Source of the DNA: Methylocaldum marinum
GTDB taxonomy: Bacteria; Pseudomonadota; Gammaproteobacteria; Methylococcales; Methylococcaceae
DNA: 64,000 nucleotides
NCBI RefSeq assembly: GCF_003584645.1
Contig: NZ_AP017928.1
Coordinates: 2,022,395 to 2,086,394, forward strand
Reading direction: 5' to 3'
The position numbers were made by a program, and so were the translations under genes. Each line of letters opens with the position of its first letter. Position 1 is the first letter of the stretch. Below the pieces are notes generated by a model that was not told where the DNA came from, did no database searches, and was given only the letters and a program-made list of their open reading frames with translations. Below, piece by piece: positions 1-64,000 of the stretch.

Positions 1-2099
1 TCAACTTCGGGGACATCCTCGATTATCTCGCCCTCGATCCCGAGACCCGCAGCATTTTGATGTACGTGGAAGGCGTGCGCGATGCGCGGCGTTTCATGAG
101 TGGACTGCGGGCCGCGGCTCGCATGAAGCCGGTAATCGTGATCAAGGCTGGCCGCCATGCCGAAGGCTCCCGCGCAGCCATGTCGCACACCGGCGCCCTG
201 GTCGGTTCGGACGACGTGTTCGACGCCGCGCTGCAAAGGGCCGGCGTGGTTCGGGCCACCACCATCGAGCAGCTCTTCGCCGCCGCCCAACTCCTGGCGA
301 CCCAGCACCGCGTTCGGGGCAACCGCCTCGTGATCATCACCAACGCGGGCGGACCGGGGGTGATGGCGACCGACCGTGCCGTCGAACAAGGCATACGGCT
401 CGCCGAACTGGGCGGATCGACCTTCGACAAGCTGAACGCGGTTCTGCCCAAACAGTGGTCGCACAATAATCCCGTCGATATCCTCGGTGACGCCACCCCC
501 GAACGGTATCGGGCGGCTGCCGAGATCTGCCTGGCCGACGAAAGCGTGGACGGTGCTTTGGTGCTGCTCACGCCGCAGGCCATGACCGATCCTACGGAAG
601 CCGCCGAGGCCGTCATCCGCGCTGCCGAACCCTCCCATAAACCGGTCCTTGCCTGTTGGCTGGGCAAGACCCACGTGCAAGAGGGACGTGATTTATTTAC
701 AGGACATCAGATCCCGACCTTCTCAAATCCCGAAAGCGCCATCGAGGCATTCGGCTACCTGGCGGAATACCACCGCAACCAGCAAATGCTGGTACAAGTG
801 CCGGGACCCTTGAGTTCGTACCGGCAGCCCGACCTGACCGGCGCCCGTCTGATCATCGAGGGCGCCCTGGCGGAACGGCGGACGCTGCTGTCCTCGCTCG
901 AAACCCGCGCCGTGCTGCGCGCCTTCGACATACCCGTGCCGCCGTCACTCAACGCCCATTCGCCCAACGAGGCGCTGTCGGCGGCCGAATACCTGGGTTT
1001 CCCGGTCGCACTGAAGATCCTGTCGCCGGACATCACCCATAAATCCGATGTCGACGGCGTACGGCTCAACATCAACAGCGCCCAAACGGTGCGGAACGCC
1101 TATAACGATCTGGTGTCGACCGTGCAGGCCCGAAGGCCGAACGCACGGATCGAGGGTGTAACCGTCGAAAAGATGTACCGTAACCGCAACGGCCGGGAAC
1201 TGCTGGTCGGCGTGGTCGACGATCCGATTTTCGGCCCCATCGTGAGTTTCGGATCGGGCGGCACAGCGGTGGAAATTCTCAAGGACCGTGCGGTCGCCCT
1301 GCCCCCGCTCAACGAGCACATCGCCCAGACCATGATCGCCCAGACCCGCGTCGCACGGCTGCTCGGACAGTTCCGCAACCTCCCGCCGGTCAAGCTGGAG
1401 GCGATCGAGCAAGTATTGCTGCGACTCTCGGAAATGGTCTGCGAACTGCCCGAGATCAAGGAGCTGGACATCAATCCTCTGGTGGCGGACGACCAGGGCG
1501 TGTTCGCCCTGGATGCCCGCATCGCGGTGCATGAGCCGCAGCCTGGACGCCGGCCCTACGGGCACATGGCGATCCATCCCTATCCCAGCCACCTGGTTCG
1601 GCAGTATCAGCTCGCCGACGGCACCAACATCACCATTCGGCCGATCCGTCCCGAAGACGCGGAAAGCGAGCAGCGGTTCGTAAAACGGCTTTCGCCCGAG
1701 GCCAAATTCTTCCGCTTCATGAACGCCTTGCAGGAATTGAGTCACGACATGCTGATCCGTTTGACTCAGCTTGATTACGACCGCGAACTGGCGCTCGTCG
1801 CCATCGTCGATTCCGGGGCCGAAGAAACGGAACTCGGCGTGGCGCGCTATTTCACCAATCCGGATGGCGAAACCGCCGAATTCGCCCTGGTGGTTGCCGA
1901 CGAATGGCAGCACCGTGGGTTGGGTACACGGCTGATGTCCTGCCTGATCGACGCCGCTCGCGAGATGGGGCTCAAATCCTTGCGGGGCGAAATCCTGGCA
2001 AACAACGTCAAAATGCTCGGCTTAATGAAACGGCTGGCGTTCAGCTGTCATACCAAGACCGACGACCCCACCATCGTCATCGCCGAAAAGCCCTTGTGA
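1..2099 (+). CDS. Acyl-CoA synthetase (NDP-forming)-like / GNAT fusion, Pat-type protein acetyltransferase, 5' partial
   Basis: The reading frame is open from base 3, so the N-terminus lies outside the window. About 698 residues are visible. The first part is the CoA-ligase (succinyl-CoA-synthetase-like) region. It is followed by an ATP-grasp segment (motif VALKILSPDITHKSDVDGV, around 1002-1060) and a C-terminal GNAT domain (from about 1615) with the acetyl-CoA loop QHRGLGTRL near 1910. This order is that of the Pat/PatZ family (about 880-900 residues), which acetylate lysines of central metabolic enzymes such as acetyl-CoA synthetase; in these proteins the ligase part is usually a sensor rather than an enzyme. 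The role is inferred from architecture. The gene ends 74 bases before tex and has no close operon partner in view. Confidence 0.9.
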   Translation, partial: NFGDILDYLALDPETRSILMYVEGVRDARRFMSGLRAAARMKPVIVIKAGRHAEGSRAAMSHTGALVGSDDVFDAALQRAGVVRATTIEQLFAAAQLLATQHRVRGNRLVIITNAGGPGVMATDRAVEQGIRLAELGGSTFDKLNAVLPKQWSHNNPVDILGDATPERYRAAAEICLADESVDGALVLLTPQAMTDPTEAAEAVIRAAEPSHKPVLACWLGKTHVQEGRDLFTGHQIPTFSNPESAIEAFGYLAEYHRNQQMLVQVPGPLSSYRQPDLTGARLIIEGALAERRTLLSSLETRAVLRAFDIPVPPSLNAHSPNEALSAAEYLGFPVALKILSPDITHKSDVDGVRLNINSAQTVRNAYNDLVSTVQARRPNARIEGVTVEKMYRNRNGRELLVGVVDDPIFGPIVSFGSGGTAVEILKDRAVALPPLNEHIAQTMIAQTRVARLLGQFRNLPPVKLEAIEQVLLRLSEMVCELPEIKELDINPLVADDQGVFALDARIAVHEPQPGRRPYGHMAIHPYPSHLVRQYQLADGTNITIRPIRPEDAESEQRFVKRLSPEAKFFRFMNALQELSHDMLIRLTQLDYDRELALVAIVDSGAEETELGVARYFTNPDGETAEFALVVADEWQHRGLGTRLMSCLIDAAREMGLKSLRGEILANNVKMLGLMKRLAFSCHTKTDDPTIVIAEKPL

Positions 2100-2173
2100 A
2101 TCCGCCCGCGGATTTTTGGATACATCCGCGAATGCTAAACTTTTACCCCTTTTCCCACTCTTGAGGTTTGTTG

Positions 2174-4480
2174 ATGAACATCATCGCCCGTATCGCTGAA
2201 GAGCTCGGCGTCCGAGAAAGACAGGTCCAGGCAGCCGTGGACCTGCTGGACGAAGGAGCTACGGTGCCATTCATCGCGCGCTACCGTAAAGAAGCGACGG
2301 GCGGTTTGGACGATACCCAGCTCAGAACTCTGGAAGTTCGGCTCTCCTACCTCCGCGAACTCGAGGAGCGCCGCCAGACCATCCTGGACAGCATCCGAGA
2401 ACAGGACAAGCTGACGCCGGAGCTGGAACAAGCCATTCTCGCCGCCGATACCAAGACCCTGCTGGAAGACCTTTATCTTCCCTACAAACCCAAACGCCGC
2501 ACCAAGGCCCAGATCGCACGGGAGGCCGGGCTCGAGCCCCTGGCCGATGCCTTGCTCGGCGATCCGTCCCTGGTGCCCGAGACGGAAGCCGGGAAATTCG
2601 CCGATGCCGATAAAGGCGTTCCCGACGCCGCGGCGGCGCTGGAAGGGGCAAGGCAAATCCTCATGGAACGCTTCGCCGAGCAGGCCGGACTTCTCGCCGA
2701 GCTGCGCGAACGAATCTGGAACGAAGGCATTCTTTCTTCGACGGTCGCCGAGGGCAAAGAACAGGCCGGAGCGAAATTCCGGGATTACTTCGATTTCGAG
2801 GAACCCGTCGCGAAAATCCCGTCGCACCGCGCACTGGCCCTGTTCCGGGGACGCAACGAGGATGTGCTGGACCTGGCCCTGAAAGTCGGCAAGGATGAGG
2901 ACGCCGCGCATAAAAGCGCGGAAAGCCTGATCGCGCGAACCTTCGGTATCGCCGACAAAGGGCGGCCCGCGGACCGCTGGCTGGCCGACACGGTGCATTA
3001 CGCCTGGAAAGTCAAAATCCTGACCCGCATCGACCTCGACCTCAAGCAGCGCCTCCGCGAAGCCGCCGAAGCCGAGGCGATTCAGGTTTTCGCCAAGAAC
3101 CTCAAGGATTTGCTGCTCGCGGCGCCCGCCGGCCCCCGCACCACCATGGGCCTGGATCCGGGGCTACGCACCGGCGTCAAGGTCGCGGTGGTGGACAGGA
3201 CCGGCAAGCTGCTGGAAACCGCGACGATATATCCCCACGTGCCGCAAAATCAGTGGGATCAATCGATCGCAACGCTGGCCCGGCTGATCGCCCGGCACGG
3301 CGTTGAACTGGTCGCGACGGGCAACGGCACCGCCTCCCGCGAAACCGATCAGCTGGTCGGCGATCTCATCAAGCGGCACCCCGAGCTGCACATCACCAAG
3401 GTCATGGTGTCGGAAGCAGGAGCGTCGGTTTATTCCGCATCCGAGCTGGCCGCCAAGGAATTTCCGGATCTCGACGTCTCGCTGCGCGGTGCCGTTTCGA
3501 TCGCCCGCCGCCTGCAGGACCCCTTGGCCGAACTGGTAAAGATCGAACCCAAGGCCATCGGCGTCGGCCAGTATCAGCACGACGTGAACCAGTCGCAGCT
3601 CTCCAAGAGCCTGGACGCGGTGGTCGAGGACTGCGTGAATGCCGTTGGCGTCGACGTGAACACGGCTTCGGCTTCGCTGCTCCGTTACGTCTCGGGACTG
3701 TCCCAAACCATCAGCCAGAACATCGTCGAGTACCGAAACCGAAACGGGGCTTTCGACAGCCGCGAAGATCTCAGAAACGTGCCGCGTCTCGGGGAAAAAA
3801 CCTTCGAGCAGGCGGCCGGATTTCTCCGCATCATGAACGGAAACAATCCGCTCGACGCCTCGGCCGTACATCCCGAAGCCTATCCGGTGGTGGAACGCAT
3901 CATCGGCGATACCGGCAAGGATATTCGCGAACTGATCGGCAATGCGGCCTTCCTCCGCGGCGTCAACGCCGAGAATTTCACCGACGACCGTTTCGGCCTT
4001 CCGACCGTCACCGACATTCTGCGCGAGCTGGAAAAGCCCGGCCGCGATCCGCGGCCGGAATTCAAGACCGCACAGTTCAAGGAAGGCGTGGACAAGATCG
4101 AGGATCTGAAACCCGGCATGATGCTCGAAGGCGTCGTCACCAATGTCACCAATTTCGGCGCTTTCGTCGACATCGGCGTGCACCAGGACGGCCTGGTCCA
4201 CATTTCGCACTTGTCCGACAGGTTCGTCAAAGATCCCCGCGAGGTGGTCAAGGCGGGAGACGTGGTGAAAGTGAAAGTGCTGGAAGTGGACGTGCCGAGA
4301 CGCCGCATCGGTCTGTCGATGAAAAAGGATGCGGCGGACGCACCGCGGTCGGAGCGCGGCCCGTCGATTCCCTCCGGGAAAGCGGCCGCGCCGAAAACCA
4401 AGAAGCCTCGGCAGGAGTCCCTTCCCAGACCGCAAGGCGCCATGGCGGAGGCCTTGGCCAAAGCGCTACGGAAAGGTTGA
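2174..4480 (+). CDS. tex: Tex, S1-domain RNA-binding transcription accessory protein
   Basis: A 768-residue protein with the full Tex layout: N-terminal helical HTH part, YqgF/RNase-H-like domain ([16 protein letters not shown] from about residue 326), helix-hairpin-helix segment (around 505-560) and a C-terminal S1 RNA-binding domain ([17 protein letters not shown] from about 648), followed by a basic, low-complexity tail. Tex binds nucleic acid and affects transcription and toxin expression in several bacteria. ATG 2174 is chosen over the TTG at 2168 because GAGG at 2163-2166 sits 7 bases upstream. It stands alone between the Pat-like gene and a convergent hydrolase. Confidence 0.97.
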
Positions 4481-4569
4481 CTGTCGCAATTTCCCAGGCG
4501 CAAAAAATTTCGACGGATTCCTCGTCGCCCGCGGCCAAAGCGTTTTTCACCTCGGTTGAGCGAAGTTCG

Positions 4570-4613
4570 TAGGTCGGCAAAGAGCCTTATCGACAAGGGA
4601 TTACCGACCTACA
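4570..4613. repeat. REP-like inverted repeat
   Basis: Nine-base perfect outer arms GTAGGTCGG / CCGACCTAC enclose a shorter inner pairing CCTT / AAGG. It lies in the 230-base gap between the convergent tex and lysophospholipase-like genes. This is where REP/BIME-type palindromes commonly sit; it could also form a bidirectional transcript end, although there is no T-run. Confidence 0.6.
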
Positions 4614-4710
4614 ACCGGATCTCCGCTACCCGAAGTCGGAAACCGCCTAAATTTTCAAACAGCCTGCCAATTTCCCCAGACCACCAGCCGGGTACGCCTT
4701 CACCCTCACC

Positions 4711-5709
4711 TCATGGCTTGAGGAAAGCCACCATGTTCCGCTTATCCGCCCCCGAGGGCAAAGGCTTGGATCGATCCGCGACCCAGGCCGCGATATCGCC
4801 CCAAGGCTTGGCCGCGCTCAAATCCCGGAGCAACAAGTGGTATCCCTGCTCGTAAAGGGCGACACGGGCAACCCCGGTCTTCGACAGCTTCTTAAGCATA
4901 AGCGAAACCGGCTCTTTCGGAATCACTTGGTCGTGTTCGCCGTAGAGCACCAAGACCTCCTTGTTCAGCTTTTCCACCCGCGCGAGAGCCTCGTCCATGA
5001 GATTGACGAGTCCGTAGATCGTATCCACGCGGGTTTCTTTTATAACCAGGGGATCCCGTCCGAGTCCGCGCAGCATTTCGATATTGTCGGACGGAAGAAT
5101 CCCTAGGCTCTCCCCCGTCAACTCCAGCCAGGGTACCGTACTCACGGAAATCGTAAGCAAGGCGCGTTGATACCAGGGCATGGTTGCCCTGCCCCAAACG
5201 GCCGGAGCCGAGAGAATGATGCCGTCGGCGGCGGGAGGCCGCGCCGATGTCATAGCCACGATCGCCAAGGCCCCGCCCATGCTCTCGCCGAGGATATAGA
5301 CCGGTTTTCCCGGGTAATTCTGCCGCACGAGGCGCGTGAAGTGGTCCAGATCGTCGACATAGGCATCCATTCCCGCCCAAAGCCCGCGCCCGGGCGCATT
5401 CCCGAAACCTCTTTGATCGTAAGCATACAGCGCGATCCCGCGCTCGCTCAGATAGCGGCCGGGCATGGCAAAGGCATTGCCGTAATCGTTGAAACCGTGT
5501 AGGGCTACGATAACGGCCTCCGGCTTTCCGCTGCGGGGCAGCCAGGATCGAACCGGCAAAACGGCGCCGTCGGTAGCGACGAAATGAGATTTGCGGAGTT
5601 GCGGCTCCACATGGTTGGGTCCCGGAGGGTGGATGAGAGGCGTACAGCCGCCGAGCAGCAGGCACGGAAAAAGCACGAAGCAAGGCAAACGAAGCGATTT
5701 TAGAATCAT
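4711..5709 (-). CDS. Alpha/beta hydrolase lipoprotein (lysophospholipase / monoacylglycerol lipase-like)
   Basis: A 332-residue protein. The N-terminus is a lipoprotein signal: hydrophobic run then lipobox LLLGGC, Cys at about residue 22, so the enzyme should be anchored to a membrane facing the periplasm. The core is a serine hydrolase with the nucleophile elbow GESMGG. Asp (LYGEHDQVIP) and His (YEQGYHLLLRD) are placed as expected for the triad. The N-terminal HGFNDYGNAF and YDQRGFG motifs are typical of the hydrolase_4/monoglyceride-lipase group. The true substrate is not known; lysolipid or acylglycerol is inferred. It is divergent from aas, a phospholipid-repair gene, with a shared 145-base intergenic region. 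Confidence 0.87.
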   Translation of the reverse strand: MILKSLRLPCFVLFPCLLLGGCTPLIHPPGPNHVEPQLRKSHFVATDGAVLPVRSWLPRSGKPEAVIVALHGFNDYGNAFAMPGRYLSERGIALYAYDQRGFGNAPGRGLWAGMDAYVDDLDHFTRLVRQNYPGKPVYILGESMGGALAIVAMTSARPPAADGIILSAPAVWGRATMPWYQRALLTISVSTVPWLELTGESLGILPSDNIEMLRGLGRDPLVIKETRVDTIYGLVNLMDEALARVEKLNKEVLVLYGEHDQVIPKEPVSLMLKKLSKTGVARVALYEQGYHLLLRDLSAAKPWGDIAAWVADRSKPLPSGADKRNMVAFLKP

Positions 5710-5854
5710 GATTGGAAGCGAAGTTGAGGACGGGGCCTATATTACCTTTGATTGGGATGGTTCGTTGATGTTGCGCGTCAATTTGTTCATCTCACGCAGA
5801 AATATTGAACGCTGTTTATTTTTGACCTAGACTTTGTCCTCGGAGGTGAACACC

Positions 5855-8005
5855 ATGATAAAAACAATTCTTCGCTGGATTCTCGCCAGACTGTTCCGCG
5901 TCAAAGTCATCGGCCTCGAAAACTACCAAAAGGCAGGCCCTCGCGTACTCATCGCCGCCAATCATTCATCCTATCTGGATCCCATTCTGCTGTGGGCGTT
6001 CCTGCCGGACGACGTGACCTTCGCGATCAATACCCGCGTCGCCGGGCACTGGTGGGTGCGGCCGGCTCTCCGGTTCGCCAAAGTATTTCCGATGGAACCC
6101 ACTCAGCCGCTCGCAGTTAAGGCCCTGACCCACTACCTGAAAAAAGATCGCAAAGCGGTGGTATTTCCGGAAGGACGCATCACCGTAACCGGCGCTTTGA
6201 TGAAAATCTACGACGGCACCGGCCTGATCGCCGAAAAATCCGGTGCCACGGTTTTGCCGATCCGCCTCGACGGCACTCAATACACCGTATTCTCCCGTCT
6301 GCATCGGGTGGTGCGGCTGCGCTGGTTTCCACCGATCACACTGAACATTCTGCCGCCGCGGAAAGTAAACTCGCCGCAAGAAGTGACCGGTCCCGAACGA
6401 AGACATCAAGTCGGCCGTATGCTGTCCGATCTGATGAGCGAAATGATGTTCGAAACCAGCAATTACCGCCGGACGGTATTCTCCGCCCTGCTCGATGCGC
6501 GCAGAATTCACGGCGGCGGGCATCGCGTCCTGGAAGATGCGCAACGGAAACCCCTGACCTATGATCGTCTGATCGCACAAAGCCTCGCTCTCGGACGCAA
6601 ACTTGCGGAAAAGACCGAGGAAGGCGACGCGGTGGGGCTTTTACTGCCCAACCTGAACAGCACGGTGGCCGCGTTTTTCGGACTTCAAGTACAGGGACGC
6701 ATACCCGCCATGCTGAATTTCAGCGCCGGCACCCGCAGCCTTCTGTCCAGCTGTACCACGGCGAATATCAAGACCGTGGTCACCGCCCGGCGGTTCGTGG
6801 CCACGGCCAAGCTGGAAGAAACGGTAAAGGCATTGTCGGAAAAAACCCGCGTACTTTATCTCGAAGACCTGGGCCGGGAACTCGGCGTCCTAGACAAAAC
6901 CGCCGCTTTCCTCGCCGCACTCGCCGCCGATTACTGGTATCGAAGCCAACACCGGCCCGACGATCCGGCGGCGATCCTGTTCACCTCCGGCTCCGAGGGC
7001 GAACCGAAAGGTGTCGTGCTGTCCCACGCCAATCTCCTGGCCAACCGCGAACAGCTTGCAGCGCGCTTCGATTTCAATGCTCAGGACATCATCCTCAATG
7101 TCCTGCCGGTATTTCATGCTTTCGGGCTGACCGCAGGCACCCTGCTGCCGCTGCTGTCCGGCATGCGCCTGTTTCTGTATCCCTCGCCCCTGCATTACCG
7201 GATCATCCCGGAACTGGCCTACGACCTCAACGCCACCATTCTGTTCGGGACCAATACCTTCCTGCACGGCTACGCCAAACACGCACATCCTTACGATTTC
7301 TACAGCGTGCGCTACGTCTTCGCCGGCGCGGAAAAGCTGCAAGCCGACACCCGCCGGTTATGGATGGAGAAATTCGGACTTCGCGTGCTGGAAGGCTACG
7401 GTGCCACGGAAACCTCTCCGGTATTGTCAGCCAACACGCCCATGTACTACCGGGAGGGGACCGTCGGACGCTTTTTTCCCGGCATCCAGTGGCGGCTTGA
7501 AGAGGTCCCCGGCGTGGTCGATGGCGGACGGCTTCACGTCGCCGGCCCCAACGTCATGCTGGGCTATCTCCGTCCCGAGCGTCCCGGCGAACTCGATCCG
7601 CCCGCTTCGAATTACGGAATCGCCTGGTACGACACCGGCGACATCGTCCGCATCGACGAGGAAGGTTTCATCGCCGTTCTCGGCCGCGTCAAGCGGTTCG
7701 CCAAGATCGGCGGGGAAATGGTGTCGCTCACCGCGGTCGAAGAACTGGCCGCGCGGATCTGGCCGGGGCAGCGGCACGCGGCGCTCGCGCTCTCCGACGC
7801 GAGAAAAGGAGAGAAGATCGTACTGGCCACCGAATTCAAGAACGCCGATCGCGCCGAACTCGTCGCCCGCGCGCAACTGGAGGGTCTCGGCGAACTCCAT
7901 CTGCCCAAGGATATCCGGGTATTCAAAGAACTGCCGCTACTCGCCACCGGAAAAGTGGATTATCCGGCACTGACCGGTTTCTTCCGCGAGAGGAGCAAAA
8001 CATGA
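5855..8005 (+). CDS. aas: Aas: 2-acyl-glycerophosphoethanolamine acyltransferase / acyl-ACP synthetase
   Basis: A 716-residue two-domain enzyme, close to the E. coli length of 719. Residues 1-200 are a PlsC-type acyltransferase with the HX4D box (NHSSYLDP, about residue 35) and the FPEGR block (about 104). Residues from about 230 onward are an adenylate-forming ligase with the P-loop-like TSGSEGEPKG (about 375) and YGATETSP. The enzyme charges ACP with a fatty acid and moves it onto lysophospholipid at the inner membrane. ATG 5855 is preferred over TTG 5834 because GGAGGT (5842-5847) lies 7 bases before it. The TGA overlaps the lplT ATG by 4 bases, so the two are translationally coupled. Confidence 0.96.
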   Translation: MIKTILRWILARLFRVKVIGLENYQKAGPRVLIAANHSSYLDPILLWAFLPDDVTFAINTRVAGHWWVRPALRFAKVFPMEPTQPLAVKALTHYLKKDRKAVVFPEGRITVTGALMKIYDGTGLIAEKSGATVLPIRLDGTQYTVFSRLHRVVRLRWFPPITLNILPPRKVNSPQEVTGPERRHQVGRMLSDLMSEMMFETSNYRRTVFSALLDARRIHGGGHRVLEDAQRKPLTYDRLIAQSLALGRKLAEKTEEGDAVGLLLPNLNSTVAAFFGLQVQGRIPAMLNFSAGTRSLLSSCTTANIKTVVTARRFVATAKLEETVKALSEKTRVLYLEDLGRELGVLDKTAAFLAALAADYWYRSQHRPDDPAAILFTSGSEGEPKGVVLSHANLLANREQLAARFDFNAQDIILNVLPVFHAFGLTAGTLLPLLSGMRLFLYPSPLHYRIIPELAYDLNATILFGTNTFLHGYAKHAHPYDFYSVRYVFAGAEKLQADTRRLWMEKFGLRVLEGYGATETSPVLSANTPMYYREGTVGRFFPGIQWRLEEVPGVVDGGRLHVAGPNVMLGYLRPERPGELDPPASNYGIAWYDTGDIVRIDEEGFIAVLGRVKRFAKIGGEMVSLTAVEELAARIWPGQRHAALALSDARKGEKIVLATEFKNADRAELVARAQLEGLGELHLPKDIRVFKELPLLATGKVDYPALTGFFRERSKT

Positions 8006-9162
8006 GCCGGGGACTCTCTTCGCTGATTGCCGCACAGTTTCTCTCGGCATTCTCGGACAACGCCATCCTCTTCACGGTCATTGCCATCGTGCTGCAGACC
8101 GAAGACCGGGGGGCCTGGTACGTACCGGCCTTGCAAAGCGTTTTCCTGGTGGCGTTCGTGATACTGACGCCCTGGGTCGGATCGTTCGCCGATAGGATCT
8201 CGAAACCGAAGGTCCTGATTCTGGCCAATATCGTCAAGGCGCTCGGCGGGCTCCTGATTCTGCTCGGGGTCGAACCGCTGCTCGGCTACGCTGTCGTCGG
8301 CGTCGGTGCGGCAACCTACAGTCCGGCAAAGTACGGCATTCTCCCGGAACTCGCCGATCACACGCGGCTGGTCAAAATCAACAGCTGGATCGAAGGCGCG
8401 ACCATCGCCGCAATTCTGCTGGGCACGGTGATCGGAGCCGCACTCGCCGACGCTTCGATCGAACTCGCGCTTGTCTCGATCGTCGCGTGCTACCTCGTTT
8501 CCGCCGCGGTCACGCTTCTGCTGCCCAGGCTTCCGGCGCGCGGCGCACGCCCGGGCTCGTCCTTCACCGGGCTGGTACAGGTCATGAAAGCACTCTTGAG
8601 CTCGGAGCGCGCCAGGCTGGTGCTCATGGCCCTAAGCCTGTTCTGGTCCTGCGCCGCGACTCTGCGTGTCATACTGGTCGCGTGGGCGCCGCAAGTGCTC
8701 GATACCCGAACCGCAGGGGAAATCGCGCAACTGACCCTGTTCCTGGCCGTCGGCATCATCATCGGCTCGGGCATCGTGCCGCGCCTGATCCCCCTGGAAC
8801 ACGTCCGGCGCGCGCGGCACGCAGCTTATGCATTAAGCTTCTTTTTCCTGCTTCTGGCCAGCGTCGACAGCCTGTGGCCGGCCAGGGCGACGCTGCTCGC
8901 CATCGGCGTCGCGGGCGGCCTGTTCGTCGTGCCGCTCAACGCCGCGATCCAACAGATCGGGCATCACTCGGTGGGCAGCGGCGCCGCCGTGGGGGTCCAG
9001 AATTTCTTCCAAAACGCCGCGATGCTGGCAAGCATGGGAATTTACACCTTCGCCTCGGCTCACGGCACCGGTCCGGTCGCCGCGATTCTCGCCCTGAGCG
9101 TGCTGGTCCTAGCCCTGACGGTGCTGGTGTCCTGGCGCCTGCCGCGCCGACCTGCCACATAA
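8002..9162 (+). CDS. lplT: LplT lysophospholipid transporter (MFS)
   Basis: A 386-residue, very hydrophobic MFS protein with about 12 membrane segments and an N-terminal LSAFSDNAILFTVIAIVL segment typical of LplT. It flips lysophosphatidylethanolamine inward to feed Aas. Its start overlaps the aas stop (ATGA). The order here is aas-lplT, the reverse of E. coli lplT-aas. It ends 9 bases from the convergent UMF1 permease gene. Confidence 0.94.
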   Translation: MSRGLSSLIAAQFLSAFSDNAILFTVIAIVLQTEDRGAWYVPALQSVFLVAFVILTPWVGSFADRISKPKVLILANIVKALGGLLILLGVEPLLGYAVVGVGAATYSPAKYGILPELADHTRLVKINSWIEGATIAAILLGTVIGAALADASIELALVSIVACYLVSAAVTLLLPRLPARGARPGSSFTGLVQVMKALLSSERARLVLMALSLFWSCAATLRVILVAWAPQVLDTRTAGEIAQLTLFLAVGIIIGSGIVPRLIPLEHVRRARHAAYALSFFFLLLASVDSLWPARATLLAIGVAGGLFVVPLNAAIQQIGHHSVGSGAAVGVQNFFQNAAMLASMGIYTFASAHGTGPVAAILALSVLVLALTVLVSWRLPRRPAT

Positions 9163-9171
9163 CCGGCTGGC

Positions 9172-10449
9172 CTATAACTCCGCGGCGCGACGCTCGCCCT
9201 CCGCCACATCGACGAACCAGAGCAATGCGCCGCCCAGACCGAAAAGCACCAACAAGGAAAGTATCGAGAGGCGCGGCTCGCCACTGGCATAACTGACAAT
9301 CCCCACCAGCACCGGCCCCAGGACCGCCGCGAATTTGCTGAGCAAATTGAAGAAACCGAAAAACTCGCCGGACTTCTCTTTGGGAATGAGGCGTGCGAAC
9401 AGCGCCCGGCTCATAGCCTGGACTCCGCCCTGGACCAGGCCTATGCCCACCGCGATCCCGTAGAACTCCCACTGGCGGCTCATGACCGAACCCCAAACGA
9501 CCAGTAACGCGTAGGCCGCGAGTCCCGCGAGAATGCCGGACTTGGCGCCGAACCGCTGCCCCAGCCAACCATAAGCCAGCGTTGCAGGAACGCCGACGAT
9601 TTGGGTAATGAGCAAGGCCAGCATCAGCCCGCCGGCGTCGAAACCGATCGCGAGTGCGTAATCCACCGCCATGTGGACGATGGTGTCCACGCCATCGATG
9701 TAGAGCCAGTACGCACCCAGGAACAACATGACAATCTTCAGTTTTCGCACACCCTGGAAGGTTTCCCGAAGCTGCCTCAATCCGGACCGGACGGCGCTGC
9801 CGCTCACGCACCGGGGCGGCGGCTCCGGCACGACGAACAGCAACGGCAGGGTGAACACGAACCACCACACGGCGACCGACAGAAACGACATTCGAACCGC
9901 GACGGACGCATCCGCGAAGCCGAACCACTCCGGCTTTTGCGTCATCAAAATATTGACGGCGAAAAGCGCGCCGCCGCCGAAATAGCCCATCCCCACCCCG
10001 AATGCGGATACGTGTTCGAAGCGGGCGGGAATCGTGACGGTCGGCAACAGCGCATCGTAAAAAACCATTCCGGTGGAAAAACCCACGAGCCCCAGCCCGT
10101 AAAGAATGAGCGCCAACTCCCAGGCTCCGGCCTCGATCCAAAACAGCCCCGCACTCATGCTGATGCCGATGAACGCACAGAGAGCGAGCAAAGGCTTTTT
10201 CCAACCGCCCGCGTCCGACAAGGCCCCGAGTACCGGTGCGAGCGCCAGCGCAACCAGGGCACCGACCGAACTCACCGCACCCAGCCAGAACGTACTTTCC
10301 GTAACCGGAAGGTCGCTCGCCCAAAATTGTTTGAAAAATACCGGAAAAAAAGCCGCCATCACCGTAGTAGCGAAAGACGAGGTCGCCACGTCATAGAGAA
10401 CCCAAGCCCTTTCGCGCGAACGGAGAAAAGTCGAGTCGGAGGTATCCAT
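9172..10449 (-). CDS. UMF1-type MFS permease
   Basis: A 425-residue membrane protein with about 12 hydrophobic segments. The N-terminus WVLYDVATSSFATTVMAAFF and the conserved cytoplasmic loops (GALSDAGGWKKP, RLIPKEKSGEFFGFFNL) match the bacterial UMF1/Atg22-like branch of the MFS. Substrate is unknown; Atg22 in yeast vacuoles exports amino acids, but that cannot be carried over safely. It is divergent from uvrC with a 142-base shared upstream region and convergent with lplT. Confidence 0.88.
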   Translation of the reverse strand: MDTSDSTFLRSRERAWVLYDVATSSFATTVMAAFFPVFFKQFWASDLPVTESTFWLGAVSSVGALVALALAPVLGALSDAGGWKKPLLALCAFIGISMSAGLFWIEAGAWELALILYGLGLVGFSTGMVFYDALLPTVTIPARFEHVSAFGVGMGYFGGGALFAVNILMTQKPEWFGFADASVAVRMSFLSVAVWWFVFTLPLLFVVPEPPPRCVSGSAVRSGLRQLRETFQGVRKLKIVMLFLGAYWLYIDGVDTIVHMAVDYALAIGFDAGGLMLALLITQIVGVPATLAYGWLGQRFGAKSGILAGLAAYALLVVWGSVMSRQWEFYGIAVGIGLVQGGVQAMSRALFARLIPKEKSGEFFGFFNLLSKFAAVLGPVLVGIVSYASGEPRLSILSLLVLFGLGGALLWFVDVAEGERRAAEL

Positions 10450-10554
10450 AAATGATAGTTTTCGTTAATACAATGAAACTGGATGACGGTTACCGTCACC
10501 GCTTAAATACGGCGCGGCCGACGGTCAAACTGCGTGTCCCTGCTCGTTCGGGAT

Positions 10555-10560
10555 TATAAT
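10555..10560 (+). promoter_or_regulatory. Probable -10 box of the uvrC-pgsA promoter
   Basis: A consensus TATAAT lies 31 bases before the uvrC start. No good TTGACA is seen at the usual distance, so only the -10 element is claimed. Confidence 0.5.
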
Positions 10561-10591
10561 GTCCTCTTATTGACGTATCGGCCTGTCTGTC

Positions 10592-12430
10592 ATGAATTCG
10601 CGCGAAGATGCCCCGTCCTTCGACATCAAAGCTTATCTCGAAACGCTCACCCAGCTGCCGGGCGTTTATCGGATGCTCGATGAAAAAGGTGAAGTCATTT
10701 ATGTCGGCAAAGCGAAAAACCTCAAAAAGCGGGTATCCAGCTACTTTTCCGGCAAGGACTGTTCACCCAAACAGCAGGCCATGGTAGCGCGCATACACGC
10801 GATCGACGTGAGGGTGACGCACACCGAGGGCGAGGCGCTGCTTCTGGAAAGCCAGCTCATCAAACGCCACAAACCGCGCTACAACATCAATCTGCGCGAC
10901 GACAAGAGCTATCCTTATATTTATGTCTCGACGCATCAGCCCTTTCCCCGGATCACCTTCCACCGCGGCGCCAAGAGCAAGCTCGGCCGCTACTTCGGGC
11001 CTTATCCGAGCGCCAGTGCGGTGCGGGAAAGCCTGAAGCTGCTGCAAAAGATCTTTCCGGTGCGTCAGTGCGAGGATTCCTATTTCCAGAATCGCTCCCG
11101 TCCCTGCCTGCAGCACCAAATCGAACGCTGTACAGCGCCCTGCGTGGATCTAATCGATCGCGAGGCCTATGGCCAGGACGTGCAGGACAGCATCATGTTC
11201 CTCGAGGGTAACGGCAAGCGGCTGATCGACGATCTGGTAGCACGCATGGAAAAAGCTGCGGCCGATTTGCAGTTCGAGCGGGCAGCGCGCTATCGCGATC
11301 AAATTGCGAGCCTGAGAACCGTCTTGGCGAAACAGGCGGTGCATGGCGAACACGGCGATATCGATATCATCGCCTGCGCACTCAAAGGCAACGTCGCCTG
11401 CGTACAGATGCTGTTCATCCGCGGCGGACAGCAAATCGGCGACCGCGCATTTTTTCCCAGCATGGTCGTGGAGCACGATCCGGGCAGCATTCTGGCGGCG
11501 TTCATCCCCCAGTATTACCTTGGAAAACAGGTGCCGAGAGAAATCCTCATCAGCCATCCGGTCGACGATACCGAACTCGTCGAAGAAGTGCTCGCCGGTC
11601 AATCCGGCCATGCCGTGCACATTTCCGCCCGGCTTCGCGGCGAACGCCAGAAACGTTTGCAGTTGGCACTCATCAATGCCGAAAACGCCTTGACCGCGAA
11701 ACTTGCGAACCGACAGGACCTGTACGCACGTTTTCTCAGCCTGGGCGAGGCCCTGCACCTCCAGGGGCCGCCGCGGCGCCTGGAATGCTTCGACATCAGC
11801 CACACCCATGGCGAACTGACCGTCGCCTCCTGCGTGGTGTTCGACCGGCAAGGTCCGGTCAAATCCGCTTACCGCCGCTTCAATATCGAAGGCGTTACCC
11901 CGGGAGACGATTACGGCGCGTTGGCGCAAGCGGTTTCCCGGCGCTACCAGCGCATCAGGCAAGGCGAAATCGAGGCGCCCGACATACTATTCATCGACGG
12001 CGGCAAAGGTCAGGTCGGCGCCGTGCGGGAGGTCTTGAGCGAACTTGGGATGGACGCAATTCGCACTGTCGGGGTGGCCAAGGGCCCCGACCGCAAGCCG
12101 GGGATGGAAACGCTGTTCCCGGCGGATTCCACGGACGCCATCATCCTGCCCAGCCACTCTCCTGCCCTGTTATTGATTCAGCAAATCCGCGACGAAGCCC
12201 ACCGATTCGCCATTACCGGGCATCGCCAGCGTCGCGCCAAAGCCAGAAAGCAGTCCGTGCTCGAAGACATCGCCGGACTGGGTCCGAAACGGCGCCAACA
12301 ATTATTGCGGCAGTTCGGCGGTCTGAGAGAAATCAGCCGCGCCGGCGTGGACGCCCTGAGCAGCGTCGAAGGCATCAGCGCTCAACTGGCAAAGCGCATT
12401 TACGAAACCTTCCACGAGAGAGAAAACTGA
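10592..12430 (+). CDS. uvrC: UvrC, excinuclease ABC subunit C
   Basis: A 612-residue protein of normal family length. The N-terminal GIY-YIG nuclease (LPGVYRMLDEKGEVIYVGKA, residues about 22-42) makes the 3' incision. A UVR UvrB-interaction segment lies around 200-240. The RNase-H-like nuclease (ECFDISHTHGE, IDGGKGQ) makes the 5' incision. The C-terminal helix-hairpin-helix pair (IAGLGPKRRQQLL, VEGISAQLAKRIYE) binds DNA. It acts with UvrA and UvrB in nucleotide excision repair. The stop is 2 bases before the pgsA start, an arrangement conserved in gammaproteobacteria. Confidence 0.98.
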   Translation: MNSREDAPSFDIKAYLETLTQLPGVYRMLDEKGEVIYVGKAKNLKKRVSSYFSGKDCSPKQQAMVARIHAIDVRVTHTEGEALLLESQLIKRHKPRYNINLRDDKSYPYIYVSTHQPFPRITFHRGAKSKLGRYFGPYPSASAVRESLKLLQKIFPVRQCEDSYFQNRSRPCLQHQIERCTAPCVDLIDREAYGQDVQDSIMFLEGNGKRLIDDLVARMEKAAADLQFERAARYRDQIASLRTVLAKQAVHGEHGDIDIIACALKGNVACVQMLFIRGGQQIGDRAFFPSMVVEHDPGSILAAFIPQYYLGKQVPREILISHPVDDTELVEEVLAGQSGHAVHISARLRGERQKRLQLALINAENALTAKLANRQDLYARFLSLGEALHLQGPPRRLECFDISHTHGELTVASCVVFDRQGPVKSAYRRFNIEGVTPGDDYGALAQAVSRRYQRIRQGEIEAPDILFIDGGKGQVGAVREVLSELGMDAIRTVGVAKGPDRKPGMETLFPADSTDAIILPSHSPALLLIQQIRDEAHRFAITGHRQRRAKARKQSVLEDIAGLGPKRRQQLLRQFGGLREISRAGVDALSSVEGISAQLAKRIYETFHEREN

Positions 12431-12432
12431 AC

Positions 12433-13043
12433 ATGGAGTTGAATCTCCCCACCAACCTGACCCTGCTTCGGATCGTGCTGATCCCGGTCCTGGTCATCTT
12501 TTTCTATCTGCCGTGGAGTGGCGCCCACATCACCTGCGCCTTGATTTTCACGGTTGCCGCCGTAACCGACTGGCTGGACGGCTATCTGGCGCGAAAAATG
12601 AGCCAAACCACGCGCTTCGGAGCATTTCTCGATCCTGTTGCCGACAAATTGATGGTGGCGGTAACTCTGGTCCTGATCGTTCAGGCCGACCCCAGCCCCT
12701 ACGTAGCCATCGCCGCAGCGGTCATCATCGGGCGCGAAATCACCATCGCGTCCTTGCGCGAATGGATGGCGGAAGTCGGTCAGCGCAAGCGAGTGGAAGT
12801 ATCCTGGCTGGGCAAATGGAAAACGACCGCTCAGATGATTTCGATCATCATGCTCTTGCTCAGCATGGATGTATGGCTGGGTTTTCTGAAGAACCTCGGA
12901 CAGTTGTTCTTGCTGATATCGGCCATACTGACGCTCTGGTCCATGGTCAATTATCTCAGGGTGGCGCTGCCGGTTCTAAAAGGTGATAACGAGGAGTTGA
13001 CAAAGCCTCCAGTGATCCCTAAAATTTCGAATCTCAACAGCAC

Positions 13044-13053
<10 letters not shown>
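12433..13053 (+). CDS. pgsA: PgsA, CDP-diacylglycerol-glycerol-3-phosphate 3-phosphatidyltransferase
   Basis: A 206-residue inner-membrane enzyme with four to five membrane spans. It makes phosphatidylglycerol phosphate from CDP-diacylglycerol and glycerol-3-phosphate. The CDP-alcohol phosphatidyltransferase signature D-G-x2-A-R-x8-G-x3-D-x3-D is complete (DGYLAR then GAFLDPVADK). The start is ATG 12433, two bases after uvrC. The C-terminus runs past the usual end, and the TAG stop (13051-13053) lies inside the following tRNA-Gly gene, a 10-base overlap. Confidence 0.97.
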
Positions 13054-13119
<66 letters not shown>

Positions 13120-13124
13120 GATTC

Positions 13125-13154
13125 AAAAAGCCGCGATAAGAAACGCGGCTTTTT
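13125..13154 (+). terminator. Intrinsic terminator-like hairpin between tRNA-Gly and tRNA-Cys
   Basis: An 11-base perfect stem (AAAAAGCCGCG / CGCGGCTTTTT) with an 8-base loop and a T-run. It suggests that the tRNA-Gly transcript can stop before tRNA-Cys or that the hairpin serves as a processing signal. Confidence 0.75.
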
Positions 13155-13173
13155 AATTTCGCTGGCCCACTTA

Positions 13174-13247
13174 GGCTGAGTGGCAGAGTGGTCATGCAGC
13201 GGCCTGCAAAGCCGTGGACGCCGGTTCGATTCCGACCTCAGCCTCCA
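13174..13247 (+). tRNA. cysT: tRNA-Cys (GCA)
   Basis: A 74-base cloverleaf: acceptor GGCTGAG / CTCAGCC, anticodon GCA at 13206-13208, T-loop TTCGATT, encoded CCA. It follows tRNA-Gly as in E. coli glyW-cysT. The leuZ that E. coli has next is absent; integrase remains start about 160 bases downstream, so the 3' end of this gene is a plausible attachment site. Confidence 0.97.
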
Positions 13248-13273
13248 TAATATAATATCTTAATCAATAGCTT

Positions 13274-13307
13274 AAAAAGCTATCCACGTAAAGTGGAAAG
13301 CTTTTTT
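13274..13307 (+). terminator. Intrinsic terminator after tRNA-Cys
   Basis: Stem AAAAAGCT + TCCAC pairs with GTGGA + AGCTTTTT across one A/A mismatch, loop GTAAA, ending in a run of T. It lies 27 bases past the tRNA. Confidence 0.8.
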
Positions 13308-13405
13308 ATTGCAAAATTCGGCAAAAAACGGGTAAAAATCGGGTAAAAATTCCTTGGAGTGTGGCAAAAACCACGCATCAACCGCTCATTTGTCCGTTGA
13401 CGCCA

Positions 13406-13985
13406 ATGGCAACTATCAGACAGCGAAAGACAGGAAATTGGGAAGTTGTCATCCGCCGATCTGTCTTGCCCAAAGCTCATTACGCAACTTTCGATACCGA
13501 CGCGGAGGCCACCGCTTATGCCCGGCGGATCGAAGCGATGCTCGATCAGGGCACCATTCCCCAAGCCCTTCAGACCGAAGGTAAACCCAAGACGTTTGGC
13601 GAGCTGATTTCCCGCTATATGGCTGGAAACTCGATCTCGTCCTTAGACCACGAGGTTCTCGGTACCGTTCGCCCGGAGCTTGAGTCCATACCTATTACGG
13701 GTATTCACATTGCATGGGCACGGGAGTGGGTGATTAAAATGAAGCGTGAAAGAAGGCTCGCTCCCGGCACAATCCGAAAACGGGTTGGTGCCGTGCCGAG
13801 ATGCCTAGAGTGGCATGTCCAACATGACGAGATCGCAATCAACCCTTTGCGGCAACCCCCGAGAGGCTATGCCAATTACGCGCCGGCCGACGGAGAATCA
13901 AGGAAAGACGTTGAACGGGATCGAAGGCTGCATCCGGACAAGGAGGTTCGCATCCGACTCGTGTTGGCACGGGATGTTGATTGTC
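13406..13985 (+). pseudogene. Phage-type tyrosine integrase, N-terminal fragment
   Basis: About 190 residues are left of an integrase normally 350-400 long. The start MATIRQRKTGNWEVVIRR (ATG 13406), a DTDAEATAYARRIE segment and a SAM-like core-binding region ending at EDVERDRRL-type sequence (about 13950) fit tRNA-targeting integrases. The catalytic domain with Arg-His-Arg-Tyr is missing. It lies just downstream of tRNA-Cys, in line with integration at that tRNA. The break falls next to a 10-base-stem hairpin and the ISAs1-type transposase, so that insertion probably removed the rest. The frame runs on to 14029 by chance. Confidence 0.75.
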
Positions 13986-13999
13986 CATCAGAAGGTTCA

Positions 14000-14024
14000 A
14001 ACCACCGGCTTTCAGCCGGTGGTT
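14000..14024. repeat. Short perfect hairpin at the integrase / ISAs1 junction
   Basis: AACCACCGGC, loop TTTCA, GCCGGTGGTT: a 10-base perfect stem. It could be a REP unit or the end hairpin of a lost IS200/IS605-type element. There is no transposase of that type nearby. Confidence 0.5.
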
Positions 14025-14049
14025 GTTAAGTTGCCGAGGGAGTGAATCG

Positions 14050-15091
14050 TTGTCCCCGTTAAAACAGGGCCTACTGCCGATTCCGGATCACCGTCGTGCG
14101 CAAGGGAAGTTGTACGATCTCCCCCACCGGCTGCTGTTTAGTATTCTGGCGGTGATGAGCGGAGCGACCTCGTACCGCCGGATTCATCCGTTCATCCGTA
14201 CCCATCAGGCGCGGCTGAACGAGGCGTTCGGCTGCCGCTGGCGGCGGACGCCCGCCTACAGTTTGATCCGCTACGCCTTGCACGGGTTGGAGGTGGAGGC
14301 GATCGCCCCGCAGTTTCGCGCGAACGCGCTGCCCCTGGCCGAGGACGCCGCCGTCATCGCGCTCGATGGCAAGACCCTGCACGGCAGCCTGGATCGCTTC
14401 GAGGACCGCCGAGCTGCCCAGGTGCTGAGCGCCTTCGCCGTCGGAGAGCGGATTGTGCTGGGCCAGGTACTGATCGAGGATGCCGGCAAGGACCATGAAA
14501 TCCAGGCCGCCCAGCGGCTCATCGAAACCCTCGGACTGGCGGGGCGGCTGTACACGCTCGACGCCCTCCATCTTCAAAAAAACAGTTGAGGCCGTGATCG
14601 CCACGGGGAGCGATCTGCTGGTCCAACTCAAAGGCAATCATCCCAAGCTACACGCAGCCGTACGGGCGGTTTGTCAGACGCAGCCCCACGCCGAGCAGGC
14701 CTACACGGTGGACCTCGGCCGGCGTAATCGCATCGAACAACGCACGGCACGGGTCTGGTCTCTGGCCGTGGTCAAGGTCCGCCGCCGCTGTTTTGAGCCG
14801 CGTCAGGCACCGGTCGCTGACGACCTCGTCACCCGCGATGCCTCGATGGCCACCTTGGCCGAGGCCATTCGCGGTCACTGGGGAATCGAAAACCGGCTCC
14901 ACGACGTGCTGGACACCGCGCTCGGCGAGGATGCGAGCCGCATCCGCAAAAACCCCGGTATGTTCGCCTATCTCCGCCATTTCGTGTTGAATCGCCTACG
15001 TCACAACGGCCAATCCAATATTCACGCCACCCTTTACGATAACGCGATGGACCTGGAGCGCGTCTTGAGTTACAAGGGCATCAAACGTTGA
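14050..15091 (+). CDS. ISAs1-family transposase, split by a frameshift at A7
   Basis: Two overlapping frames together make one ISAs1 (H-repeat-like) DDE transposase of about 346 residues. Frame 1 runs from TTG 14050 to 14589 and holds AVIALDGKTLHGS (first Asp) and ending ALHLQK. Frame 2 holds KTVEAVIATG, LVQLKGNHPKL and IRGHWGIENRLHDVLDT (catalytic Glu), ending at 15091. The switch is at seven A residues (14576-14582), so -1 slippage could still make the full protein; a plain indel is equally possible. The start is uncertain. The element ends were not resolved, although a CAGGGC / GCCCTG pair occurs at 14065 and 15095-15100. Confidence 0.8.
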
Positions 15092-15108
15092 ACAGCCCTG
15101 TTGAACTA

Positions 15109-16220
15109 GTGCTTACTTGCATTAAACACCGATATGCTGCATCTTGGTGATATGACTCAGATGCAGCAACTGACATGTGATGAGAAGACCCGAAGGATTC
15201 TGGAACAGCGGAGGAGCAGCCAAACGGAATTGCACAGAAACGTGTTTCGGGCACGCATTATCTTGGGGTGCCTGGACGGACGAGGTGTCATGGAATTGGC
15301 GCGGGCACTCAACACCCGTCCCAACACCGTCATCAAGTGGCGCGATCGCTTTGCCGCGGGAGGACTGGCGGGGCTGGAAGATCGGCCACGGCCCGGCGCG
15401 CCTCGGCAGTTGCCGCCCGATTTGCGCGAGCAAATTCTGGGCGTTTTGGAAGAATCGCCACCCCCTGGACAGGCGGTCTGGGATGGTGGTGCCGTGGCCC
15501 GGCGCTTGGGCGTTTCGCCACACGCGGTATGGCGGGTTTTGCGGCAGGAGGGGATTTGCCTGCAACGGCAACGTTCCTGGTGCGTTAGCACCGATCCGGA
15601 GTTCGTGGCCAAAGCCGCCGATATTGTCGGGCTCTATTTGGCGCCACCGACCAACGCGCTCGTAATTTGCGTGGACGAGAAACCGAGCATTCAGGCGTTG
15701 GAGCGGGCGAGCGGTTACGTGGAGACCGACAGCGGAAAAATCGTCCGGGGCTTCAAAAGTACCTACAAGCGCCATGGCACACTCAACTTATTTGCGGCGC
15801 TGCAAGTAGCCACCGGGCACGTTCACAGCGCAACTACCGCCACGAAAACCCGCGAGGATTTCTTGGCCTTCATGGACCAAGTCGTCGCCGAGACCCCGGC
15901 GGACCAGGAATTACATGTGATTTTGGACAACTATTGCACGCACAAGCGCAACGAGGACTGGTTGGCCAAGAATCCCAGGGTTCATTTTCACTTTACGCCA
16001 ACCTCGGCCAGTTGGTTGAACCAAGTGGAAATCTGGTTCGGTATCCTGAGTCGGAAAGCCTTGCGCGGGGCCAGTTTCTCCAGCATCGCTGAGTTACGGA
16101 ACGCTATTGAAGCGTTCATTGCCAACTATTCCCAAAATCCACGCCCATTCAAATGGCGCAAACGCGAAGTGCACGGCAGTCAACTCAAAAATACTATCGT
16201 TAATTTACGTAATTAAGCAC
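15109..16220 (+). mobile_element. IS630-family insertion sequence with TA target duplication
   Basis: A 1112-base element with imperfect terminal inverted repeats starting GTGCTTA and ending TTAAGCAC. It is flanked on both sides by TA (15107-15108 and 16221-16222), the target of IS630/Tc1-mariner elements. The same ends occur on a 94-base element at 23730-23823. Confidence 0.88.
15134..16216 (+). CDS. IS630-family transposase
   Basis: A 360-residue protein. The N-terminus has the HTH region (GVMELARALNTRPNTVIKW) and a second HTH near residue 125 (VARRLGVSPHAVWRVL). The DDE domain shows VICVDEKPSIQ (first Asp), VILDNYCTHK (second Asp) and TSASWLNQVEIWF (final Glu). It appears intact, with no internal stop. 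ATG 15152 is an alternative start. It is the only gene in its element. Confidence 0.93.
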   Translation: MLHLGDMTQMQQLTCDEKTRRILEQRRSSQTELHRNVFRARIILGCLDGRGVMELARALNTRPNTVIKWRDRFAAGGLAGLEDRPRPGAPRQLPPDLREQILGVLEESPPPGQAVWDGGAVARRLGVSPHAVWRVLRQEGICLQRQRSWCVSTDPEFVAKAADIVGLYLAPPTNALVICVDEKPSIQALERASGYVETDSGKIVRGFKSTYKRHGTLNLFAALQVATGHVHSATTATKTREDFLAFMDQVVAETPADQELHVILDNYCTHKRNEDWLAKNPRVHFHFTPTSASWLNQVEIWFGILSRKALRGASFSSIAELRNAIEAFIANYSQNPRPFKWRKREVHGSQLKNTIVNLRN

Positions 16221-16462
16221 TAGCACCATTGGTTTGCTACATAATCTGAAGCCACTAACAAAGCTTGATCTTTCAATTGTTGATAGCGTAGAAAAACCAT
16301 AAACTCGAAATTATATCTCTTGAATAACCGATACATTACAGAGTATAAAGTGCTCGAAATCTGGTTTTTACACAATCTCTTCGGCAGTAAACACAGGAAA
16401 ACCATTCAAGAAGCTAACCGCATCTCAGCGGCATATTAATCTGGAATGATGAGGAGCAGAAA

Positions 16463-16816
16463 GTGATTCGGAAAGGGGTTATAGGTTTAGCTTTGTTTGC
16501 ACTATCATTTGAAGCGATAGGGGCTTGTACCGGTCAGGTGAAAATAAAAGAGCTCTATTCAAGGTCAGGCGGTTGGGTGCACGTTGTGGCGGAAAACGTG
16601 AGCGACATTGATTTGGCGAATTGCGGGCATCACAACTCGACAGCGTTGGTATTAAATTACACTGATTCCCACGGAACTCTGGAAGGGAAGAAAATACTTT
16701 ATTCGGCGATATTAGCCGCATTCACTGCCGGCAAGACCCTCAGGTTATGTTCTGATGCATGTGATTCCAGATTTTCATCCTATTCAACCTTGACAGACAT
16801 TGATGGAATGCGGTGA
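16463..16816 (+). CDS. Small secreted protein of unknown function
   Basis: A 117-residue protein with a signal peptide (hydrophobic residues about 5-20, cleavage near IGA-C) and about 97 mature residues with four to five Cys, including LRLCSDACDSRF near the C-terminus. The GTG start at 16463 is supported by GAGGAG at 16451-16456. The mature part looks like a small beta-rich domain, but no family is recognised. The gene is AT-richer than the core genome and lies between IS630 and IS5, so it is probably acquired. Confidence 0.65.
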   Translation: MIRKGVIGLALFALSFEAIGACTGQVKIKELYSRSGGWVHVVAENVSDIDLANCGHHNSTALVLNYTDSHGTLEGKKILYSAILAAFTAGKTLRLCSDACDSRFSSYSTLTDIDGMR

Positions 16817-16891
16817 CGAAAAACGGCGTGAATTCGAAAACACTGTCAAATCTGAACAAATAACCTGAGGTTTATAACCCAGCCCTTTTAA

Positions 16892-18269
16892 CAGGCTGTT
16901 GAAATTCGCCTCCATGCCTTCGGCTTTACCCCTTATCGGCGGCTTAATTTTTAGTGCTGAAGGTCCTTTTAGCGCTGAAATCCCGGTTCTAGCCGGTTTT
17001 CATCCCCCCGCTTGGGGGTTCTTGCCGCCTTTCGGCGAATTTTGGGCAGACGCCCGCTAGGCCGTCGACCACCGCCAGCCGAACAGCCCACCCAACCGGG
17101 TCAGGTTGTAGGCGGCGAAAGTGAACACGGTCTGGGCCGCCACCTTCTTCAAACCCCGGAACCGGGTCTGGCGTAACCCGCCCACGGTCTTCGACCACCC
17201 GAAGATTTCTTCCACCCGCTTGCGCATTTTCAGGCTGGTCCGGTAGCCGGGGTGTCGGGTGGTGCGGCCATCGATGGCGGAGCCTTTTTCCTTCCGGGCG
17301 ACAGGCGGCGTGACCCGCTGCTCCCGGAGAACTTGCACGAACTCCGGCACGTCGTAAGCCTTGTCCGCCCCGACTGTCGCGCCGGGCTTCGTGACGGTGC
17401 GACCGATCATGATCTTGGCCGCGTCCCGTTCCGCCGTGCCGGTGGCGTGAATCACCTCGACATCCACGACCAGGCCGGTCCGGTTTTCCATCAGGGCATG
17501 GCCCATGAAGCACAGTTGGGCTTTATCCCCTTCGCTTTTCTTGTAAAGGCGAGCCTCCGGATCAGTGGTCGAGGCGTGGGTCGCATTGGCGCGCTTCTCG
17601 CCCTTGAAATCGACGGACGGATTCCGGCCGCCGGCCTCCGGCGGGGGCGAACTGCCATCCTTTTTCACAAAGCTCTTCATGGAGGCCCACGCCTGGATCA
17701 GCGTGCCGTCCACCGAGAAATGCTCGTCCGACAGAAGGTCCTGCCATTCCGCCAGCAACACGACCCGCTCGAAAAACAGCCGGGAAATCCGCTCGTTCAG
17801 CAACCGATCCCGGTTGGCGCTGAAGGTGGAGTGGTCCCAGACCTCGGCATCCAAGGTCAGCCCGACAAACCAGCGGTACAAAAGATTGAATTCGATCTGC
17901 TGGACCCACTGCCGCTCGGAGCGGACAGAGAACAAGACTTGGATGAGACCGGCGCGCAGCAGCCGCTCCGGCGGAATCGACTCCCGGCCGGTCCGGGCAT
18001 GGAGGGCATCAAATTCCGAGTCCAGCGTGGTCAGCAGAATGTCGACCACGGCCCGGAGCTTCCGAAGCGGATGATCCTTGGGAATCCGGTCTTCCAAGGT
18101 TCGGTAGCTGAAGAGTTCTTGCTGGGTGATGTCGGCGCCGCGCATGAAAGCGTCCAAAGTATCTTGAAATGATATTATTTTGCCATGACAAACAATCGTT
18201 TATGCCTATTTTATGCGCTCCATCCAACGAATTTTTGCGGCTTCCGGGGCCGAGAAAATCAACAGCCTG
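16892..18269 (-). mobile_element. IS5-family element, copy 1
   Basis: 1378 bases, ends CAGGCTGTTGA / TCAACAGCCTG, direct TTAA duplication at 16888-16891 and 18270-18273. It is one base shorter than the other three copies and carries scattered substitutions, so it is the oldest copy in the window. Confidence 0.93.
17057..18157 (-). CDS. IS5-family transposase, copy 1 (start codon lost)
   Basis: A 366-residue DDE transposase: an N-terminal region with LRAVVDILLTTLDSEFD, first Asp in HFSVDGTLIQAW, second in GADKAYD and final Glu in RVEEIFGWSKTVGG. The other copies start at an ATG seven codons upstream (MISFQDTLDS). Here that codon is ATA, so translation would have to begin at TTG 18157 and the copy may be silent. 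Confidence 0.9.
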   Translation of the reverse strand: MDAFMRGADITQQELFSYRTLEDRIPKDHPLRKLRAVVDILLTTLDSEFDALHARTGRESIPPERLLRAGLIQVLFSVRSERQWVQQIEFNLLYRWFVGLTLDAEVWDHSTFSANRDRLLNERISRLFFERVVLLAEWQDLLSDEHFSVDGTLIQAWASMKSFVKKDGSSPPPEAGGRNPSVDFKGEKRANATHASTTDPEARLYKKSEGDKAQLCFMGHALMENRTGLVVDVEVIHATGTAERDAAKIMIGRTVTKPGATVGADKAYDVPEFVQVLREQRVTPPVARKEKGSAIDGRTTRHPGYRTSLKMRKRVEEIFGWSKTVGGLRQTRFRGLKKVAAQTVFTFAAYNLTRLGGLFGWRWSTA

Positions 18270-18444
18270 TTAAATCCCCGAAAAAGTACAACATTGGCTT
18301 CGCTTCTGGAGCCGAAGGACTGGCGGTTCAGTGCAAACCGTCCTTCTAAAACAAAGTTTTGCTCATCGGTTCGGTGAGGAATGCCGCTTCCGAAACGCCG
18401 ATGATTCGGCGCTAAATTTCCCTTTTCTCCCAAAAGTTCCACAT

Positions 18445-18667
18445 CGCAAGAATTACCTGTTCGCCGGTTCCGATCGGGGGTGGGGAACGCGCGGCGGCGA
18501 TCTGCACCCTGATCGGCACGGCCAAGCTCAACGGCCTCAACCCGGAGGCATACCTCCGTGCCGTGCTGGCCCGCATCGCCGAGCATCCGGTCAATCGGAT
18601 CGACGAATTCTTACCCTGGAACCTCGCCGGTCATATCACAGAACTGACTCAGCCCATCGCGGCCTGA
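18445..18667 (+). pseudogene. IS66 tnpC, C-terminal fragment
   Basis: About 73 codons of the conserved IS66 TnpC end are recognisable: [12 protein letters not shown], then after a one-base shift at the G-run near 18478, [20 protein letters not shown] and [11 protein letters not shown], closing at TGA 18665. It has no upstream part and no IS66 ends, so it is a relic. It is a different IS66 subgroup from the intact element at 56128-58481. Confidence 0.8.
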
Positions 18668-18689
18668 AGCCGTCAACACGGTAACTCTC

Positions 18690-18970
18690 GGACGCTTACC
18701 AGCCGCCAGTCGATTCAGGCGCTGCACGTAAGCCCCATAGCTCGGCAGATGGGGAAACCCATCGCGCCAATAGCGGTCGGCCTGAGTGTAGAGGGTTTTG
18801 ATCTCGCGCTGTTTATCCACGATGCCGAACAGATAGAGCGTAATGACCTCTTCGTCCGTAAAGCGGAGATTGGCATGGGGCGCGAAGCGTTGGACATGGA
18901 TCCGGAGCTCCCGGCGGTAAAGCTCGCACACGGTCAGATAGAGCGAAATGAGTTGGGATTGCCAGTCCAT
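18690..18970 (-). pseudogene. Transposase N-terminal fragment (IS982-like)
   Basis: About 94 residues from ATG 18970: MDWQSQLISLYLTVCELY, then FTDEEVITLYLFGI and FPHLPSYGAYVQRLNRLA. This is the conserved N-terminal part of IS982-type DDE transposases. The frame then runs into the IS66 relic on the other strand and the catalytic domain is missing. Family call is from remembered sequence pattern. Confidence 0.65.
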
Positions 18971-19122
18971 GGTGGTCTCTCGAAGGCGTATTGCGGAATA
19001 CTCCAGAACGCAATCTCGGGGTTGTTCCCGTTAAAGCTGCATCTCTTCGAGATTCAAAAACATCATCAATTCCTGATACTCCCAACGATTGTAAGCAATC
19101 CCACCGCCTTTGCCGAACGCAC

Positions 19123-19149
19123 TTGACATTCTTATCACATTGATATAGA
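19123..19149 (+). promoter_or_regulatory. Candidate promoter for the subtilase/PatG-like operon
   Basis: TTGACA (19123-19128) and TATAGA (19144-19149), spacer 15 bases, which is shorter than the ideal 17. It lies 66 bases before the protease start and is the best match in the gap. Confidence 0.5.
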
Positions 19150-19214
19150 TGGTCCTGAATCGTCAAAAGAAATGATGGCGAGGACCGTTCCTCCTCAGAA
19201 GGATTGGAGGCTGA

Positions 19215-20099
19215 ATGAGGCTTCTGGATTTAGTCAAGCTCACGCCGCTGATGGAGCAAACCAGCGGAAGACCGGAGATTGTCATCGGACTAATCGACGG
19301 TCCTGTCATCCGGGGGCATCCGGATCTCACCGGCGCACCGATCCGCGAGATACCGGGGAAGCTCAGCAGTACCTGTACTCGGAGCGACAGCCTAGCCTGT
19401 CAGCATGGCACTTTCGTGGCCGGCATCCTGTCCGCTCAGCGCGGTTCTTCCGCTCCGGCGATCTGTCCCGCCTGCACCCTGCTCGTTCGCCCCATCTTTT
19501 CCGAAATCGCCTTGGCCAACGGGGATTTGCCTAGCGCCAAACCTGAAGCACTCGCCGAGGCCATCCTCGACTGCATACGTGCCGGCACACGGGTACTCAA
19601 CGTCAGCGCCGCCCTTGCCCAACCCTCCGTCCAGGGTGAGCGGGCGTTGGAAGGAGCCCTGGACCAGGCTGCCAAGCGTAACGTCATCGTGGTGGCGGCG
19701 GCCGGCAATCAGGGGACGCTGGGCAGCACGGCCATCACCCGCCACCCGTGTGTTATCCCGGTCGTGGCGTACGATCTTCAGGGCAGGCCCATGAATCACT
19801 CGAACCTGGGAAACTCGATTGGTCGGCGGGGACTCGGCGCACCCGGCGACCGGATCACCAGCCTGGGCGCCGGCGGCAAGCCGGTCACCTTAGGAGGAAC
19901 CAGTGCCGCCGCGCCCTTTGTGACAGGTACCATCGCGCTCTTGTGGTCGGAATTTCCCACAGCCTCCGCCGCCGATATCAAGCTCGCCATCACGCAGGCC
20001 CATTCAGGACGGCGGACCACCGTAGTGCCACCCCTGCTCGATGCCTGGAAAGCGTTTCAGTCTCTGTTGACTAAACCCGCGAGGAGAAGACTGCCATGA
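19215..20099 (+). CDS. Subtilisin-like serine protease (S8), PatG-associated type
   Basis: A 294-residue protease domain without signal peptide, so it should act in the cytoplasm. The catalytic set is complete: Asp28 (VIGLIDGPV), His64 (QHGTFVAGIL), oxyanion Asn165 (VAAAGNQG) and Ser230 (GGTSAAAPFV). Cys-rich loops (residues 54-62 and SAPAICPACTLL) are unusual for the family. The closest architecture I know is the protease half of PatA/PatG cyanobactin maturation enzymes, which cut precursor peptides. GGAGG 19206-19210 precedes the ATG. Its TGA overlaps the next ATG (ATGA), and a PatG-C-terminal-like gene follows, so the two halves of PatG seem to be split into separate genes here. Confidence 0.88.
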   Translation: MRLLDLVKLTPLMEQTSGRPEIVIGLIDGPVIRGHPDLTGAPIREIPGKLSSTCTRSDSLACQHGTFVAGILSAQRGSSAPAICPACTLLVRPIFSEIALANGDLPSAKPEALAEAILDCIRAGTRVLNVSAALAQPSVQGERALEGALDQAAKRNVIVVAAAGNQGTLGSTAITRHPCVIPVVAYDLQGRPMNHSNLGNSIGRRGLGAPGDRITSLGAGGKPVTLGGTSAAAPFVTGTIALLWSEFPTASAADIKLAITQAHSGRRTTVVPPLLDAWKAFQSLLTKPARRRLP

Positions 20100-20302
20100 A
20101 TGAAGAAGACACTGAGAGTGTACAGACCGGTCAGCAACCCTATCGAGTGCGCCTTCCCGGATTCGTTAGCGATGAGGAGATCGGCTTGGGCGACGCCATC
20201 AAGCGGGTGGCTTACGCGCTCGGAGTTCAACCCTGTGGCGGCTGCGAACGTCGTGCGGCAGCACTGAACCGCTGGGTTGTTTTCACCGGACGGATCAGAT
20301 AA
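20096..20302 (+). CDS. Small CxxC protein in the PatG-like operon
   Basis: A 68-residue soluble protein with the motif QPCGGCERRAAALNRW near its C-terminus, a single Cys pair spaced CGGC that could bind metal or be redox active. Translation is coupled to the protease by a 4-base overlap. It has no recognised domain. Conserved small proteins with this ending are, to my memory, common beside PatG-like genes. It could be a scaffold or a leader-binding partner; that is conjecture. Confidence 0.75.
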   Translation: MNEEDTESVQTGQQPYRVRLPGFVSDEEIGLGDAIKRVAYALGVQPCGGCERRAAALNRWVVFTGRIR

Positions 20303-20339
20303 CCCGAGTCCGGATATCTATCTTTAAAGGAGAAAAAGT

Positions 20340-21248
20340 ATGGAACAAGAAATCCAAGAACAATCTGCAAACGAGAATGACACAGCTGTGGTCACACCCG
20401 CCCAAGGGGATATCGTCGAGGCGCCGCCGACTCGAGCGACGCCCTGTCCGACCTGCGCAGGTGCTGCGAGCACCATGGCGATGGCCTATATCTATGCCCT
20501 GGGCCGGATTGAGGCGCGTTTTCCGCTTCTCTCAGTGGAAAAGGAGTTTGCGCAAGTCGTTGGGCAAGCAGAGACCGCCGGCAAGACCGATCAACAGGTG
20601 TTCCATGCCGTTCTTTCGAAGCCCGAGAACCGCTATCTAGTGCGTCAGATGTGCTGGGTGTTTACCATCCAGGGACTGGAGACGTATATCCTGCAGCCGC
20701 GTAACCCGGCGGACTTCGATCTCTTGGTGGGGGCCATCCGGCCGGTGCCCGGCCCCAACGACATCGACATCGTGGTGGGGGTGCGCGGACCCATCGCCCC
20801 GCCGGAGTTCTGCAACGGACTGATGGTGCCCATCGTCGCCTTCGATCAGATCTATTCCTTCGACCGCGATGCACTCATCGAGGCCATCCCGAAGCCGGAG
20901 CAGACCACTGCCGAGCAATTCGGCCCGGCGGCTGAGGAACTGTTCAGCAGGATTATGCAGATGACGGACAATGCCGGCGCGACCGACGAGCACCGGGCGC
21001 TGAACTACCTCGCCGTGCGCTATCCAGCTATCTATGCCAAGGCGGCCGAGGAATTCGGGAGGGACTTTTCGCTGACTGGAGTGGAAGTGCGGCTCTCGCC
21101 TTTGAGCGGCACGCGAAGAATTGTGGAGGTCATCTTTTCCTTCACCAACCGCAACACCGATTTCACCGAGAAATTCTTCGTGCGCGTCGACGTGACCGAG
21201 GAGTTTCCGTACCTGGTGACGAAGCTGTCGCCTTACTATGACCGTTGA
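20340..21248 (+). CDS. PatG C-terminal-domain-like protein
   Basis: A 302-residue soluble protein. After an acidic N-terminal stretch comes a Cys pair (TPCPTCAGAAS, residues about 34-44), then AYIYALGRIEARFPLLSVEK, CWVFTIQGLETYIL (about 112) and VVGVRGPIAPPEFCNGL. The order YALGxI..., xWxxxIxGxxxYxL..., GxxxGPIxP resembles the PatG C-terminal domain of cyanobactin maturation proteases. Function of that domain is not settled; a structural or substrate-recruiting role is usual speculation. AAAGGAG at 20326-20332 gives a strong ribosome site. It directly precedes the leader-sharing small ORFs, so it may help the protease to process them. Confidence 0.8.
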   Translation: MEQEIQEQSANENDTAVVTPAQGDIVEAPPTRATPCPTCAGAASTMAMAYIYALGRIEARFPLLSVEKEFAQVVGQAETAGKTDQQVFHAVLSKPENRYLVRQMCWVFTIQGLETYILQPRNPADFDLLVGAIRPVPGPNDIDIVVGVRGPIAPPEFCNGLMVPIVAFDQIYSFDRDALIEAIPKPEQTTAEQFGPAAEELFSRIMQMTDNAGATDEHRALNYLAVRYPAIYAKAAEEFGRDFSLTGVEVRLSPLSGTRRIVEVIFSFTNRNTDFTEKFFVRVDVTEEFPYLVTKLSPYYDR

Positions 21249-21276
21249 ACTCGGAAAATAGCAGGAGGTGCATGTC

Positions 21277-21621
21277 ATGGATATGCCAAGATTTACCGCA
21301 GAGGCCTCGCTCTGCAAGACGAGCGCGCATTACCGGGGGAAGGCTGTTTACGGCAATTCAGGTGCGGCTGGAGTTTTGCCCATGCTGCCGAGACGACCGA
21401 CAATCTCCCACCCTGGAGACTGTTTCAACGATCCCACGACTGATAAAGAGTGCTCTGAAGGGGGCGGCCTGCTGTGCTATTGCTGTTACGCTGACGGTTG
21501 CTGGATTTGTGACAATTTGTTCGAGATACCGGCCAATTGTGTGTGGGACGACTCTTACCGCGCTCGGATCGGCCGGGGTATCGGGCGCATCGCGCGCGTT
21601 GCCGCGCCTATCGTCGGGTGA
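21277..21621 (+). CDS. Leader-sharing Cys-rich peptide 1 (candidate precursor)
   Basis: 114 residues from ATG 21277, GGAGG 21264-21268 eight bases upstream (GTG 21268 overlaps the ribosome site and is unlikely). The N-terminus MDMPRFTAEASLCKTSAHYR matches the other three ORFs of the set. The remainder is different and holds eight Cys, clustered as LLCYCCYADGCWICD, followed by an Arg/Ala/Gly-rich amphipathic tail (RIGRGIGRIARVAAPIVG) that looks like a cationic helix. Conserved leader plus variable core is what RiPP precursors look like; no modification enzyme is visible nearby. Confidence 0.7.
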   Translation: MDMPRFTAEASLCKTSAHYRGKAVYGNSGAAGVLPMLPRRPTISHPGDCFNDPTTDKECSEGGGLLCYCCYADGCWICDNLFEIPANCVWDDSYRARIGRGIGRIARVAAPIVG

Positions 21622-21710
21622 CCTGCGAGGTGGCATCAGGGTTGTTCTCGCTCCGTGCGAACATCTTTATGCAAATGACTGCTGGACCAGAAAGTATCGG
21701 AGTAACGAAA

Positions 21711-22157
21711 ATGGCCATGCCTGGATTTTTTGCGGAGGAGTCGCTTTCCAAAACGAACGGGCGTTATCGGCTTACGGCAGTGTTTGCTGCCTCTGTCGGC
21801 GGTCAAGTGTCTCCATCGATTACGAAAGGGACGCATTGTGTGGTCGATGATCCCAACTGCCCTAGCGGCTTTAGCAAATTGTTCTGCCCTAGTTATAACA
21901 GTGATGACTGTGTGGAAACGGGGATTTGTTGCACGCCATCGCAGCCACCGCCCCCGCCGACCTGCGGCCACCCTTGTCCTCCGGGGACCTATTGCTGCGG
22001 CCCCAGCTGTTGCTCAGTCGATTCAGTTTGCTGTCATGATAGCGCTGGCCACTGCTGTCCGGCAGGTACGCACTGTTGCAGTGATGGTGATGGCTGTTGT
22101 CCAAATGGGCAGAGGTGCAGAAGCATATTCGGGTGGCACTTCTGTAGCCCGATTTGA
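21711..22157 (+). CDS. Leader-sharing peptide 2 with granulin-like CC repeats
   Basis: 148 residues from ATG 21711: MAMPGFFAEESLSKTNGRYR leader-like start, a middle part, a proline run (QPPPPPT) and a C-terminal half with seven CC pairs (22 Cys in all), e.g. GHCCPAGTHCCSDGDGCCP. Cys-Cys pairs about six residues apart joined by CCPxGTHCC are the hallmark of granulin-type stacked hairpins of eukaryotes. The similarity may be convergent. A weak GGAG lies about 8 bases upstream. It is in line with peptides 1 and 3 and probably in the same transcript. Confidence 0.7.
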   Translation: MAMPGFFAEESLSKTNGRYRLTAVFAASVGGQVSPSITKGTHCVVDDPNCPSGFSKLFCPSYNSDDCVETGICCTPSQPPPPPTCGHPCPPGTYCCGPSCCSVDSVCCHDSAGHCCPAGTHCCSDGDGCCPNGQRCRSIFGWHFCSPI

Positions 22158-22426
22158 TTCCGTTTCGGTTGGGTTAAGCGATCGGAACTCAGCGGGCCGG
22201 TTATTAGTTTGCAAAATCCTGGCAAGCGACACCCGTCTCCCCTTGCGGCAGTCGAACGAAGTGATGCGGATTAGGGGGTTGCGGGAAGACCCTCACCCGG
22301 CGCTTTGCGCCACCCTCTCCCGCAAGGAAAGAGGGGATTGCGAGCGGCGGGCAGGTGCGACAACCGGCGGATATGGACGCTGGCCGATGCCACGGCAACT
22401 TCCCCGAAACCTAAAGGAGGTTCGAA

Positions 22427-22744
22427 ATGTGCATGCCCGGATTTGGCGCAGACGCATCGCTCTACCAGACAAACAACCGCTACCGGTTTGCTGCTGATAG
22501 CATTTCCAATAATGCTGCCGATAGCCTGTCCAGCCAGGCTTTGCCATTGGCCTTTGCACCCGATGTGGGGCGCGGGATGGACGGTTCGCGCATGACCTGC
22601 TGCAGTTGGAAGCCGTGGCTAAAGCCCCCATTTGTGTGCGCCGAGCGGCGCGTGAGCCCATTAGAAAATTGCCGCTGCACCTACGATTGGTGCGGTGACC
22701 CAGAGATCGTATGCCGCGGAGCTGTGATCGCCCTGCCGGAATAA
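22427..22744 (+). CDS. Leader-sharing Cys-rich peptide 3 (candidate precursor)
   Basis: 105 residues from ATG 22427 with a strong AAAGGAGG (22413-22420) six bases upstream. The start MCMPGFGADASLYQTNNRYR aligns with peptides 1 and 2. The C-terminal half carries seven Cys (TCCSWKPW, CRCTYDWCGDPEIVC). It is separated from peptide 2 by 269 bases that include a decayed palindromic stretch (around 22290-22345) of the type often scattered between genes. Confidence 0.7.
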   Translation: MCMPGFGADASLYQTNNRYRFAADSISNNAADSLSSQALPLAFAPDVGRGMDGSRMTCCSWKPWLKPPFVCAERRVSPLENCRCTYDWCGDPEIVCRGAVIALPE

Positions 22745-22858
22745 CGGGGCTAGCTTCGCCCGGGTAGCGATGCGGTGAACAAGAGGGACGGTATCGGCTC
22801 GTGACTGATGGCTCGAACCCAGAGATATGAATCCTAATTTTTGAGGTGCAACAAGAAC

Positions 22859-22939
22859 ATGCCAGGATTCACGGCACAGGCTTCAGCTTATAGGCTAACC
22901 AGCATCTATCGTAGAGTAATGGTCAAATTTTGTGTATGA
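22859..22939 (+). pseudogene. Leader-sharing peptide 4, truncated after the leader
   Basis: A 26-codon ORF, MPGFTAQASAYRLTSIYRR then six unrelated residues and TGA 22937. It is the leader of a fourth family member whose core has been lost. The break lies 11 bases before the inverted repeat at 22951 and the IS66 relic, which probably replaced the core. Confidence 0.6.
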
Positions 22940-22950
22940 GTCAACAGCAG

Positions 22951-23002
22951 GGGTCAGGTCTTGCAATCACACCTCGTCATGCACTATTGCAAGACCTGAC
23001 CC
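22951..23002. repeat. 52-base inverted-repeat element, copy A
   Basis: Arms GGGTCAGGTCTTGCAAT / ATTGCAAGACCTGACCC (17 bases, perfect) around an 18-base loop. An identical copy including the loop and the preceding ACAGCAG is at 34268-34319. Both copies mark a junction between unrelated fragments. Confidence 0.85.
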
Positions 23003-23004
23003 TA

Positions 23005-23539
23005 CCTTTCCTGCTTGTGCAACGCCCACCTGCTGCGGGAACTGCGCTATTTCGAGGAGGCCACGGACGGGCATCGTTGGCCGATCCGACTTCGGGAAAT
23101 CCTGGTGGAAGGCAAGAAGGCGGTGGAAGCCGCCCAAGCCGAAGGCTTGAGCAAGGTGGACGCCGCCACGATCAGAAGCCTATTGGCCGACTATGATCGG
23201 TGGATCAACCTCGGCTTGTGGGTGTTCCCCGAGCGACCGAAGGAGCCGGGGCAGAAAGGCCGGCCGAAACAGGAACCCGCCACGAATCTGCTGCGACGAC
23301 GGCGTGATTTCAGGACCGAGGTGTGGCATTTTCTCCACGATTTCCGGGTGCCCTTCGACAACAACCTGGCCGAACGGCTGGTGCGCCCGGTCAAGGTCAA
23401 GCTGAAAATGGCCGGTGGGTTCCGCGCCCTCGGTGGTGCCGAAGCCTTCTGCATCATCCGCTCCCTCTGGGAAACTCATCGACGACAAGGCATCAATCCC
23501 TTTTCCACCCTCAGAACTGCTTTTGCAGGGGCTGAGTAG
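23005..23539 (+). pseudogene. IS66-family (ISBst12-like) transposase, C-terminal fragment
   Basis: About 177 codons: CNAHLLRELRYFEE, GRPKQEPATNLLRR, VPFDNNLAERLVRPVKVK and GGAEAFCIIRSLWETHRRQG. This is the second half of the DDE_Tnp_IS66 domain, with the catalytic Glu in NNLAER, of the ISBst12 type that lacks tnpA and tnpB. The first half and both ends are absent; the left edge is the inverted repeat copy A. Confidence 0.82.
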
Positions 23540-23575
23540 TTACGCGTAATGCGCCGAACGGAACGTTCCCCATGC

Positions 23576-23717
23576 GGCGGAATACGCGAGTACGCTATTC
23601 CGCCCTACGCGGGCTGCCCCATTCATCCTGCCAGGCACGCGAGGAATCGACGCGCGCCGTAATCCGCCGTATACCCAGCAACCCAAACGGCGGGTTACGC
23701 GAGTACGCTAACCCGCC
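23576..23717. repeat. Pair of REP-like palindromes
   Basis: Two units of one design: GGCGGAAT-ACGCGAGTACGCT-ATTCCGCC (23576-23604) and GGCGGGTT-ACGCGAGTACGCT-AACCCGCC (23689-23717). The 13-base spacer is identical and each is followed by CTACGCG. The arms differ by compensating changes (AAT/ATT versus GTT/AAC), so pairing is kept. A degenerate third unit may lie at about 23650-23675. Confidence 0.75.
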
Positions 23718-23729
23718 CTACGCGAGCTA

Positions 23730-23823
23730 GTGCTTAATCGCGCTAATCAGCGAATACAAAAACCCACATATAATCAATTTGTTATATTGGATTTTTGCAT
23801 CGTTTATTTTTGCAATTAAGCAC
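23730..23823. mobile_element. 94-base MITE related to the IS630 element
   Basis: Ends GTGCTTAAT / AATTAAGCAC, flanked by TA at 23728-23729 and 23824-23825. The termini match those of the IS630 element at 15109-16220, but the interior is AT-rich and non-coding. It supplies the stop codon of the neighbouring minus-strand gene. Confidence 0.8.
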
Positions 23824-24062
23824 TAGCTCAAGTCAATTGATTTAAGCTGTCCTTGTGAGTCGAACTGGATAGTAACGCTGCCATAAGAACAATCCGCTGT
23901 AAAAACCTTGTCCTTCATCTCCTCATCAACCACTTTGCTCGGGTGTTGTGGATCATCAAATCGAATTTCCAGGAAATATCCCTCGGGCGAATGCGGCAGT
24001 GCATCAAGCTCACCCCGCTCGGCAAGAATATTTTGGATTTCAGCAATGTGAATTGTTGCCAT
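23823..24062 (-). CDS. Small acidic protein paired with the RHS toxin (candidate immunity protein)
   Basis: 79 residues, acidic and soluble, starting 8 bases after the RHS stop on the same strand. That position is where immunity genes of polymorphic toxins sit. Sequence (YFLEIRFDDPQHP, CSYGSVTIQFDSQGQL) suggests a small alpha/beta fold; no family recognised. The TAG stop is formed by the MITE end (TA duplication plus C), so the original C-terminus may have been longer. Function is inferred from position only. Confidence 0.7.
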   Translation of the reverse strand: MATIHIAEIQNILAERGELDALPHSPEGYFLEIRFDDPQHPSKVVDEEMKDKVFTADCSYGSVTIQFDSQGQLKSIDLS

Positions 24063-24070
24063 TGGAACAC

Positions 24071-27000
24071 CTATGGAAGCGGAATGAAATCGCCACTCTC
24101 AATCCTATTCGTCACTTGATTTGGTCTGATCGGACCAACGGAAATAATCTTCATCTCATCCCGAGGAACGGTGATCCGAAGAAGTTTTCCTTCCACGTTC
24201 TGGATTACATTGATGTTGCCCGACCTCGCGTCAAAGACTCGTTGCGCAGACGGATTGTTAGCTAACCGCTGGAAATCACCGGGAGATAATTTGCCAGCCA
24301 GCGATCCCATACGCGAATCATTGAGCTGACCCGTAACACGCGGATGGATGTCAAAAAGCTTCTCTCCACTCTTTGTAACATCCGCAACATTATCGGCATT
24401 TTTAATCACCGCGCCCAGAACGCCAACCCCCAACTTCGCTCCGGGCAGATCGGCAGTCAGGGCGTTGAAGGCGATTTGGCGGGTGTCTCCGGATGTGATG
24501 CCCTCGGCGAAATCCGTGGCGGGTGCGGCGGCGATGCCGATTGCCGGGTTTTTCCGGGCCACATCCAAAAAAGCACTGGCGGTGGTTCTGAGCTCGTTCA
24601 ATAAAGAGCTACCGGTGCTCGGTGCCCCCTGATACCCCGAGACATTCGAGCTCGCCATCGGGGCCGCCTTGTTTAGCCCCAACGGATCGGTAAAGCTCAC
24701 CGGATTGTTCCCGACGTACGCATAAGGGTTCAGCCCATCGGCAAAGCCCGCCGGGTCCCTTTGCGTGAACCGGCCGATCTGCGGATCGTAGTACCGCGCC
24801 CGATAGTAAATCAGACCGGTCGCGTCGGGTTCCCGCCCCGCGTAGCCGTAGCGCGGAAGCGCGCCGCCGGCGAGCGTTTGACCGAAGGCGGAGTAGCGGG
24901 CGCTGGCGGTGATCGCGCCGGCGGCGTTGGTGACCGCCACCACCGAACCGAGGGCGTCGGCGTGGTAGTAGGCCGTGCCGCCGCCGGCATCGGTCCGGAT
25001 CAGGGGGCGGTCGAGCCCGGCATCGGTATAAAGCGCCTGTGCCTGGGTCCAGGCGCTCCCGTAGTCGCTCCAGATCGCCAGCCCGGCATAGACGGAGCGC
25101 CGCGGCGTCCCGTCCACAGTGGTCTCGATGCGCCGGTCCTCATGATCGTAGACGTAGGTTTCCGGGGCGATTCCGGTGCCGCTCGCGGCCACCAGCCGCT
25201 CCAGGGCATCGTAGCTCAAGGTGAGAGTCGCCCCGCCGCCGCTGCGCTGGGTGAGATTGCCGGCCGGGTCATAGGTGTAGCTCGCGAGGATCGCCCCGGT
25301 GTCGCTGCCGCTCCGGATTTGCCGAAGTTGCTGGGCGGCGTCGTAAGCATAGCGCTGGATGCTGCCGTCCGGGGCGGTCCGCGCCCGGCGGTTGCCGTAC
25401 GCATCGTAGGCGTAGGCTTCAAAGAGGGTTGCGCCCGCATTGGTCCGCACTTCCCGCAGCCGGTCCAGGGCATCGTACTGGTAGGTGTAATCGGTCTCCG
25501 CCCCGGCGATGGCTTCACGATGGCCGGTGCGCCGGCCGAGGGGGTCGTACTGGTACGTATGATGGCTGACCTCGGTACCGCCTGCCGCCCGGTTGACGAG
25601 TTCCCCGAGGTAACCCTCGGGGGTGTAGCGGTAGAGGGTGCCGTAGCCGTTGGCCATGGTGGTTTCCAAGAGCCGTCCGCCGCCGTCGAACACGAAGTTG
25701 ACCCGCTCGCCGCTCGGCGCCTGCACGGCGCTGAGGCGCCCGACCGCGTCGTAGAGGAAGTCGCGGCGGTGGCCTTCGCTATCTTCGAGACTGTCGAGGA
25801 GTCCGCCGGGGCTATGGCGGTAAGTCAGGGTCTTGGGACCGCGGCTGTCGGTGACGGTGGCGAGGCGATGGGCGCTGTCGTAGGTGTATTGATAGGTGAC
25901 TTCCGGCGTCTGCGCGATCCGTACCTGGCCCAGGGCATTGTAAGTGTACTGGGTGACGTGGGGCGAGGGATCGGTGTCGGAGAGCTTCGCGGTGCGCCGG
26001 ACCAACAGCCCGTTGCGGGTGTGATCGTAGTCCCATTCGACCACATGGCCGCCGGGGGACACGCGGCGGATGGGGTTGCCGTAGGCATCGTAGGTCCAGC
26101 GGGTGGTGTGGCCATTGGCGTCGGTGGCTTCGATCACCCGGCCGAAATCGTCATAGCCGTAGGTCGCCTGGTCCGTCAGCGTTTCGCTGCCGGTGGCCGT
26201 GCGGTAGCCGGCCCGGATCTTTTGCACATCGCCCAAGGCGGTGTACTGGATCTCGGTGACCTGACGGATAGCGGTCAGGCCGAGGGCGTCATGCACCGGG
26301 CCGATGGTTTTGACCGGCCGGTTGAGCACGTCGTACTCGGTCAGGGTTTCGCGCCCGCCGTTGTCCACCGTCCGGACGACATTGCCGTTCGGGTCGTAAA
26401 AGTAGTCAGTGTAGCGCCCGTCGGGGCCGGTCAGCCGCTTCAGCCGCCCGTTCCGGGTCGGGTCGTAATAGGCGTACTGGGTGACGAGACCGTTGGGATC
26501 GGTCACGCGGATGGGCCGCCCGCCGATATCGTACTCGGTGACGACCGCGTGCCCCTGTGGGTCGAAGGCGCGGGTCGGCCGGTTGAGGGCGTCGTATTCG
26601 AACCGGACGCTGTAGCCGTCCGGGTTGGTGATCCTGAGGACGTTGCCGACTTCGTCGTAGGCGATCCGGGTCGCGTGCCCGGCGGTGTTGCGGCGAACCA
26701 CGGGCCGATCGAGAGCATCGTATTCCACCACGTCCTGCTGGAGAAGGCCGTAGACGCCGTTGCTGTCGAAGGCGGTCAGACTGGCGCCGATGGGGTTGCC
26801 GTTATTGTCGTAGGCAAAGTCGCGCCATTGCCGGAGGACATCGGTCGCGCGGGTGATCCGGCCGTCGTCGTCGTAGCGGGTCTCGGCCGGATAGAACCGT
26901 GCATCCACGGCGACGGTCGGCCGACCCAAGGCGTCGAAGGCCTGGCTGGCGGTGGTGCATTGATCCGTCAGCGTGGGCGAACCCAGTTGCTGCAAGCCGC

Positions 27001-28666
27001 AGCGCTTGACCGAGACGGGGTTCAGCGCCGCACCGTCATAGCCGAACTCGAGGTAAGGGCCTTCCTGGGTGCTGAAATCCCGCACGCGCTTCGTGCGCGT
27101 CAGGTTGCCCGCCCCGTCGTAGGTATGGATCGTCCAGGCGGCGATTTGCGCCAGTGCGGGGGTATCGGTATTCACACCCGCTTTCAAGGCGATGACCTCC
27201 GTGCGGTTGCCGCGGGCGTCGTAGCGGTACAGCGTGTAATGCCCGTTGGCGTCCTTGGTCTTGGTCGGCTGATGGAAGGCGTTGTAGCCTTCGTAGGTGA
27301 CGGTGCTGCCATCGGGCAGGGTCATCGTCGTCACATTGCCGGCTACATCGTAAGCGTATCGAATCGTGTTGCCGAGGGAGTCACGCCGCTGGGTCTCGTT
27401 GAGCGGATTGGCCGTATCTTTGTATTCATACACCAGCCGCGAGCCATCTCCTTGCTGGTGCTGGAGCTGTTGCCCCCATTCGTTGAAGAGATAGGTCTGG
27501 CTCACTCCGCGCTCGTCGACGGTGGTCGTTTCCCGGCGGAATGTGTTGTACCGGAAGGTGTAACTGTGGCCCTGACTGTCGGTATGCCGGAAGGTCTTGC
27601 CGTTGGCGTAATACTCGAAGCTCATGCCGTTGCCGTTCGGCCGCGTGTAGGTCTTCAGGGCATGATCGAGATTGGTGCCGTCGGCGGCGGTGTAATAGCT
27701 GTAGGTGGTCGAACCGCCACGCCGGCCCGCGACGACCTCCGGGCTTTCGAACTTGACGAGATCGCCGCGGCCGTCATAGGTGTAGCGGAAGGTCCGCCCC
27801 GCCCAGTCGGTGATCCGGGTGATGTGGCGGCCGCCGTTGTCGTACCAGAACCGAAGCGTCCGGCCGATGCCGTCCACGACCGTGGCCAGGTTTCCGTTGC
27901 TGTAGCCGAAACGCAAGGCGTTGTTGTTGCGGTCGACCACGCGAATCAGTTTCGCCGTCTGGCCGAGTTCCGTTCCGGCCGGCACGGTACCGGCCACGTT
28001 CTCGAAATAGAAAACCAGCCCGCCCTTTTCGCGGATCGAGTATTCGCCGTTGCTTTCCCGTTTCGCGGTGACGCGAAGACCGGGCTGGGCCGTCAGGGCC
28101 GCGTTCAGGGGAACGCCGCCGGTGTTTCCGGCCACCGTGAAACTGTTGGCGGACCCGGTGCCGTCGATCCAGATCACGCTATCGGTCACGGCGTTCTTAG
28201 TGTTGGAAACGAACCGGAGTTGATGGTTGAAGCTGTGGGTCCAGCCGTAGCCCAGGGGACCGTCGACACGGATGTTGGAGTTGTAGGAACGCTCGAAGAC
28301 GACATCGAGTCCGCCGCGTCCTCGTATGGCGATGTCCCGTTCCGAATGGTACATGTTGCCGGACAGCAGATTGACCGGATCGCCGGCCGAAGTCGTTGTC
28401 GGGTGATTCCCGGTATTGGAGCCGCCGCCCAAATCCACGACGGCCGCCCCCGTCCCGCCGCCGCTGTTCCCTTGAGACAGCTTGGTCGCCACCGTGTCCT
28501 TGATCGGAGCCTTGAAGCCTGTGCCCAGCGTCGGCGAGTACTGATTCGAAATCGGCTTGGACAAGGAATAGCCGCCTTGCGCGGTGACGTACTGACCGGC
28601 GATCTTGTAGCTGGTTTCGCCCGATTGCACATTCTGGTTTTCGTCGAGTATGGCCTTTTCCGCCAC
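24071..28666 (-). CDS. RHS-repeat polymorphic toxin, C-terminal part of an IS-split giant gene
   Basis: 1531 residues from the first in-frame start, but the frame is open to 28753 where an ISNCY element begins. It has many YD/RHS repeats (YDxxGxxxxxxDxxG), a start GNMYHSERDIAIRGRGGLDV and the core end RYYDPQIGRFTQRDPAGF, then NPVSFTDPLGL. The 200-residue variable tail ends in a domain with KLSPGDFQRLANN, SGNINVIQNVEGKLLRITVP and ESGDFIPLP, probably the toxin; its activity is unknown. The RHS shell would encase the tail. Upstream residues 28667-28753 (FADGYFKVTLP, NYDGWAGAVWVAE) belong to the same protein, as does the transglutaminase-like part at 30603-32087. Confidence 0.9.
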   Translation of the reverse strand: MAEKAILDENQNVQSGETSYKIAGQYVTAQGGYSLSKPISNQYSPTLGTGFKAPIKDTVATKLSQGNSGGGTGAAVVDLGGGSNTGNHPTTTSAGDPVNLLSGNMYHSERDIAIRGRGGLDVVFERSYNSNIRVDGPLGYGWTHSFNHQLRFVSNTKNAVTDSVIWIDGTGSANSFTVAGNTGGVPLNAALTAQPGLRVTAKRESNGEYSIREKGGLVFYFENVAGTVPAGTELGQTAKLIRVVDRNNNALRFGYSNGNLATVVDGIGRTLRFWYDNGGRHITRITDWAGRTFRYTYDGRGDLVKFESPEVVAGRRGGSTTYSYYTAADGTNLDHALKTYTRPNGNGMSFEYYANGKTFRHTDSQGHSYTFRYNTFRRETTTVDERGVSQTYLFNEWGQQLQHQQGDGSRLVYEYKDTANPLNETQRRDSLGNTIRYAYDVAGNVTTMTLPDGSTVTYEGYNAFHQPTKTKDANGHYTLYRYDARGNRTEVIALKAGVNTDTPALAQIAAWTIHTYDGAGNLTRTKRVRDFSTQEGPYLEFGYDGAALNPVSVKRCGLQQLGSPTLTDQCTTASQAFDALGRPTVAVDARFYPAETRYDDDGRITRATDVLRQWRDFAYDNNGNPIGASLTAFDSNGVYGLLQQDVVEYDALDRPVVRRNTAGHATRIAYDEVGNVLRITNPDGYSVRFEYDALNRPTRAFDPQGHAVVTEYDIGGRPIRVTDPNGLVTQYAYYDPTRNGRLKRLTGPDGRYTDYFYDPNGNVVRTVDNGGRETLTEYDVLNRPVKTIGPVHDALGLTAIRQVTEIQYTALGDVQKIRAGYRTATGSETLTDQATYGYDDFGRVIEATDANGHTTRWTYDAYGNPIRRVSPGGHVVEWDYDHTRNGLLVRRTAKLSDTDPSPHVTQYTYNALGQVRIAQTPEVTYQYTYDSAHRLATVTDSRGPKTLTYRHSPGGLLDSLEDSEGHRRDFLYDAVGRLSAVQAPSGERVNFVFDGGGRLLETTMANGYGTLYRYTPEGYLGELVNRAAGGTEVSHHTYQYDPLGRRTGHREAIAGAETDYTYQYDALDRLREVRTNAGATLFEAYAYDAYGNRRARTAPDGSIQRYAYDAAQQLRQIRSGSDTGAILASYTYDPAGNLTQRSGGGATLTLSYDALERLVAASGTGIAPETYVYDHEDRRIETTVDGTPRRSVYAGLAIWSDYGSAWTQAQALYTDAGLDRPLIRTDAGGGTAYYHADALGSVVAVTNAAGAITASARYSAFGQTLAGGALPRYGYAGREPDATGLIYYRARYYDPQIGRFTQRDPAGFADGLNPYAYVGNNPVSFTDPLGLNKAAPMASSNVSGYQGAPSTGSSLLNELRTTASAFLDVARKNPAIGIAAAPATDFAEGITSGDTRQIAFNALTADLPGAKLGVGVLGAVIKNADNVADVTKSGEKLFDIHPRVTGQLNDSRMGSLAGKLSPGDFQRLANNPSAQRVFDARSGNINVIQNVEGKLLRITVPRDEMKIISVGPIRPNQVTNRIESGDFIPLP

Positions 28667-28753
28667 CCATACCGCACCGGCCCAGCCATCGTAATTGATC
28701 AGGCAGCGTGGGAGGGTAACCTTGAAATAGCCATCCGCAAACAGCGCTTTTAA

Positions 28754-30602
28754 TTAGTGTCTGTAAGAAAACTCGATTTTTTCATGGTTTTGCTGACTCA
28801 CTGGGAGTCACGTCAGCCGTTTTTCGGCCCAGGCCAGCATTTTTTCCCGCCAGGCGCACTCCATGATGCCAATTTGCCATTTGGGGGCAAATTTTGGACG
28901 CACCTTTCCTGCACTTCGGGATTTTTCTGCCATCAGCCCTGTCTTTAGGCCGCTTTTTTATACGGCCCTCGTCGTCGATCCGCCGCTTGTTGTTCTTGCT
29001 CGCGTAAAACGGCTCCCAGGCGCTGAATGTTGCGCGCCACGACCGCGAGGGCAACATAGCGCTTGAAGCCGTCAATGCCATGATCGGGACATTTGTCCAG
29101 GCCATGCACACCGAGTGCATTGATTGCCGATTCAACAGCCGAGTGTTGGCGGCGCAGGCGGACAAATGTCGGGTCGGATTCGCGGACTTTGTCGGCTTCC
29201 GATAGCCGGCCTTTTTTCGGCAATATGACGTTTTCCAGGTGTTGCTTGAGCTCGACCTGATTACTTGGACTGTGAAAGCCCTTGTCCAAGCGGATGGCCG
29301 TTACTGCCGGAAAGCGGGTTTGGCTGTGTTCGACCAGGGACACGGCGATTTGATCGTCGGTGGTTTTTTCCATGACTTGATGGTGTAGGATGAAGCGGTG
29401 TTGATCTTCGACGACCGCCACCCGCAAGCCCAATTCGACCGGTACGCCCGCCTTGCCTTTGCTGATCCACTCGGTATGGGGCTGAAAAATGGAAAAGACT
29501 TTTTCGCCATGCGGAATGGTTTCACCTCGCGGGACGCGGCGACGAATCTGGTCGATCTGCCGCTCGGCATGCGCCAGGTAGGCATCAAGGTCTGCCAACA
29601 TCGGTGTCGGTAGGCCATGCGCTTGGTTCAGGCGTTGCCGGGTAGCATGTGCCCGTTGCTGATAGGCTTCAGCTTGGTCGAGATAGGTCTGATAAGCCGT
29701 TTCGATTTGCGCCTGCTTGGCCTGCCGCTTGGCTTCATCTTGTGAGGTGGAATGCTTGAGCTTTTGAATCAGACGGTAGCTTTTCTTGAAACACCGCAAG
29801 TGATAAGCGCTTTGCCGCCATTCGGTCAAATCCAATGTATCGCAGAGTGCCGCACAGGTTTGAATGGCTTTGCGAATCGCATCCCACAGCAAGTTGGTAT
29901 CGGTGGGGAAATGCACGTGGGTTTTGACCACAAAGGAATCAGCGCGGGCTTTGAGGCTTTCCTCGGCGTTTTTTTTTTAACAGCGAGTGCCCCGCGTTAA
30001 CCACTTCCTGGTTGATGCGGTCCAATAGCTCGGGCGTGAACAAGCTGACGTTGTCCCGAATCGTCTGCAACTCGTACTCCTGCTCGTCCAGCCAATCGCT
30101 ATGCCCCAGCATCTGCCGGATCGTCTTGTGTTGGTTGGCCAACTCTTGAATCCGGTCGTAATCCGCATCGAGACCCAAGCGCAGTACGCCCAACACCCGT
30201 ATCTTCCACTGCTCCATGCCAGGCCGCCCGGTTTGGCGGTTGGCTTTGCCTTGCCCGTTCGCACGGTCAGGTATCATCTCTTCCAGAATGGCAAATACCC
30301 GCTGACGCAAGCTGACCTCGGTATAAATGTATTGCAGTCCACGCAGTAATTGAGGGATGTCATCGCGCGATTTGGGATCGAGGACGATGGCGGCAATATC
30401 GGTTTCACCGAATTTGAGTTGTGGCTGAATGACGGTACGCATACGATTTCGGGTAACGAAGATTTTGGTTTTTAGGTGGTTGCAGGCTGATTTTCGCCCG
30501 AAATAGGGCAAAACTGGTGTCAGAACAACACATCTTCGTGCTGCGAAATAATTATAATACATTGATAGTTATGACTTTAATTGATTTCCGTTCAGGCACT
30601 AA
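28754..30602 (-). mobile_element. ISNCY-family (ISDol1-like) insertion in the RHS gene
   Basis: Terminal inverted repeats TTAGTGTCTGTAAGAAAA and, on the other end, TTAGTGCCTGAACGGAAA. No clear target duplication is seen. Both flanks are codon-aligned parts of one protein: removing 28754-30602 joins KTY to LKALF in frame. Confidence 0.8.
28945..30442 (-). CDS. ISNCY-family transposase, split by a frameshift at A10
   Basis: The first part starts at ATG 30442 (MRTVIQPQLKFGETDIAAI, GLQYIYTEVSLR, IRQMLGHSDW) and reads to 29939. The second (from about 29960 to 28945) contains VKTHVHFPTDTNLLWDA, AIRLDKGFHSPSN and RRQHSAVESAINALGVHGLD. Together they make about 490 residues of an ISDol1-group transposase. 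They are joined at ten A residues on the coding strand (complement 29969-29978) where nine would restore the frame; transcriptional slippage on such a run could give active protein. Confidence 0.83.
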
Positions 30603-32087
30603 GTAGGTCTTGAGCTTGCTTGAATAATTCAGATCGATCGGCGAAGCCGGACAGCCGATGTTCAACTGAGTATCGACATCCGCGCTGCTGCTCAAGATCA
30701 CCACTGGAAGGCCGGTGTCGTTGGCGAATTGAAGTCCGCGCACCGTGCTGACGGCATCCACGTGGGCCTGTTCCTGCCAGATATAGGACTCGTAAGCGGA
30801 ATCGGCGTAGCCTGTCAGCAAGTAACCGTTGTAATTGATGGCGCCACTGACGATGTTCCGTGAACGGGTTCTTCCGCCGGGCACATCCACCAGGAGTCCT
30901 TTGCGCGAGACCGCAAAGGGCAGGTCGAACACGTACGCCACTTTCATGGCGGTAGACGTGAGCCCGATATGGTTTCCGCTGTCGCCGGTCTCGCCGTAGA
31001 GCCGTCCGATGGCTTTGCCCGCCTCGGTGATGTAGTCCATGTATTTCAGCCCGGCGATGTGGAGGAATTCGCCGAGGGTGTCGTCGATCCGCGCGTTGGG
31101 ATTGGCATTGCTCTCCACGGCATCGAGCAGTTTCGCCGAGCGCTGTTCGATCAAGTCGTCGGAGGTCTGAAAAGCGAAGATCTGGAGCGCATGGTAGTTG
31201 TGCGCCCCGATACCCGCGTATTGCACCTTATTGATCTCGCTGTTATTGAGCGAAAGCCGTAGCGTCAATTTGTTGTCGTTGGTACAGAATCCCACCGACG
31301 TCCGGTTTCCGGCCGGGGTAATGTCCACACCGTCGCGCTTGAAAACCGGCTGGACCAGGGTCTGCCCATAGGTCGGGCCAGACGCACACGGCACCTCCAT
31401 CGCCGTTCCGGACTGCCAGGCCGAAACGTTGCCCGCGGCGGTATTCGATGCGTTGGTTTGCACGAAGGATAGGGTCAATCGGCTCGAAGCCAATTCCGGC
31501 ATCGGCCGAATGAGGGGCGGCGCCAATAGGGTATTGGATCGATTCTGGACGGTAATCTGAGCGTAATAGCGGTGGCTGTCCGGCAACACCGCGGTTTCGG
31601 ACCGGCCGGTCCCCCAATCCTTGAACCTCTCGACATCATAAGGCAGCGTGCTGGGCAGCACGTCGATATTGCGTTGCAGGATGGCGCCCCGGTACCCTCC
31701 GCCGTTCACGAGCGGACTCCCCAAGGCCGCTTCCATCTGATCCTGCAGCGCCTCGTGAGCCATGACGGTCGTACGTTTGGCGAGATACTGGGAGTAATCG
31801 AAACTGAAATTGGGAATATCGGCAACGGTCGTACCGTCCGTGTAAGTCATCTCCTTGAAGCTGGGATCCAGCGGAATCCAATGAAAACCGCTATCGTCGT
31901 TGCGCGAGCCGCGGTAATTGCCGTAAGGGACGCAGGCTTCGACCCAGACGTGGGGGAAACGGATATGGCTGGCGGTCCATTTGGGCTGTATCCGCCCGAC
32001 CTCCAGCCGCTTGGCGGCACCCTCCGCCGATTTCACACCCAACCAATCCAGCAGGCGCGGGTCGTCAGGCGGGAGACGGATATCACC
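30603..32087 (-). CDS. Transglutaminase-like N-terminal part of the split RHS giant gene
   Basis: 495 codons with no true start: the upstream end at 32087 abuts the truncated IS4 transposase. DWLGVKSAEGAAKRLE is followed by the transglutaminase-like core with His in RFPHVWVEA and Asp in WIPLDPSFKEM; the Cys part is missing upstream. Later motifs include HNYHALQIFAFQT and GYADSAYESYIWQEQAHVDA. Its end SSKLKTY continues in frame at 28753. Such transglutaminase-RHS fusions are large surface or secreted proteins. As the start and first domain are gone, the gene is very probably dead, although a 480-residue ORF remains open from 32042. Confidence 0.82.
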
Positions 32088-33123
32088 TCCGCCAGGCGAT
32101 GATCAGATAAACCACCAACGCTCGTTCCAAGCGCTCCACCGTCGCCAATTGCAGGGCCTCGACCCGGCAGCCGCTTTTCAAAATGCGGAAGAAAATCTCT
32201 ACCAGCCAGCGCCGGCGGTACCCGGCGATGCGCAGACACGCCTCGTCTAGGGTCTCGACTGCTTCATTGGTGAGCAACAGCCACTCGATGGGCTTATCGC
32301 CGGCCGGCGGCGACTCTTCCCGCGCCAAGATCACAGTGACCTCGCAGGTTTTGCTACCGCACCGCGCCAGCGTCACCCGCGCCATGCGCAGGCTTTGCAC
32401 CACGGTCCGGCCCGTCCGCCCCGGCGCCGGCGGCAAGGCAAATTCCACCTCCCCTAGCGCCGACTGGCTTTCCACTTGGGCGCGCAGTTTCCCACCCTCG
32501 GCCAGCACCCGGTCATGCCGCGCCCGCACCAGATAATCCGCCGGATGCCCCAGCGCCGCCGCGCGGTCCAACAGCGCACGGATGTCACCCTCGCGGTCGG
32601 CTACATAGACCAATCGGGTCGAAGGAACCTGTGCCGCCAGTTCTGCCACCCGCTCATAGCCTTCGATCCAGCGCAGGCTTTCCGGCACGTCCGCCTCGCT
32701 CTTGGGCTTGCGCGCCCACATCCAGGCGTCCAGCACCCCCAACGCCACCCCACTTTCACTCACCGCCAGAGTCGGATGCAGGTACATCCCGTGTTGCCGC
32801 TCATAGCTCAAGCGCCCCAGGCCCACGATCCCAGGCTGGCTGGTAAAATCCAACTCCGTCGTATCCTGCAGGCACAGCACCCGCTCCAGGTCGACCATTC
32901 GGCCGATTGTCGGTGGGCGATGCGCCTCCAGCATGGCGCGCCAGTCCAGCGCCTCATTGTCCAACAACCGATAAGCTGCCTTGGTCTCCCCCCAGCCGCC
33001 ACAAGCGATGGGGATGCTCGCCGTCGGATTCGACGACAAATCGTCGGCCAGCCGGATCAATCGCTTCGTCAAGCGTGAGTCTCCCAACACCGCCCCGCCA
33101 AACTCATCTTTCGCCCACGCCAC
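32083..33123 (-). CDS. IS4-family (Tn5-like) transposase, C-terminally truncated
   Basis: 346 residues: Tn5-type N-terminal DNA-binding domain (EFGGAVLGDSRLTKRL, GGWGETKAAYRLLDNEALDW), DDE motifs LCLQDTTELDF (first Asp), YVADREGDI (second) and WLVEIFFRILKSGCRVE (final Glu). Family members continue about 100 residues past YLIVAWR with a dimerisation domain; here it stops at YLIIAWRR where the RHS-related frame starts. So this insertion arrived with, or later suffered, a deletion that also removed the start of the giant gene. Confidence 0.88.
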   Translation of the reverse strand: MAWAKDEFGGAVLGDSRLTKRLIRLADDLSSNPTASIPIACGGWGETKAAYRLLDNEALDWRAMLEAHRPPTIGRMVDLERVLCLQDTTELDFTSQPGIVGLGRLSYERQHGMYLHPTLAVSESGVALGVLDAWMWARKPKSEADVPESLRWIEGYERVAELAAQVPSTRLVYVADREGDIRALLDRAAALGHPADYLVRARHDRVLAEGGKLRAQVESQSALGEVEFALPPAPGRTGRTVVQSLRMARVTLARCGSKTCEVTVILAREESPPAGDKPIEWLLLTNEAVETLDEACLRIAGYRRRWLVEIFFRILKSGCRVEALQLATVERLERALVVYLIIAWRR

Positions 33124-33261
33124 AAAATCAGTACAAAATCAGAAATCAACAGCCTACAACATCAGGAGACTTGTGGGTAATGGGGTGGATTAATACCCCT
33201 GTCAAGGTCAGGGTCATGGAGGGGTGTTTGGTGTTAACCACTGAATAGCCGATAATTAAAG

Positions 33262-33289
33262 AAGGCCCGGTGAACTCTGCCGGGCCTTT
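33262..33289 (+). terminator. Hairpin upstream of the toxin-antitoxin pair
   Basis: AAGGCCCGG / CCGGGCCTT, 9-base loop, then TTTAA. It ends 14 bases before the antitoxin ribosome site, so it may isolate the operon or act as a leader attenuator. Confidence 0.6.
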
Positions 33290-33317
33290 AAGTACGAAAC
33301 CCGAAGGAGGCTCAATC

Positions 33318-33506
33318 ATGCCACAAGCTCATTCTGCAAAACAGGAAGCGTTAGACGCCATCCAACGATTGCCCGACACGGCTGATACGGAAGAGATTAT
33401 GTACCGGCTCTATGTGTTGGAGAATATCCGCCGTGGCCAACAAGATGCCGCCGACGGCAAAACCGAAACCGCTGAAGAGGTGATCAAGGATATTCAATCA
33501 TGGTGA
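33318..33506 (+). CDS. Type II antitoxin (ParE/RelE partner)
   Basis: 62 residues from ATG 33318 with AAGGAGG (33304-33310) seven bases before. The pattern KQEALDAIQRLPD...EEIMYRLYVLENIRRG and a C-terminal EEVIKDIQSW tail is common for antitoxins linked to ParE/RelE toxins; the tail would cover the toxin. The stop overlaps the toxin start by 7 bases (ATGGTGA), so the two are translationally coupled. Such antitoxins usually repress their own promoter, though no operator is clear here. Confidence 0.85.
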   Translation: MPQAHSAKQEALDAIQRLPDTADTEEIMYRLYVLENIRRGQQDAADGKTETAEEVIKDIQSW

Positions 33507-33802
33507 AGTGGACGGCCCACGCCAAAGCCCAACTTCGCCATATTCATGATTACATCGCCCAGGATTCCCCCCTCTACGCCCGGCGCGTCAGTGAAGAACT
33601 GGTGCGCAAAACCCTCGGCCTGGATGAACTGCCCCGCAAGGGGTTCAAGGTGCCGGAACTCAACGAAGATGCCGTGCGGGAACTGGGCCTCTACTCCTAC
33701 CGGATCATTTACGAGATCAAAGCCGACAACCTCATTGAGGTGCTGGCCGTGATTCATAAACGGCGGCATTTGGAGGCGGAGGAGATTCCGAGAGAACAAT
33801 AA
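33500..33802 (+). CDS. ParE/RelE-superfamily toxin
   Basis: 100 residues of the RelE/ParE fold: WTAHAKAQLRHIHDYIAQDSP at the N-terminus, then VPELNEDAVRELGLYSYRIIYEI and VLAVIHKRRHLE near the end, matching the ParE consensus. Whether it poisons gyrase (ParE) or cuts mRNA (RelE) cannot be read from sequence; the helical N-terminus favours ParE. It is probably intact and may help to retain the island. Confidence 0.88.
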   Translation: MVKWTAHAKAQLRHIHDYIAQDSPLYARRVSEELVRKTLGLDELPRKGFKVPELNEDAVRELGLYSYRIIYEIKADNLIEVLAVIHKRRHLEAEEIPREQ

Positions 33803-33840
33803 CGCAAAAGCCCCGGCCTGTTGGCCGGGGCTTTTGCGTT
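33801..33840. terminator. Strong bidirectional terminator after the toxin
   Basis: An 18-base perfect stem (AACGCAAAAGCCCCGGCC and its complement) around TGTT; T-runs on either strand. It begins within the toxin TAA stop. Confidence 0.88.
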
Positions 33841-33901
33841 TATCCATTAGACATTATCGGAAACCACCTTTCATAACCGGAACAGAGGAAAAGGCCGGCT
33901 A

Positions 33902-34262
33902 TCAATAACTCTGGTTTCGGCAGTAGCGCCTGTAATTGTGCAGGCCGCAGGCCAATTCAATGACGACATCGTCGTAGCCTTCCTTGGTGTTCCTGAACAC
34001 GTCTTTGACGACGCGGCACCGCTTGATTCTCGAGATGATGTGTTCGATGATCACGCGGATGCTTGAGTGGAGCCGGTTGGCGTCCTGGTCGTCGGCCGAA
34101 AGCCGGCCGTTGCGCGGCCTCTTCTTCGGCTGGTGGACTGTGACATTCGCCAGTTCGTGTCCCTGGAAGCCGCTGTCGCGATACAGCTCGACGCCGTCGG
34201 GGAACCGGGTCCCTTCTTCGTCGCAGATCTTCTTGTCGTGCTTCTCAGAACACTCTCAGAAC
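33902..34262 (-). pseudogene. DDE_Tnp_4-type (IS5 superfamily) transposase, C-terminal fragment
   Basis: Minus-strand frame ending TGA at 33902: CDEEGTRFPDGVELYRDSGF, QGHELANVTVHQPKKRPRN, IRVIIEHIISRIKRCRVVKD and final NYRRYCRNQSY. This is the last third of a DDE_Tnp_4 transposase with the catalytic Glu in RVIIEHIISR. The rest is cut away at inverted repeat copy B. It is not related to the 1379-base IS5 elements of this window. Confidence 0.72.
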
Positions 34263-34267
34263 AGCAG

Positions 34268-34319
34268 GGGTCAGGTCTTGCAATCACACCTCGTCATGCA
34301 CTATTGCAAGACCTGACCC
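34268..34319. repeat. 52-base inverted-repeat element, copy B
   Basis: Identical to copy A at 22951-23002, including the 18-base loop. It lies between the DDE_Tnp_4 fragment and the first RHS fragment. Confidence 0.85.
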
Positions 34320-34333
34320 CACCTTTCTCCGCG

Positions 34334-34445
34334 GGTGCGCCGGCCGAGGGGGTCGTACTGGTACATATGATGGCTGACTTCGGTACCGCCTGCCGCCCGG
34401 TTGACGAGTTCCCCGAGGTAACCCTCGGGGGTGTAGCGGTAGAGA
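34334..34445 (-). pseudogene. RHS fragment a (second RHS copy)
   Basis: 112 bases nearly identical to 25528-25639 of the large RHS gene (two visible substitutions). It encodes the repeat part around YQYDPLGRRT. The next piece of the same copy is fragment b at 36220. Confidence 0.85.
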
Positions 34446-34481
34446 GCGTTGTAGCCGTAACCCCGGTTACACAAAATTCCG

Positions 34482-34740
34482 GACACGCTCCAAATTTGGG
34501 TACAAAATCGAAAAGATCGATCCCCTTGAGGAAAGCATCCCTGCCGACTACAACCACTCGCCTTTTCTTCCCAGAGTCTATCGTGGCGCCTTGGATCGCT
34601 ATCTTTACTTCAAGGACATGGTGGAAAGGGTTGCCGGGATCGAGGGGGACATCGTCGAATGCGGCCTTTCGATTGGTCACGGTGCCCTGCTGTTTACCCT
34701 GTTCAGCGATTATACCGGGGTCCCGCAATTGTATAAATAG
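34482..34740 (+). pseudogene. TylF/MycF-like O-methyltransferase, N-terminal fragment
   Basis: Plus-strand frame with KFGYKIEKIDPLEES, SPFLPRVYRGALDRYLYFKD and IEGDIVECGLSIGHGALLFT, the start of the SAM-binding region of macrocin-O-methyltransferase-like enzymes (usually about 240 residues). Only some 80 codons remain, without a start. It is opposite in strand to the FkbM gene and may come from the same sugar/lipid modification cluster. Confidence 0.6.
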
Positions 34741-34782
34741 TACTAGGCCAAAGTTAAGCGGATACGGATTGTCATATGGAGT

Positions 34783-35681
34783 CTAATTTCCAGGCGCTTT
34801 AGAAAAATGAAAAACTTGCCCTTCACCGAAGTGATAACCAACGGTGAAGAGTGCGTTCCACTGCCATGGCAGTTCATCTTGCATTTTCTCCAAAAGGGTT
34901 ACCTTCCCATCTCCAATCACATAACAGACATATCCGAATTTACCAACAAATCTAATAAGTGATTCAGCACTATCACCCATCTCTCTGAGAAAGCTGTCAG
35001 TGATTTCTACTAGAAGAGTGGGTCGCACATTTAGCATGAGTTTTTCCATGCCTCTCAATACTTTTAGTTCCGCTCCTTCGACATCAACCTTCACCAAGGT
35101 CACCCTGCTGAAATCCTCTACAAGTTCGTCGAATGTTGAAAGATGAACTTCAAATGATTCTGCACCATTATCAAACGCTCGAAGTGACGTTGCCCCTGTG
35201 TTACTCTCAGGGCCTGAATATAAACGCGCAGTTCCGCTGTGGTCAGAAAGAGCGATATTGTTCACAACTACGTTGTTTATTTGATTCAGACTTAAATTGC
35301 TTTTCAGTTTTGAGGCAATGGTAGGCATTGGCTCGAATGCAAGCACTTTCCCAGTGTCACCGACGCACCTCGGAACAACAGGCTAAACCAACCGATATTA
35401 GCACCCACATCTACTGCGACATGGCCTGGTTTAAGCAATGACATGAGAATATTTGATGTCGTCTCTTCAAACACCCCCGTGAGGTAAATATCCTGCGGTA
35501 TATGATCGGAAAGATCGAGATCCATCTTGAACCCTATCTTAGTAGTAATAGTACTTTTACCTATTTTTCGGCCTAATTCTCGACTCAATGGGCGAAATAT
35601 CTTAAGTAAACGGTAGCGCCCTAATTCAATGGAACTACTCCGGAGATAATAGGCAACTAAAAGAAATATATATTTACTCAT
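34783..35681 (-). pseudogene. FkbM-family methyltransferase, one frameshift
   Basis: ATG 35681 opens MSKYIFLLVAYYLRSSSIE, then PQDIYLTGVFE and the SAM-binding VAVDVGANIGWFSLL. Near 35370 the frame shifts by one base to KVLAFEPMPTIASKLKSN, followed by VTLVKVDVEGAELKVLRGM, the FkbM signature, and TAG 34783. The total is about 298 codons, normal for the family. Composition is AT-rich relative to the core, so this is acquired DNA. It would methylate a sugar or other small molecule if intact; the frameshift makes function unlikely. Confidence 0.78.
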
Positions 35682-35800
35682 ATTTATCCAGTATCGATAG
35701 GCGAATTCAGGAATGAAGTGCAATTTTGAGTAACGCTGTTCAGGTGGGCGGGATGCGGTAGCATCCGAGCCTTTTTGACCAGCCAGTCGAAATTGCAAAG

Positions 35801-36219
35801 ATGAACTACACACACCTCACCCGAGAAGAACGATACCAGATTTACGCTTTGAAGAAAGCCGGACATACCCTAACCGAGATTGCCAACGTGCTTGAACGTC
35901 ATCCCTCCACGATTTGTCGGGAACTGAGCCGTAACCGAGGACGGCGTGGATACCGCCCGAAGCAGGCGCAATGTTTTGCAGACGAACGCCGCGCGATGAA
36001 TGCCCGGACGATTGAAGAGTCCACCTGGCAGTTTGCGCAAGAACGCCTGCTGGAACAGTGGAGCCCGGAGCAGATCAGCAATCACGCCGACATCAGCCAT
36101 GAAACGGTCTATCAGCGCGTCTATGCTGATAAGCGCGCAGGTGGTCTGCTATGGAAACAACTCTGCTGCCAGAAGCAGCGCAGGAAGCGGTATGGCAAGG
36201 CGGATCGGCGTGGTGTCAT
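35801..36219 (+). pseudogene. IS30-family transposase, N-terminal fragment
   Basis: About 139 codons: MNYTHLTREERYQIYALKKAG, HTH LTEIANVLERHPSTICREL, QWSPEQISNHADISHETVYQ and KRYGKADRRGVI. The frame leaves IS30 homology exactly where RHS fragment b starts (36220). The DDE domain is missing. Confidence 0.85.
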
Positions 36220-36390
36220 TTGGCCATGGTGGTTTCCAAGAGCCGTCCGCCGCCGTCGAACACGAAGTTGACCCGCTCGCCGCTCGGCGCCTGCACGGCA
36301 CTCAAGCGCCCGACCGCATCGTACAGGTAGTCGCGGCGATGGCCTTCGCTGTCTTCGAGACTGTCGAGGAGTCCGCCCGGGCTGTGGCGG
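36220..36390 (-). pseudogene. RHS fragment b (second RHS copy)
   Basis: 171 bases matching 25650-25820 of the large RHS gene with about ten substitutions, more than fragments a and c. It encodes the repeat around LYDAVGRLSAVQAPSGERV. In the intact gene its sequence starts about 10 bases after the end of fragment a. Confidence 0.85.
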
Positions 36391-36457
36391 CAGAGCTTGT
36401 GGCGCGGATTACGGCGCGTGCCGTAACCCACGGTTTGCCAAGCCGTCCCAAAAGGGA

Positions 36458-37815
36458 GGGTGTAAAAAGAACTGTGTAACTGGTTTGTAAAATCAGCCAG
36501 AAAAAGAGACTAAAACATGACCAGTGATACAGCCAAACAAGACGCCTTATTGGATGAATTGCTCAAAGGCTATACGAATCCGAAAGACATTCTGGGGGAA
36601 CACGGCTTGCTCAAGCAGCTGACCCGGCGTCTGGTGGAACGGGCGTTGGAGGCGGAGATGACCGCCCATTTGGGCTATGCCCCCCATGCGCCGGAAGGGC
36701 GCGGCAGCGGTAATTCTCGCAACGGCAAGTCGGCGAAGACGATTCAAACGGAAACCGGACCCTTGGCGATTGAGGTCCCGCGGGATCGCAACGGAGACTT
36801 CGAGCCGCAACTGGTTTCCAAGCGCCAACGCCGGCTCGAAGGATTTGATGAGAAGGTTCTGGCGCTGTATGCGCGGGGCTTATCCACCCGTGGTATTCAG
36901 GGGCATCTGGAAGAACTGTATGGCGTGGAAGTCTCGCCGACGCTCATCTCCAACGTTACCGAATCGGTGTTGGCGGACGTGAAGGCATGGCAGAGCCGGC
37001 CCTTGGCGTCGGTGTATCCGATCCTGTATTTCGACGCTTTGATCGTCAAATCACGCGAAGCGGGACCGGTCAAGAACAAGGCGGTCTATCTCGCTTTGGG
37101 CGTCAATCTGCAAGGCGAAAAGGAGCGGCTGGGCCTTTGGATCGCGGACACAGAAGGCGCCAAGTTCTGGCTGTCGGTCTTTACCGAGTTGAAGAACCGA
37201 GGCGTTCAGGATGGCTTTATCGCCTGTGTCGACGGCCTCAAGGGACTGCCGGAAGCGATTGAAACCGTGTTTCCCAACATCCAGGTCCAACGGTGTATCG
37301 TCCATAAGGTGCGCCACAGCCTGCAGTATGTCACCTGGAAGGAGCGCAAGGCGGTGGCGAAAGACCTGCGGGCGATTTATGGCGCCGCGACCTTGACCGA
37401 GGCCGAAGCTGCCCTGGCGCGGTTTGCGGACACCTGGGACGCGAAGTACCCAGCCATCAGCCAAAGCTGGCGGGCGGATTGGACGCGCTTGACTGTGTTT
37501 TTCGATTGTCCGCCGGAGATCCGCAAAGTGCTGTATACCACCAACGCGATCGAATCACTCAACTTCAGCCTGCGCAAGCTGCTCAAGACCCGCGGCGCGT
37601 TCCCAATCGCAAACGGCGTCTCCGGGAGCGCCGAAGCCGCCCTTCCAAACGATGAGGCGATTCTGAAAGTCCTGTATCTGGGACTGCAGCGGATCGAGAA
37701 GAAATGGACCCTGCCGATCCAGGATTGGAAACGGGCGTTGAACCACTTCGTGATCCTCTTTGGTAATCGAGTTACCCTATGAACTAACCCCAGTTACACA
37801 GTTAACTTGACACCC
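36458..37815 (+). mobile_element. IS256-family element
   Basis: 1358 bases with terminal inverted repeats starting GGGTGT and sharing AACTGTGTAACTGG internally. The flanks show no 8-base duplication (AAAAGGGA left, CCGAGGAC right), so recombination has altered at least one side. The right edge abuts RHS fragment c within 2 bases. Confidence 0.85.
36517..37782 (+). CDS. IS256-family transposase with a 14-codon internal insertion
   Basis: 421 residues with the MULE-type DDE motifs: YFDALIVKSRE (first Asp), FIACVDGLKGLPEAI (second Asp) and TTNAIESLNFSLRK (final Glu). After KTRGAFP the usual NDEAILKVLYL is displaced by IANGVSGSAEAALP, an in-frame addition of 42 bases (about 37606-37647) flanked by TTCCCAA and TTCCAAA. 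All catalytic residues remain; the effect on activity is unknown. Probable start ATG 36517. Confidence 0.9.
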   Translation: MTSDTAKQDALLDELLKGYTNPKDILGEHGLLKQLTRRLVERALEAEMTAHLGYAPHAPEGRGSGNSRNGKSAKTIQTETGPLAIEVPRDRNGDFEPQLVSKRQRRLEGFDEKVLALYARGLSTRGIQGHLEELYGVEVSPTLISNVTESVLADVKAWQSRPLASVYPILYFDALIVKSREAGPVKNKAVYLALGVNLQGEKERLGLWIADTEGAKFWLSVFTELKNRGVQDGFIACVDGLKGLPEAIETVFPNIQVQRCIVHKVRHSLQYVTWKERKAVAKDLRAIYGAATLTEAEAALARFADTWDAKYPAISQSWRADWTRLTVFFDCPPEIRKVLYTTNAIESLNFSLRKLLKTRGAFPIANGVSGSAEAALPNDEAILKVLYLGLQRIEKKWTLPIQDWKRALNHFVILFGNRVTL

Positions 37816-37817
37816 CC

Positions 37818-39063
37818 GAGGACATCGGTCGCGCGGGTGATCCGGCCGTCGTCGTCGTAGCGGGTCTCGGCCGGATAGAACCGTGCATCCACGGCGACGG
37901 TCGGCCGACCCAAGGCGTCGAAGGCCTGGCTGGCGGTGGTGCATTGATCCGTCAGCGTGGGCGAACCCAGTTGCTGCAAGCCGCAGCGCTTGACCGAGAC
38001 GGGGTTCAGCGCCGCACCGTCATAGCCGAACTCGAGGTAAGGGCCTTCCTGGGTGCTGAAATCCCGCACGCGCTTCGTGCGCGTCAGGTTGCCCGCCCCG
38101 TCGTAGGTATGGATCGTCCAGGCGGCGATTTGCGCCAGTGCGGGGGTATCGGTATTCACACCCGCTTTCAAGGCGATGACCTCCGTGCGGTTGCCGCGGG
38201 CGTCGTAGCGGTACAGCGTGTAATGCCCGTTGGCGTCCTTGGTCTTGGTCGGCTGATGGAAGGCGTTGTAGCCTTCGTAGGTGACGGTGCTGCCATCGGG
38301 CAGGGTCATCGTCGTCACATTGCCGGCTACATCGTAAGCGTATCGAATCGTGTTGCCGAGGGAGTCACGCCGCTGGGTCTCGTTGAGCGGATTGGCCGTA
38401 TCTTTGTATTCATACACCAGCCGCGAGCCATCTCCTTGCTGGTGCTGGAGCTGTTGCCCCCATTCGTTGAAGAGATAGGTCTGGCTCACTCCGCGCTCGT
38501 CGACGGTGGTCGTTTCCCGGCGGAATGTGTTGTACCGGAAGGTGTAACTGTGGCCCTGACTGTCGGTATGCCGGAAGGTCTTGCCGTTGGCGTAATACTC
38601 GAAGCTCATGCCGTTGCCGTTCGGCCGCGTATAGGTCTTCAGGGCATGATCGAGATTGGTGCCGTCGGCGGCGGTGTAATAGCTGTAGGTGGTCGAACCG
38701 CCACGCCGGCCCGCGACGACCTCCGGGCTTTCGAACTTGACGAGATCGCCGCGGCCGTCATAGGTGTAGCGGAAGGTCCGCCCTGCCCAGTCGGTGATCC
38801 GGGTGATGTGGTGGCCGCCATTGTCGTACCAGAACCGAAGCGTCCGGCCGATGCCGTCCACGACCGTGGCCAGGTTTCCGTTGCTGTAGCCGAAACGCAA
38901 GGCGTTGTTGTTGCGGTCGACCACGCGGATCAGTCTCGCCGTCTGGCCGAGTTCCGTTCCGGCCGGCACGGTACCGGCCACGTTCTCGAAATAGAAAACC
39001 AGCCCGCCCTTTTCGCGGATCGAGTATTCGCCGTTGCTTTCCCATTTCGCGGTGACGCGAAGA
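37818..39063 (-). pseudogene. RHS fragment c (second RHS copy)
   Basis: 1246 bases aligned without gaps to 26834-28079 of the large RHS gene, with only a handful of substitutions. The long open frame (395 codons) ends in IS256 DNA on one side and IS3 DNA on the other. Its plus-strand shadow frame runs into IS3 orfA but is not a gene. Confidence 0.92.
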
Positions 39064-39152
39064 GAGCCGGCCCCGGAAATTTGGACACCCTCTTAAGTGA
39101 AGTTTCTGTTCTAATCACCGCCCTTCGAAGGGCGAAAACCGGAGAACAGACT

Positions 39153-39458
39153 ATGAAACGAAAGAGACGAAATCACTCGGCGGCCTTCAAGGCCAAAGTT
39201 GCTTTGGCGGCGCTCAAGGGCGACAAGAGGTTGGCTGAATTAGCAGAACAGTTTGAGGTTCACGTCAACCAGATCACGCAGTGGAAGGGCCAGTTGCAGG
39301 AGCGAGCGAGTGACGTGTTTGCTACAGCAGCAGAGCGCAGTGCATCGAAGGGGCCGGACGTGAAGGAACTCCACGCCAAGATCGGCGAGTTGGCGATGGA
39401 GAATGATTTTTTAGTCGCCGCGCTCGGTCGCATGGGCGATGCGAGCGCCAAACGATGA
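39153..39458 (+). CDS. IS3-family OrfA
   Basis: 101 residues: KRRNHSAAFKAKVALAALKG HTH start and a leucine-zipper-like C-terminus (VKELHAKIGELAMENDFLV). The stop overlaps orfB by 4 bases (ATGA). Confidence 0.92.
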   Translation: MKRKRRNHSAAFKAKVALAALKGDKRLAELAEQFEVHVNQITQWKGQLQERASDVFATAAERSASKGPDVKELHAKIGELAMENDFLVAALGRMGDASAKR

Positions 39459-40282
39459 TCGACCGGTCGGACAAGCTCCCTGTGGTGCGCCAGTGTGCGT
39501 TGTTGGGGCTTTCCCGCTCCTCGGTTTACTACACGCCACAGCCGGTCTCAGAGAACGATCTGGCGCTGATGCGGCGAATCGACGAACTGCACCTCCATCA
39601 TCCGTTTGCCGGTGCCCGCATGTTGCGTGACCTGTTGGAGCAGGATGGGCTGAAGGTCGGTCGCCGGCATGTGTCGACGCTCATGAAGAAGATGGGCATC
39701 GAGGCGCTGTACCGGCGTCCGAACACCCGCCGCAAGCATCCGCAGAACCCGGTGTTCCCGTACCTGCTGCGAGGTCTGGAGATCACCCGAGCAAACCACG
39801 TCTGGGCCATGGACATCACCTACATCCCTATGCGGAAAGGCTTTGTCTATCTGGCTGCGGTGCTCGACTGGGCCACTCGGCGGGTACTGTCCTGGCGACT
39901 ATCCAACAGCCTGACTACGGACTTCTGCATCGAAGCCGTTGAGGAAGCCATTCAGCGCCATGGCACGCCGGAGATCTTCAACACCGACCAAGGCAGCCAG
40001 TTCACCAGCGCGGAGTTCATCGGCCTGATCCAAGGCCGTGGCATCCAGGTGAGCATGGATGGCAAGGGCCGCTGGGTCGATAATGTCTTCGTCGAAAGGC
40101 TTTGGAAAAGCGTGAAGTACGAGGAAGTCTACTTGCATGCTTACGACTCCGTTTCTCAAGCACGGCAAGGTCTACAACGCTATTTTAAGTTCTACAACGA
40201 ACGGCGGCCCCATTCATCGCTTGACGGTAAAACCCCGGATAGCATGTACTTTCATTCGCTGCCAATCCAGAAGGCAGCCTAA
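39455..40282 (+). CDS. IS3-family OrfB integrase-type transposase
   Basis: 275 residues. HTH_21-like start (YGARMLRDLLEQDG-type region), rve domain with VWAMDITYIPM (Asp), FNTDQGSQFTS (Asp) and the DNVFVERLWKSVKYEEVYLH block with the final Glu. Intact. Expected to be made as an OrfAB fusion by -1 frameshifting or from the coupled start. Confidence 0.93.
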   Translation: MIDRSDKLPVVRQCALLGLSRSSVYYTPQPVSENDLALMRRIDELHLHHPFAGARMLRDLLEQDGLKVGRRHVSTLMKKMGIEALYRRPNTRRKHPQNPVFPYLLRGLEITRANHVWAMDITYIPMRKGFVYLAAVLDWATRRVLSWRLSNSLTTDFCIEAVEEAIQRHGTPEIFNTDQGSQFTSAEFIGLIQGRGIQVSMDGKGRWVDNVFVERLWKSVKYEEVYLHAYDSVSQARQGLQRYFKFYNERRPHSSLDGKTPDSMYFHSLPIQKAA

Positions 40283-40334
40283 ACCGCAGAAACCCACTTA
40301 AGCTTGGGAAAATCCTGTCCAATAAACCGGGACC

Positions 40335-40492
40335 ACCGCTCCGTTCACATCGCCCACTCCGGCCACGGATGTTCCAAAACCCGCTTTGGCCTGAGGCGTG
40401 GGATTATTGACAATGCGGGGCATATAGGCAGGTTGGGCGTAGGCCGAAGCCACCCAGAGCGCGGTCACGAGGCCTAGACAGCCTTTCAACAC
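40335..40492 (-). pseudogene. N-terminal fragment of a secreted FG-GAP-like protein
   Basis: GTG 40492 opens a signal peptide (LKGCLGLVTALWVASAYA) followed by AGFGTSVAGVGDVNG, the first FG-GAP/integrin-alpha repeat. The IS3 element cuts it after about 52 codons. The remainder is not visible; the next sequence past IS3 is RHS. FG-GAP N-termini do occur on RHS/TcC-type toxins, so it may be the start of that protein, but this is not shown. Confidence 0.6.
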
Positions 40493-41016
40493 ATTCGGCC
40501 GGAGTTCAGTCCTGAGGGCATCCTTTAGGGCTAGAACCCGATCGGTCCTTTTTCCCCATCGCGTTTCATGTTACGTCCTCACTGTAGATATGATTGCATC
40601 GTAGCCGCCGTTTCCCCGGCGTTTGGAATCCGTTCCGTTAGGCGTGCTTGCCAAATTGTTACAGCAAATTCAGATTCTTGTCATCGAAGAAGCACAGGAA
40701 GCGTAGCGGCAGCGAAGCGAAGTGCGACGCCCCCCCGCGTAGCTGTAGGGCCGGATGTTTGATCGGAGTCCGAGCGGTAGCCCAGGTGGCGATCAAACCT
40801 GAGGCCACCGACACGGCGTCAAGTCATTGTGGCGCCCGGCCCCGATCCCCGGATGGATCGGGAATGGTCGAACGCCAGACGGCCGCGAGCCGCCGAAGGC
40901 CATACTCGTCGCCCATTTTTCTACGCCTTTGGGTGACTTGGAGGTCCCAAAAAGGGCAAAAAAATGGCGACGCAATCGGCGTCTGTGAACAGCGTGTGCA
41001 ACAGGATGCGACGAGG
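40493..41016. other. Gene-free stretch with a long imperfect hairpin
   Basis: No credible gene. An imperfect inverted repeat at 40907-40972 (outer arms CGTCGCC / GGCGACG, inner CCTTTGGG / CCCAAAAAGG) resembles the perfect hairpin at 49754-49800. The rest shows no clear signals. Confidence 0.6.
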
Positions 41017-41331
41017 TTATCCGTTTGACTTTGTCACGGAATCCAAGACGGACGGATGAACCCGCGGATCGATCCCCTGGCGTGCTTGGTTCTGATGCTG
41101 GGCGCAGATGCCGATCTCAATGGATCGGCCGGCGTGCTGGAGCTTGTAGACGACCGCCGAGGGCGAGCGGCATCGTGATCCCTTGGACGTGGCCGCCTGA
41201 CATCGTTTGTCACCCTGCCACAGTTCCAACGGTTCGGGTGCGGGCGTGGTCTCGGGCGCCTTGTGAGCTTCGCCCATGCGCCGCTCGATAAACGCCCGAA
41301 TGTCATCCGCCAGATGGACCGGCACCCGCAT
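41017..41331 (-). CDS. Small basic protein of unknown function, probably frameshifted at its start
   Basis: 104 residues with HLADDIRAFIERRMGE at the N-terminus, which could be a ribbon-helix-helix-like segment, and GDKRCQAATSKGSRCRSPSA, a Cys/Arg motif found in small zinc-binding-like proteins, plus ICAQHQNQARQG. An in-frame extension from ATG 41398 (MTRGGKAARRWAKVEMG) would fit if one G were removed from a GGGG run near 41352, which suggests a recent frameshift or a sequencing error. Repeated operator-like boxes lie upstream (41414-41466), so it may be an autoregulated DNA-binding protein. Confidence 0.55.
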   Translation of the reverse strand: MRVPVHLADDIRAFIERRMGEAHKAPETTPAPEPLELWQGDKRCQAATSKGSRCRSPSAVVYKLQHAGRSIEIGICAQHQNQARQGIDPRVHPSVLDSVTKSNG

Positions 41332-41413
41332 CGTGACCGTTCCAGCGCCCCATTTCGACTTTCGCCCAGCGCCGGGCCGCTTTCCCGCCGCGTGTCATTG
41401 TCCGTACCTTGTG

Positions 41414-41466
41414 ATTTCGTGACGGAATCAGTCTATCCCGACCATTTTATTCTGTCACGGAATCAT
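41414..41466 (-). promoter_or_regulatory. Two direct copies of a TGATTCCGT(G/C)AC box
   Basis: On the minus strand, TGATTCCGTGACAGAA and TGATTCCGTCACGAAA lie about 37 bases apart just upstream of the possible ATG 41398. A third copy (GATTCCGTGACAAAG) is inside the 3' end of the gene at 41031-41045. Such spacing suggests a repressor or iteron-type binding site. Confidence 0.5.
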
Positions 41467-41610
41467 TCAACCGTGCCGAACCTTGCATTCCAGCGATTCT
41501 GGCCTACGCTGAAAGTGCCGCTCCCTCCGTTGGGTGATAAACCGCAAGCGGTAGCCCGGCTAAGGTGACGGGCGGAATCCATGAAAAAGAAAAAGAAAAG
41601 GAGAATGACC

Positions 41611-42030
41611 ATGAGCAGCAACACCAATCCGACAGGATGTGGTTCCATCAACACGCAGGTGTACGAGTTCACCACAAGTGACGCGGGGAAAACGTCGGGC
41701 ACGGCCTACGGCAATCTGCCGTTGGGCGACCCCAACGGCTCACAGGTGTCGATCAACGGCACCACCGACCTGTCCCAGATCATCGTTGGCAACAACGGGG
41801 CGTGTGTCATGTCGATCGTTTACCAGTACTTCGACGGGATCGCCCGCAAGTCGGCCATTTATGTCTTCGGCCAAGGGCCAAAGGGAATGGGGTCAGGGAG
41901 TCTCCACATGAGCTTCGTCACGTCGCAGGACACGCACACGTTGTCGCTGACGAGTTCGACCCCGTCGTGCCACGACGACAAATTCGAGGACATGAACGCC
42001 ATCACGCAGATCACCTGGAAGTCGGATTAA
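41611..42030 (+). CDS. Hypothetical protein, 139 residues
   Basis: ATG 41611 has AAGGAG (41598-41603) seven bases upstream, better placed than ATG 41605 or 41581. There is no signal peptide. It is a Ser/Thr/Gly-rich, probably beta-sheet protein (VYEFTTSDAGKTSGT, SIVYQYFDGIARKSAIYVFG, HMSFVTSQDTHTLSLTSS) ending ITQITWKSD. I do not recognise the family. It stands alone between the operator region and the IS1/IS5 nest. Confidence 0.65.
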   Translation: MSSNTNPTGCGSINTQVYEFTTSDAGKTSGTAYGNLPLGDPNGSQVSINGTTDLSQIIVGNNGACVMSIVYQYFDGIARKSAIYVFGQGPKGMGSGSLHMSFVTSQDTHTLSLTSSTPSCHDDKFEDMNAITQITWKSD

Positions 42031-42336
42031 CCAGCGGTCCGAGCTGACCATCAACTTCTTGACGGAACAGTGAACTAGGACCTATACGTCGTATAGGTCC
42101 TACATGTCCTGAGTCATCATCGCCCGCGCATGTTCGTAGGAGTGGACCGCAAAGCGTGGCGCGCGCTTTTCGGATTCAAGCGAAAACCGGTATCGAGGCG
42201 GCCAGCAAAGTCCGCTCCTCGCGGGGACTCCTCGTTCACGTCTTCGGCCGCCTCGCGGCGGCCATGTTCCTGTTGAACCAGTGGCCGGACAGCCCTTAAT
42301 TCGCATTAAAGGGCGTCACTATCCGATCGAAAATTC
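42031..42336. other. Gene-free stretch with a 12-base palindrome
   Basis: TAGGACCTATAC-GTC-GTATAGGTCCTA at 42076-42102, a perfect 12-base stem with a 3-base loop and no T-run, soon after the stop of the hypothetical gene. GAAAATTC at 42329-42336 is the left target duplication of the IS1 element. The 68-codon minus-strand frame here has no support. Confidence 0.6.
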
Positions 42337-42391
42337 GGTGGTGGGTTTAAGTAGTTTATATACTACAATGTACAATTATTTCTTAGCTTAA

Positions 42392-43770
42392 CAGGCTGTT
42401 GAAATTCGCCTCCATGCCTTCGGCTTTACCCCTTATCGGCGGCTTAATTTTTAGTGCTGAAGGTCCTTTTAGCTCTGAAATCCCGGTTCTAGCCGGTTTT
42501 CATCCCCCCGCTTGGGGGTTCTTGCCGCCTTTCGGCGAATTTTGGGCAGACGCCCGCCTAGGCCGTCGACCATCGCCAGCCGAACAGCCCACCCAACCGG
42601 GTCAGGTTGTAGGCGGCGAAAGTGAACACGGTCTGGGCCGCCACCTTCTTCAAACCCCGGAACCGGGTCTGGCGTAACCCGCCCACGGTCTTCGACCACC
42701 CGAAGATTTCTTCCACCCGCTTGCGCCTCTTCAGGCTGGTCCGGTAGCCGGCGTGTCGGGTGGTGCGGCCATCGATGGCGGAGCCTTTTTCCTTCCGGGC
42801 GACATGCGGCGTGACCCGCTGCTCCCGGAGAGCTTGCACGAACTCCGGCACGTCGTAAGCCTTGTCCGCCCCGACCGTCGCGCCGGGCTTCGTGACGGTG
42901 CGACCGATCATGATCTTGGCCGCGTCCCGTTCCGCCGTGCCGGTGGCGTGAGTCACCTCGACATCCACGACCAGGCCGGTCCGGTTTTCCATCAGGGCAT
43001 GGCCCATGAAGCACAGTTGAGCTTTATCCCCTTCGCTTTTCTTGTAAAGGCGAGCCTCCGGATCAGTGGTCGAGGCGTGGGTCGCGTTGGAGCGCTTTTC
43101 GCCCTTGAAATCGACGGACGGATTCCGGCCGCCGTCCTCCGGCGGAGGCGAGCTGCCATCCTTTTTCACAAAGCTCTTCATGGAGGCCCACGCCTGGATC
43201 AGCGTGCCGTCCACCGAGAAATGCTCGTCCGACAAAAGGTCCTGCCATTCCGCCAGCAACACGACCCGCTCGAAAAACAGCCGGGAAATCCGCTCGTTCA
43301 GCAACCGATCCCGGTTGGCGCTGAAGGTGGAGTGGTCCCAGACCTCGGCATCCAGGGTCAGCCCGACAAACCAGCGGTACAAAAGATTGAATTCGATCTG
43401 CTGGACCAACTGCCGCTCGGAGCGGACAGAGAACAAGACTTGGATGAGACTGGCGCGCAGCAGCCGCTCCGGCGGAATCGATTCCCGGCCGGTCCGGGCA
43501 TAGAGGGCATCAAATTCCGAGTCCAGCGTGGTCAGCAGAATGTCGACCACGGCCCGGAGCTTCCGAAGGGGATGATCCTTGGGAATCCGGTCTTCCAAGG
43601 TTCGGTAGCTGAAGAGTTCTTGCTGGGTGATGTCGGCGCCGCGCATGAAAGAGTCCAAAGTATCTTGAAATGATATCATTTTGCCATGACAAACAATCGG
43701 TTATGCCTATTTTATGCGATCCATCCAACGAATTCATGCGGCTTCCGGGGCCGAGAAAATCAACAGCCTG
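42392..43770 (-). mobile_element. IS5-family element, copy 2 (inside IS1)
   Basis: 1379 bases with TTAA duplications at 42388-42391 and 43771-43774. It sits between the left end of the IS1 element and insA, so it arrived after IS1 and may have separated insA from its promoter. Confidence 0.94.
42558..43679 (-). CDS. IS5-family transposase, copy 2
   Basis: 373 residues starting MISFQDTLDS, full length and without lesions. The protein is identical to copies 3 and 4 and differs from copy 1 at a small number of sites. Confidence 0.95.
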   Translation of the reverse strand: MISFQDTLDSFMRGADITQQELFSYRTLEDRIPKDHPLRKLRAVVDILLTTLDSEFDALYARTGRESIPPERLLRASLIQVLFSVRSERQLVQQIEFNLLYRWFVGLTLDAEVWDHSTFSANRDRLLNERISRLFFERVVLLAEWQDLLSDEHFSVDGTLIQAWASMKSFVKKDGSSPPPEDGGRNPSVDFKGEKRSNATHASTTDPEARLYKKSEGDKAQLCFMGHALMENRTGLVVDVEVTHATGTAERDAAKIMIGRTVTKPGATVGADKAYDVPEFVQALREQRVTPHVARKEKGSAIDGRTTRHAGYRTSLKRRKRVEEIFGWSKTVGGLRQTRFRGLKKVAAQTVFTFAAYNLTRLGGLFGWRWSTA

Positions 43771-43789
43771 TTAAGCATTGACTGGACCA

Positions 43790-44520
43790 ATGGCCTATCA
43801 AACGATTCCGTGCAAATACTGTAAAAGTTCCGATGTGGTGCGCTATGGTACACAGAGTGGTTACCCCCGCTTTCGTTGCAAGCACTGTGGGCGCACCTTC
43901 AAGACCGAATACATTTACCGGGCCTACGAGTCCGGTATCAAAGAACAGATTGTTGACATGGCGATGAATGGCAGTGGTATTCGAGATACCGCTCGTGTTC
44001 TCGGGATTGGGAAAAACACAGTCATGTCTACACTGAAAAAAAGTCCACCGAAGTGGTCACGGTGAATCCTTACATCGGCTCTCGGGAAATCGCCGTGGAA
44101 ATCAGGCATCTCTTTGATTCGCCGATGGATGTTCAGGCGGACGAACAGTGGAGCTATGGGGCTCGCAAGAAGAACCAACGTTGGCTCTGGTACGCCATCG
44201 ACGCCGCCACCGGATGCATTTTGTCATTTGTGTTTGGGCGGCGCAAAGAGGACGTTTGCGAACAATTGATCGCCAATCTGCGCGTTTTCAATATTCGAAC
44301 CTATTACACCGATGATTGGCCAAGCTATGCGGCGTTCATTCCGGCAAACCAGCACGTCATTGGTAAGAAATATACGCAAAAGATCGAAAACAAAAACCTT
44401 TTGTTACGCACTCGCATCAAGCGCTTAACTCGCAAAACGATCTGCTTTTCAAAATCTGAGTTGCTTCACGATGGGGTGATCGGCCTCTTCATTAATCGCC
44501 ACTGCTTTCAACTAAATTGA
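43790..44520 (+). CDS. IS1-family transposase InsA-InsB (A7 frameshift)
   Basis: InsA (43790-44065, 91 residues) is the zinc-finger DNA-binding protein: CKYCKSSDVVRYG and FRCKHCGRTFKTE. InsB follows in the -1 frame and ends at 44520. Slipping at seven A residues (44036-44042) makes STLKKKSTEVVTVNPYIG, fusing InsA to the DDE domain (MDVQADEQWSYG, TYYTDDWPSYAAFI, LRTRIKRLTRKTICFSKS), total about 243 residues. Programmed -1 frameshifting on an A-run is established for IS1. No stop interrupts the fused frame, so the transposase could be functional apart from the IS5 upstream. Confidence 0.92.
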
Positions 44521-44786
44521 CCCACCACCGAAAATTCTGATCTTGGTATCCGAGATTTCAAATCGGCGAGCCAGTCTTCGGAGATCAGTGTATTGGGCAA
44601 AACGACCGCACGCGAGGGAATTGTAACAGGGCTGTTCGAGTTGTCGGCTCCAGCGCCTGTCTCCAATTTCACTATGAGTGGGAACGGACGCTCAAGTTTC
44701 TGCATTCGACAAACAGGAAGCAACCGGCGGACCGATAGACGAGCCTCGATCCAGTCCTTCCGACCGGCGCGATAAGAGGCCGACAT
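44508..44786 (-). CDS. Hypothetical protein, 3' end altered by IS1
   Basis: 92 residues from ATG 44786: SYRAGRKDWIEARLSVRRLL, then GADNSNSPVTIPSRAVVLPN and EDWLADLKSRIPRSEFS. The last residues VVGQFS come from the IS1 end. Removing IS1 and one duplication gives SEFSIG and a stop, so only the very end was changed. Family unknown. The reading frame is supported mainly by this consistency. Confidence 0.45.
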   Translation of the reverse strand: MSASYRAGRKDWIEARLSVRRLLPVCRMQKLERPFPLIVKLETGAGADNSNSPVTIPSRAVVLPNTLISEDWLADLKSRIPRSEFSVVGQFS

Positions 44787-45055
44787 ATGAATGTCCGTTC
44801 CGACGTGCCATTGGATTTATATCGTTCTACCAATGACGCCCGGCCGGGCTGAGCGGACGCCATATGCTCGTCATTCGAAGCTTTTTTCTTTATTGCGGGG
44901 TCGGTCACGGATCGATTTCTGACACGCGCCTTAACTATATGTGTTGGATTTGCGCCTGCCGCTTTGGCAGGGATGGTCAAACACGTTTTCGTGAGATCTA
45001 CGATGTAAAAACGATGGGGGCAGGGATACGATTCTGTGCCCTGGTTGGGAACACC

Positions 45056-45775
45056 ATGGGAACATCGCGCATGCTCGTTTGTGCGCTGCTGGTTCTGAAT
45101 CTTCTTGCGGCCGGCGCGGCCGACGCCTGCTCGCTCAGCTTCACGGCGCCGGCTCGCGGCAGCACGGTGGTGACGGCCCAAGTCGGTGTCGCCGGTACCG
45201 GCTCCGGGACCGCCAATCAGGGGGATGTCGGGCAGGTTACGGCCACCCTGAATGGCGTCCCGTTTTTCCAGCAGTCCGGCACCTTCACGACCCACATCAA
45301 CTTCCTCGGGTCCGGCGCCGCCTCGGTGACGCTCCAGCCTGGCCCCAACGTTTTCGAAGTCCACGGCAGCGTGAACGGCTGCAGCGCCTCGGACAGCATG
45401 TGGTCTACTACACCCCACCCCCGCCGCCGGCTCAAAAGAATGCGGGACAACCGCAGGCCTGCAACGGCACCAATCCCGTCAACGGTGCCACCGGCAACAA
45501 ATACCAGGCGGAATCCGACTATTCCGGCACCGGCCGACTGCCGCTGGAATTCAGGCGCTCACAACAGCGCCTACCCGGAACATCGGACCCTGGGGGTTAC
45601 GCTGGCGCCACAGTTACGATCGCCAGTTGGTGTTGACCGCGCACGACATTTATGTCGTGCGTCCCGACGGCCGCGCCTATCGCTTTGCCAAGATCGGCGG
45701 CGAATGGCGGCCCGACGCCGGCCGATGTCGCCGATACCCTTGCCCCGCTCGGCCGGGCGTCCCCCCTTTTCCTGA
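45056..45775 (+). pseudogene. Decayed N-terminus of a third RHS-type protein
   Basis: ATG 45056 opens a signal peptide (MLVCALLVLNLLAAGAADAC) and a beta-sandwich-like region (FTAPARGSTVVTAQVGVAG, LQPGPNVFEVHGSVNGC). After single-base shifts near 45400, 45555, 45610 and 45718 the RHS entry is readable: VVYYTPPPPPAQKN, NPVNGATGNKYQAESDYSG, LPLEFRRS, then RQLVLTAHDIYVVRPDGRAY and KIGGEWRPDA. The many indels show long decay. It is not closely similar to the RHS gene at 24071. Confidence 0.72.
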
Positions 45776-45784
45776 TCAATAAAA

Positions 45785-46369
45785 TCAATTGACCTGGAAT
45801 GGCCATTCTTTGAACACGGTCCCCGTCGCACGGATCAACTCACACCGATTGCCGTAGGTGGCCCGCTCCCAAACAAACTTGCTATCCCAAACTCCGCTGA
45901 TCGTCACGGTGACCGGTTCGTAAACCGTCAGGCACATGATGTTCTGATCCTTGGGAAGACCGGCTAACGTACCGCTAGCCTTCTCCAGCTCGGCACACGC
46001 CTGCTCAGGATTAGGGTGTGTGCCTTGTGGTGCAGGTACTCCCGCATTCAAGCTGCAGCTCAATGTAACCGCACTTCGGACCGGCTCGGCATATTCGCCA
46101 TCGGTGAAGGTCTGCACCAATTCCCGTGGAGCAACCGGCGCGAAGAAACCTGAATTGAGAGGTAGTGGGGCAGTTCTCATCTCGTTCTCTGCGGCGGAGA
46201 CCGAGGTGGCGGGTACTGCAGTGCCGATCGCCAGAGCCCCTACCGCTACAATGCCGGAAAGAAAGTTAGATGTCTTCAAGCAAAACAAAATCGGAATTTT
46301 GGGAAGCGGATTTTCACTATCGCTGTGCAAGAAGTTCGCCAGAACCGCGTTACGCATTTTCACGTTCAT
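45785..46369 (-). CDS. SSI-family subtilisin inhibitor-like secreted protein
   Basis: 194 residues from ATG 46369 (AAGGAG nine bases upstream; TTG 46378 less likely). A long N-region precedes a signal segment (FLSGIVAVGALAIGTAVPATSVSA). The C-terminal 95 residues match Streptomyces subtilisin inhibitor in pattern: CSLNAG, GTHPNPEQACAELEKASG, MCLTVYEPVTVTISGVWD, NRCELIRATGTVF, with the four Cys of the two SSI disulfides. In SSI the reactive bond follows the third Cys by two residues (CPM-V); here it would be CLT-V, a Thr at P1. It would block subtilisin-type proteases in the periplasm or outside the cell. SSI proteins are best known from actinomycetes. Confidence 0.8.
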   Translation of the reverse strand: MNVKMRNAVLANFLHSDSENPLPKIPILFCLKTSNFLSGIVAVGALAIGTAVPATSVSAAENEMRTAPLPLNSGFFAPVAPRELVQTFTDGEYAEPVRSAVTLSCSLNAGVPAPQGTHPNPEQACAELEKASGTLAGLPKDQNIMCLTVYEPVTVTISGVWDSKFVWERATYGNRCELIRATGTVFKEWPFQVN

Positions 46370-46746
46370 ATTTGTCAACTCCTTAACATTCTTCTACCGG
46401 ACAATAACAATTCCCCCCGCCATCAGTCGAAATGATTCCGAAACGGTGGGGCGCTTCATTCATCAGCCTGTACTGGGCAGACTCGTTGCCACGAACTCGT
46501 GGTGGCGCCGTTAGTTATAGATCCTAAAGGTTATCATTTGGTGAATCCCTTCTCTTTCAGGTCTCGACTCAGACACCGCGGTTAGCTGTAGCGGTCCGAT
46601 TTCATCCGTATCCCCGATTGAGAATATCCAGTCTTTCAGGAACAGTTCGATTGAAAAGCAGCGGTAACTTGACGATCCGGGGTGACATCGGTAACACGAC
46701 CATTGCAAGCTTGCCATTAATGAATTCCAACCGGAGGTTCAAGAAC
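46370..46746. other. Intergenic region between divergent SSI-like and PHP genes
   Basis: It must hold both promoters. I see no confident -35/-10 pair and no operator. GGAGG at 46733-46737 serves the PHP gene. Confidence 0.5.
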
Positions 46747-47331
46747 ATGCAGCCCTTCCGACTTCCCCAGGACCTGCACATCCACACGACCTATTCCCAG
46801 TACGACGGTTCGGTCGTGCCCGAGCAGTCGGCCGAGCTGATCGCTCGGGTGCGCCATGCGGAGATCATCGGCATCAGTGACCATTTTGAACATTTCGCCG
46901 ACAGTTTGTACGACAATTATGTCCACGACCTGCGGGCCCTGGGCCTCTGGGTGGGCACCGAGGTAGACGGCGCGGGGTCGGTGGATTTCGCCTCTAGCCT
47001 GCATTTCGACTACTATATCTACCACTGCTACGATCGCGACGCAGACTACCGCGCGGTAGAAAAACTGCTGGCCACCGGATCGCCCGTGATTATCGCCCAC
47101 CCCAACGCGCTCGATACCAACCTCAACCGGGTTCCGGGCCAATGTCTGGTGGAGCTCAACAACCGCTATGTGTGGCGCTGCGATTGGATGCGGTTCTACG
47201 GTCCACACCGCCAACGGTTCCGCTTCGTCATCAACTCCGACGCCCATCAACCCTTGTGGCTAGGCCAGAGCGTAGCGCGACGGGCCGCGGCGGAGCTGGG
47301 TGTGCAGGAGGTAAGCATTACCGACTTGTGA
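46747..47331 (+). CDS. PHP-domain metal-dependent phosphoesterase-like protein
   Basis: 194 residues from ATG 46747 (GGAGG nine bases before; upstream ATGs lack a ribosome site). PHP metal ligands are in place: DLHIHTTYS (HxH), IGISDHFEH, VIIAHPN and VINSDAH. This is the histidinol-phosphatase/YcdX-like fold that hydrolyses phosphate esters with a trinuclear metal centre. The small size and absence of extra domains leave the substrate open. It stands alone. Confidence 0.85.
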   Translation: MQPFRLPQDLHIHTTYSQYDGSVVPEQSAELIARVRHAEIIGISDHFEHFADSLYDNYVHDLRALGLWVGTEVDGAGSVDFASSLHFDYYIYHCYDRDADYRAVEKLLATGSPVIIAHPNALDTNLNRVPGQCLVELNNRYVWRCDWMRFYGPHRQRFRFVINSDAHQPLWLGQSVARRAAAELGVQEVSITDL

Positions 47332-47349
47332 GGTAAGCCGGAAAGAATG

Positions 47350-47549
47350 GACACCAAAGTCTCCAATCATGAGTCGGATGAGGCGAGAACTCGCCGAGCT
47401 GAAGCTGGAGCGCGATCTGTCACCGTGCGTAAAGAACGTAACGAATGGATCGAAATCGTTTACAACCGCCAGCGGCGCCGGGCCCGATTGGGCAATGTAT
47501 CGCCCACGGCCTATGCTCAACAGTTCTATCGAAACCGGCGGAAGCCATA
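47350..47549 (+). pseudogene. IS3-family relic (OrfA piece joined to OrfB C-terminus)
   Basis: Two frames: MSRMRRELAELKLERDL (OrfA zipper, about 47369-47420) and NEWIEIVYNRQRRRARLG followed by SPTAYAQQFYRN (OrfB end, to 47549). Nearly all of the transposase is deleted. It differs from the intact IS3 at 39069. Confidence 0.75.
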
Positions 47550-47614
47550 GTCTTTGGCGTCCACTATTGTCAACCGACCTCACCGATTTTTCGACGGTTG
47601 TACACGGACGCCCG

Positions 47615-48628
<1,014 letters not shown>

Positions 48629-49129
48629 GGTTTTGTTTCCTCTCTTATAGGTCTTACAAAACGATACGATGGAACGAAGAATTGAAACTTACCAAGAGCC
48701 TATTCCGGTAGGACCGAAAAACCGTTCGACAGGCTCAGAGCGAACAGCCTGCTGAGATCGGCGCTTGGTACTACAGCTGCAGTTATGGTGGATGACCCAC
48801 GACAGCCGCGTCGGTAATCGCACGGTTTTCGGGTAATTCTCATGGGCGCTAAATAGTTGCCCTTGCTGCTAACCTTTTCCAACACTCGACCGCCGAGTTC
48901 ACGGTCAGGATACCACCGTGGCTCTTCTTTCTTGACCATTGGTACTGACGCAATGGTCGACGGACACAGAGGAGGTTTCGCCCCTGTGAGAGGAAATACG
49001 GGCATGTTCAGGCCTCGTTAATCTCAGCCGTAGTAGAAAGGACTCGCGCAAGCAATTGCGTGATCGGTCGCCGAGAAACACGGCGTGCCCGGCCTAGACA
49101 ACATCAATTCTCGGTAATGGGTTACGAAA
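48629..49129. other. Gene-free stretch
   Basis: No gene is supported; the 101-codon minus-strand frame has low-quality composition. GTTCG-N12-CGAAC at 48724-48745 is part of a widespread intergenic repeat type (TTCGACAGGCTCAGAGCGAA). Confidence 0.55.
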
Positions 49130-49354
49130 ATGAAAGCGTCAGCTCGATCCTGGTCTCTGGCTACGTTGATCATAATGGTGATGGCACTGGAAGGATGCAC
49201 TCGAGTGGTGCATCCTCGCCACGTTGGCCATGCCTACGGACACGGCCACAAACATCACTACCACCAACATAATCTTCATCACCATAACCATGGCTATAAC
49301 AAGCCCCATAAGGGCAAACACGGCCAACGTCGGCACCGCCGCCATGATGATTGA
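49130..49354 (+). CDS. Small His-rich lipoprotein
   Basis: 74 residues. Residues 1-22 form a signal with the lipobox MALEGC. The mature part has about 50 residues and roughly 18 His with Gly, Asn, Lys and Arg (HAYGHGHKHHYHQHNLHHH). Such a chain would bind Ni, Zn or Cu at the outer membrane or periplasm. The ATG at 49130 lacks a clear ribosome site. No metal transporter gene is adjacent. The other frame over the same bases is a shadow. Confidence 0.6.
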   Translation: MKASARSWSLATLIIMVMALEGCTRVVHPRHVGHAYGHGHKHHYHQHNLHHHNHGYNKPHKGKHGQRRHRRHDD

Positions 49355-49844
49355 CATACTTTAAAGCACGAATTCGACCCCGGAGAAAGCCGGGTAAAGG
49401 CCCTGAAACGAAAACGGCAAACCAGCGGAACATTCGCTGAATTCCGATAGGACGTGCCAAACACGCAGAACGGAAAAATTGGCGCTACTCGTTCCGAAAA
49501 ACGAACGCACGATATGAAAAAACCGGACTCGAAAACATTAAGGCGCCGAAAACTCTTGGGCTTTCCGGACGGACATCACCCGTTCTCCCGAAACGCCCGG
49601 AATCGGCCGACGATGGGCCTTAGAGTAGATGACCGGGGTTAGGCATGCCTGCCTTCCTCGACAGCAGGCCGGTCACTTACCGTAGCCAGCTAAGCCGGCT
49701 GTGGCCATGCGTCCGCGACGGCTTCGGTAAACCGAGGAGCGAGTCACTGCCGAGTTTTTGCGCCTTTTGGCGACTAGAAAGTCCCAAAAGGCGCAAAAAC
49801 GACAGGGCGATCGGACAACGAGAATTAGCGCGGGAACCGTGCCG
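49355..49844. other. Gene-free stretch ending in a perfect hairpin
   Basis: GTTTTTGCGCCTTTTGG / CCAAAAGGCGCAAAAAC at 49754-49770 and 49784-49800, a 17-base perfect stem with a 13-base loop and flanking A/T runs. It may act as a terminator on either strand, and is a relative of the hairpin at 40907. Nothing else is seen. Confidence 0.65.
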
Positions 49845-50360
49845 TTAAAAGCACAGTTGTCCCGAAAATTTCATGTCGATTGCCAGACTGCAATGCAAGG
49901 TTCCTTTAATGGTGATCTGGCCATCCACGACATTCTGGAATCGTCCGGTTCCGCTGCCGGGCACCGGTTTCGACACTTCAATAAACGAGAAACTCTGAAG
50001 GCCGGGAATCGCGCAATCCACCGGGACGCTCGTCGGATAGCCGCTTGTGTCCCAAACGAGTTGGGAATGAACGGGCAGATCATACGTCCCCGCATTGTCG
50101 TCGCACACCATGGTGTGATCGAAATTCAGTGGGCCGATGCTGTCGGGACCCGCATGCTTTCCGACTCCCTGCAGCCCGCATTTAAATTTCTCTCTGGCGA
50201 AAATGACATGCGCGATCCCAAGTGTGCCGCCCGGGCCCATGGCATTATTGAAAATCTTGCCCTCAACTGGAATGCATCGACTTGCGGCCCATCCGGAATC
50301 CGCAAGCCCAAGACCCAACAAGACGGCACCGACACAAGAAAACGCACGTTTCTTATACAT
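49845..50360 (-). CDS. Secreted protein of unknown function
   Basis: 171 residues from ATG 50360; GGGAGGA lies just upstream and overlaps the alternative ATG 50372. The signal peptide (KKRAFSCVGAVLLGLGLADSGWA) is followed by a mature domain with CIPVEGKIFNNAMGPGGTLGIAH, five to six Cys and an ending SLAIDMKFSGQLCF. It looks like a small beta-barrel-like periplasmic or extracellular protein. No family name can be given. A perfect hairpin lies 45 bases downstream and may terminate it. Confidence 0.7.
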   Translation of the reverse strand: MYKKRAFSCVGAVLLGLGLADSGWAASRCIPVEGKIFNNAMGPGGTLGIAHVIFAREKFKCGLQGVGKHAGPDSIGPLNFDHTMVCDDNAGTYDLPVHSQLVWDTSGYPTSVPVDCAIPGLQSFSFIEVSKPVPGSGTGRFQNVVDGQITIKGTLHCSLAIDMKFSGQLCF

Positions 50361-50695
50361 AAGTCCTCCCATATGTCATCAAGCAGCAGATGATTCGGAA
50401 AATGCGGGGTGATCCGGCCAGTCAACGATGACGTTTGCATGCTCATCTCCGCCCGTTTGAATGATAGGAAATCAACAGCCGTCCCCGTCGCGTCGGCGAT
50501 GATGGACTTGGGGCATAGCACCGTCAAGCAGCAGTTGTCACAAAATTGAAATTTACCGGCGTTATTTGGAGAGGCAGAAAAGCTTCAGGGTGACGAACGA
50601 ATCTCGAGAGACCATCATGACTACACGCAGTGCCGCAGACCGGCGGGCTTTGGCATACTCACCCGGGCCGTCCGGGACGCCGACAAGAGCAGCTT
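50361..50695. other. Intergenic stretch
   Basis: Divergent upstream region of the secreted-protein gene and the DUF3147-like gene. The short frames here are not convincing; no clear promoter is seen. Confidence 0.5.
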
Positions 50696-51034
50696 ATGTA
50701 TTTCACCATCAAGGTCTTGATATCCGCCCTTCTGGTCGCGGCCGTTTCCGAAACGGCGAAACGGAGTAGTCTGATTGCTGCCCTCATTGCTTCCCTACCC
50801 GTCACGTCAATCCTGGCCCTCATCTGGCTCTACGTCGACACCGGGGATACCGAGTCGATCACTGAACTCTCACGGCAAATCGTCTGGCTGGTGCTTCCTT
50901 CACTGGCCTTCTTCTGGATTTTGCCTCTACTGCTGGAATGCGCGCTAAATTTCTGGCTCGCACTGGGCCTTGCGGCGATTACGACCTGCGTGTGTTATAC
51001 CTTGACGTTATTACTGCGGAACCTTTTTCAATAG
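50696..51034 (+). CDS. DUF3147-like small membrane protein
   Basis: 112 residues, mostly hydrophobic, with about four membrane helices. The motif VAAVSETAKRSSLIAALIASLPVTSILALIW-type region (start ETAKRS followed by SLPVTS) is that of DUF3147 proteins. Start ATG 50696 (MYFTIKVLISALL) is preferred over ATG 50630, whose extra 22 residues are not hydrophobic. Function of the family is unknown. Confidence 0.75.
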   Translation: MYFTIKVLISALLVAAVSETAKRSSLIAALIASLPVTSILALIWLYVDTGDTESITELSRQIVWLVLPSLAFFWILPLLLECALNFWLALGLAAITTCVCYTLTLLLRNLFQ

Positions 51035-51367
51035 GCGTGGTTTATGCACTGAAAGGCTAGCCTGCAATCCTTATTCATAGCGGCACAGCCCCGGCCCTGG
51101 TTGCAAAGCCAGTTTTATCTCCCCGTCCGTGCGGACATTGCGCCGCAAAGCCGCTACGTGGGCGGCTGTTCCGGAGAAATATGCAGCGATCGGCCCGATG
51201 GGGTATCGACATGCATTTATCGGACGAAGTACACCTGCTACCGGACCGCCGTCTGTGAACGACAGCTCGCCGGCAGCTTACTACTCAGGCCTTTCCAGCC
51301 TTTGCATGAAACTCTTTCCAGTCACGTGATAAGATGCCGAGCCAACCGCCTACTCGAGCAGCGAAAC
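51035..51367. other. Intergenic stretch before tldD-like gene
   Basis: The tldD-like frame is open upstream to 51101, but that part lacks homology and the family start is at 51368. No clear promoter is found. Confidence 0.5.
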
Positions 51368-52840
51368 ATGAACCTCCCGGTCAGCTTTCTTCCGGAAGTC
51401 CCCGCATTCGATATTCACCGGGCACTGGCCCGGATCCAGGCCGAGGCTGATTGGATCGGCCTGCGTTTCGTCCAGGAACAGACCTATCGGCGTGCCGTCC
51501 GCAATCACCTCCCGGAAGACAACACCGTCAGCCTGGAGCGCGGCGTCATGGTGGAAGCCCGGGTGGACGGCCATATCGCCTATGCCGGCACCAGCGATCT
51601 CTCGCAACAGGGTTTGGTCCAGGCCGCCCGGCGGGCCTCGCACCTGGCCCGGACCTGCGCGCGCCATGCCTTGTTCCCATTCGCCGAAAGGCACCGGCCT
51701 ACGGTTCGCGGACGCTTCGTCAGCACCCGGCAATCGGGTTTCGACCATCTGACGCTCGCCGAATTGACCGATCAACTGATCCGCGCCAGCCGGTCTCTAA
51801 AAGTGTCCGACAAGATCGTCAGCACGGCCGCCGAAGCCACACTGGTGGAAAGCACGGTGCACTACGTCTCATCCAGCGGCACGGATATCGAACAGCAGTG
51901 GCTGCAGATTTCCAGCCATTGCGCAGCCACCGCCCAGGACGGCGCCGAGACCCAGCAGCGTTCGCTGAACGGCCCGACTGCCCGCTGCCGTCAGGCGGGG
52001 CTGGAATTCTTCGATTTTCCGGCTCTTCACGCGGAGTGCGAGCGGGCGGGGCGCGAGGCCCTCGAGTTGCTGCACGCCGAGAACTGTCCCGATGAGACGC
52101 TGGACCTGATCCTGGCGCCGGACCAGATGCTGCTGCAGATCCACGAATCGATCGGCCATCCGTTGGAACTCGACCGCATCCTCGGTGACGAGCGCAACTA
52201 TGCCGGCTGGAGTTTCGTGAAACCGGACGATTTCGGCCGGCTGCGCTATGGCTCGCCCCTGCTGAACGTCACCTTCGACCCGACCGTCGAGGGTGAGTTT
52301 GCCTCTTACGCCTTCGACGAATGCGGAAACCCCGCGACGCGGGAATATCTGATCCGGGACGGCGTGTTGCTGCGGGGGCTCGGCAGTTTGGAAAGCCAGT
52401 CCCGACTCGGCCTTCCCGGCGTCGCCAATTTCCGTTCGGCCGGCTGGAATCGGGCGCCGATCGACCGCATGGCGAACATCAACCTGGAACCTGGCACCAG
52501 TTCCCTGGCCGAGATGATCGCGTCCGTGGAGCGAGGCGTTTACATGCAATCCAATCGATCCTGGTCCATCGACGACTACCGCAACAAATTCCAGTTCGGC
52601 TGCGAATACGCACGCAGGATCGAACAAGGCCGGTTGACCGATGTCCTCAAAAATCCCAATTACCGGGGGGTGACGGTGCCCTTTTGGAACGCGCTGAAGC
52701 AGGTCGGTTGCCGCGACGAGCGGGAGCTCTTCGGAACGCCGTATTGCGGGAAAGGCGAACCCAACCAGCTCATCCGCGTCGGCCATGCCGCCCCGCCCTG
52801 TCTGTTTGCGGGCATCAACGTGTTCGGAGGTGGCGCGTGA
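51368..52840 (+). CDS. TldD-like metalloprotease subunit
   Basis: 490 residues of the TldD/PmbA fold. The zinc motif HExxxH is present as HESIGHPLELDR (about residue 259), with NPATREYLIRDGVL and a C-terminal LIRVGHAAPPCLFAGINVFGGGA in place of the usual Cys-ligand region. TldD pairs with TldE to form a barrel protease for unfolded peptides; in E. coli it matures microcin B17 and CcdA is a substrate. This is a divergent branch, not the housekeeping pair. The ribosome site is weak. It overlaps the tldE-like gene by GTGA. Confidence 0.85.
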   Translation: MNLPVSFLPEVPAFDIHRALARIQAEADWIGLRFVQEQTYRRAVRNHLPEDNTVSLERGVMVEARVDGHIAYAGTSDLSQQGLVQAARRASHLARTCARHALFPFAERHRPTVRGRFVSTRQSGFDHLTLAELTDQLIRASRSLKVSDKIVSTAAEATLVESTVHYVSSSGTDIEQQWLQISSHCAATAQDGAETQQRSLNGPTARCRQAGLEFFDFPALHAECERAGREALELLHAENCPDETLDLILAPDQMLLQIHESIGHPLELDRILGDERNYAGWSFVKPDDFGRLRYGSPLLNVTFDPTVEGEFASYAFDECGNPATREYLIRDGVLLRGLGSLESQSRLGLPGVANFRSAGWNRAPIDRMANINLEPGTSSLAEMIASVERGVYMQSNRSWSIDDYRNKFQFGCEYARRIEQGRLTDVLKNPNYRGVTVPFWNALKQVGCRDERELFGTPYCGKGEPNQLIRVGHAAPPCLFAGINVFGGGA

Positions 52841-54201
52841 GCTTTGTTCCGGAAACCCGGCGGCTGTTCGACGATCTCGCGGATACGGCCTTTTCCGACT
52901 TGAAGGCCGGAGAAGCGCTCAGCCTCCAACTCAGCGCCGAAGATCAAACCTATGTGCGGTTCAACGATTCCAAAGTGCGGCAAGCCACGGCCGTGCTGCA
53001 GAGAAACCTGGCACTCACCTTTCAGTGGGCCGGCCGTCAGGTGACTTTCACGTTCGACCTCGGCGGCCACGTCGATCGGGACCGGGCGCTTCTCTTTTCC
53101 TGTTTGGAGCGAGCACGTCAGGAAGCCCGAACTCTCCCGGAAGACCCTTTCGCGGTGCCCCTGCAAAACCACGGAACCAGCGCACACGAACATTCGGGAT
53201 CAGAGCCGGACGCAGCCGATGCAGTCGGTGCCATCGCCCGCGTTACTCAGGGAACGGACTTTACCGGACTCTTGGCCTCCGGCCCGCAAGTCCGCGCAGT
53301 CCGCAATTCGGCGGGATTGAATCACTGGTTTTCGACCGCATCCCTATGGGTGGATTATTCCCTGTTCACGACCAACACTTCCGGGGATAACAAGGCCGTC
53401 AAAGATCGTTTCTGGGGGCCGGTATGGAATGAGGAACGGTTCCAAACCCTCCTGAATGCCGACAAGGACCGGCTTGCCTTCTTGAAACGTCCCAGCCGCG
53501 CGATCGCGCCCGGCGAGTATCGGGTTTATTTCGCGCCGGCCGCCGTCGCCGACCTCGTCGCCATGTTCTCTTGGGGCGCCCTCAGCTACCGGGCGTACCG
53601 GGACGGCAATTGTGCCCTCAAGCGGCTGATCCAAGGTGAGGCCACTTTATCCGAACTGTTCACCCTGAAAGAAAACTTCGGCTTGGCGCTCACGCCGCGC
53701 TTCAACAGTCTGGGCGAGCTTCCGCCGGTGGAGTTGATGCTCATCGAGAAGGGACAATTGAAAAACCTGCTGGTGAGTTCCCGTTCCGCAAAACAATATG
53801 GCGTCCCGTCCAATGCGGCGGATCCGACCGGCTGGTTCGGAGAGCATTTACGCGCGCCGGAATTGATGCCCGGCAACCTGCCCGAGACCGAGGTACTGAA
53901 CCGCCTGGGTACCGGTCTTTACGTGAGCAATCTGCATTATCTCAACTGGAGCGATGTCCAGGCCGCCCGGGTGACCGGCATGACCCGCTACGCCTGCTTC
54001 TGGGTCGAGAACGGCGAAATCGCGGCGCCCATCGATGATCTGCGGTTCGACGACAGTTTGTACCGAGTGTTCGGCTCGGCGCTCGAGGCGCTGACCCGCG
54101 AAAGCCCGGTCCATCCCGACATCGATACCTATCACAGCCGTGCGCTCGGCGGCAGCAAGATACCCGGGGCGCTGGTCGGCGCTTTTCGCTTCACGCTTTA
54201 G
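52837..54201 (+). CDS. TldE/PmbA-like partner subunit
   Basis: 454 residues from GTG 52837, GGAGG (52826-52830) six bases upstream, start overlapping the tldD-like stop. It is TldE-like, without an HExxxH motif: SLQLSAEDQTYVRFNDSKVRQ at the N-terminus, GEYRVYFAPAAVADLVAMF in the middle, and NRLGTGLYVSNLHYLNWSD and MTRYACFWVENGEI toward the end. The TldE subunit is catalytically inactive but completes the barrel. Substrate here is unknown. Confidence 0.85.
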   Translation: MSFVPETRRLFDDLADTAFSDLKAGEALSLQLSAEDQTYVRFNDSKVRQATAVLQRNLALTFQWAGRQVTFTFDLGGHVDRDRALLFSCLERARQEARTLPEDPFAVPLQNHGTSAHEHSGSEPDAADAVGAIARVTQGTDFTGLLASGPQVRAVRNSAGLNHWFSTASLWVDYSLFTTNTSGDNKAVKDRFWGPVWNEERFQTLLNADKDRLAFLKRPSRAIAPGEYRVYFAPAAVADLVAMFSWGALSYRAYRDGNCALKRLIQGEATLSELFTLKENFGLALTPRFNSLGELPPVELMLIEKGQLKNLLVSSRSAKQYGVPSNAADPTGWFGEHLRAPELMPGNLPETEVLNRLGTGLYVSNLHYLNWSDVQAARVTGMTRYACFWVENGEIAAPIDDLRFDDSLYRVFGSALEALTRESPVHPDIDTYHSRALGGSKIPGALVGAFRFTL

Positions 54202-54384
54202 ACTATCGGCACAGAGCCCGTTCCGGGCATTCGTAAGATGCGCGCGGCGACCGGTTTTCGGCCAAAACGGCCACTCTGCCTGGCGGTTGATTTCGCTCGA
54301 TCGGCAGCATTAGGGAGTTTCTCGAACTGGCACTGTCGGTCAAAAGCCGCTCTTGACTGACCAGCGACTGCTTTCGATGGCGAA

Positions 54385-54600
54385 TCAGGAATATCGCCCC
54401 ATGTCATGCTCCCTGTCTCTATCTGATTCTTTTTTCGCTTGCTCCATGGCCCCCAAGGCATATTTGTGACAGAAATCCCAGTAATAGCGCATCCATTTCA
54501 GATAGTACGGGCGCTGTGGTGCTTGGACCCCATGCTGCAACAGTTGGGTCTCGTAGAGATGGATCAACTCGGAGGGGAGAGCCAGCGTGTCATGCAATCC
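54385..54600 (-). pseudogene. Tyrosine recombinase N-terminal fragment (integron-integrase-like)
   Basis: Recognisable part: LPSELIHLYETQLLQHGVQA followed by RPYYLKWMRYYWDFCHKY, the SAM-like core-binding start of a family of site-specific recombinases. After about 60 codons the sequence leaves homology and stops at 54385. No catalytic domain and no attC-like repeats are seen. Confidence 0.6.
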
Positions 54601-54687
54601 AGAATGGTCTATCTTGATGAAAAGGGATGATATACGGAAGGATAGACGAGGCAGATCAAGGCATGTTGTCAGGTGCCAGGCGGCGTG

Positions 54688-54960
54688 ATGGAAACGGCCG
54701 GAAGCTATACGGAAACTATTCAATCAATTGTTATGCCTATGAAGATTGAAGGTTCCGCAAATATCAGCGATGTATTTTCCATTTTTCATGATGGAGGCAT
54801 TGTTCGCTGTCATGAAGAAAATGGGTCGTTGCTATTGGAAGTTGAAATTCAGTATCTGGCAGAGAGAATAAGTCCTGCTTTCCGGAAGTTCGCAGTCCTC
54901 TTGGAGGATATTACTCCCTTCTCGCTCCAAAAAGGGCTATTCTTAGAGGAGAGAAGTTGA
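54688..54960 (+). CDS. Hypothetical protein, probably 3' truncated
   Basis: 90 residues from ATG 54688: YTETIQSIVMPMKIEGSANI, SIFHDGGIVRCHEENGSLLL and YLAERISPAFRKFAVLLEDI. It is acidic, soluble and looks like a beta-rich small domain of the type found in immunity proteins. The last codons run into the IS630 flank. It is AT-rich compared with the core genome. Function unknown. Confidence 0.5.
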   Translation: METAGSYTETIQSIVMPMKIEGSANISDVFSIFHDGGIVRCHEENGSLLLEVEIQYLAERISPAFRKFAVLLEDITPFSLQKGLFLEERS

Positions 54961-54984
54961 CCAATTTGTGGAAGGGAGGCGGTT

Positions 54985-56131
54985 ATGAACCGAAGAATCC
55001 GTATCCAACGGTTGGCCCCTCAAGACCGGGAGGAGTGGCAGAAGCAGTATTACCGGCACAAGGAGCAACGTCCCCGGCGTCGTCTCACGGCCTTGAAGGC
55101 CGTTTGGGACGGCCAGACTTTGGCGGACGTGTGCCGGACTCAGCACCTTCGCCGCAAGACGCTGGAGCATTGGCTGGATTTGTATCTTCATGGGGGCTTT
55201 AAGACGCTGCTGGCCCCGGAGCGGCGACGTGTTCCCCAAGCTCTGTCCTGCCGGCAACGGCGAGTCTTGCGTTACATCCTGCTGCATAAGACGCCGGCCG
55301 ATTATGGCCTGGACAGCTATCAATGGACGGCCCGGCGGGCGCAGGCCCTCATCGCCGCCAAGTGGAATATTCATCTGGGGTTGGGGCGCCTGTACCCACT
55401 GTTTGATCAGTTCGGGCTTTCCCACCAGCGGGTGCATCGGGACTATGGGCCGCCTCGACCGCGGCTACAGGCGGCCTTCGTGGACGCCTTGGAAAAAAAA
55501 GGTGGAGGAAGCCAGGTCTCCGGACCGCGCTCGGGTGGCGCTGGATGAGTTTGCCCTGCGCTCCGTTCCGGATACGCATTACGCTTGGGCCGAGCGGAAT
55601 ACCGCGCCCAGAGTGCCCAGCGACGAACGCCAGCGGACCCGGCTGAATGGTTTTCTGACCGTCGATTTGCACCGGGGGCTCACCGGGGTTCAATTCCGCT
55701 CCCAGGGCAAAACCGGCGATGTCGTCTTCGTCGTGGTGCTGACGGTGCTGCGCTACGTACAGCAAGGGTGCCATTGGATCACCCTGATTCTGGACAATGC
55801 CCGCACCCATCGGCACGCCATGGAAGTGGCCGCAAGGGAGTTGCTGTCGGAGATCGCCGAACTCGCCCACTGGCCGGACTTGAAAGCCACCACGGTGGAG
55901 TTTCTGCATACCCCCCCGTACTCGCCCGCTCTCAACCCGGCCGAGTATCTGATCCATTGGGTTCGCCAAGAGACTCTTTATCATCTACCCTGCACCTTCA
56001 CGCTCCAGGAAAAGGCGGATCGCATTCGTCACCATCTCGCCCAGGCGCCGCCCTTCACTCCCGAACAAATGCAAAAGCTCCTGCGCCATATTTACAAGTT
56101 GCCAAAGGATAAAACAGTAAAATGGCCGTAA
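54985..56131 (+). CDS. IS630-family transposase, split by a frameshift at A8
   Basis: The first frame (ATG 54985) has the HTH part: LTALKAVWDGQTLADVCRTQ, YGLDSYQWTARRAQALIAA. At eight A residues (55493-55500) it passes by -1 into KVEEARSPDRARVALDEFAL (first Asp), ITLILDNARTHRHAMEV (second) and TPPYSPALNPAEYLIHWV (Glu), ending KTVKWP. The run AAAAAAAAG is a good slippery site, and -1 frameshifting is known in IS630. The stop is created by the IS66 end at 56128, so a few C-terminal residues may be missing. It is unrelated in detail to the IS630 at 15109. Confidence 0.85.
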
Positions 56132-56188
56132 GCGTCCGCTGGAGGACAGTCTTTTCCTGATGCCGCCGAACAGTTAACCGTCAGGACC

Positions 56189-57700
56189 TTATACGTTGGC
56201 TGGTTTCCAGTTGTGGGGTAGCAGGCTGTCGATCTCCCTCTGCTTGGTGGTGGGTAAACGGGTCAGGACGTCTTTCAGGTAGGCCTCTGGGTTGAGGTCG
56301 AGTTCCTTGCAGGTTTGGATGAGGCTGAACACCGTGGCGGCGACCTGGCCGCCCTTGGGCGAGCCGAGGAACAGCCAGTTCTTGCGGCCGATGGTGAGGG
56401 GGCGGATCGCCCGCTCACTGCGGTTGTTGTCGATCTCCAGGCGACCGTCTTCGGTATAGCGCTCCAGCGCCGGCCAGTTCTTGAGGGCATAGCCGATGGC
56501 CTGGGCAGTGGGGGTCTTGGGCGCCAGCTGGCGCAGCCGGTCTTCGAGCCAGGACTTGAACTCGGCCAGGATCGGCCGCGCCTGTTCCTGCCGTAGCTTT
56601 CGGGTGCCTTCGGCGTCGAGTTGCTGTTCCTTGGCCTCCCGTTCGATGGCGTAGAGCCGGCCGATGTACTCCAAGGCCTCATGGGCGCTGATGCGCTTGC
56701 CGTTCTCGGTCTGTCGGGCAATCTCGAAGAACTTGCGGCGCGCATGCGCCCAGCACGCCACTTCCAGGACCTTGCCTGCGGCGAAGATCTGGTCGTAACC
56801 GGCATAGGCGTCCGCCTGCAGGTAGCCGCTGTAGCCTTCCAGTTTGGCCTTGGGATGCTTGCCCGCCCGGGTTTCGGTGTGGTCATAGACGACGATGGGC
56901 GGCGAGTGGCCGGCGTATACCCAAAACCGGGTTTCCCGCGTCTTGCCGCGGTCCTGCACCGCCACAGTGGTGTCGTCCGAGAAGATCACCGGCTGTTGCT
57001 TGAGCAACGCCAGCATCCGCTCGACCAAGGGCTGCAGCTGCCAGCCGCTCTGGATGACCCAGTCGCACAACGTGGTGCGGGCAATGGGGACACCCTGGTG
57101 GGCAAAGATTTGCTCGATGCGGTACAGCGGCAGGTGATAGCCGTATTTGGCCATCAGCAGATGTGCCAGAAGACCCGGCAGAGGGATGCCCTGCTCGATG
57201 ATTTGCGGCGGGGCCGGTACCGTGGTCAACTGCCCTTGGCACTTCGCGCAGGCGCACTTTTCCCGCCGCGTTTCCACGACCTTCAGTTGCGCCGGGACGT
57301 AATCCAAGCGTTCGGAGCTTTCGTAGCCGATCACCGGCCGTTCCTCACCGCAGGCAGGACACTGCCGGTCTTGTGCCGACAACGGCAATACCACGATCTC
57401 TCGCGGCAGATGCGCCGGCAGTGCGGTGCGCTTCGGTTGATTCTTGGCGGGCGATTGCACCACCACCGTCTTGAACGCCACCGGACTGGCGACGGGGGCG
57501 TCCTCGGGCACCTCATCCCACAGCGGCAGTTGGTCGATGTCGGGGAGGGTCGCCAGTCGCTCGGAACGGGCGCCGAACAGCAGCTTCTTCAGCTGCGCTA
57601 GGTCGAATTCCAGCCGTTCGATGCGCGCCTCGCGCTGGGCCAGGGTGGCCTTTAGAGTACGATTTTCTTCGGCGAGAGCGGCGGCATTCATGGCTGCCAT
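56189..57700 (-). CDS. tnpC: IS66 TnpC transposase
   Basis: 503 residues from ATG 57700 (MAAMNAAALAEENRTLK; an upstream ATG 57751 is possible). Coiled-coil start with LAQREARIERLEFDLAQLKK, zinc-finger part CPACGEERP and CACAKCQGQL, and the DDE domain: VIFSDDTTVAVQD, YLQADAYAGYDQIF, EVACWAHARRKFFE and EIDNNRSERAIRPLTIG, ending LLPHNWKPANV. Complete. Confidence 0.95.
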   Translation of the reverse strand: MAAMNAAALAEENRTLKATLAQREARIERLEFDLAQLKKLLFGARSERLATLPDIDQLPLWDEVPEDAPVASPVAFKTVVVQSPAKNQPKRTALPAHLPREIVVLPLSAQDRQCPACGEERPVIGYESSERLDYVPAQLKVVETRREKCACAKCQGQLTTVPAPPQIIEQGIPLPGLLAHLLMAKYGYHLPLYRIEQIFAHQGVPIARTTLCDWVIQSGWQLQPLVERMLALLKQQPVIFSDDTTVAVQDRGKTRETRFWVYAGHSPPIVVYDHTETRAGKHPKAKLEGYSGYLQADAYAGYDQIFAAGKVLEVACWAHARRKFFEIARQTENGKRISAHEALEYIGRLYAIEREAKEQQLDAEGTRKLRQEQARPILAEFKSWLEDRLRQLAPKTPTAQAIGYALKNWPALERYTEDGRLEIDNNRSERAIRPLTIGRKNWLFLGSPKGGQVAATVFSLIQTCKELDLNPEAYLKDVLTRLPTTKQREIDSLLPHNWKPANV

Positions 57701-57758
57701 TATACCCGGTGGACCACCCGAAAGCCCAGCTCTGATGCGGGTTTCAGGCACTTTCGAC

Positions 57759-58100
57759 TCAGCCGACCCGACCCGCGCGAACCGCGCGGAAACGGGCCAC
57801 CGTCAGGTCCACGCCTTCCAGCAACAGCAGCAGGTCCGAGCGCGAAATCGTCCCCTGAACCGGCTTGCGGAAGCGGCCTTTCTCCAGCCGCTTGTAGGCC
57901 AGCCAGAAACCGTGACGATCCCACCACAACAGCTTCACCTTGTCCCGGCCCCGGTTGAAAAACACGAACACCGCACCCGATAACGGCGAATGCCCCAGAC
58001 TGCTCTCCACCGCCAGCGCCAAACCATCGATGGACTTGCGCAAATCGACCGGCTCGGCCACCACATACACCGCCGCCGCACTCAGAATCGTCGCCAGCAT
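57759..58100 (-). CDS. tnpB: IS66 TnpB accessory protein
   Basis: 113 residues: VYVVAEPVDLRKSIDGLALAV and VFVFFNRGRDKVKLLWWDRH, then GFWLAYKRLEKGRF, all typical of IS66 Orf2. The ATG (58100-58098) overlaps the tnpA stop as ATGA. Confidence 0.95.
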   Translation of the reverse strand: MLATILSAAAVYVVAEPVDLRKSIDGLALAVESSLGHSPLSGAVFVFFNRGRDKVKLLWWDRHGFWLAYKRLEKGRFRKPVQGTISRSDLLLLLEGVDLTVARFRAVRAGRVG

Positions 58101-58402
58101 CACGAGACCAATGCGGCCACCACCTGCTTCAACAACCCGGCATCGAACCCCGGTTTCACCTCGATGCGAACCCCGCCCACCGACAACCACAGACCACCGA
58201 CTGCTGTCTCACCGCCATCTACCCGCATCAACGTCAGTGGCGCCACCACCGCTGGCTGCGCTACGCGTCGACGCCAGTAGATGAATGCCGCATAGCTGAC
58301 CGCCTCGCGCGCACACCAAGCGCGCACCGACAACCCACTCCCTGCCTGTTGCTCCAGCAGGACCCGCCAATGCATCTCTCGTTCTTGTTTCGTCATCGCC
58401 AT
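58100..58402 (-). CDS. tnpA: IS66 TnpA accessory protein
   Basis: 100 residues: EMHWRVLLEQQAGSGLSVRA with an HTH (SVRAWCAREAVSYAAFIYWR) and a beta-rich end (LWLSVGGVRIEVKPGFD). It is the first gene of the IS66 operon. Confidence 0.93.
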   Translation of the reverse strand: MAMTKQEREMHWRVLLEQQAGSGLSVRAWCAREAVSYAAFIYWRRRVAQPAVVAPLTLMRVDGGETAVGGLWLSVGGVRIEVKPGFDAGLLKQVVAALVS

Positions 58403-58481
58403 CTCCTCCTCTTCGGGAATATGGCGATACTGTGACTCAGGCGCTAATCGGTGGGAATTATGCGGACAGCCGGACGCTTAC

Positions 58482-59095
58482 CCAGAATGAGGGGCTCGAC
58501 CGTGCCGTCGGCGCGGCGGCGGCCGGTGCTGACCCAGACCAGCCGGAACGGCTGCGGCAAGAGTCGCGTGTGATGCGGTGTGCCCAGACGGCGCAGTTCC
58601 ACATCGCGGATGACGCCTGCCGCCCGATCCGCGTCCGTGAGGGGGCACTCCCGGCTCACCTCATAAGCGACGTTCTCCTGGACCCGGCCGACAAAACTGC
58701 ACGCATGGTCGTGCAGATCCTGGAACAAGCGATAGTCGGAATAGCCGCGATCGAACACATAAAACTCACCCGGTTGGACGAAGCGCCGCAACTCGGCCCG
58801 CTCCGAGCCGGTGCCGGTCATCCCGCCACAGCGCCCAAGCCATCCGGGGCAGCGCCGGCAACAAGCTCCCGTCGACGGCCACCAACGGCAGCAGCCCGCG
58901 CAAGCTGGTCATCGTGGGATTGAAAAAGTACAACAGCAGCAACAAAGCATACGGGTCATAAAACAGATGCCGATTCCCCGCCCGGTCGCGTGCCGTACCG
59001 GCCGCATGCAAGTCCGTCAACAGCGGCCCCAACAGTTCCAGGTATTTGACGCCTTGAAGTCGGTCCTCCCCAAAAGGACCCCATGGAATGCTCAT
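58482..59095 (-). pseudogene. IS4-family transposase relic with internal deletions
   Basis: ATG 59095 opens MSIPWGPFGEDRLQGVKYLE and reads to MTSLRGL. The middle is shortened: the next recognisable pieces are VAVDGSLLPALPRMAWALW (first Asp) and, in a third frame, TGSERAELRRFVQPGEFYVF with DRGYSDY (second Asp) and GRVQENVAYEVS. The C-terminal Glu region is cut off by IS66. At least two deletions have changed frame. Confidence 0.78.
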
Positions 59096-59182
59096 CGAAA
59101 CCTCCAATGGAAACGCAACTCTACCCATGACTTCGACCATGGCATGCCCGCCCACATCCAGACAAAATTCGTGCCGAACACT

Positions 59183-59229
59183 ATTGGGTGCTGTGAGGGC
59201 TGGGGGCTAAACACCCCCGGCTACCCAAT
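59183..59229 (-). terminator. Hairpin after the minus-strand three-gene operon
   Basis: Outer ATTGGGT / ACCCAAT and inner GGGGG / CCCCC pairings with a 7-base loop, 4 bases past the last stop. There is no T-run, so it is a weak or Rho-assisted end at best. Confidence 0.4.
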
Positions 59230-59233
59230 TAAG

Positions 59234-59623
59234 CTAATTTGCCCCGATCAATGCAACCGAAGTCACTTCCTCTCCGTCCGAGCTTGTGATGACTTGAATT
59301 TGCACGCCTCCCTTTTGGTAAAGACCATCAATATATTGAAAGCCACTAGAGTTCATCTGATTCTCAAAATCACGTTTGGCTATCGTGCAGCTCATGGTTA
59401 CGATAGTTGGTTTTGGCCCATCCGCCGAGCTGTAAACGAAGATAGGTTTATCCTTGCATTGTTCTGATATTGTGGACAATTCATTAGGCGTTAGTAAGTA
59501 ATTAATCAAACTGTCTGAGGAATATTCTTGATGCTCAGAAAAGCTCACAATCACCGTATATACAACGACAAAAAATACAACTGCCAGCACCAATAATACT
59601 AATCTTATAATACGAATGCTCAT
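59234..59623 (-). CDS. Small single-pass membrane protein (gene Z)
   Basis: 129 residues: one N-terminal membrane helix (RLVLLVLAVVFFVVVYTVIV), then a soluble domain of about 100 residues with two Cys (SEQCKDKPIFVYS, TIVTMSCTIAKRDFENQM). Its ATG overlaps the stop of the preceding gene (ATGA), so the two are coupled. Low GC points to foreign origin. Family not recognised. Confidence 0.72.
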   Translation of the reverse strand: MSIRIIRLVLLVLAVVFFVVVYTVIVSFSEHQEYSSDSLINYLLTPNELSTISEQCKDKPIFVYSSADGPKPTIVTMSCTIAKRDFENQMNSSGFQYIDGLYQKGGVQIQVITSSDGEEVTSVALIGAN

Positions 59624-60083
59624 TTCGCTTCCATGAAAAGAATTCCTGGCTTTGCGGGTTGGACTGCGTTCAACTCGGGAGGCAAGATTCCACACATTGG
59701 CCCTCCTTGTGCTGGTGGCACTGGATATAGGAACGGGGTTGCTGAATAATTTTTATTGTTTCCAACAGGTCCATATCTGTCCCAGATTTGGAGCGCCAAA
59801 TCCTTGCTAACAGGTTGGAATATTTGTACATATGGCACACTTGGATTGACAGCCCGATAAAAACCAATCAAGTCAGACACTAAATCTTCGGCGCTATATC
59901 CACTATTTGTTACCCAACGGAAAGGCCACCCTGACTGCATAGACTCGAACGCGTTAGATACGTCCAAGAATATTGATAGGGCGACCGATTTCTTGTCGTT
60001 TACTTTGATGCCTTTTTTAATATCGTATTTCTTTTGCATGCCCATTTTTATATATTTGTTGCCCATCATCTGTTTGTACGTAA

Positions 60084-61462
60084 CAGGCTGTTGATTTTCT
60101 CGGCCCCGGAAGCCGCATGAATTCGTTGGATGGATCGCATAAAATAGGCATAACCGATTGTTTGTCATGGCAAAATGATATCATTTCAAGATACTTTGGA
60201 CTCTTTCATGCGCGGCGCCGACATCACCCAGCAAGAACTCTTCAGCTACCGAACCTTGGAAGACCGGATTCCCAAGGATCATCCCCTTCGGAAGCTCCGG
60301 GCCGTGGTCGACATTCTGCTGACCACGCTGGACTCGGAATTTGATGCCCTCTATGCCCGGACCGGCCGGGAATCGATTCCGCCGGAGCGGCTGCTGCGCG
60401 CCAGTCTCATCCAAGTCTTGTTCTCTGTCCGCTCCGAGCGGCAGTTGGTCCAGCAGATCGAATTCAATCTTTTGTACCGCTGGTTTGTCGGGCTGACCCT
60501 GGATGCCGAGGTCTGGGACCACTCCACCTTCAGCGCCAACCGGGATCGGTTGCTGAACGAGCGGATTTCCCGGCTGTTTTTCGAGCGGGTCGTGTTGCTG
60601 GCGGAATGGCAGGACCTTTTGTCGGACGAGCATTTCTCGGTGGACGGCACGCTGATCCAGGCGTGGGCCTCCATGAAGAGCTTTGTGAAAAAGGATGGCA
60701 GCTCGCCTCCGCCGGAGGACGGCGGCCGGAATCCGTCCGTCGATTTCAAGGGCGAAAAGCGCTCCAACGCGACCCACGCCTCGACCACTGATCCGGAGGC
60801 TCGCCTTTACAAGAAAAGCGAAGGGGATAAAGCTCAACTGTGCTTCATGGGCCATGCCCTGATGGAAAACCGGACCGGCCTGGTCGTGGATGTCGAGGTG
60901 ACTCACGCCACCGGCACGGCGGAACGGGACGCGGCCAAGATCATGATCGGTCGCACCGTCACGAAGCCCGGCGCGACGGTCGGGGCGGACAAGGCTTACG
61001 ACGTGCCGGAGTTCGTGCAAGCTCTCCGGGAGCAGCGGGTCACGCCGCATGTCGCCCGGAAGGAAAAAGGCTCCGCCATCGATGGCCGCACCACCCGACA
61101 CGCCGGCTACCGGACCAGCCTGAAGAGGCGCAAGCGGGTGGAAGAAATCTTCGGGTGGTCGAAGACCGTGGGCGGGTTACGCCAGACCCGGTTCCGGGGT
61201 TTGAAGAAGGTGGCGGCCCAGACCGTGTTCACTTTCGCCGCCTACAACCTGACCCGGTTGGGTGGGCTGTTCGGCTGGCGATGGTCGACGGCCTAGGCGG
61301 GCGTCTGCCCAAAATTCGCCGAAAGGCGGCAAGAACCCCCAAGCGGGGGGATGAAAACCGGCTAGAACCGGGATTTCAGAGCTAAAAGGACCTTCAGCAC
61401 TAAAAATTAAGCCGCCGATAAGGGGTAAAGCCGAAGGCATGGAGGCGAATTTCAACAGCCTG
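60084..61462 (+). mobile_element. IS5-family element, copy 3
   Basis: 1379 bases; duplication GTAA at 60080-60083 and 61463-61466. It interrupts gene Y. Confidence 0.95.
60175..61296 (+). CDS. IS5-family transposase, copy 3
   Basis: 373 residues, identical to copies 2 and 4; ATG start intact. Confidence 0.95.
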   Translation: MISFQDTLDSFMRGADITQQELFSYRTLEDRIPKDHPLRKLRAVVDILLTTLDSEFDALYARTGRESIPPERLLRASLIQVLFSVRSERQLVQQIEFNLLYRWFVGLTLDAEVWDHSTFSANRDRLLNERISRLFFERVVLLAEWQDLLSDEHFSVDGTLIQAWASMKSFVKKDGSSPPPEDGGRNPSVDFKGEKRSNATHASTTDPEARLYKKSEGDKAQLCFMGHALMENRTGLVVDVEVTHATGTAERDAAKIMIGRTVTKPGATVGADKAYDVPEFVQALREQRVTPHVARKEKGSAIDGRTTRHAGYRTSLKRRKRVEEIFGWSKTVGGLRQTRFRGLKKVAAQTVFTFAAYNLTRLGGLFGWRWSTA

Positions 61463-61714
61463 GTAATTCTGAAAAACTCCGATTTTCCACTTCCCTCATC
61501 TTTTTCGTTCAGAATCTTATCCCACAGATTCTTGGCTCCATCCGGCCCATCTGGATTGGCGTGGCCTAAATCTACCCATCCACATTTTCTTGTGTAAATT
61601 AATCCATATTTTCTGCCAATAGCCTGAGAGCCATCAATAATATCTGACCGTGATGTCATAATTTCTTCCCTCGTTTGATAAAAAGCTTAACGCCGCGGAT
61701 AAGGAGCGCCTTAA

Positions 61715-63093
61715 CAGGCTGTTGATTTTCTCGGCCCCGGAAGCCGCATGAATTCGTTGGATGGATCGCATAAAATAGGCATAACCGATTGTTTGTCATG
61801 GCAAAATGATATCATTTCAAGATACTTTGGACTCTTTCATGCGCGGCGCCGACATCACCCAGCAAGAACTCTTCAGCTACCGAACCTTGGAAGACCGGAT
61901 TCCCAAGGATCATCCCCTTCGGAAGCTCCGGGCCGTGGTCGACATTCTGCTGACCACGCTGGACTCGGAATTTGATGCCCTCTATGCCCGGACCGGCCGG
62001 GAATCGATTCCGCCGGAGCGGCTGCTGCGCGCCAGTCTCATCCAAGTCTTGTTCTCTGTCCGCTCCGAGCGGCAGTTGGTCCAGCAGATCGAATTCAATC
62101 TTTTGTACCGCTGGTTTGTCGGGCTGACCCTGGATGCCGAGGTCTGGGACCACTCCACCTTCAGCGCCAACCGGGATCGGTTGCTGAACGAGCGGATTTC
62201 CCGGCTGTTTTTCGAGCGGGTCGTGTTGCTGGCGGAATGGCAGGACCTTTTGTCGGACGAGCATTTCTCGGTGGACGGCACGCTGATCCAGGCGTGGGCC
62301 TCCATGAAGAGCTTTGTGAAAAAGGATGGCAGCTCGCCTCCGCCGGAGGACGGCGGCCGGAATCCGTCCGTCGATTTCAAGGGCGAAAAGCGCTCCAACG
62401 CGACCCACGCCTCGACCACTGATCCGGAGGCTCGCCTTTACAAGAAAAGCGAAGGGGATAAAGCTCAACTGTGCTTCATGGGCCATGCCCTGATGGAAAA
62501 CCGGACCGGCCTGGTCGTGGATGTCGAGGTGACTCACGCCACCGGCACGGCGGAACGGGACGCGGCCAAGATCATGATCGGTCGCACCGTCACGAAGCCC
62601 GGCGCGACGGTCGGGGCGGACAAGGCTTACGACGTGCCGGAGTTCGTGCAAGCTCTCCGGGAGCAGCGGGTCACGCCGCATGTCGCCCGGAAGGAAAAAG
62701 GCTCCGCCATCGATGGCCGCACCACCCGACACGCCGGCTACCGGACCAGCCTGAAGAGGCGCAAGCGGGTGGAAGAAATCTTCGGGTGGTCGAAGACCGT
62801 GGGCGGGTTACGCCAGACCCGGTTCCGGGGTTTGAAGAAGGTGGCGGCCCAGACCGTGTTCACTTTCGCCGCCTACAACCTGACCCGGTTGGGTGGGCTG
62901 TTCGGCTGGCGATGGTCGACGGCCTAGGCGGGCGTCTGCCCAAAATTCGCCGAAAGGCGGCAAGAACCCCCAAGCGGGGGGATGAAAACCGGCTAGAACC
63001 GGGATTTCAGAGCTAAAAGGACCTTCAGCACTAAAAATTAAGCCGCCGATAAGGGGTAAAGCCGAAGGCATGGAGGCGAATTTCAACAGCCTG
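61715..63093 (+). mobile_element. IS5-family element, copy 4
   Basis: 1379 bases; TTAA duplications at 61711-61714 and 63094-63097. The target was the TAA stop codon of gene X, so gene X keeps its stop. Copies 3 and 4 are direct repeats 252 bases apart. Confidence 0.95.
61806..62927 (+). CDS. IS5-family transposase, copy 4
   Basis: 373 residues, identical to copies 2 and 3. Confidence 0.95.
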   Translation: MISFQDTLDSFMRGADITQQELFSYRTLEDRIPKDHPLRKLRAVVDILLTTLDSEFDALYARTGRESIPPERLLRASLIQVLFSVRSERQLVQQIEFNLLYRWFVGLTLDAEVWDHSTFSANRDRLLNERISRLFFERVVLLAEWQDLLSDEHFSVDGTLIQAWASMKSFVKKDGSSPPPEDGGRNPSVDFKGEKRSNATHASTTDPEARLYKKSEGDKAQLCFMGHALMENRTGLVVDVEVTHATGTAERDAAKIMIGRTVTKPGATVGADKAYDVPEFVQALREQRVTPHVARKEKGSAIDGRTTRHAGYRTSLKRRKRVEEIFGWSKTVGGLRQTRFRGLKKVAAQTVFTFAAYNLTRLGGLFGWRWSTA

Positions 63094-63234
63094 TTAAGGC
63101 GTCTGCTTGATCCGCTTGATTGCGTTACGTTGGAGTTCATATAACGCTTGATACGGGTATCGCTGCCGATAAGCCGCGCCGCCACCATAGCCCAAATAGA
63201 GCGCAAAGCTTTCCGGCGTCGACTTCATCGGTTT
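63094..63234 (-). pseudogene. C-terminal fragment of gene X, cut by a group II intron
   Basis: 46 codons: KPMKSTPESFALYLGYGGGA, then QRYPYQALYELQRNAIKRIK and a TAA that coincides with the IS5 target duplication. The upstream part is beyond the intron and outside the window. It is the first gene of the operon X-Y-Z as far as visible. Family unknown. Confidence 0.6.
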
Positions 63235-64000
63235 GTGTACGCCCGACATGGGCATGAACTGATGGGGTGAAAGTCCCCTGTGGGAGTACCTGTAATGCCC
63301 ACATGGGCAAACATAACTACTAGCCGACGGCAAGGGCAAACCCGCGAGGGGATGTCTGAAGGAAGCCCGAGCGCAAAGGTGCGAGCCGACGAACAGACCA
63401 AATCGCCGGGAGCGATTTTGAACAGCCGGAGGCTGGCCCGAAGGGTGAGCCTCAGGGATGCGGCGAGTAAATCGCATAGAAGGCTTAGTCTCTGGGCGAG
63501 TCAGCACAAGATGACGAAGCCCATCGGGTAAAGGAGATAGGGTAAATGCGGCGGTTATGCACCGAGAGTACATGTACTTATTCGGGGAGATCTGTCCAAC
63601 TTGCGGACTGTGTGACCATGGAAGTCGAACTGAGGGCTACCTCGAAAGGGATGGAGTATCCATCGAATCCTAACGTCACTGAGGTTGCCATGGGAGCCGG
63701 ATTGAGGACCACCGCGAAAGCGGCGGAATGACCACCGGTCCCTACCGTGATCCAGTCAGCGCGCCTTGCGGCAACGCCTGACGTGATTGGGCAGAAGTCA
63801 GCAGACGGCACAGTAGCCAAACGCCCACTGTAATGGGTGGGACAGGGTGAAGGCCGGAACCTTCGGCAACGAGAAAGCCGGACGGACCTCAGCGCCCGTA
63901 TCGCACCCGACCGGGTGAAACGGCCTTGGCGGTTCGAACCGTAGCCAGCGTTGGAGGTAGCCATTTGTCGGTGACCTTTCAGCTCCGGAGGAAGCGCCCC
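63235..64000 (+). mobile_element. Group II intron, 5' RNA portion (window ends inside)
   Basis: It begins GTGTACGCCCGACATGGGC, a GUGYG-type 5' end. GATGGGGTGAAAGTCCCC and the following paired segments (GAAGCCCGAG, GCGAGCCGACGAACAG) are typical of domain I of bacterial group II introns. There is no long ORF in the first 760 bases, as expected before the domain IV reverse transcriptase, which should lie past the window. The intron is on the plus strand and gene X on the minus strand, so the gene X transcript would carry it antisense and could not splice it out. The short frames in this stretch are not genes. Confidence 0.72.

Follow-up and report, generated by a model that had tools for sequence, protein, structure and literature searches.

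In cyanobactin systems, an S8 protease domain is found together with the PatG/PatA domain of unknown function (DUF), and the precursors contain a conserved leader and a variable core. The role of the PatG/PatA DUF was left open by the study that solved its structure, which noted that the domain is conserved in all cyanobactin pathways characterised at the time yet bound neither precursor form tested (PMC4259220). In our study, we analysed a 64,000-nucleotide window of Methylocaldum marinum (NZ_AP017928.1, positions 2,022,395 to 2,086,394 of the forward strand), which was found to contain a cassette related to but, in our reading, distinct from the cyanobactins. The S8 protease and the PatG DUF were encoded by separate genes, the leader was different, the cores were long with many cysteines, and a gene encoding a CxxC protein was present in most of the loci. 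The cyanobactin-type leader is NILPQQGQPVIR (PMC5108345), whereas the leader consensus in our study was MNMPGFTAEASLYxTxxxY; by eye, no LPxQxxPVxR was present in the peptides of the window. A related arrangement was found in loci where the S8 protease and the PatG DUF form one fused protein, followed by downstream Cys-rich peptides, with no YcaO-type gene recognised in the stretch analysed (locus L128 by annotation, locus L009 by phmmer; L numbers denote the loci of our set). The leader in that case was of the MNLPIQ / MKLPVQAxPVxR kind, nearer to the cyanobactin one. The prochlorosins probably also combine one machinery with many leader-sharing precursors, some of them dispersed in the genome, but are likely to use a LanM enzyme, whereas no modifying enzyme was seen to recur in our loci, among which LanM was not searched for by name. 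No description of the present cassette was found in our literature searches.

The S8 subtilase gene was located at 19215-20099 (+) and encoded 294 aa (Pfam Peptidase_S8, 5e-21), with no signal peptide or prodomain recognised. The catalytic D28, H64, N165 and S230 were each at least 93% conserved in 77 homologues, and the Cys pairs C54/C62 and C84/C87 were also conserved. In 57 of 81 S8 frames there was room for at most 24 residues before the Asp motif from an ATG, whereas 12 had 40 or more. The best-scoring NCBIfam model for the protease was the type VII secretion mycosin (TIGR03921, 120.5 bits), above the PatA/PatG protease model (TIGR03895, 104.2 bits; the PatG gene scored 22 bits); both were below the respective cut-offs of 278.75 and 421.05 bits. 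The assignment to the mycosins, which would be expected to carry a signal peptide and a membrane anchor, was rejected on the score and on the lack of an export signal, as the maximum 17-aa hydropathy of the window protein was 1.41 and no signal or membrane segment was seen. The similarity to the PatA/PatG model, together with the PatG DUF partner, would fit a protease that acts as a transamidase, as PatG does, and makes macrocyclic or ligated products. This is improbable, as the score to mycosin was higher, the cores are long and no conserved C-terminal cleavage motif was noticed, although none was systematically searched for.

The gene at 20096-20302 (+) encoded a 68-aa CxxC protein (LPGF...GLGD...PCGGC), whose ATG overlaps the S8 stop. 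The CxxC was present in 64 of 64 homologues. No credible Pfam match was found (one search gave none and another gave three single-member matches at E 0.039-0.066), whereas all 54 homologues scanned matched phrog_32048, of unknown function (window 7e-6, best 4.6e-8). A fold search with the model of the CxxC protein gave no match at E<=0.001 (best 3.3), which is no evidence of a new fold. The gene at 20340-21248 (+) encoded a stand-alone PatG DUF of 302 aa (PatG_C 3e-35 and PatG_D 1e-32, both over the Pfam cut-offs), with a low-confidence N-terminal tail carrying a CxxC. The sequence profile matched PDB 4uvq (9e-8), and the modelled fold matched the same entry with Z 21.4, where the next best was 7.3.

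Four peptide ORFs were present downstream on the same strand. Precursor peptide 1 at 21277-21621 (+) contained 114 aa with 8 Cys after residue 25 (leader E 3.9e-12 in the M. marinum genome). Precursor peptide 2 at 21711-22157 (+) contained 148 aa with 22 Cys after residue 25 (leader E 1.0e-6); it was 57% identical over its full length to a Methylobacter luteus peptide, and its match to Granulin was sub-threshold (E 0.076), so that it was not filed there. Precursor peptide 3 at 22427-22744 (+) contained 105 aa (leader E 1.2e-8) with 7 Cys after residue 25, an odd exception, and was 36-38% identical over nearly its whole length to peptides of loci L025, L031, L037 and L039. Precursor 4 at 22859-22939 (+) contained only the leader of 26 aa (6.9e-4) and is probably truncated; an IS66 transposase remnant was found at 23015-23536. 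The four leaders were the only matches at E<=0.001 in the whole 6.09-Mb genome. The sequence-only reading, which had described a subtilase, a CxxC protein, a PatG C-terminal-like protein and four small ORFs sharing one N-terminus, was thus confirmed with three corrections: the fourth ORF has no core, the first gene starts at 19215 and not at 19123, and the third gene holds the whole PatG/PatA DUF and not only the PatG C-terminus. The split, taken in that reading as one of PatG, corresponds to PatA as much as to PatG.

A genome scan found 113 relatives of the PatG protein. Over 90 loci, 187 leader hits (domain E<1) were found in 274,605 aa of same-strand ORFs within 4 kb downstream of the PatG gene, against 2 in 941,671 aa of opposite-strand ORFs. 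In the statistics that followed, L040 (same contig as L007) and both L008 and L045 (one and the same locus, a close relative of L007) were left out, so that the latter genome is not counted. Of 84 stand-alone loci from 13 phyla, 78 contained the S8 gene and 66 the CxxC gene on the same strand of the stretch analysed, 64 contained both, and 76 contained a leader peptide. Six loci lacked a detectable S8, 18 a detectable CxxC protein and 8 a leader peptide; in L057 and L078 the contig ends just after the PatG gene. The four archaeal loci were incomplete: L035 contained S8 and leaders but no CxxC hit, L079 leaders only, and L073 and L083 the PatG protein alone. The distances between the S8 and PatG proteins were correlated (Mantel r 0.79, 0 of 999 permutations). 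A plasmid search found the stand-alone PatG protein in 4 records plus one diverged Photobacterium hit, and the CxxC protein in the same 4. In viral contigs 116 stretches matched a pattern, but none was confirmed as a relative.

The sequence-only reading would have failed if the third gene were not PatG-related, or if the leader occurred widely without PatG; neither was found to be the case. At E<=0.001 the leader was present in 4 of 274 genomes of the class, all PatG-positive (three with the stand-alone protein; in the fourth only the PatG C-terminal end is seen, the contig starting inside the gene), and in 1 of 398 genomes of the phylum, that of M. marinum itself. The leader was thus in none of the sampled Pseudomonadota genomes without a PatG match, other phyla not having been sampled in this respect. 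The CxxC profile was found in 3 of 274 genomes, all PatG-positive. In five nitrifier genomes, 14 further leader peptides with Cys-rich cores were found far from the cassette.

In total 192 peptides, including one opposite-strand peptide (L069), shared the leader. The leader of about 22 residues was nearly Cys-free, followed in about two thirds of non-redundant cases by a P-(Q/A) motif near residue 35, often as V-(I/V)-P-(Q/A), and by a variable Cys-rich core. The Cys fraction was 0.002 at residues 21-30 and 0.10-0.14 from residue 41 on, whereas ten of the 192 peptides contained no Cys after residue 25. P[QA] was present in 106 of 166 non-redundant spacer segments, against a shuffled mean of 45.2 and a maximum of 58. 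It was lacking in 60 of the 166 segments and also in all three window cores, which read VLPM, VSPS and ALPL at that place. The 168 peptides of 46-199 residues were taken for parity, and their cores fell into 67 BLAST clusters, the largest of 58. An even number of Cys was found in 153 of 165 Cys-containing cores and in 56 of 64 cluster representatives, whereas nine other residues were even in 29-51%. Other ORFs with at least two Cys were even in 61% (786 of 1280), against 153 of 161 cores with at least two; the control may contain unrecognised precursors. These even numbers strengthen the earlier guess that the products may be disulfide-rich. The cysteines might instead bind zinc, copper or iron, in which case the cassette would make metal-sequestering peptides, as 4 or 6 Cys is common and CxxC motifs occur in all three machinery proteins. 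However, this is unlikely, as 2, 6, 8, 10 and 14 Cys are all used and the cores are diverse.

No YcaO was found in the M. marinum genome (0 matches), and no hit to the Gloeothece YcaO-type or SagB protein was found in the 90 loci (for the TOMM protein, 0 phmmer hits at E<=0.001). Of 30 other genomes or records with the cassette, 12 hold a YcaO somewhere and 18 do not. An ordinary cyanobactin pathway with the heterocyclase encoded elsewhere, which the PatG DUF homology and the 12 with a YcaO would suggest, is very unlikely and is largely refuted for this genome; the leader also differs. Beyond PatG/S8 and the peptides, the next neighbour clusters (6-9 loci) lay wholly on the opposite strand and look like shadow ORFs, and the following ones were present in at most 5 loci (by our reading a short-chain dehydrogenase in 5 and an ABC-type ATPase in 4), at no fixed place. 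A Pfam search of 125 of 501 candidate neighbours gave no family in more than 3, although single YcaO, LanM or radical-SAM neighbours are not excluded by this search. Ten ORFs over 200 aa in the 90 loci contained CxxxCxxC. The leader could alternatively be a sorting or export tag, where the PatG protein delivers the peptides to a general exporter, the S8 enzyme removes the tag and the disulfides form spontaneously outside, without dedicated modification. That no recurrent modifying enzyme was seen, the even Cys number, which fits extracellular disulfide miniproteins, and the presence of one leader on products of very different size agree with this, but it remains unlikely, as no exporter was seen to recur in the same searches, no strongly hydrophobic segment was present in the window precursors and the S8 enzyme lacks an export signal.

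The explanation we consider most likely, with reasonable though not full confidence, is a leader-guided maturation system for ribosomal peptides, in which diverse precursors are genetically tied to an S8 protease, a CxxC protein and a stand-alone PatG DUF. We infer from the sequences, without evidence of activity, cleavage, binding or product, that the PatG DUF protein recognises the leader or presents the precursor to the S8 enzyme, that the S8 enzyme cuts at or near the V-(I/V)-P-(Q/A) motif, and that the core matures into a disulfide-linked miniprotein. The published test of the PatG DUF found no binding to a cyanobactin precursor (PMC4259220), and as no exporter or oxidase was seen to recur, how disulfides would form in or leave the cytoplasm is unexplained. 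In some nitrifiers the machinery probably also acts in trans on precursors elsewhere in the genome. More speculatively, the CxxC protein, whose N-terminal LPGF resembles the MPGF of the leader, docks at the same site and takes part in thiol chemistry; the resemblance is weak (hhalign probability 48% over 10 columns). A further reading, doubtful at present but not excluded, is that the PatG DUF is a leader-reading module and the CxxC protein a leader mimic that works with it in cytoplasmic, leader-guided thiol chemistry (disulfide installation or proofreading) before the S8 enzyme releases the core. The cassette would then be a horizontally moving platform for making disulfide miniproteins, used in trans on dispersed precursors and shared by nitrifiers, methanotrophs, anammox bacteria, acidobacteria, actinomycetes and, in partial form, archaea, and the cyanobactin PatA/PatG would use the same leader-reading module, fused to the protease.

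Studying the stand-alone form of the PatG/PatA DUF is important because here the domain is tied to one leader family, so that its role can be tested directly. If our reading is right, the cassette represents a widespread and apparently undescribed class of ribosomal peptides, with nearly two hundred leader-bearing precursors in the loci seen here alone, and a new way of making disulfide miniproteins. The cassette occurs in ecologically central nitrifiers and methanotrophs.

The cassette was found in a single-contig genome of 6.09 Mb and was encoded on the + strand. It contained an S8 protease (19215-20099), followed by a CxxC protein of 68 residues whose ATG overlaps the stop of the protease (20096-20302), a protein of 302 residues carrying PatG_D and PatG_C (20340-21248), and four leader-bearing ORFs starting at 21277, 21711, 22427 and 22859, respectively. 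The last of the four ORFs had no core and was followed by an IS66 transposase remnant (23015-23536). Transposase genes or remnants (DDE_3, DUF772/DDE_Tnp_1 and IS66; 15134-18157 and 23015-23536) were present on both sides of the cassette. An RHS-repeat protein of 1531 aa was found on the - strand (23826-28666), with a small ORF of 79 aa just downstream, possibly an immunity gene. The four leaders were the only matches at E<=0.001 in the genome, and the PatG protein had one match there.

The third gene of the cassette is the PatG DUF. The Pfam search gave PatG_C at 3e-35 and PatG_D at 1e-32. An AlphaFold2 model of the protein (mean pLDDT 88.5) matched 4uvq by Foldseek at 3.6e-14 and by VIA-align with a Z of 21.4 and an rmsd of 3.0 over 245 aligned residues, whereas the next chain scored 7.3. 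The match spanned residues 47-301 of the model against 920-1184 of PatG, so this is the whole DUF, which PatA also carries. The study which described that structure reported a novel fold and no binding to the precursor before or after heterocyclisation, and left the role of the domain open (PMC4259220).

The cassette was found to be widespread. Among plasmids, 5 records contained a relative of the PatG protein; the CxxC protein was present in 4 records, all among those 5, in Mesorhizobium, Sinorhizobium and two Streptomyces. A scan of one genome for each of 84,980 species gave 113 relatives, of which the best 80 were retrieved. We analysed 90 loci (the window and loci numbered L007 to L095). 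Locus L040 (same contig as L007), L008 and L045 (one and the same locus, a close relative of L007), L009 (fused), L015 (diverged) and L010 (contig starting inside the gene) were dropped, and 84 stand-alone PatG loci remained. Of these, 78 contained the S8 gene on the same strand of the stretch analysed, 66 contained the CxxC gene, 64 contained both, and 76 contained at least one leader peptide. The S8 gene was not found in L014, L070, L073, L077, L079 and L083, whereas no leader was found in L014, L057, L073, L077, L078, L080, L083 and L090; in L057 and L078 the contig ends just after the PatG gene. In L049 (8236-8652), L071 (6454-6915) and L082 (8570-9022), a second, partial PatG-like frame was found downstream among the peptide genes (profile E 9e-45, 3e-50 and 3e-32, respectively). 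The pairwise distances of the S8 and PatG proteins were correlated (Mantel r 0.79, n 76), as were those of the CxxC and PatG proteins (r 0.56, n 64), with 0 of 999 permutations in each case.

The NCBI ranks of the organisms named spanned 11 bacterial and 2 archaeal phyla. The four archaeal loci were incomplete. L035 (Methanoperedens) contained the S8 gene and leaders but gave no CxxC hit, L079 contained leaders only, and L073 and L083 contained the PatG protein alone. L079, in a contig filed as a Nitrososphaerales archaeon, contained a leader-bearing open frame of about 530 residues (5609-7216), which was very Cys-rich and gave several matches to window peptide 2. Many records, including those of archaea, are metagenome bins, so single labels may be wrong. 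In a quick tree with many open forks, the window protein was nearest to a deltaproteobacterial bin (77%) and fell in a starred group of 7 rows with four phylum labels, which suggests transfer.

A profile seeded with 15 approximate leaders and iterated gave 187 hits (domain E<1) on the same strand within 4 kb downstream of the PatG gene (274,605 aa searched), 7 hits upstream, 12 hits elsewhere on the same strand, and 2 hits on the opposite strand (941,671 aa). At least one downstream hit was present in 75 of the 90 loci. The consensus of 41 aligned leaders was MNMPGFTAEASLYxTxxxY, where M1, P4 and A8 were invariant and F6, S11, L12 and Y19 were conserved in at least 90%.

We examined whether the leader occurs without PatG. 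In 274 genomes of the class, PatG_C was present in 5. The leader reached E<=0.001 in 4 genomes (the own genome and those numbered G021, G028 and G169), all of which were PatG-positive, with the leader on the PatG contig; in G028 that contig starts inside the PatG gene, so its architecture is not seen. The fifth PatG genome (G032) contained the fused form and no leader. Fourteen further genomes gave weak matches at E 0.005-0.1, whereas about 27 would be expected by chance in 274 searches at 0.1. The CxxC profile was found in 3 of the 274 genomes, all PatG-positive. In a sample of 398 genomes of the phylum, which partly comprised the same genomes, only the own genome contained PatG, and only it contained the leader at E<=0.001; four others lay at 0.0014-0.0095, about the number chance gives. 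The sequence-only reading had linked the leader family to PatG-like neighbours, and within Pseudomonadota this link survived the test which that reading had itself proposed.

A total of 192 precursor peptides (domain E<=0.05) were found in 77 loci, ranging from 1 to 12 per locus (median 2), with a median length of 89. The Cys fraction was 0.001-0.012 in residues 1-30 and 0.024 in residues 31-40, followed by 0.10-0.14. A P-Q or P-A pair, preceded by V/I at -2 and often by I/V at -1, peaked at residues 33-36. The pair was present in 106 of 166 non-redundant segments (shuffled mean 45.2, maximum 58 in 500 shuffles) and, with a V/I/L before it, in 96 (shuffled mean 16.6, maximum 26). The first Cys followed at a median of 11 residues. 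Among the cores of 168 peptides of 46-199 residues, 165 contained Cys and 153 of these contained an even number (binomial p 3e-32); when one core per BLAST cluster was taken, the number was even in 56 of 64 (p 6e-10). Nine other residues tested were even in 29-51%. Other ORFs in the same loci with at least two Cys were even in 786 of 1280, whereas cores with at least two Cys were even in 153 of 161. An even count is what paired cysteines give. In the window, peptides 1, 2 and 3 contained 8, 22 and 7 Cys after residue 25, respectively, so peptide 3 is an exception. By visual inspection, none of the three contained a P-Q or P-A pair at the usual place; they read VLPM (P35), VSPS (P35) and ALPL (P40), so the window keeps the proline but not the residue after it. 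Peptide 2 was 57% identical over its full length to a Methylobacter luteus peptide and 54% identical to one in a Pyrinomonadaceae bin.

All three machinery proteins were found to carry a CxxC. In the S8 protein, C84/C87 were conserved in 71 and 69 of 77, and C54/C62 in 65 and 66 of 77. In the CxxC protein the motif was conserved in 64 of 64. In the PatG protein the tail CxxC was conserved in 78 and 75 of 84, and two single Cys in 81 and 83 of 84; the tail was predicted with low confidence (residues 12-35 under pLDDT 50). The CxxC protein (20096-20302) was modelled as strand-helix-helix-strand (mean pLDDT 79.6), and its LPGF was at least 93% conserved. The GLGD...PCGGC part of this protein matched the phage family phrog_32048 (unknown function) in all 54 homologues scanned. 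The leader and CxxC profiles aligned weakly over MPGF/LPGF (probability 48%), which was regarded as a lead and not as a result.

Neighbour clustering found no family beyond the cassette and its peptides in more than 5 loci, opposite-strand shadow ORFs aside. The Pfam search of 125 neighbours gave no family in more than 3. A YcaO-type protein from a true cyanobactin cluster (Gloeothece, locus L131) and its SagB gave no hit in the 90 loci. YcaO was absent from the own genome and from 18 of 30 other genomes or plasmid records with the cassette, including all the Nitrosospira, Nitrosomonas, Methylobacter and Brocadia ones searched; the 12 with YcaO were one cyanobacterium and 11 actinomycetes. No export signal was recognised in the protease, as 57 of 81 S8 frames had room for at most 24 residues before the Asp motif from an ATG, whereas 12 had 40 or more.

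As regards a possible action in trans, 24 of the 30 genomes or records behind our loci contained the leader at E<=0.001 (the 6 without it were those numbered G672, G673, G674, G679, G680 and G681). In five Nitrosospira/Nitrosovibrio genomes, some leaders were found on other contigs or far from the cassette. Fourteen such places (L139-L152) were examined, and each contained one leader peptide with a Cys-rich core, lying between other genes. The cores contained 24, 24, 14, 24, 10, 14, 14, 12, 24, 8, 8, 10, 11 and 11 Cys, and 12 of the 14 were even. No PatG, S8 or CxxC gene was found in the 4.7-6.2 kb examined at each place. Several of these peptides were very similar between genomes (e.g. L140 and L144, L148 and L150). 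A fifteenth place, in Streptomyces (L153), contained two leader peptides beside a second PatG-like and S8-like gene.

In the open-access literature searched, which leaves out most subscription papers and bioRxiv preprints, we recognised no paper as a description of this system, and leader strings occurred in 0 papers. However, single genes have been noticed previously. Two genes of Saccharopolyspora NFXS83 were called cyanobactin-like (PMC10145562), and that genome holds one of our loci (L088), to which these genes may correspond. A cyanobactin peptidase gene was mentioned in Roseomonas oryzae in a study of Acetobacteraceae (PMC8776678). No leader family was described in the passages seen.

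The gene set, the leader, the motif, the Cys pattern and the co-occurrence were seen in the sequences themselves. We infer that the PatG protein reads the leader, that S8 cuts near V-(I/V)-P-(Q/A), and that the core becomes a disulfide miniprotein. More speculatively, the CxxC protein may share the docking site of the leader and do thiol chemistry. The cassette appears to work like a RiPP system, and by three tested features it is not a cyanobactin. Orphan fused PatA/PatG proteases with Cys-rich peptides downstream (L128, 8814-9125; L009, 4852-5496) were also found, with no YcaO gene recognised in the stretch analysed. Their peptides carried an MKLPVQ/MNLPIQ leader, which is nearer to the cyanobactin leader (NILPQQGQPVIR; PMC5108345), so the split and fused forms may be two branches of one theme.
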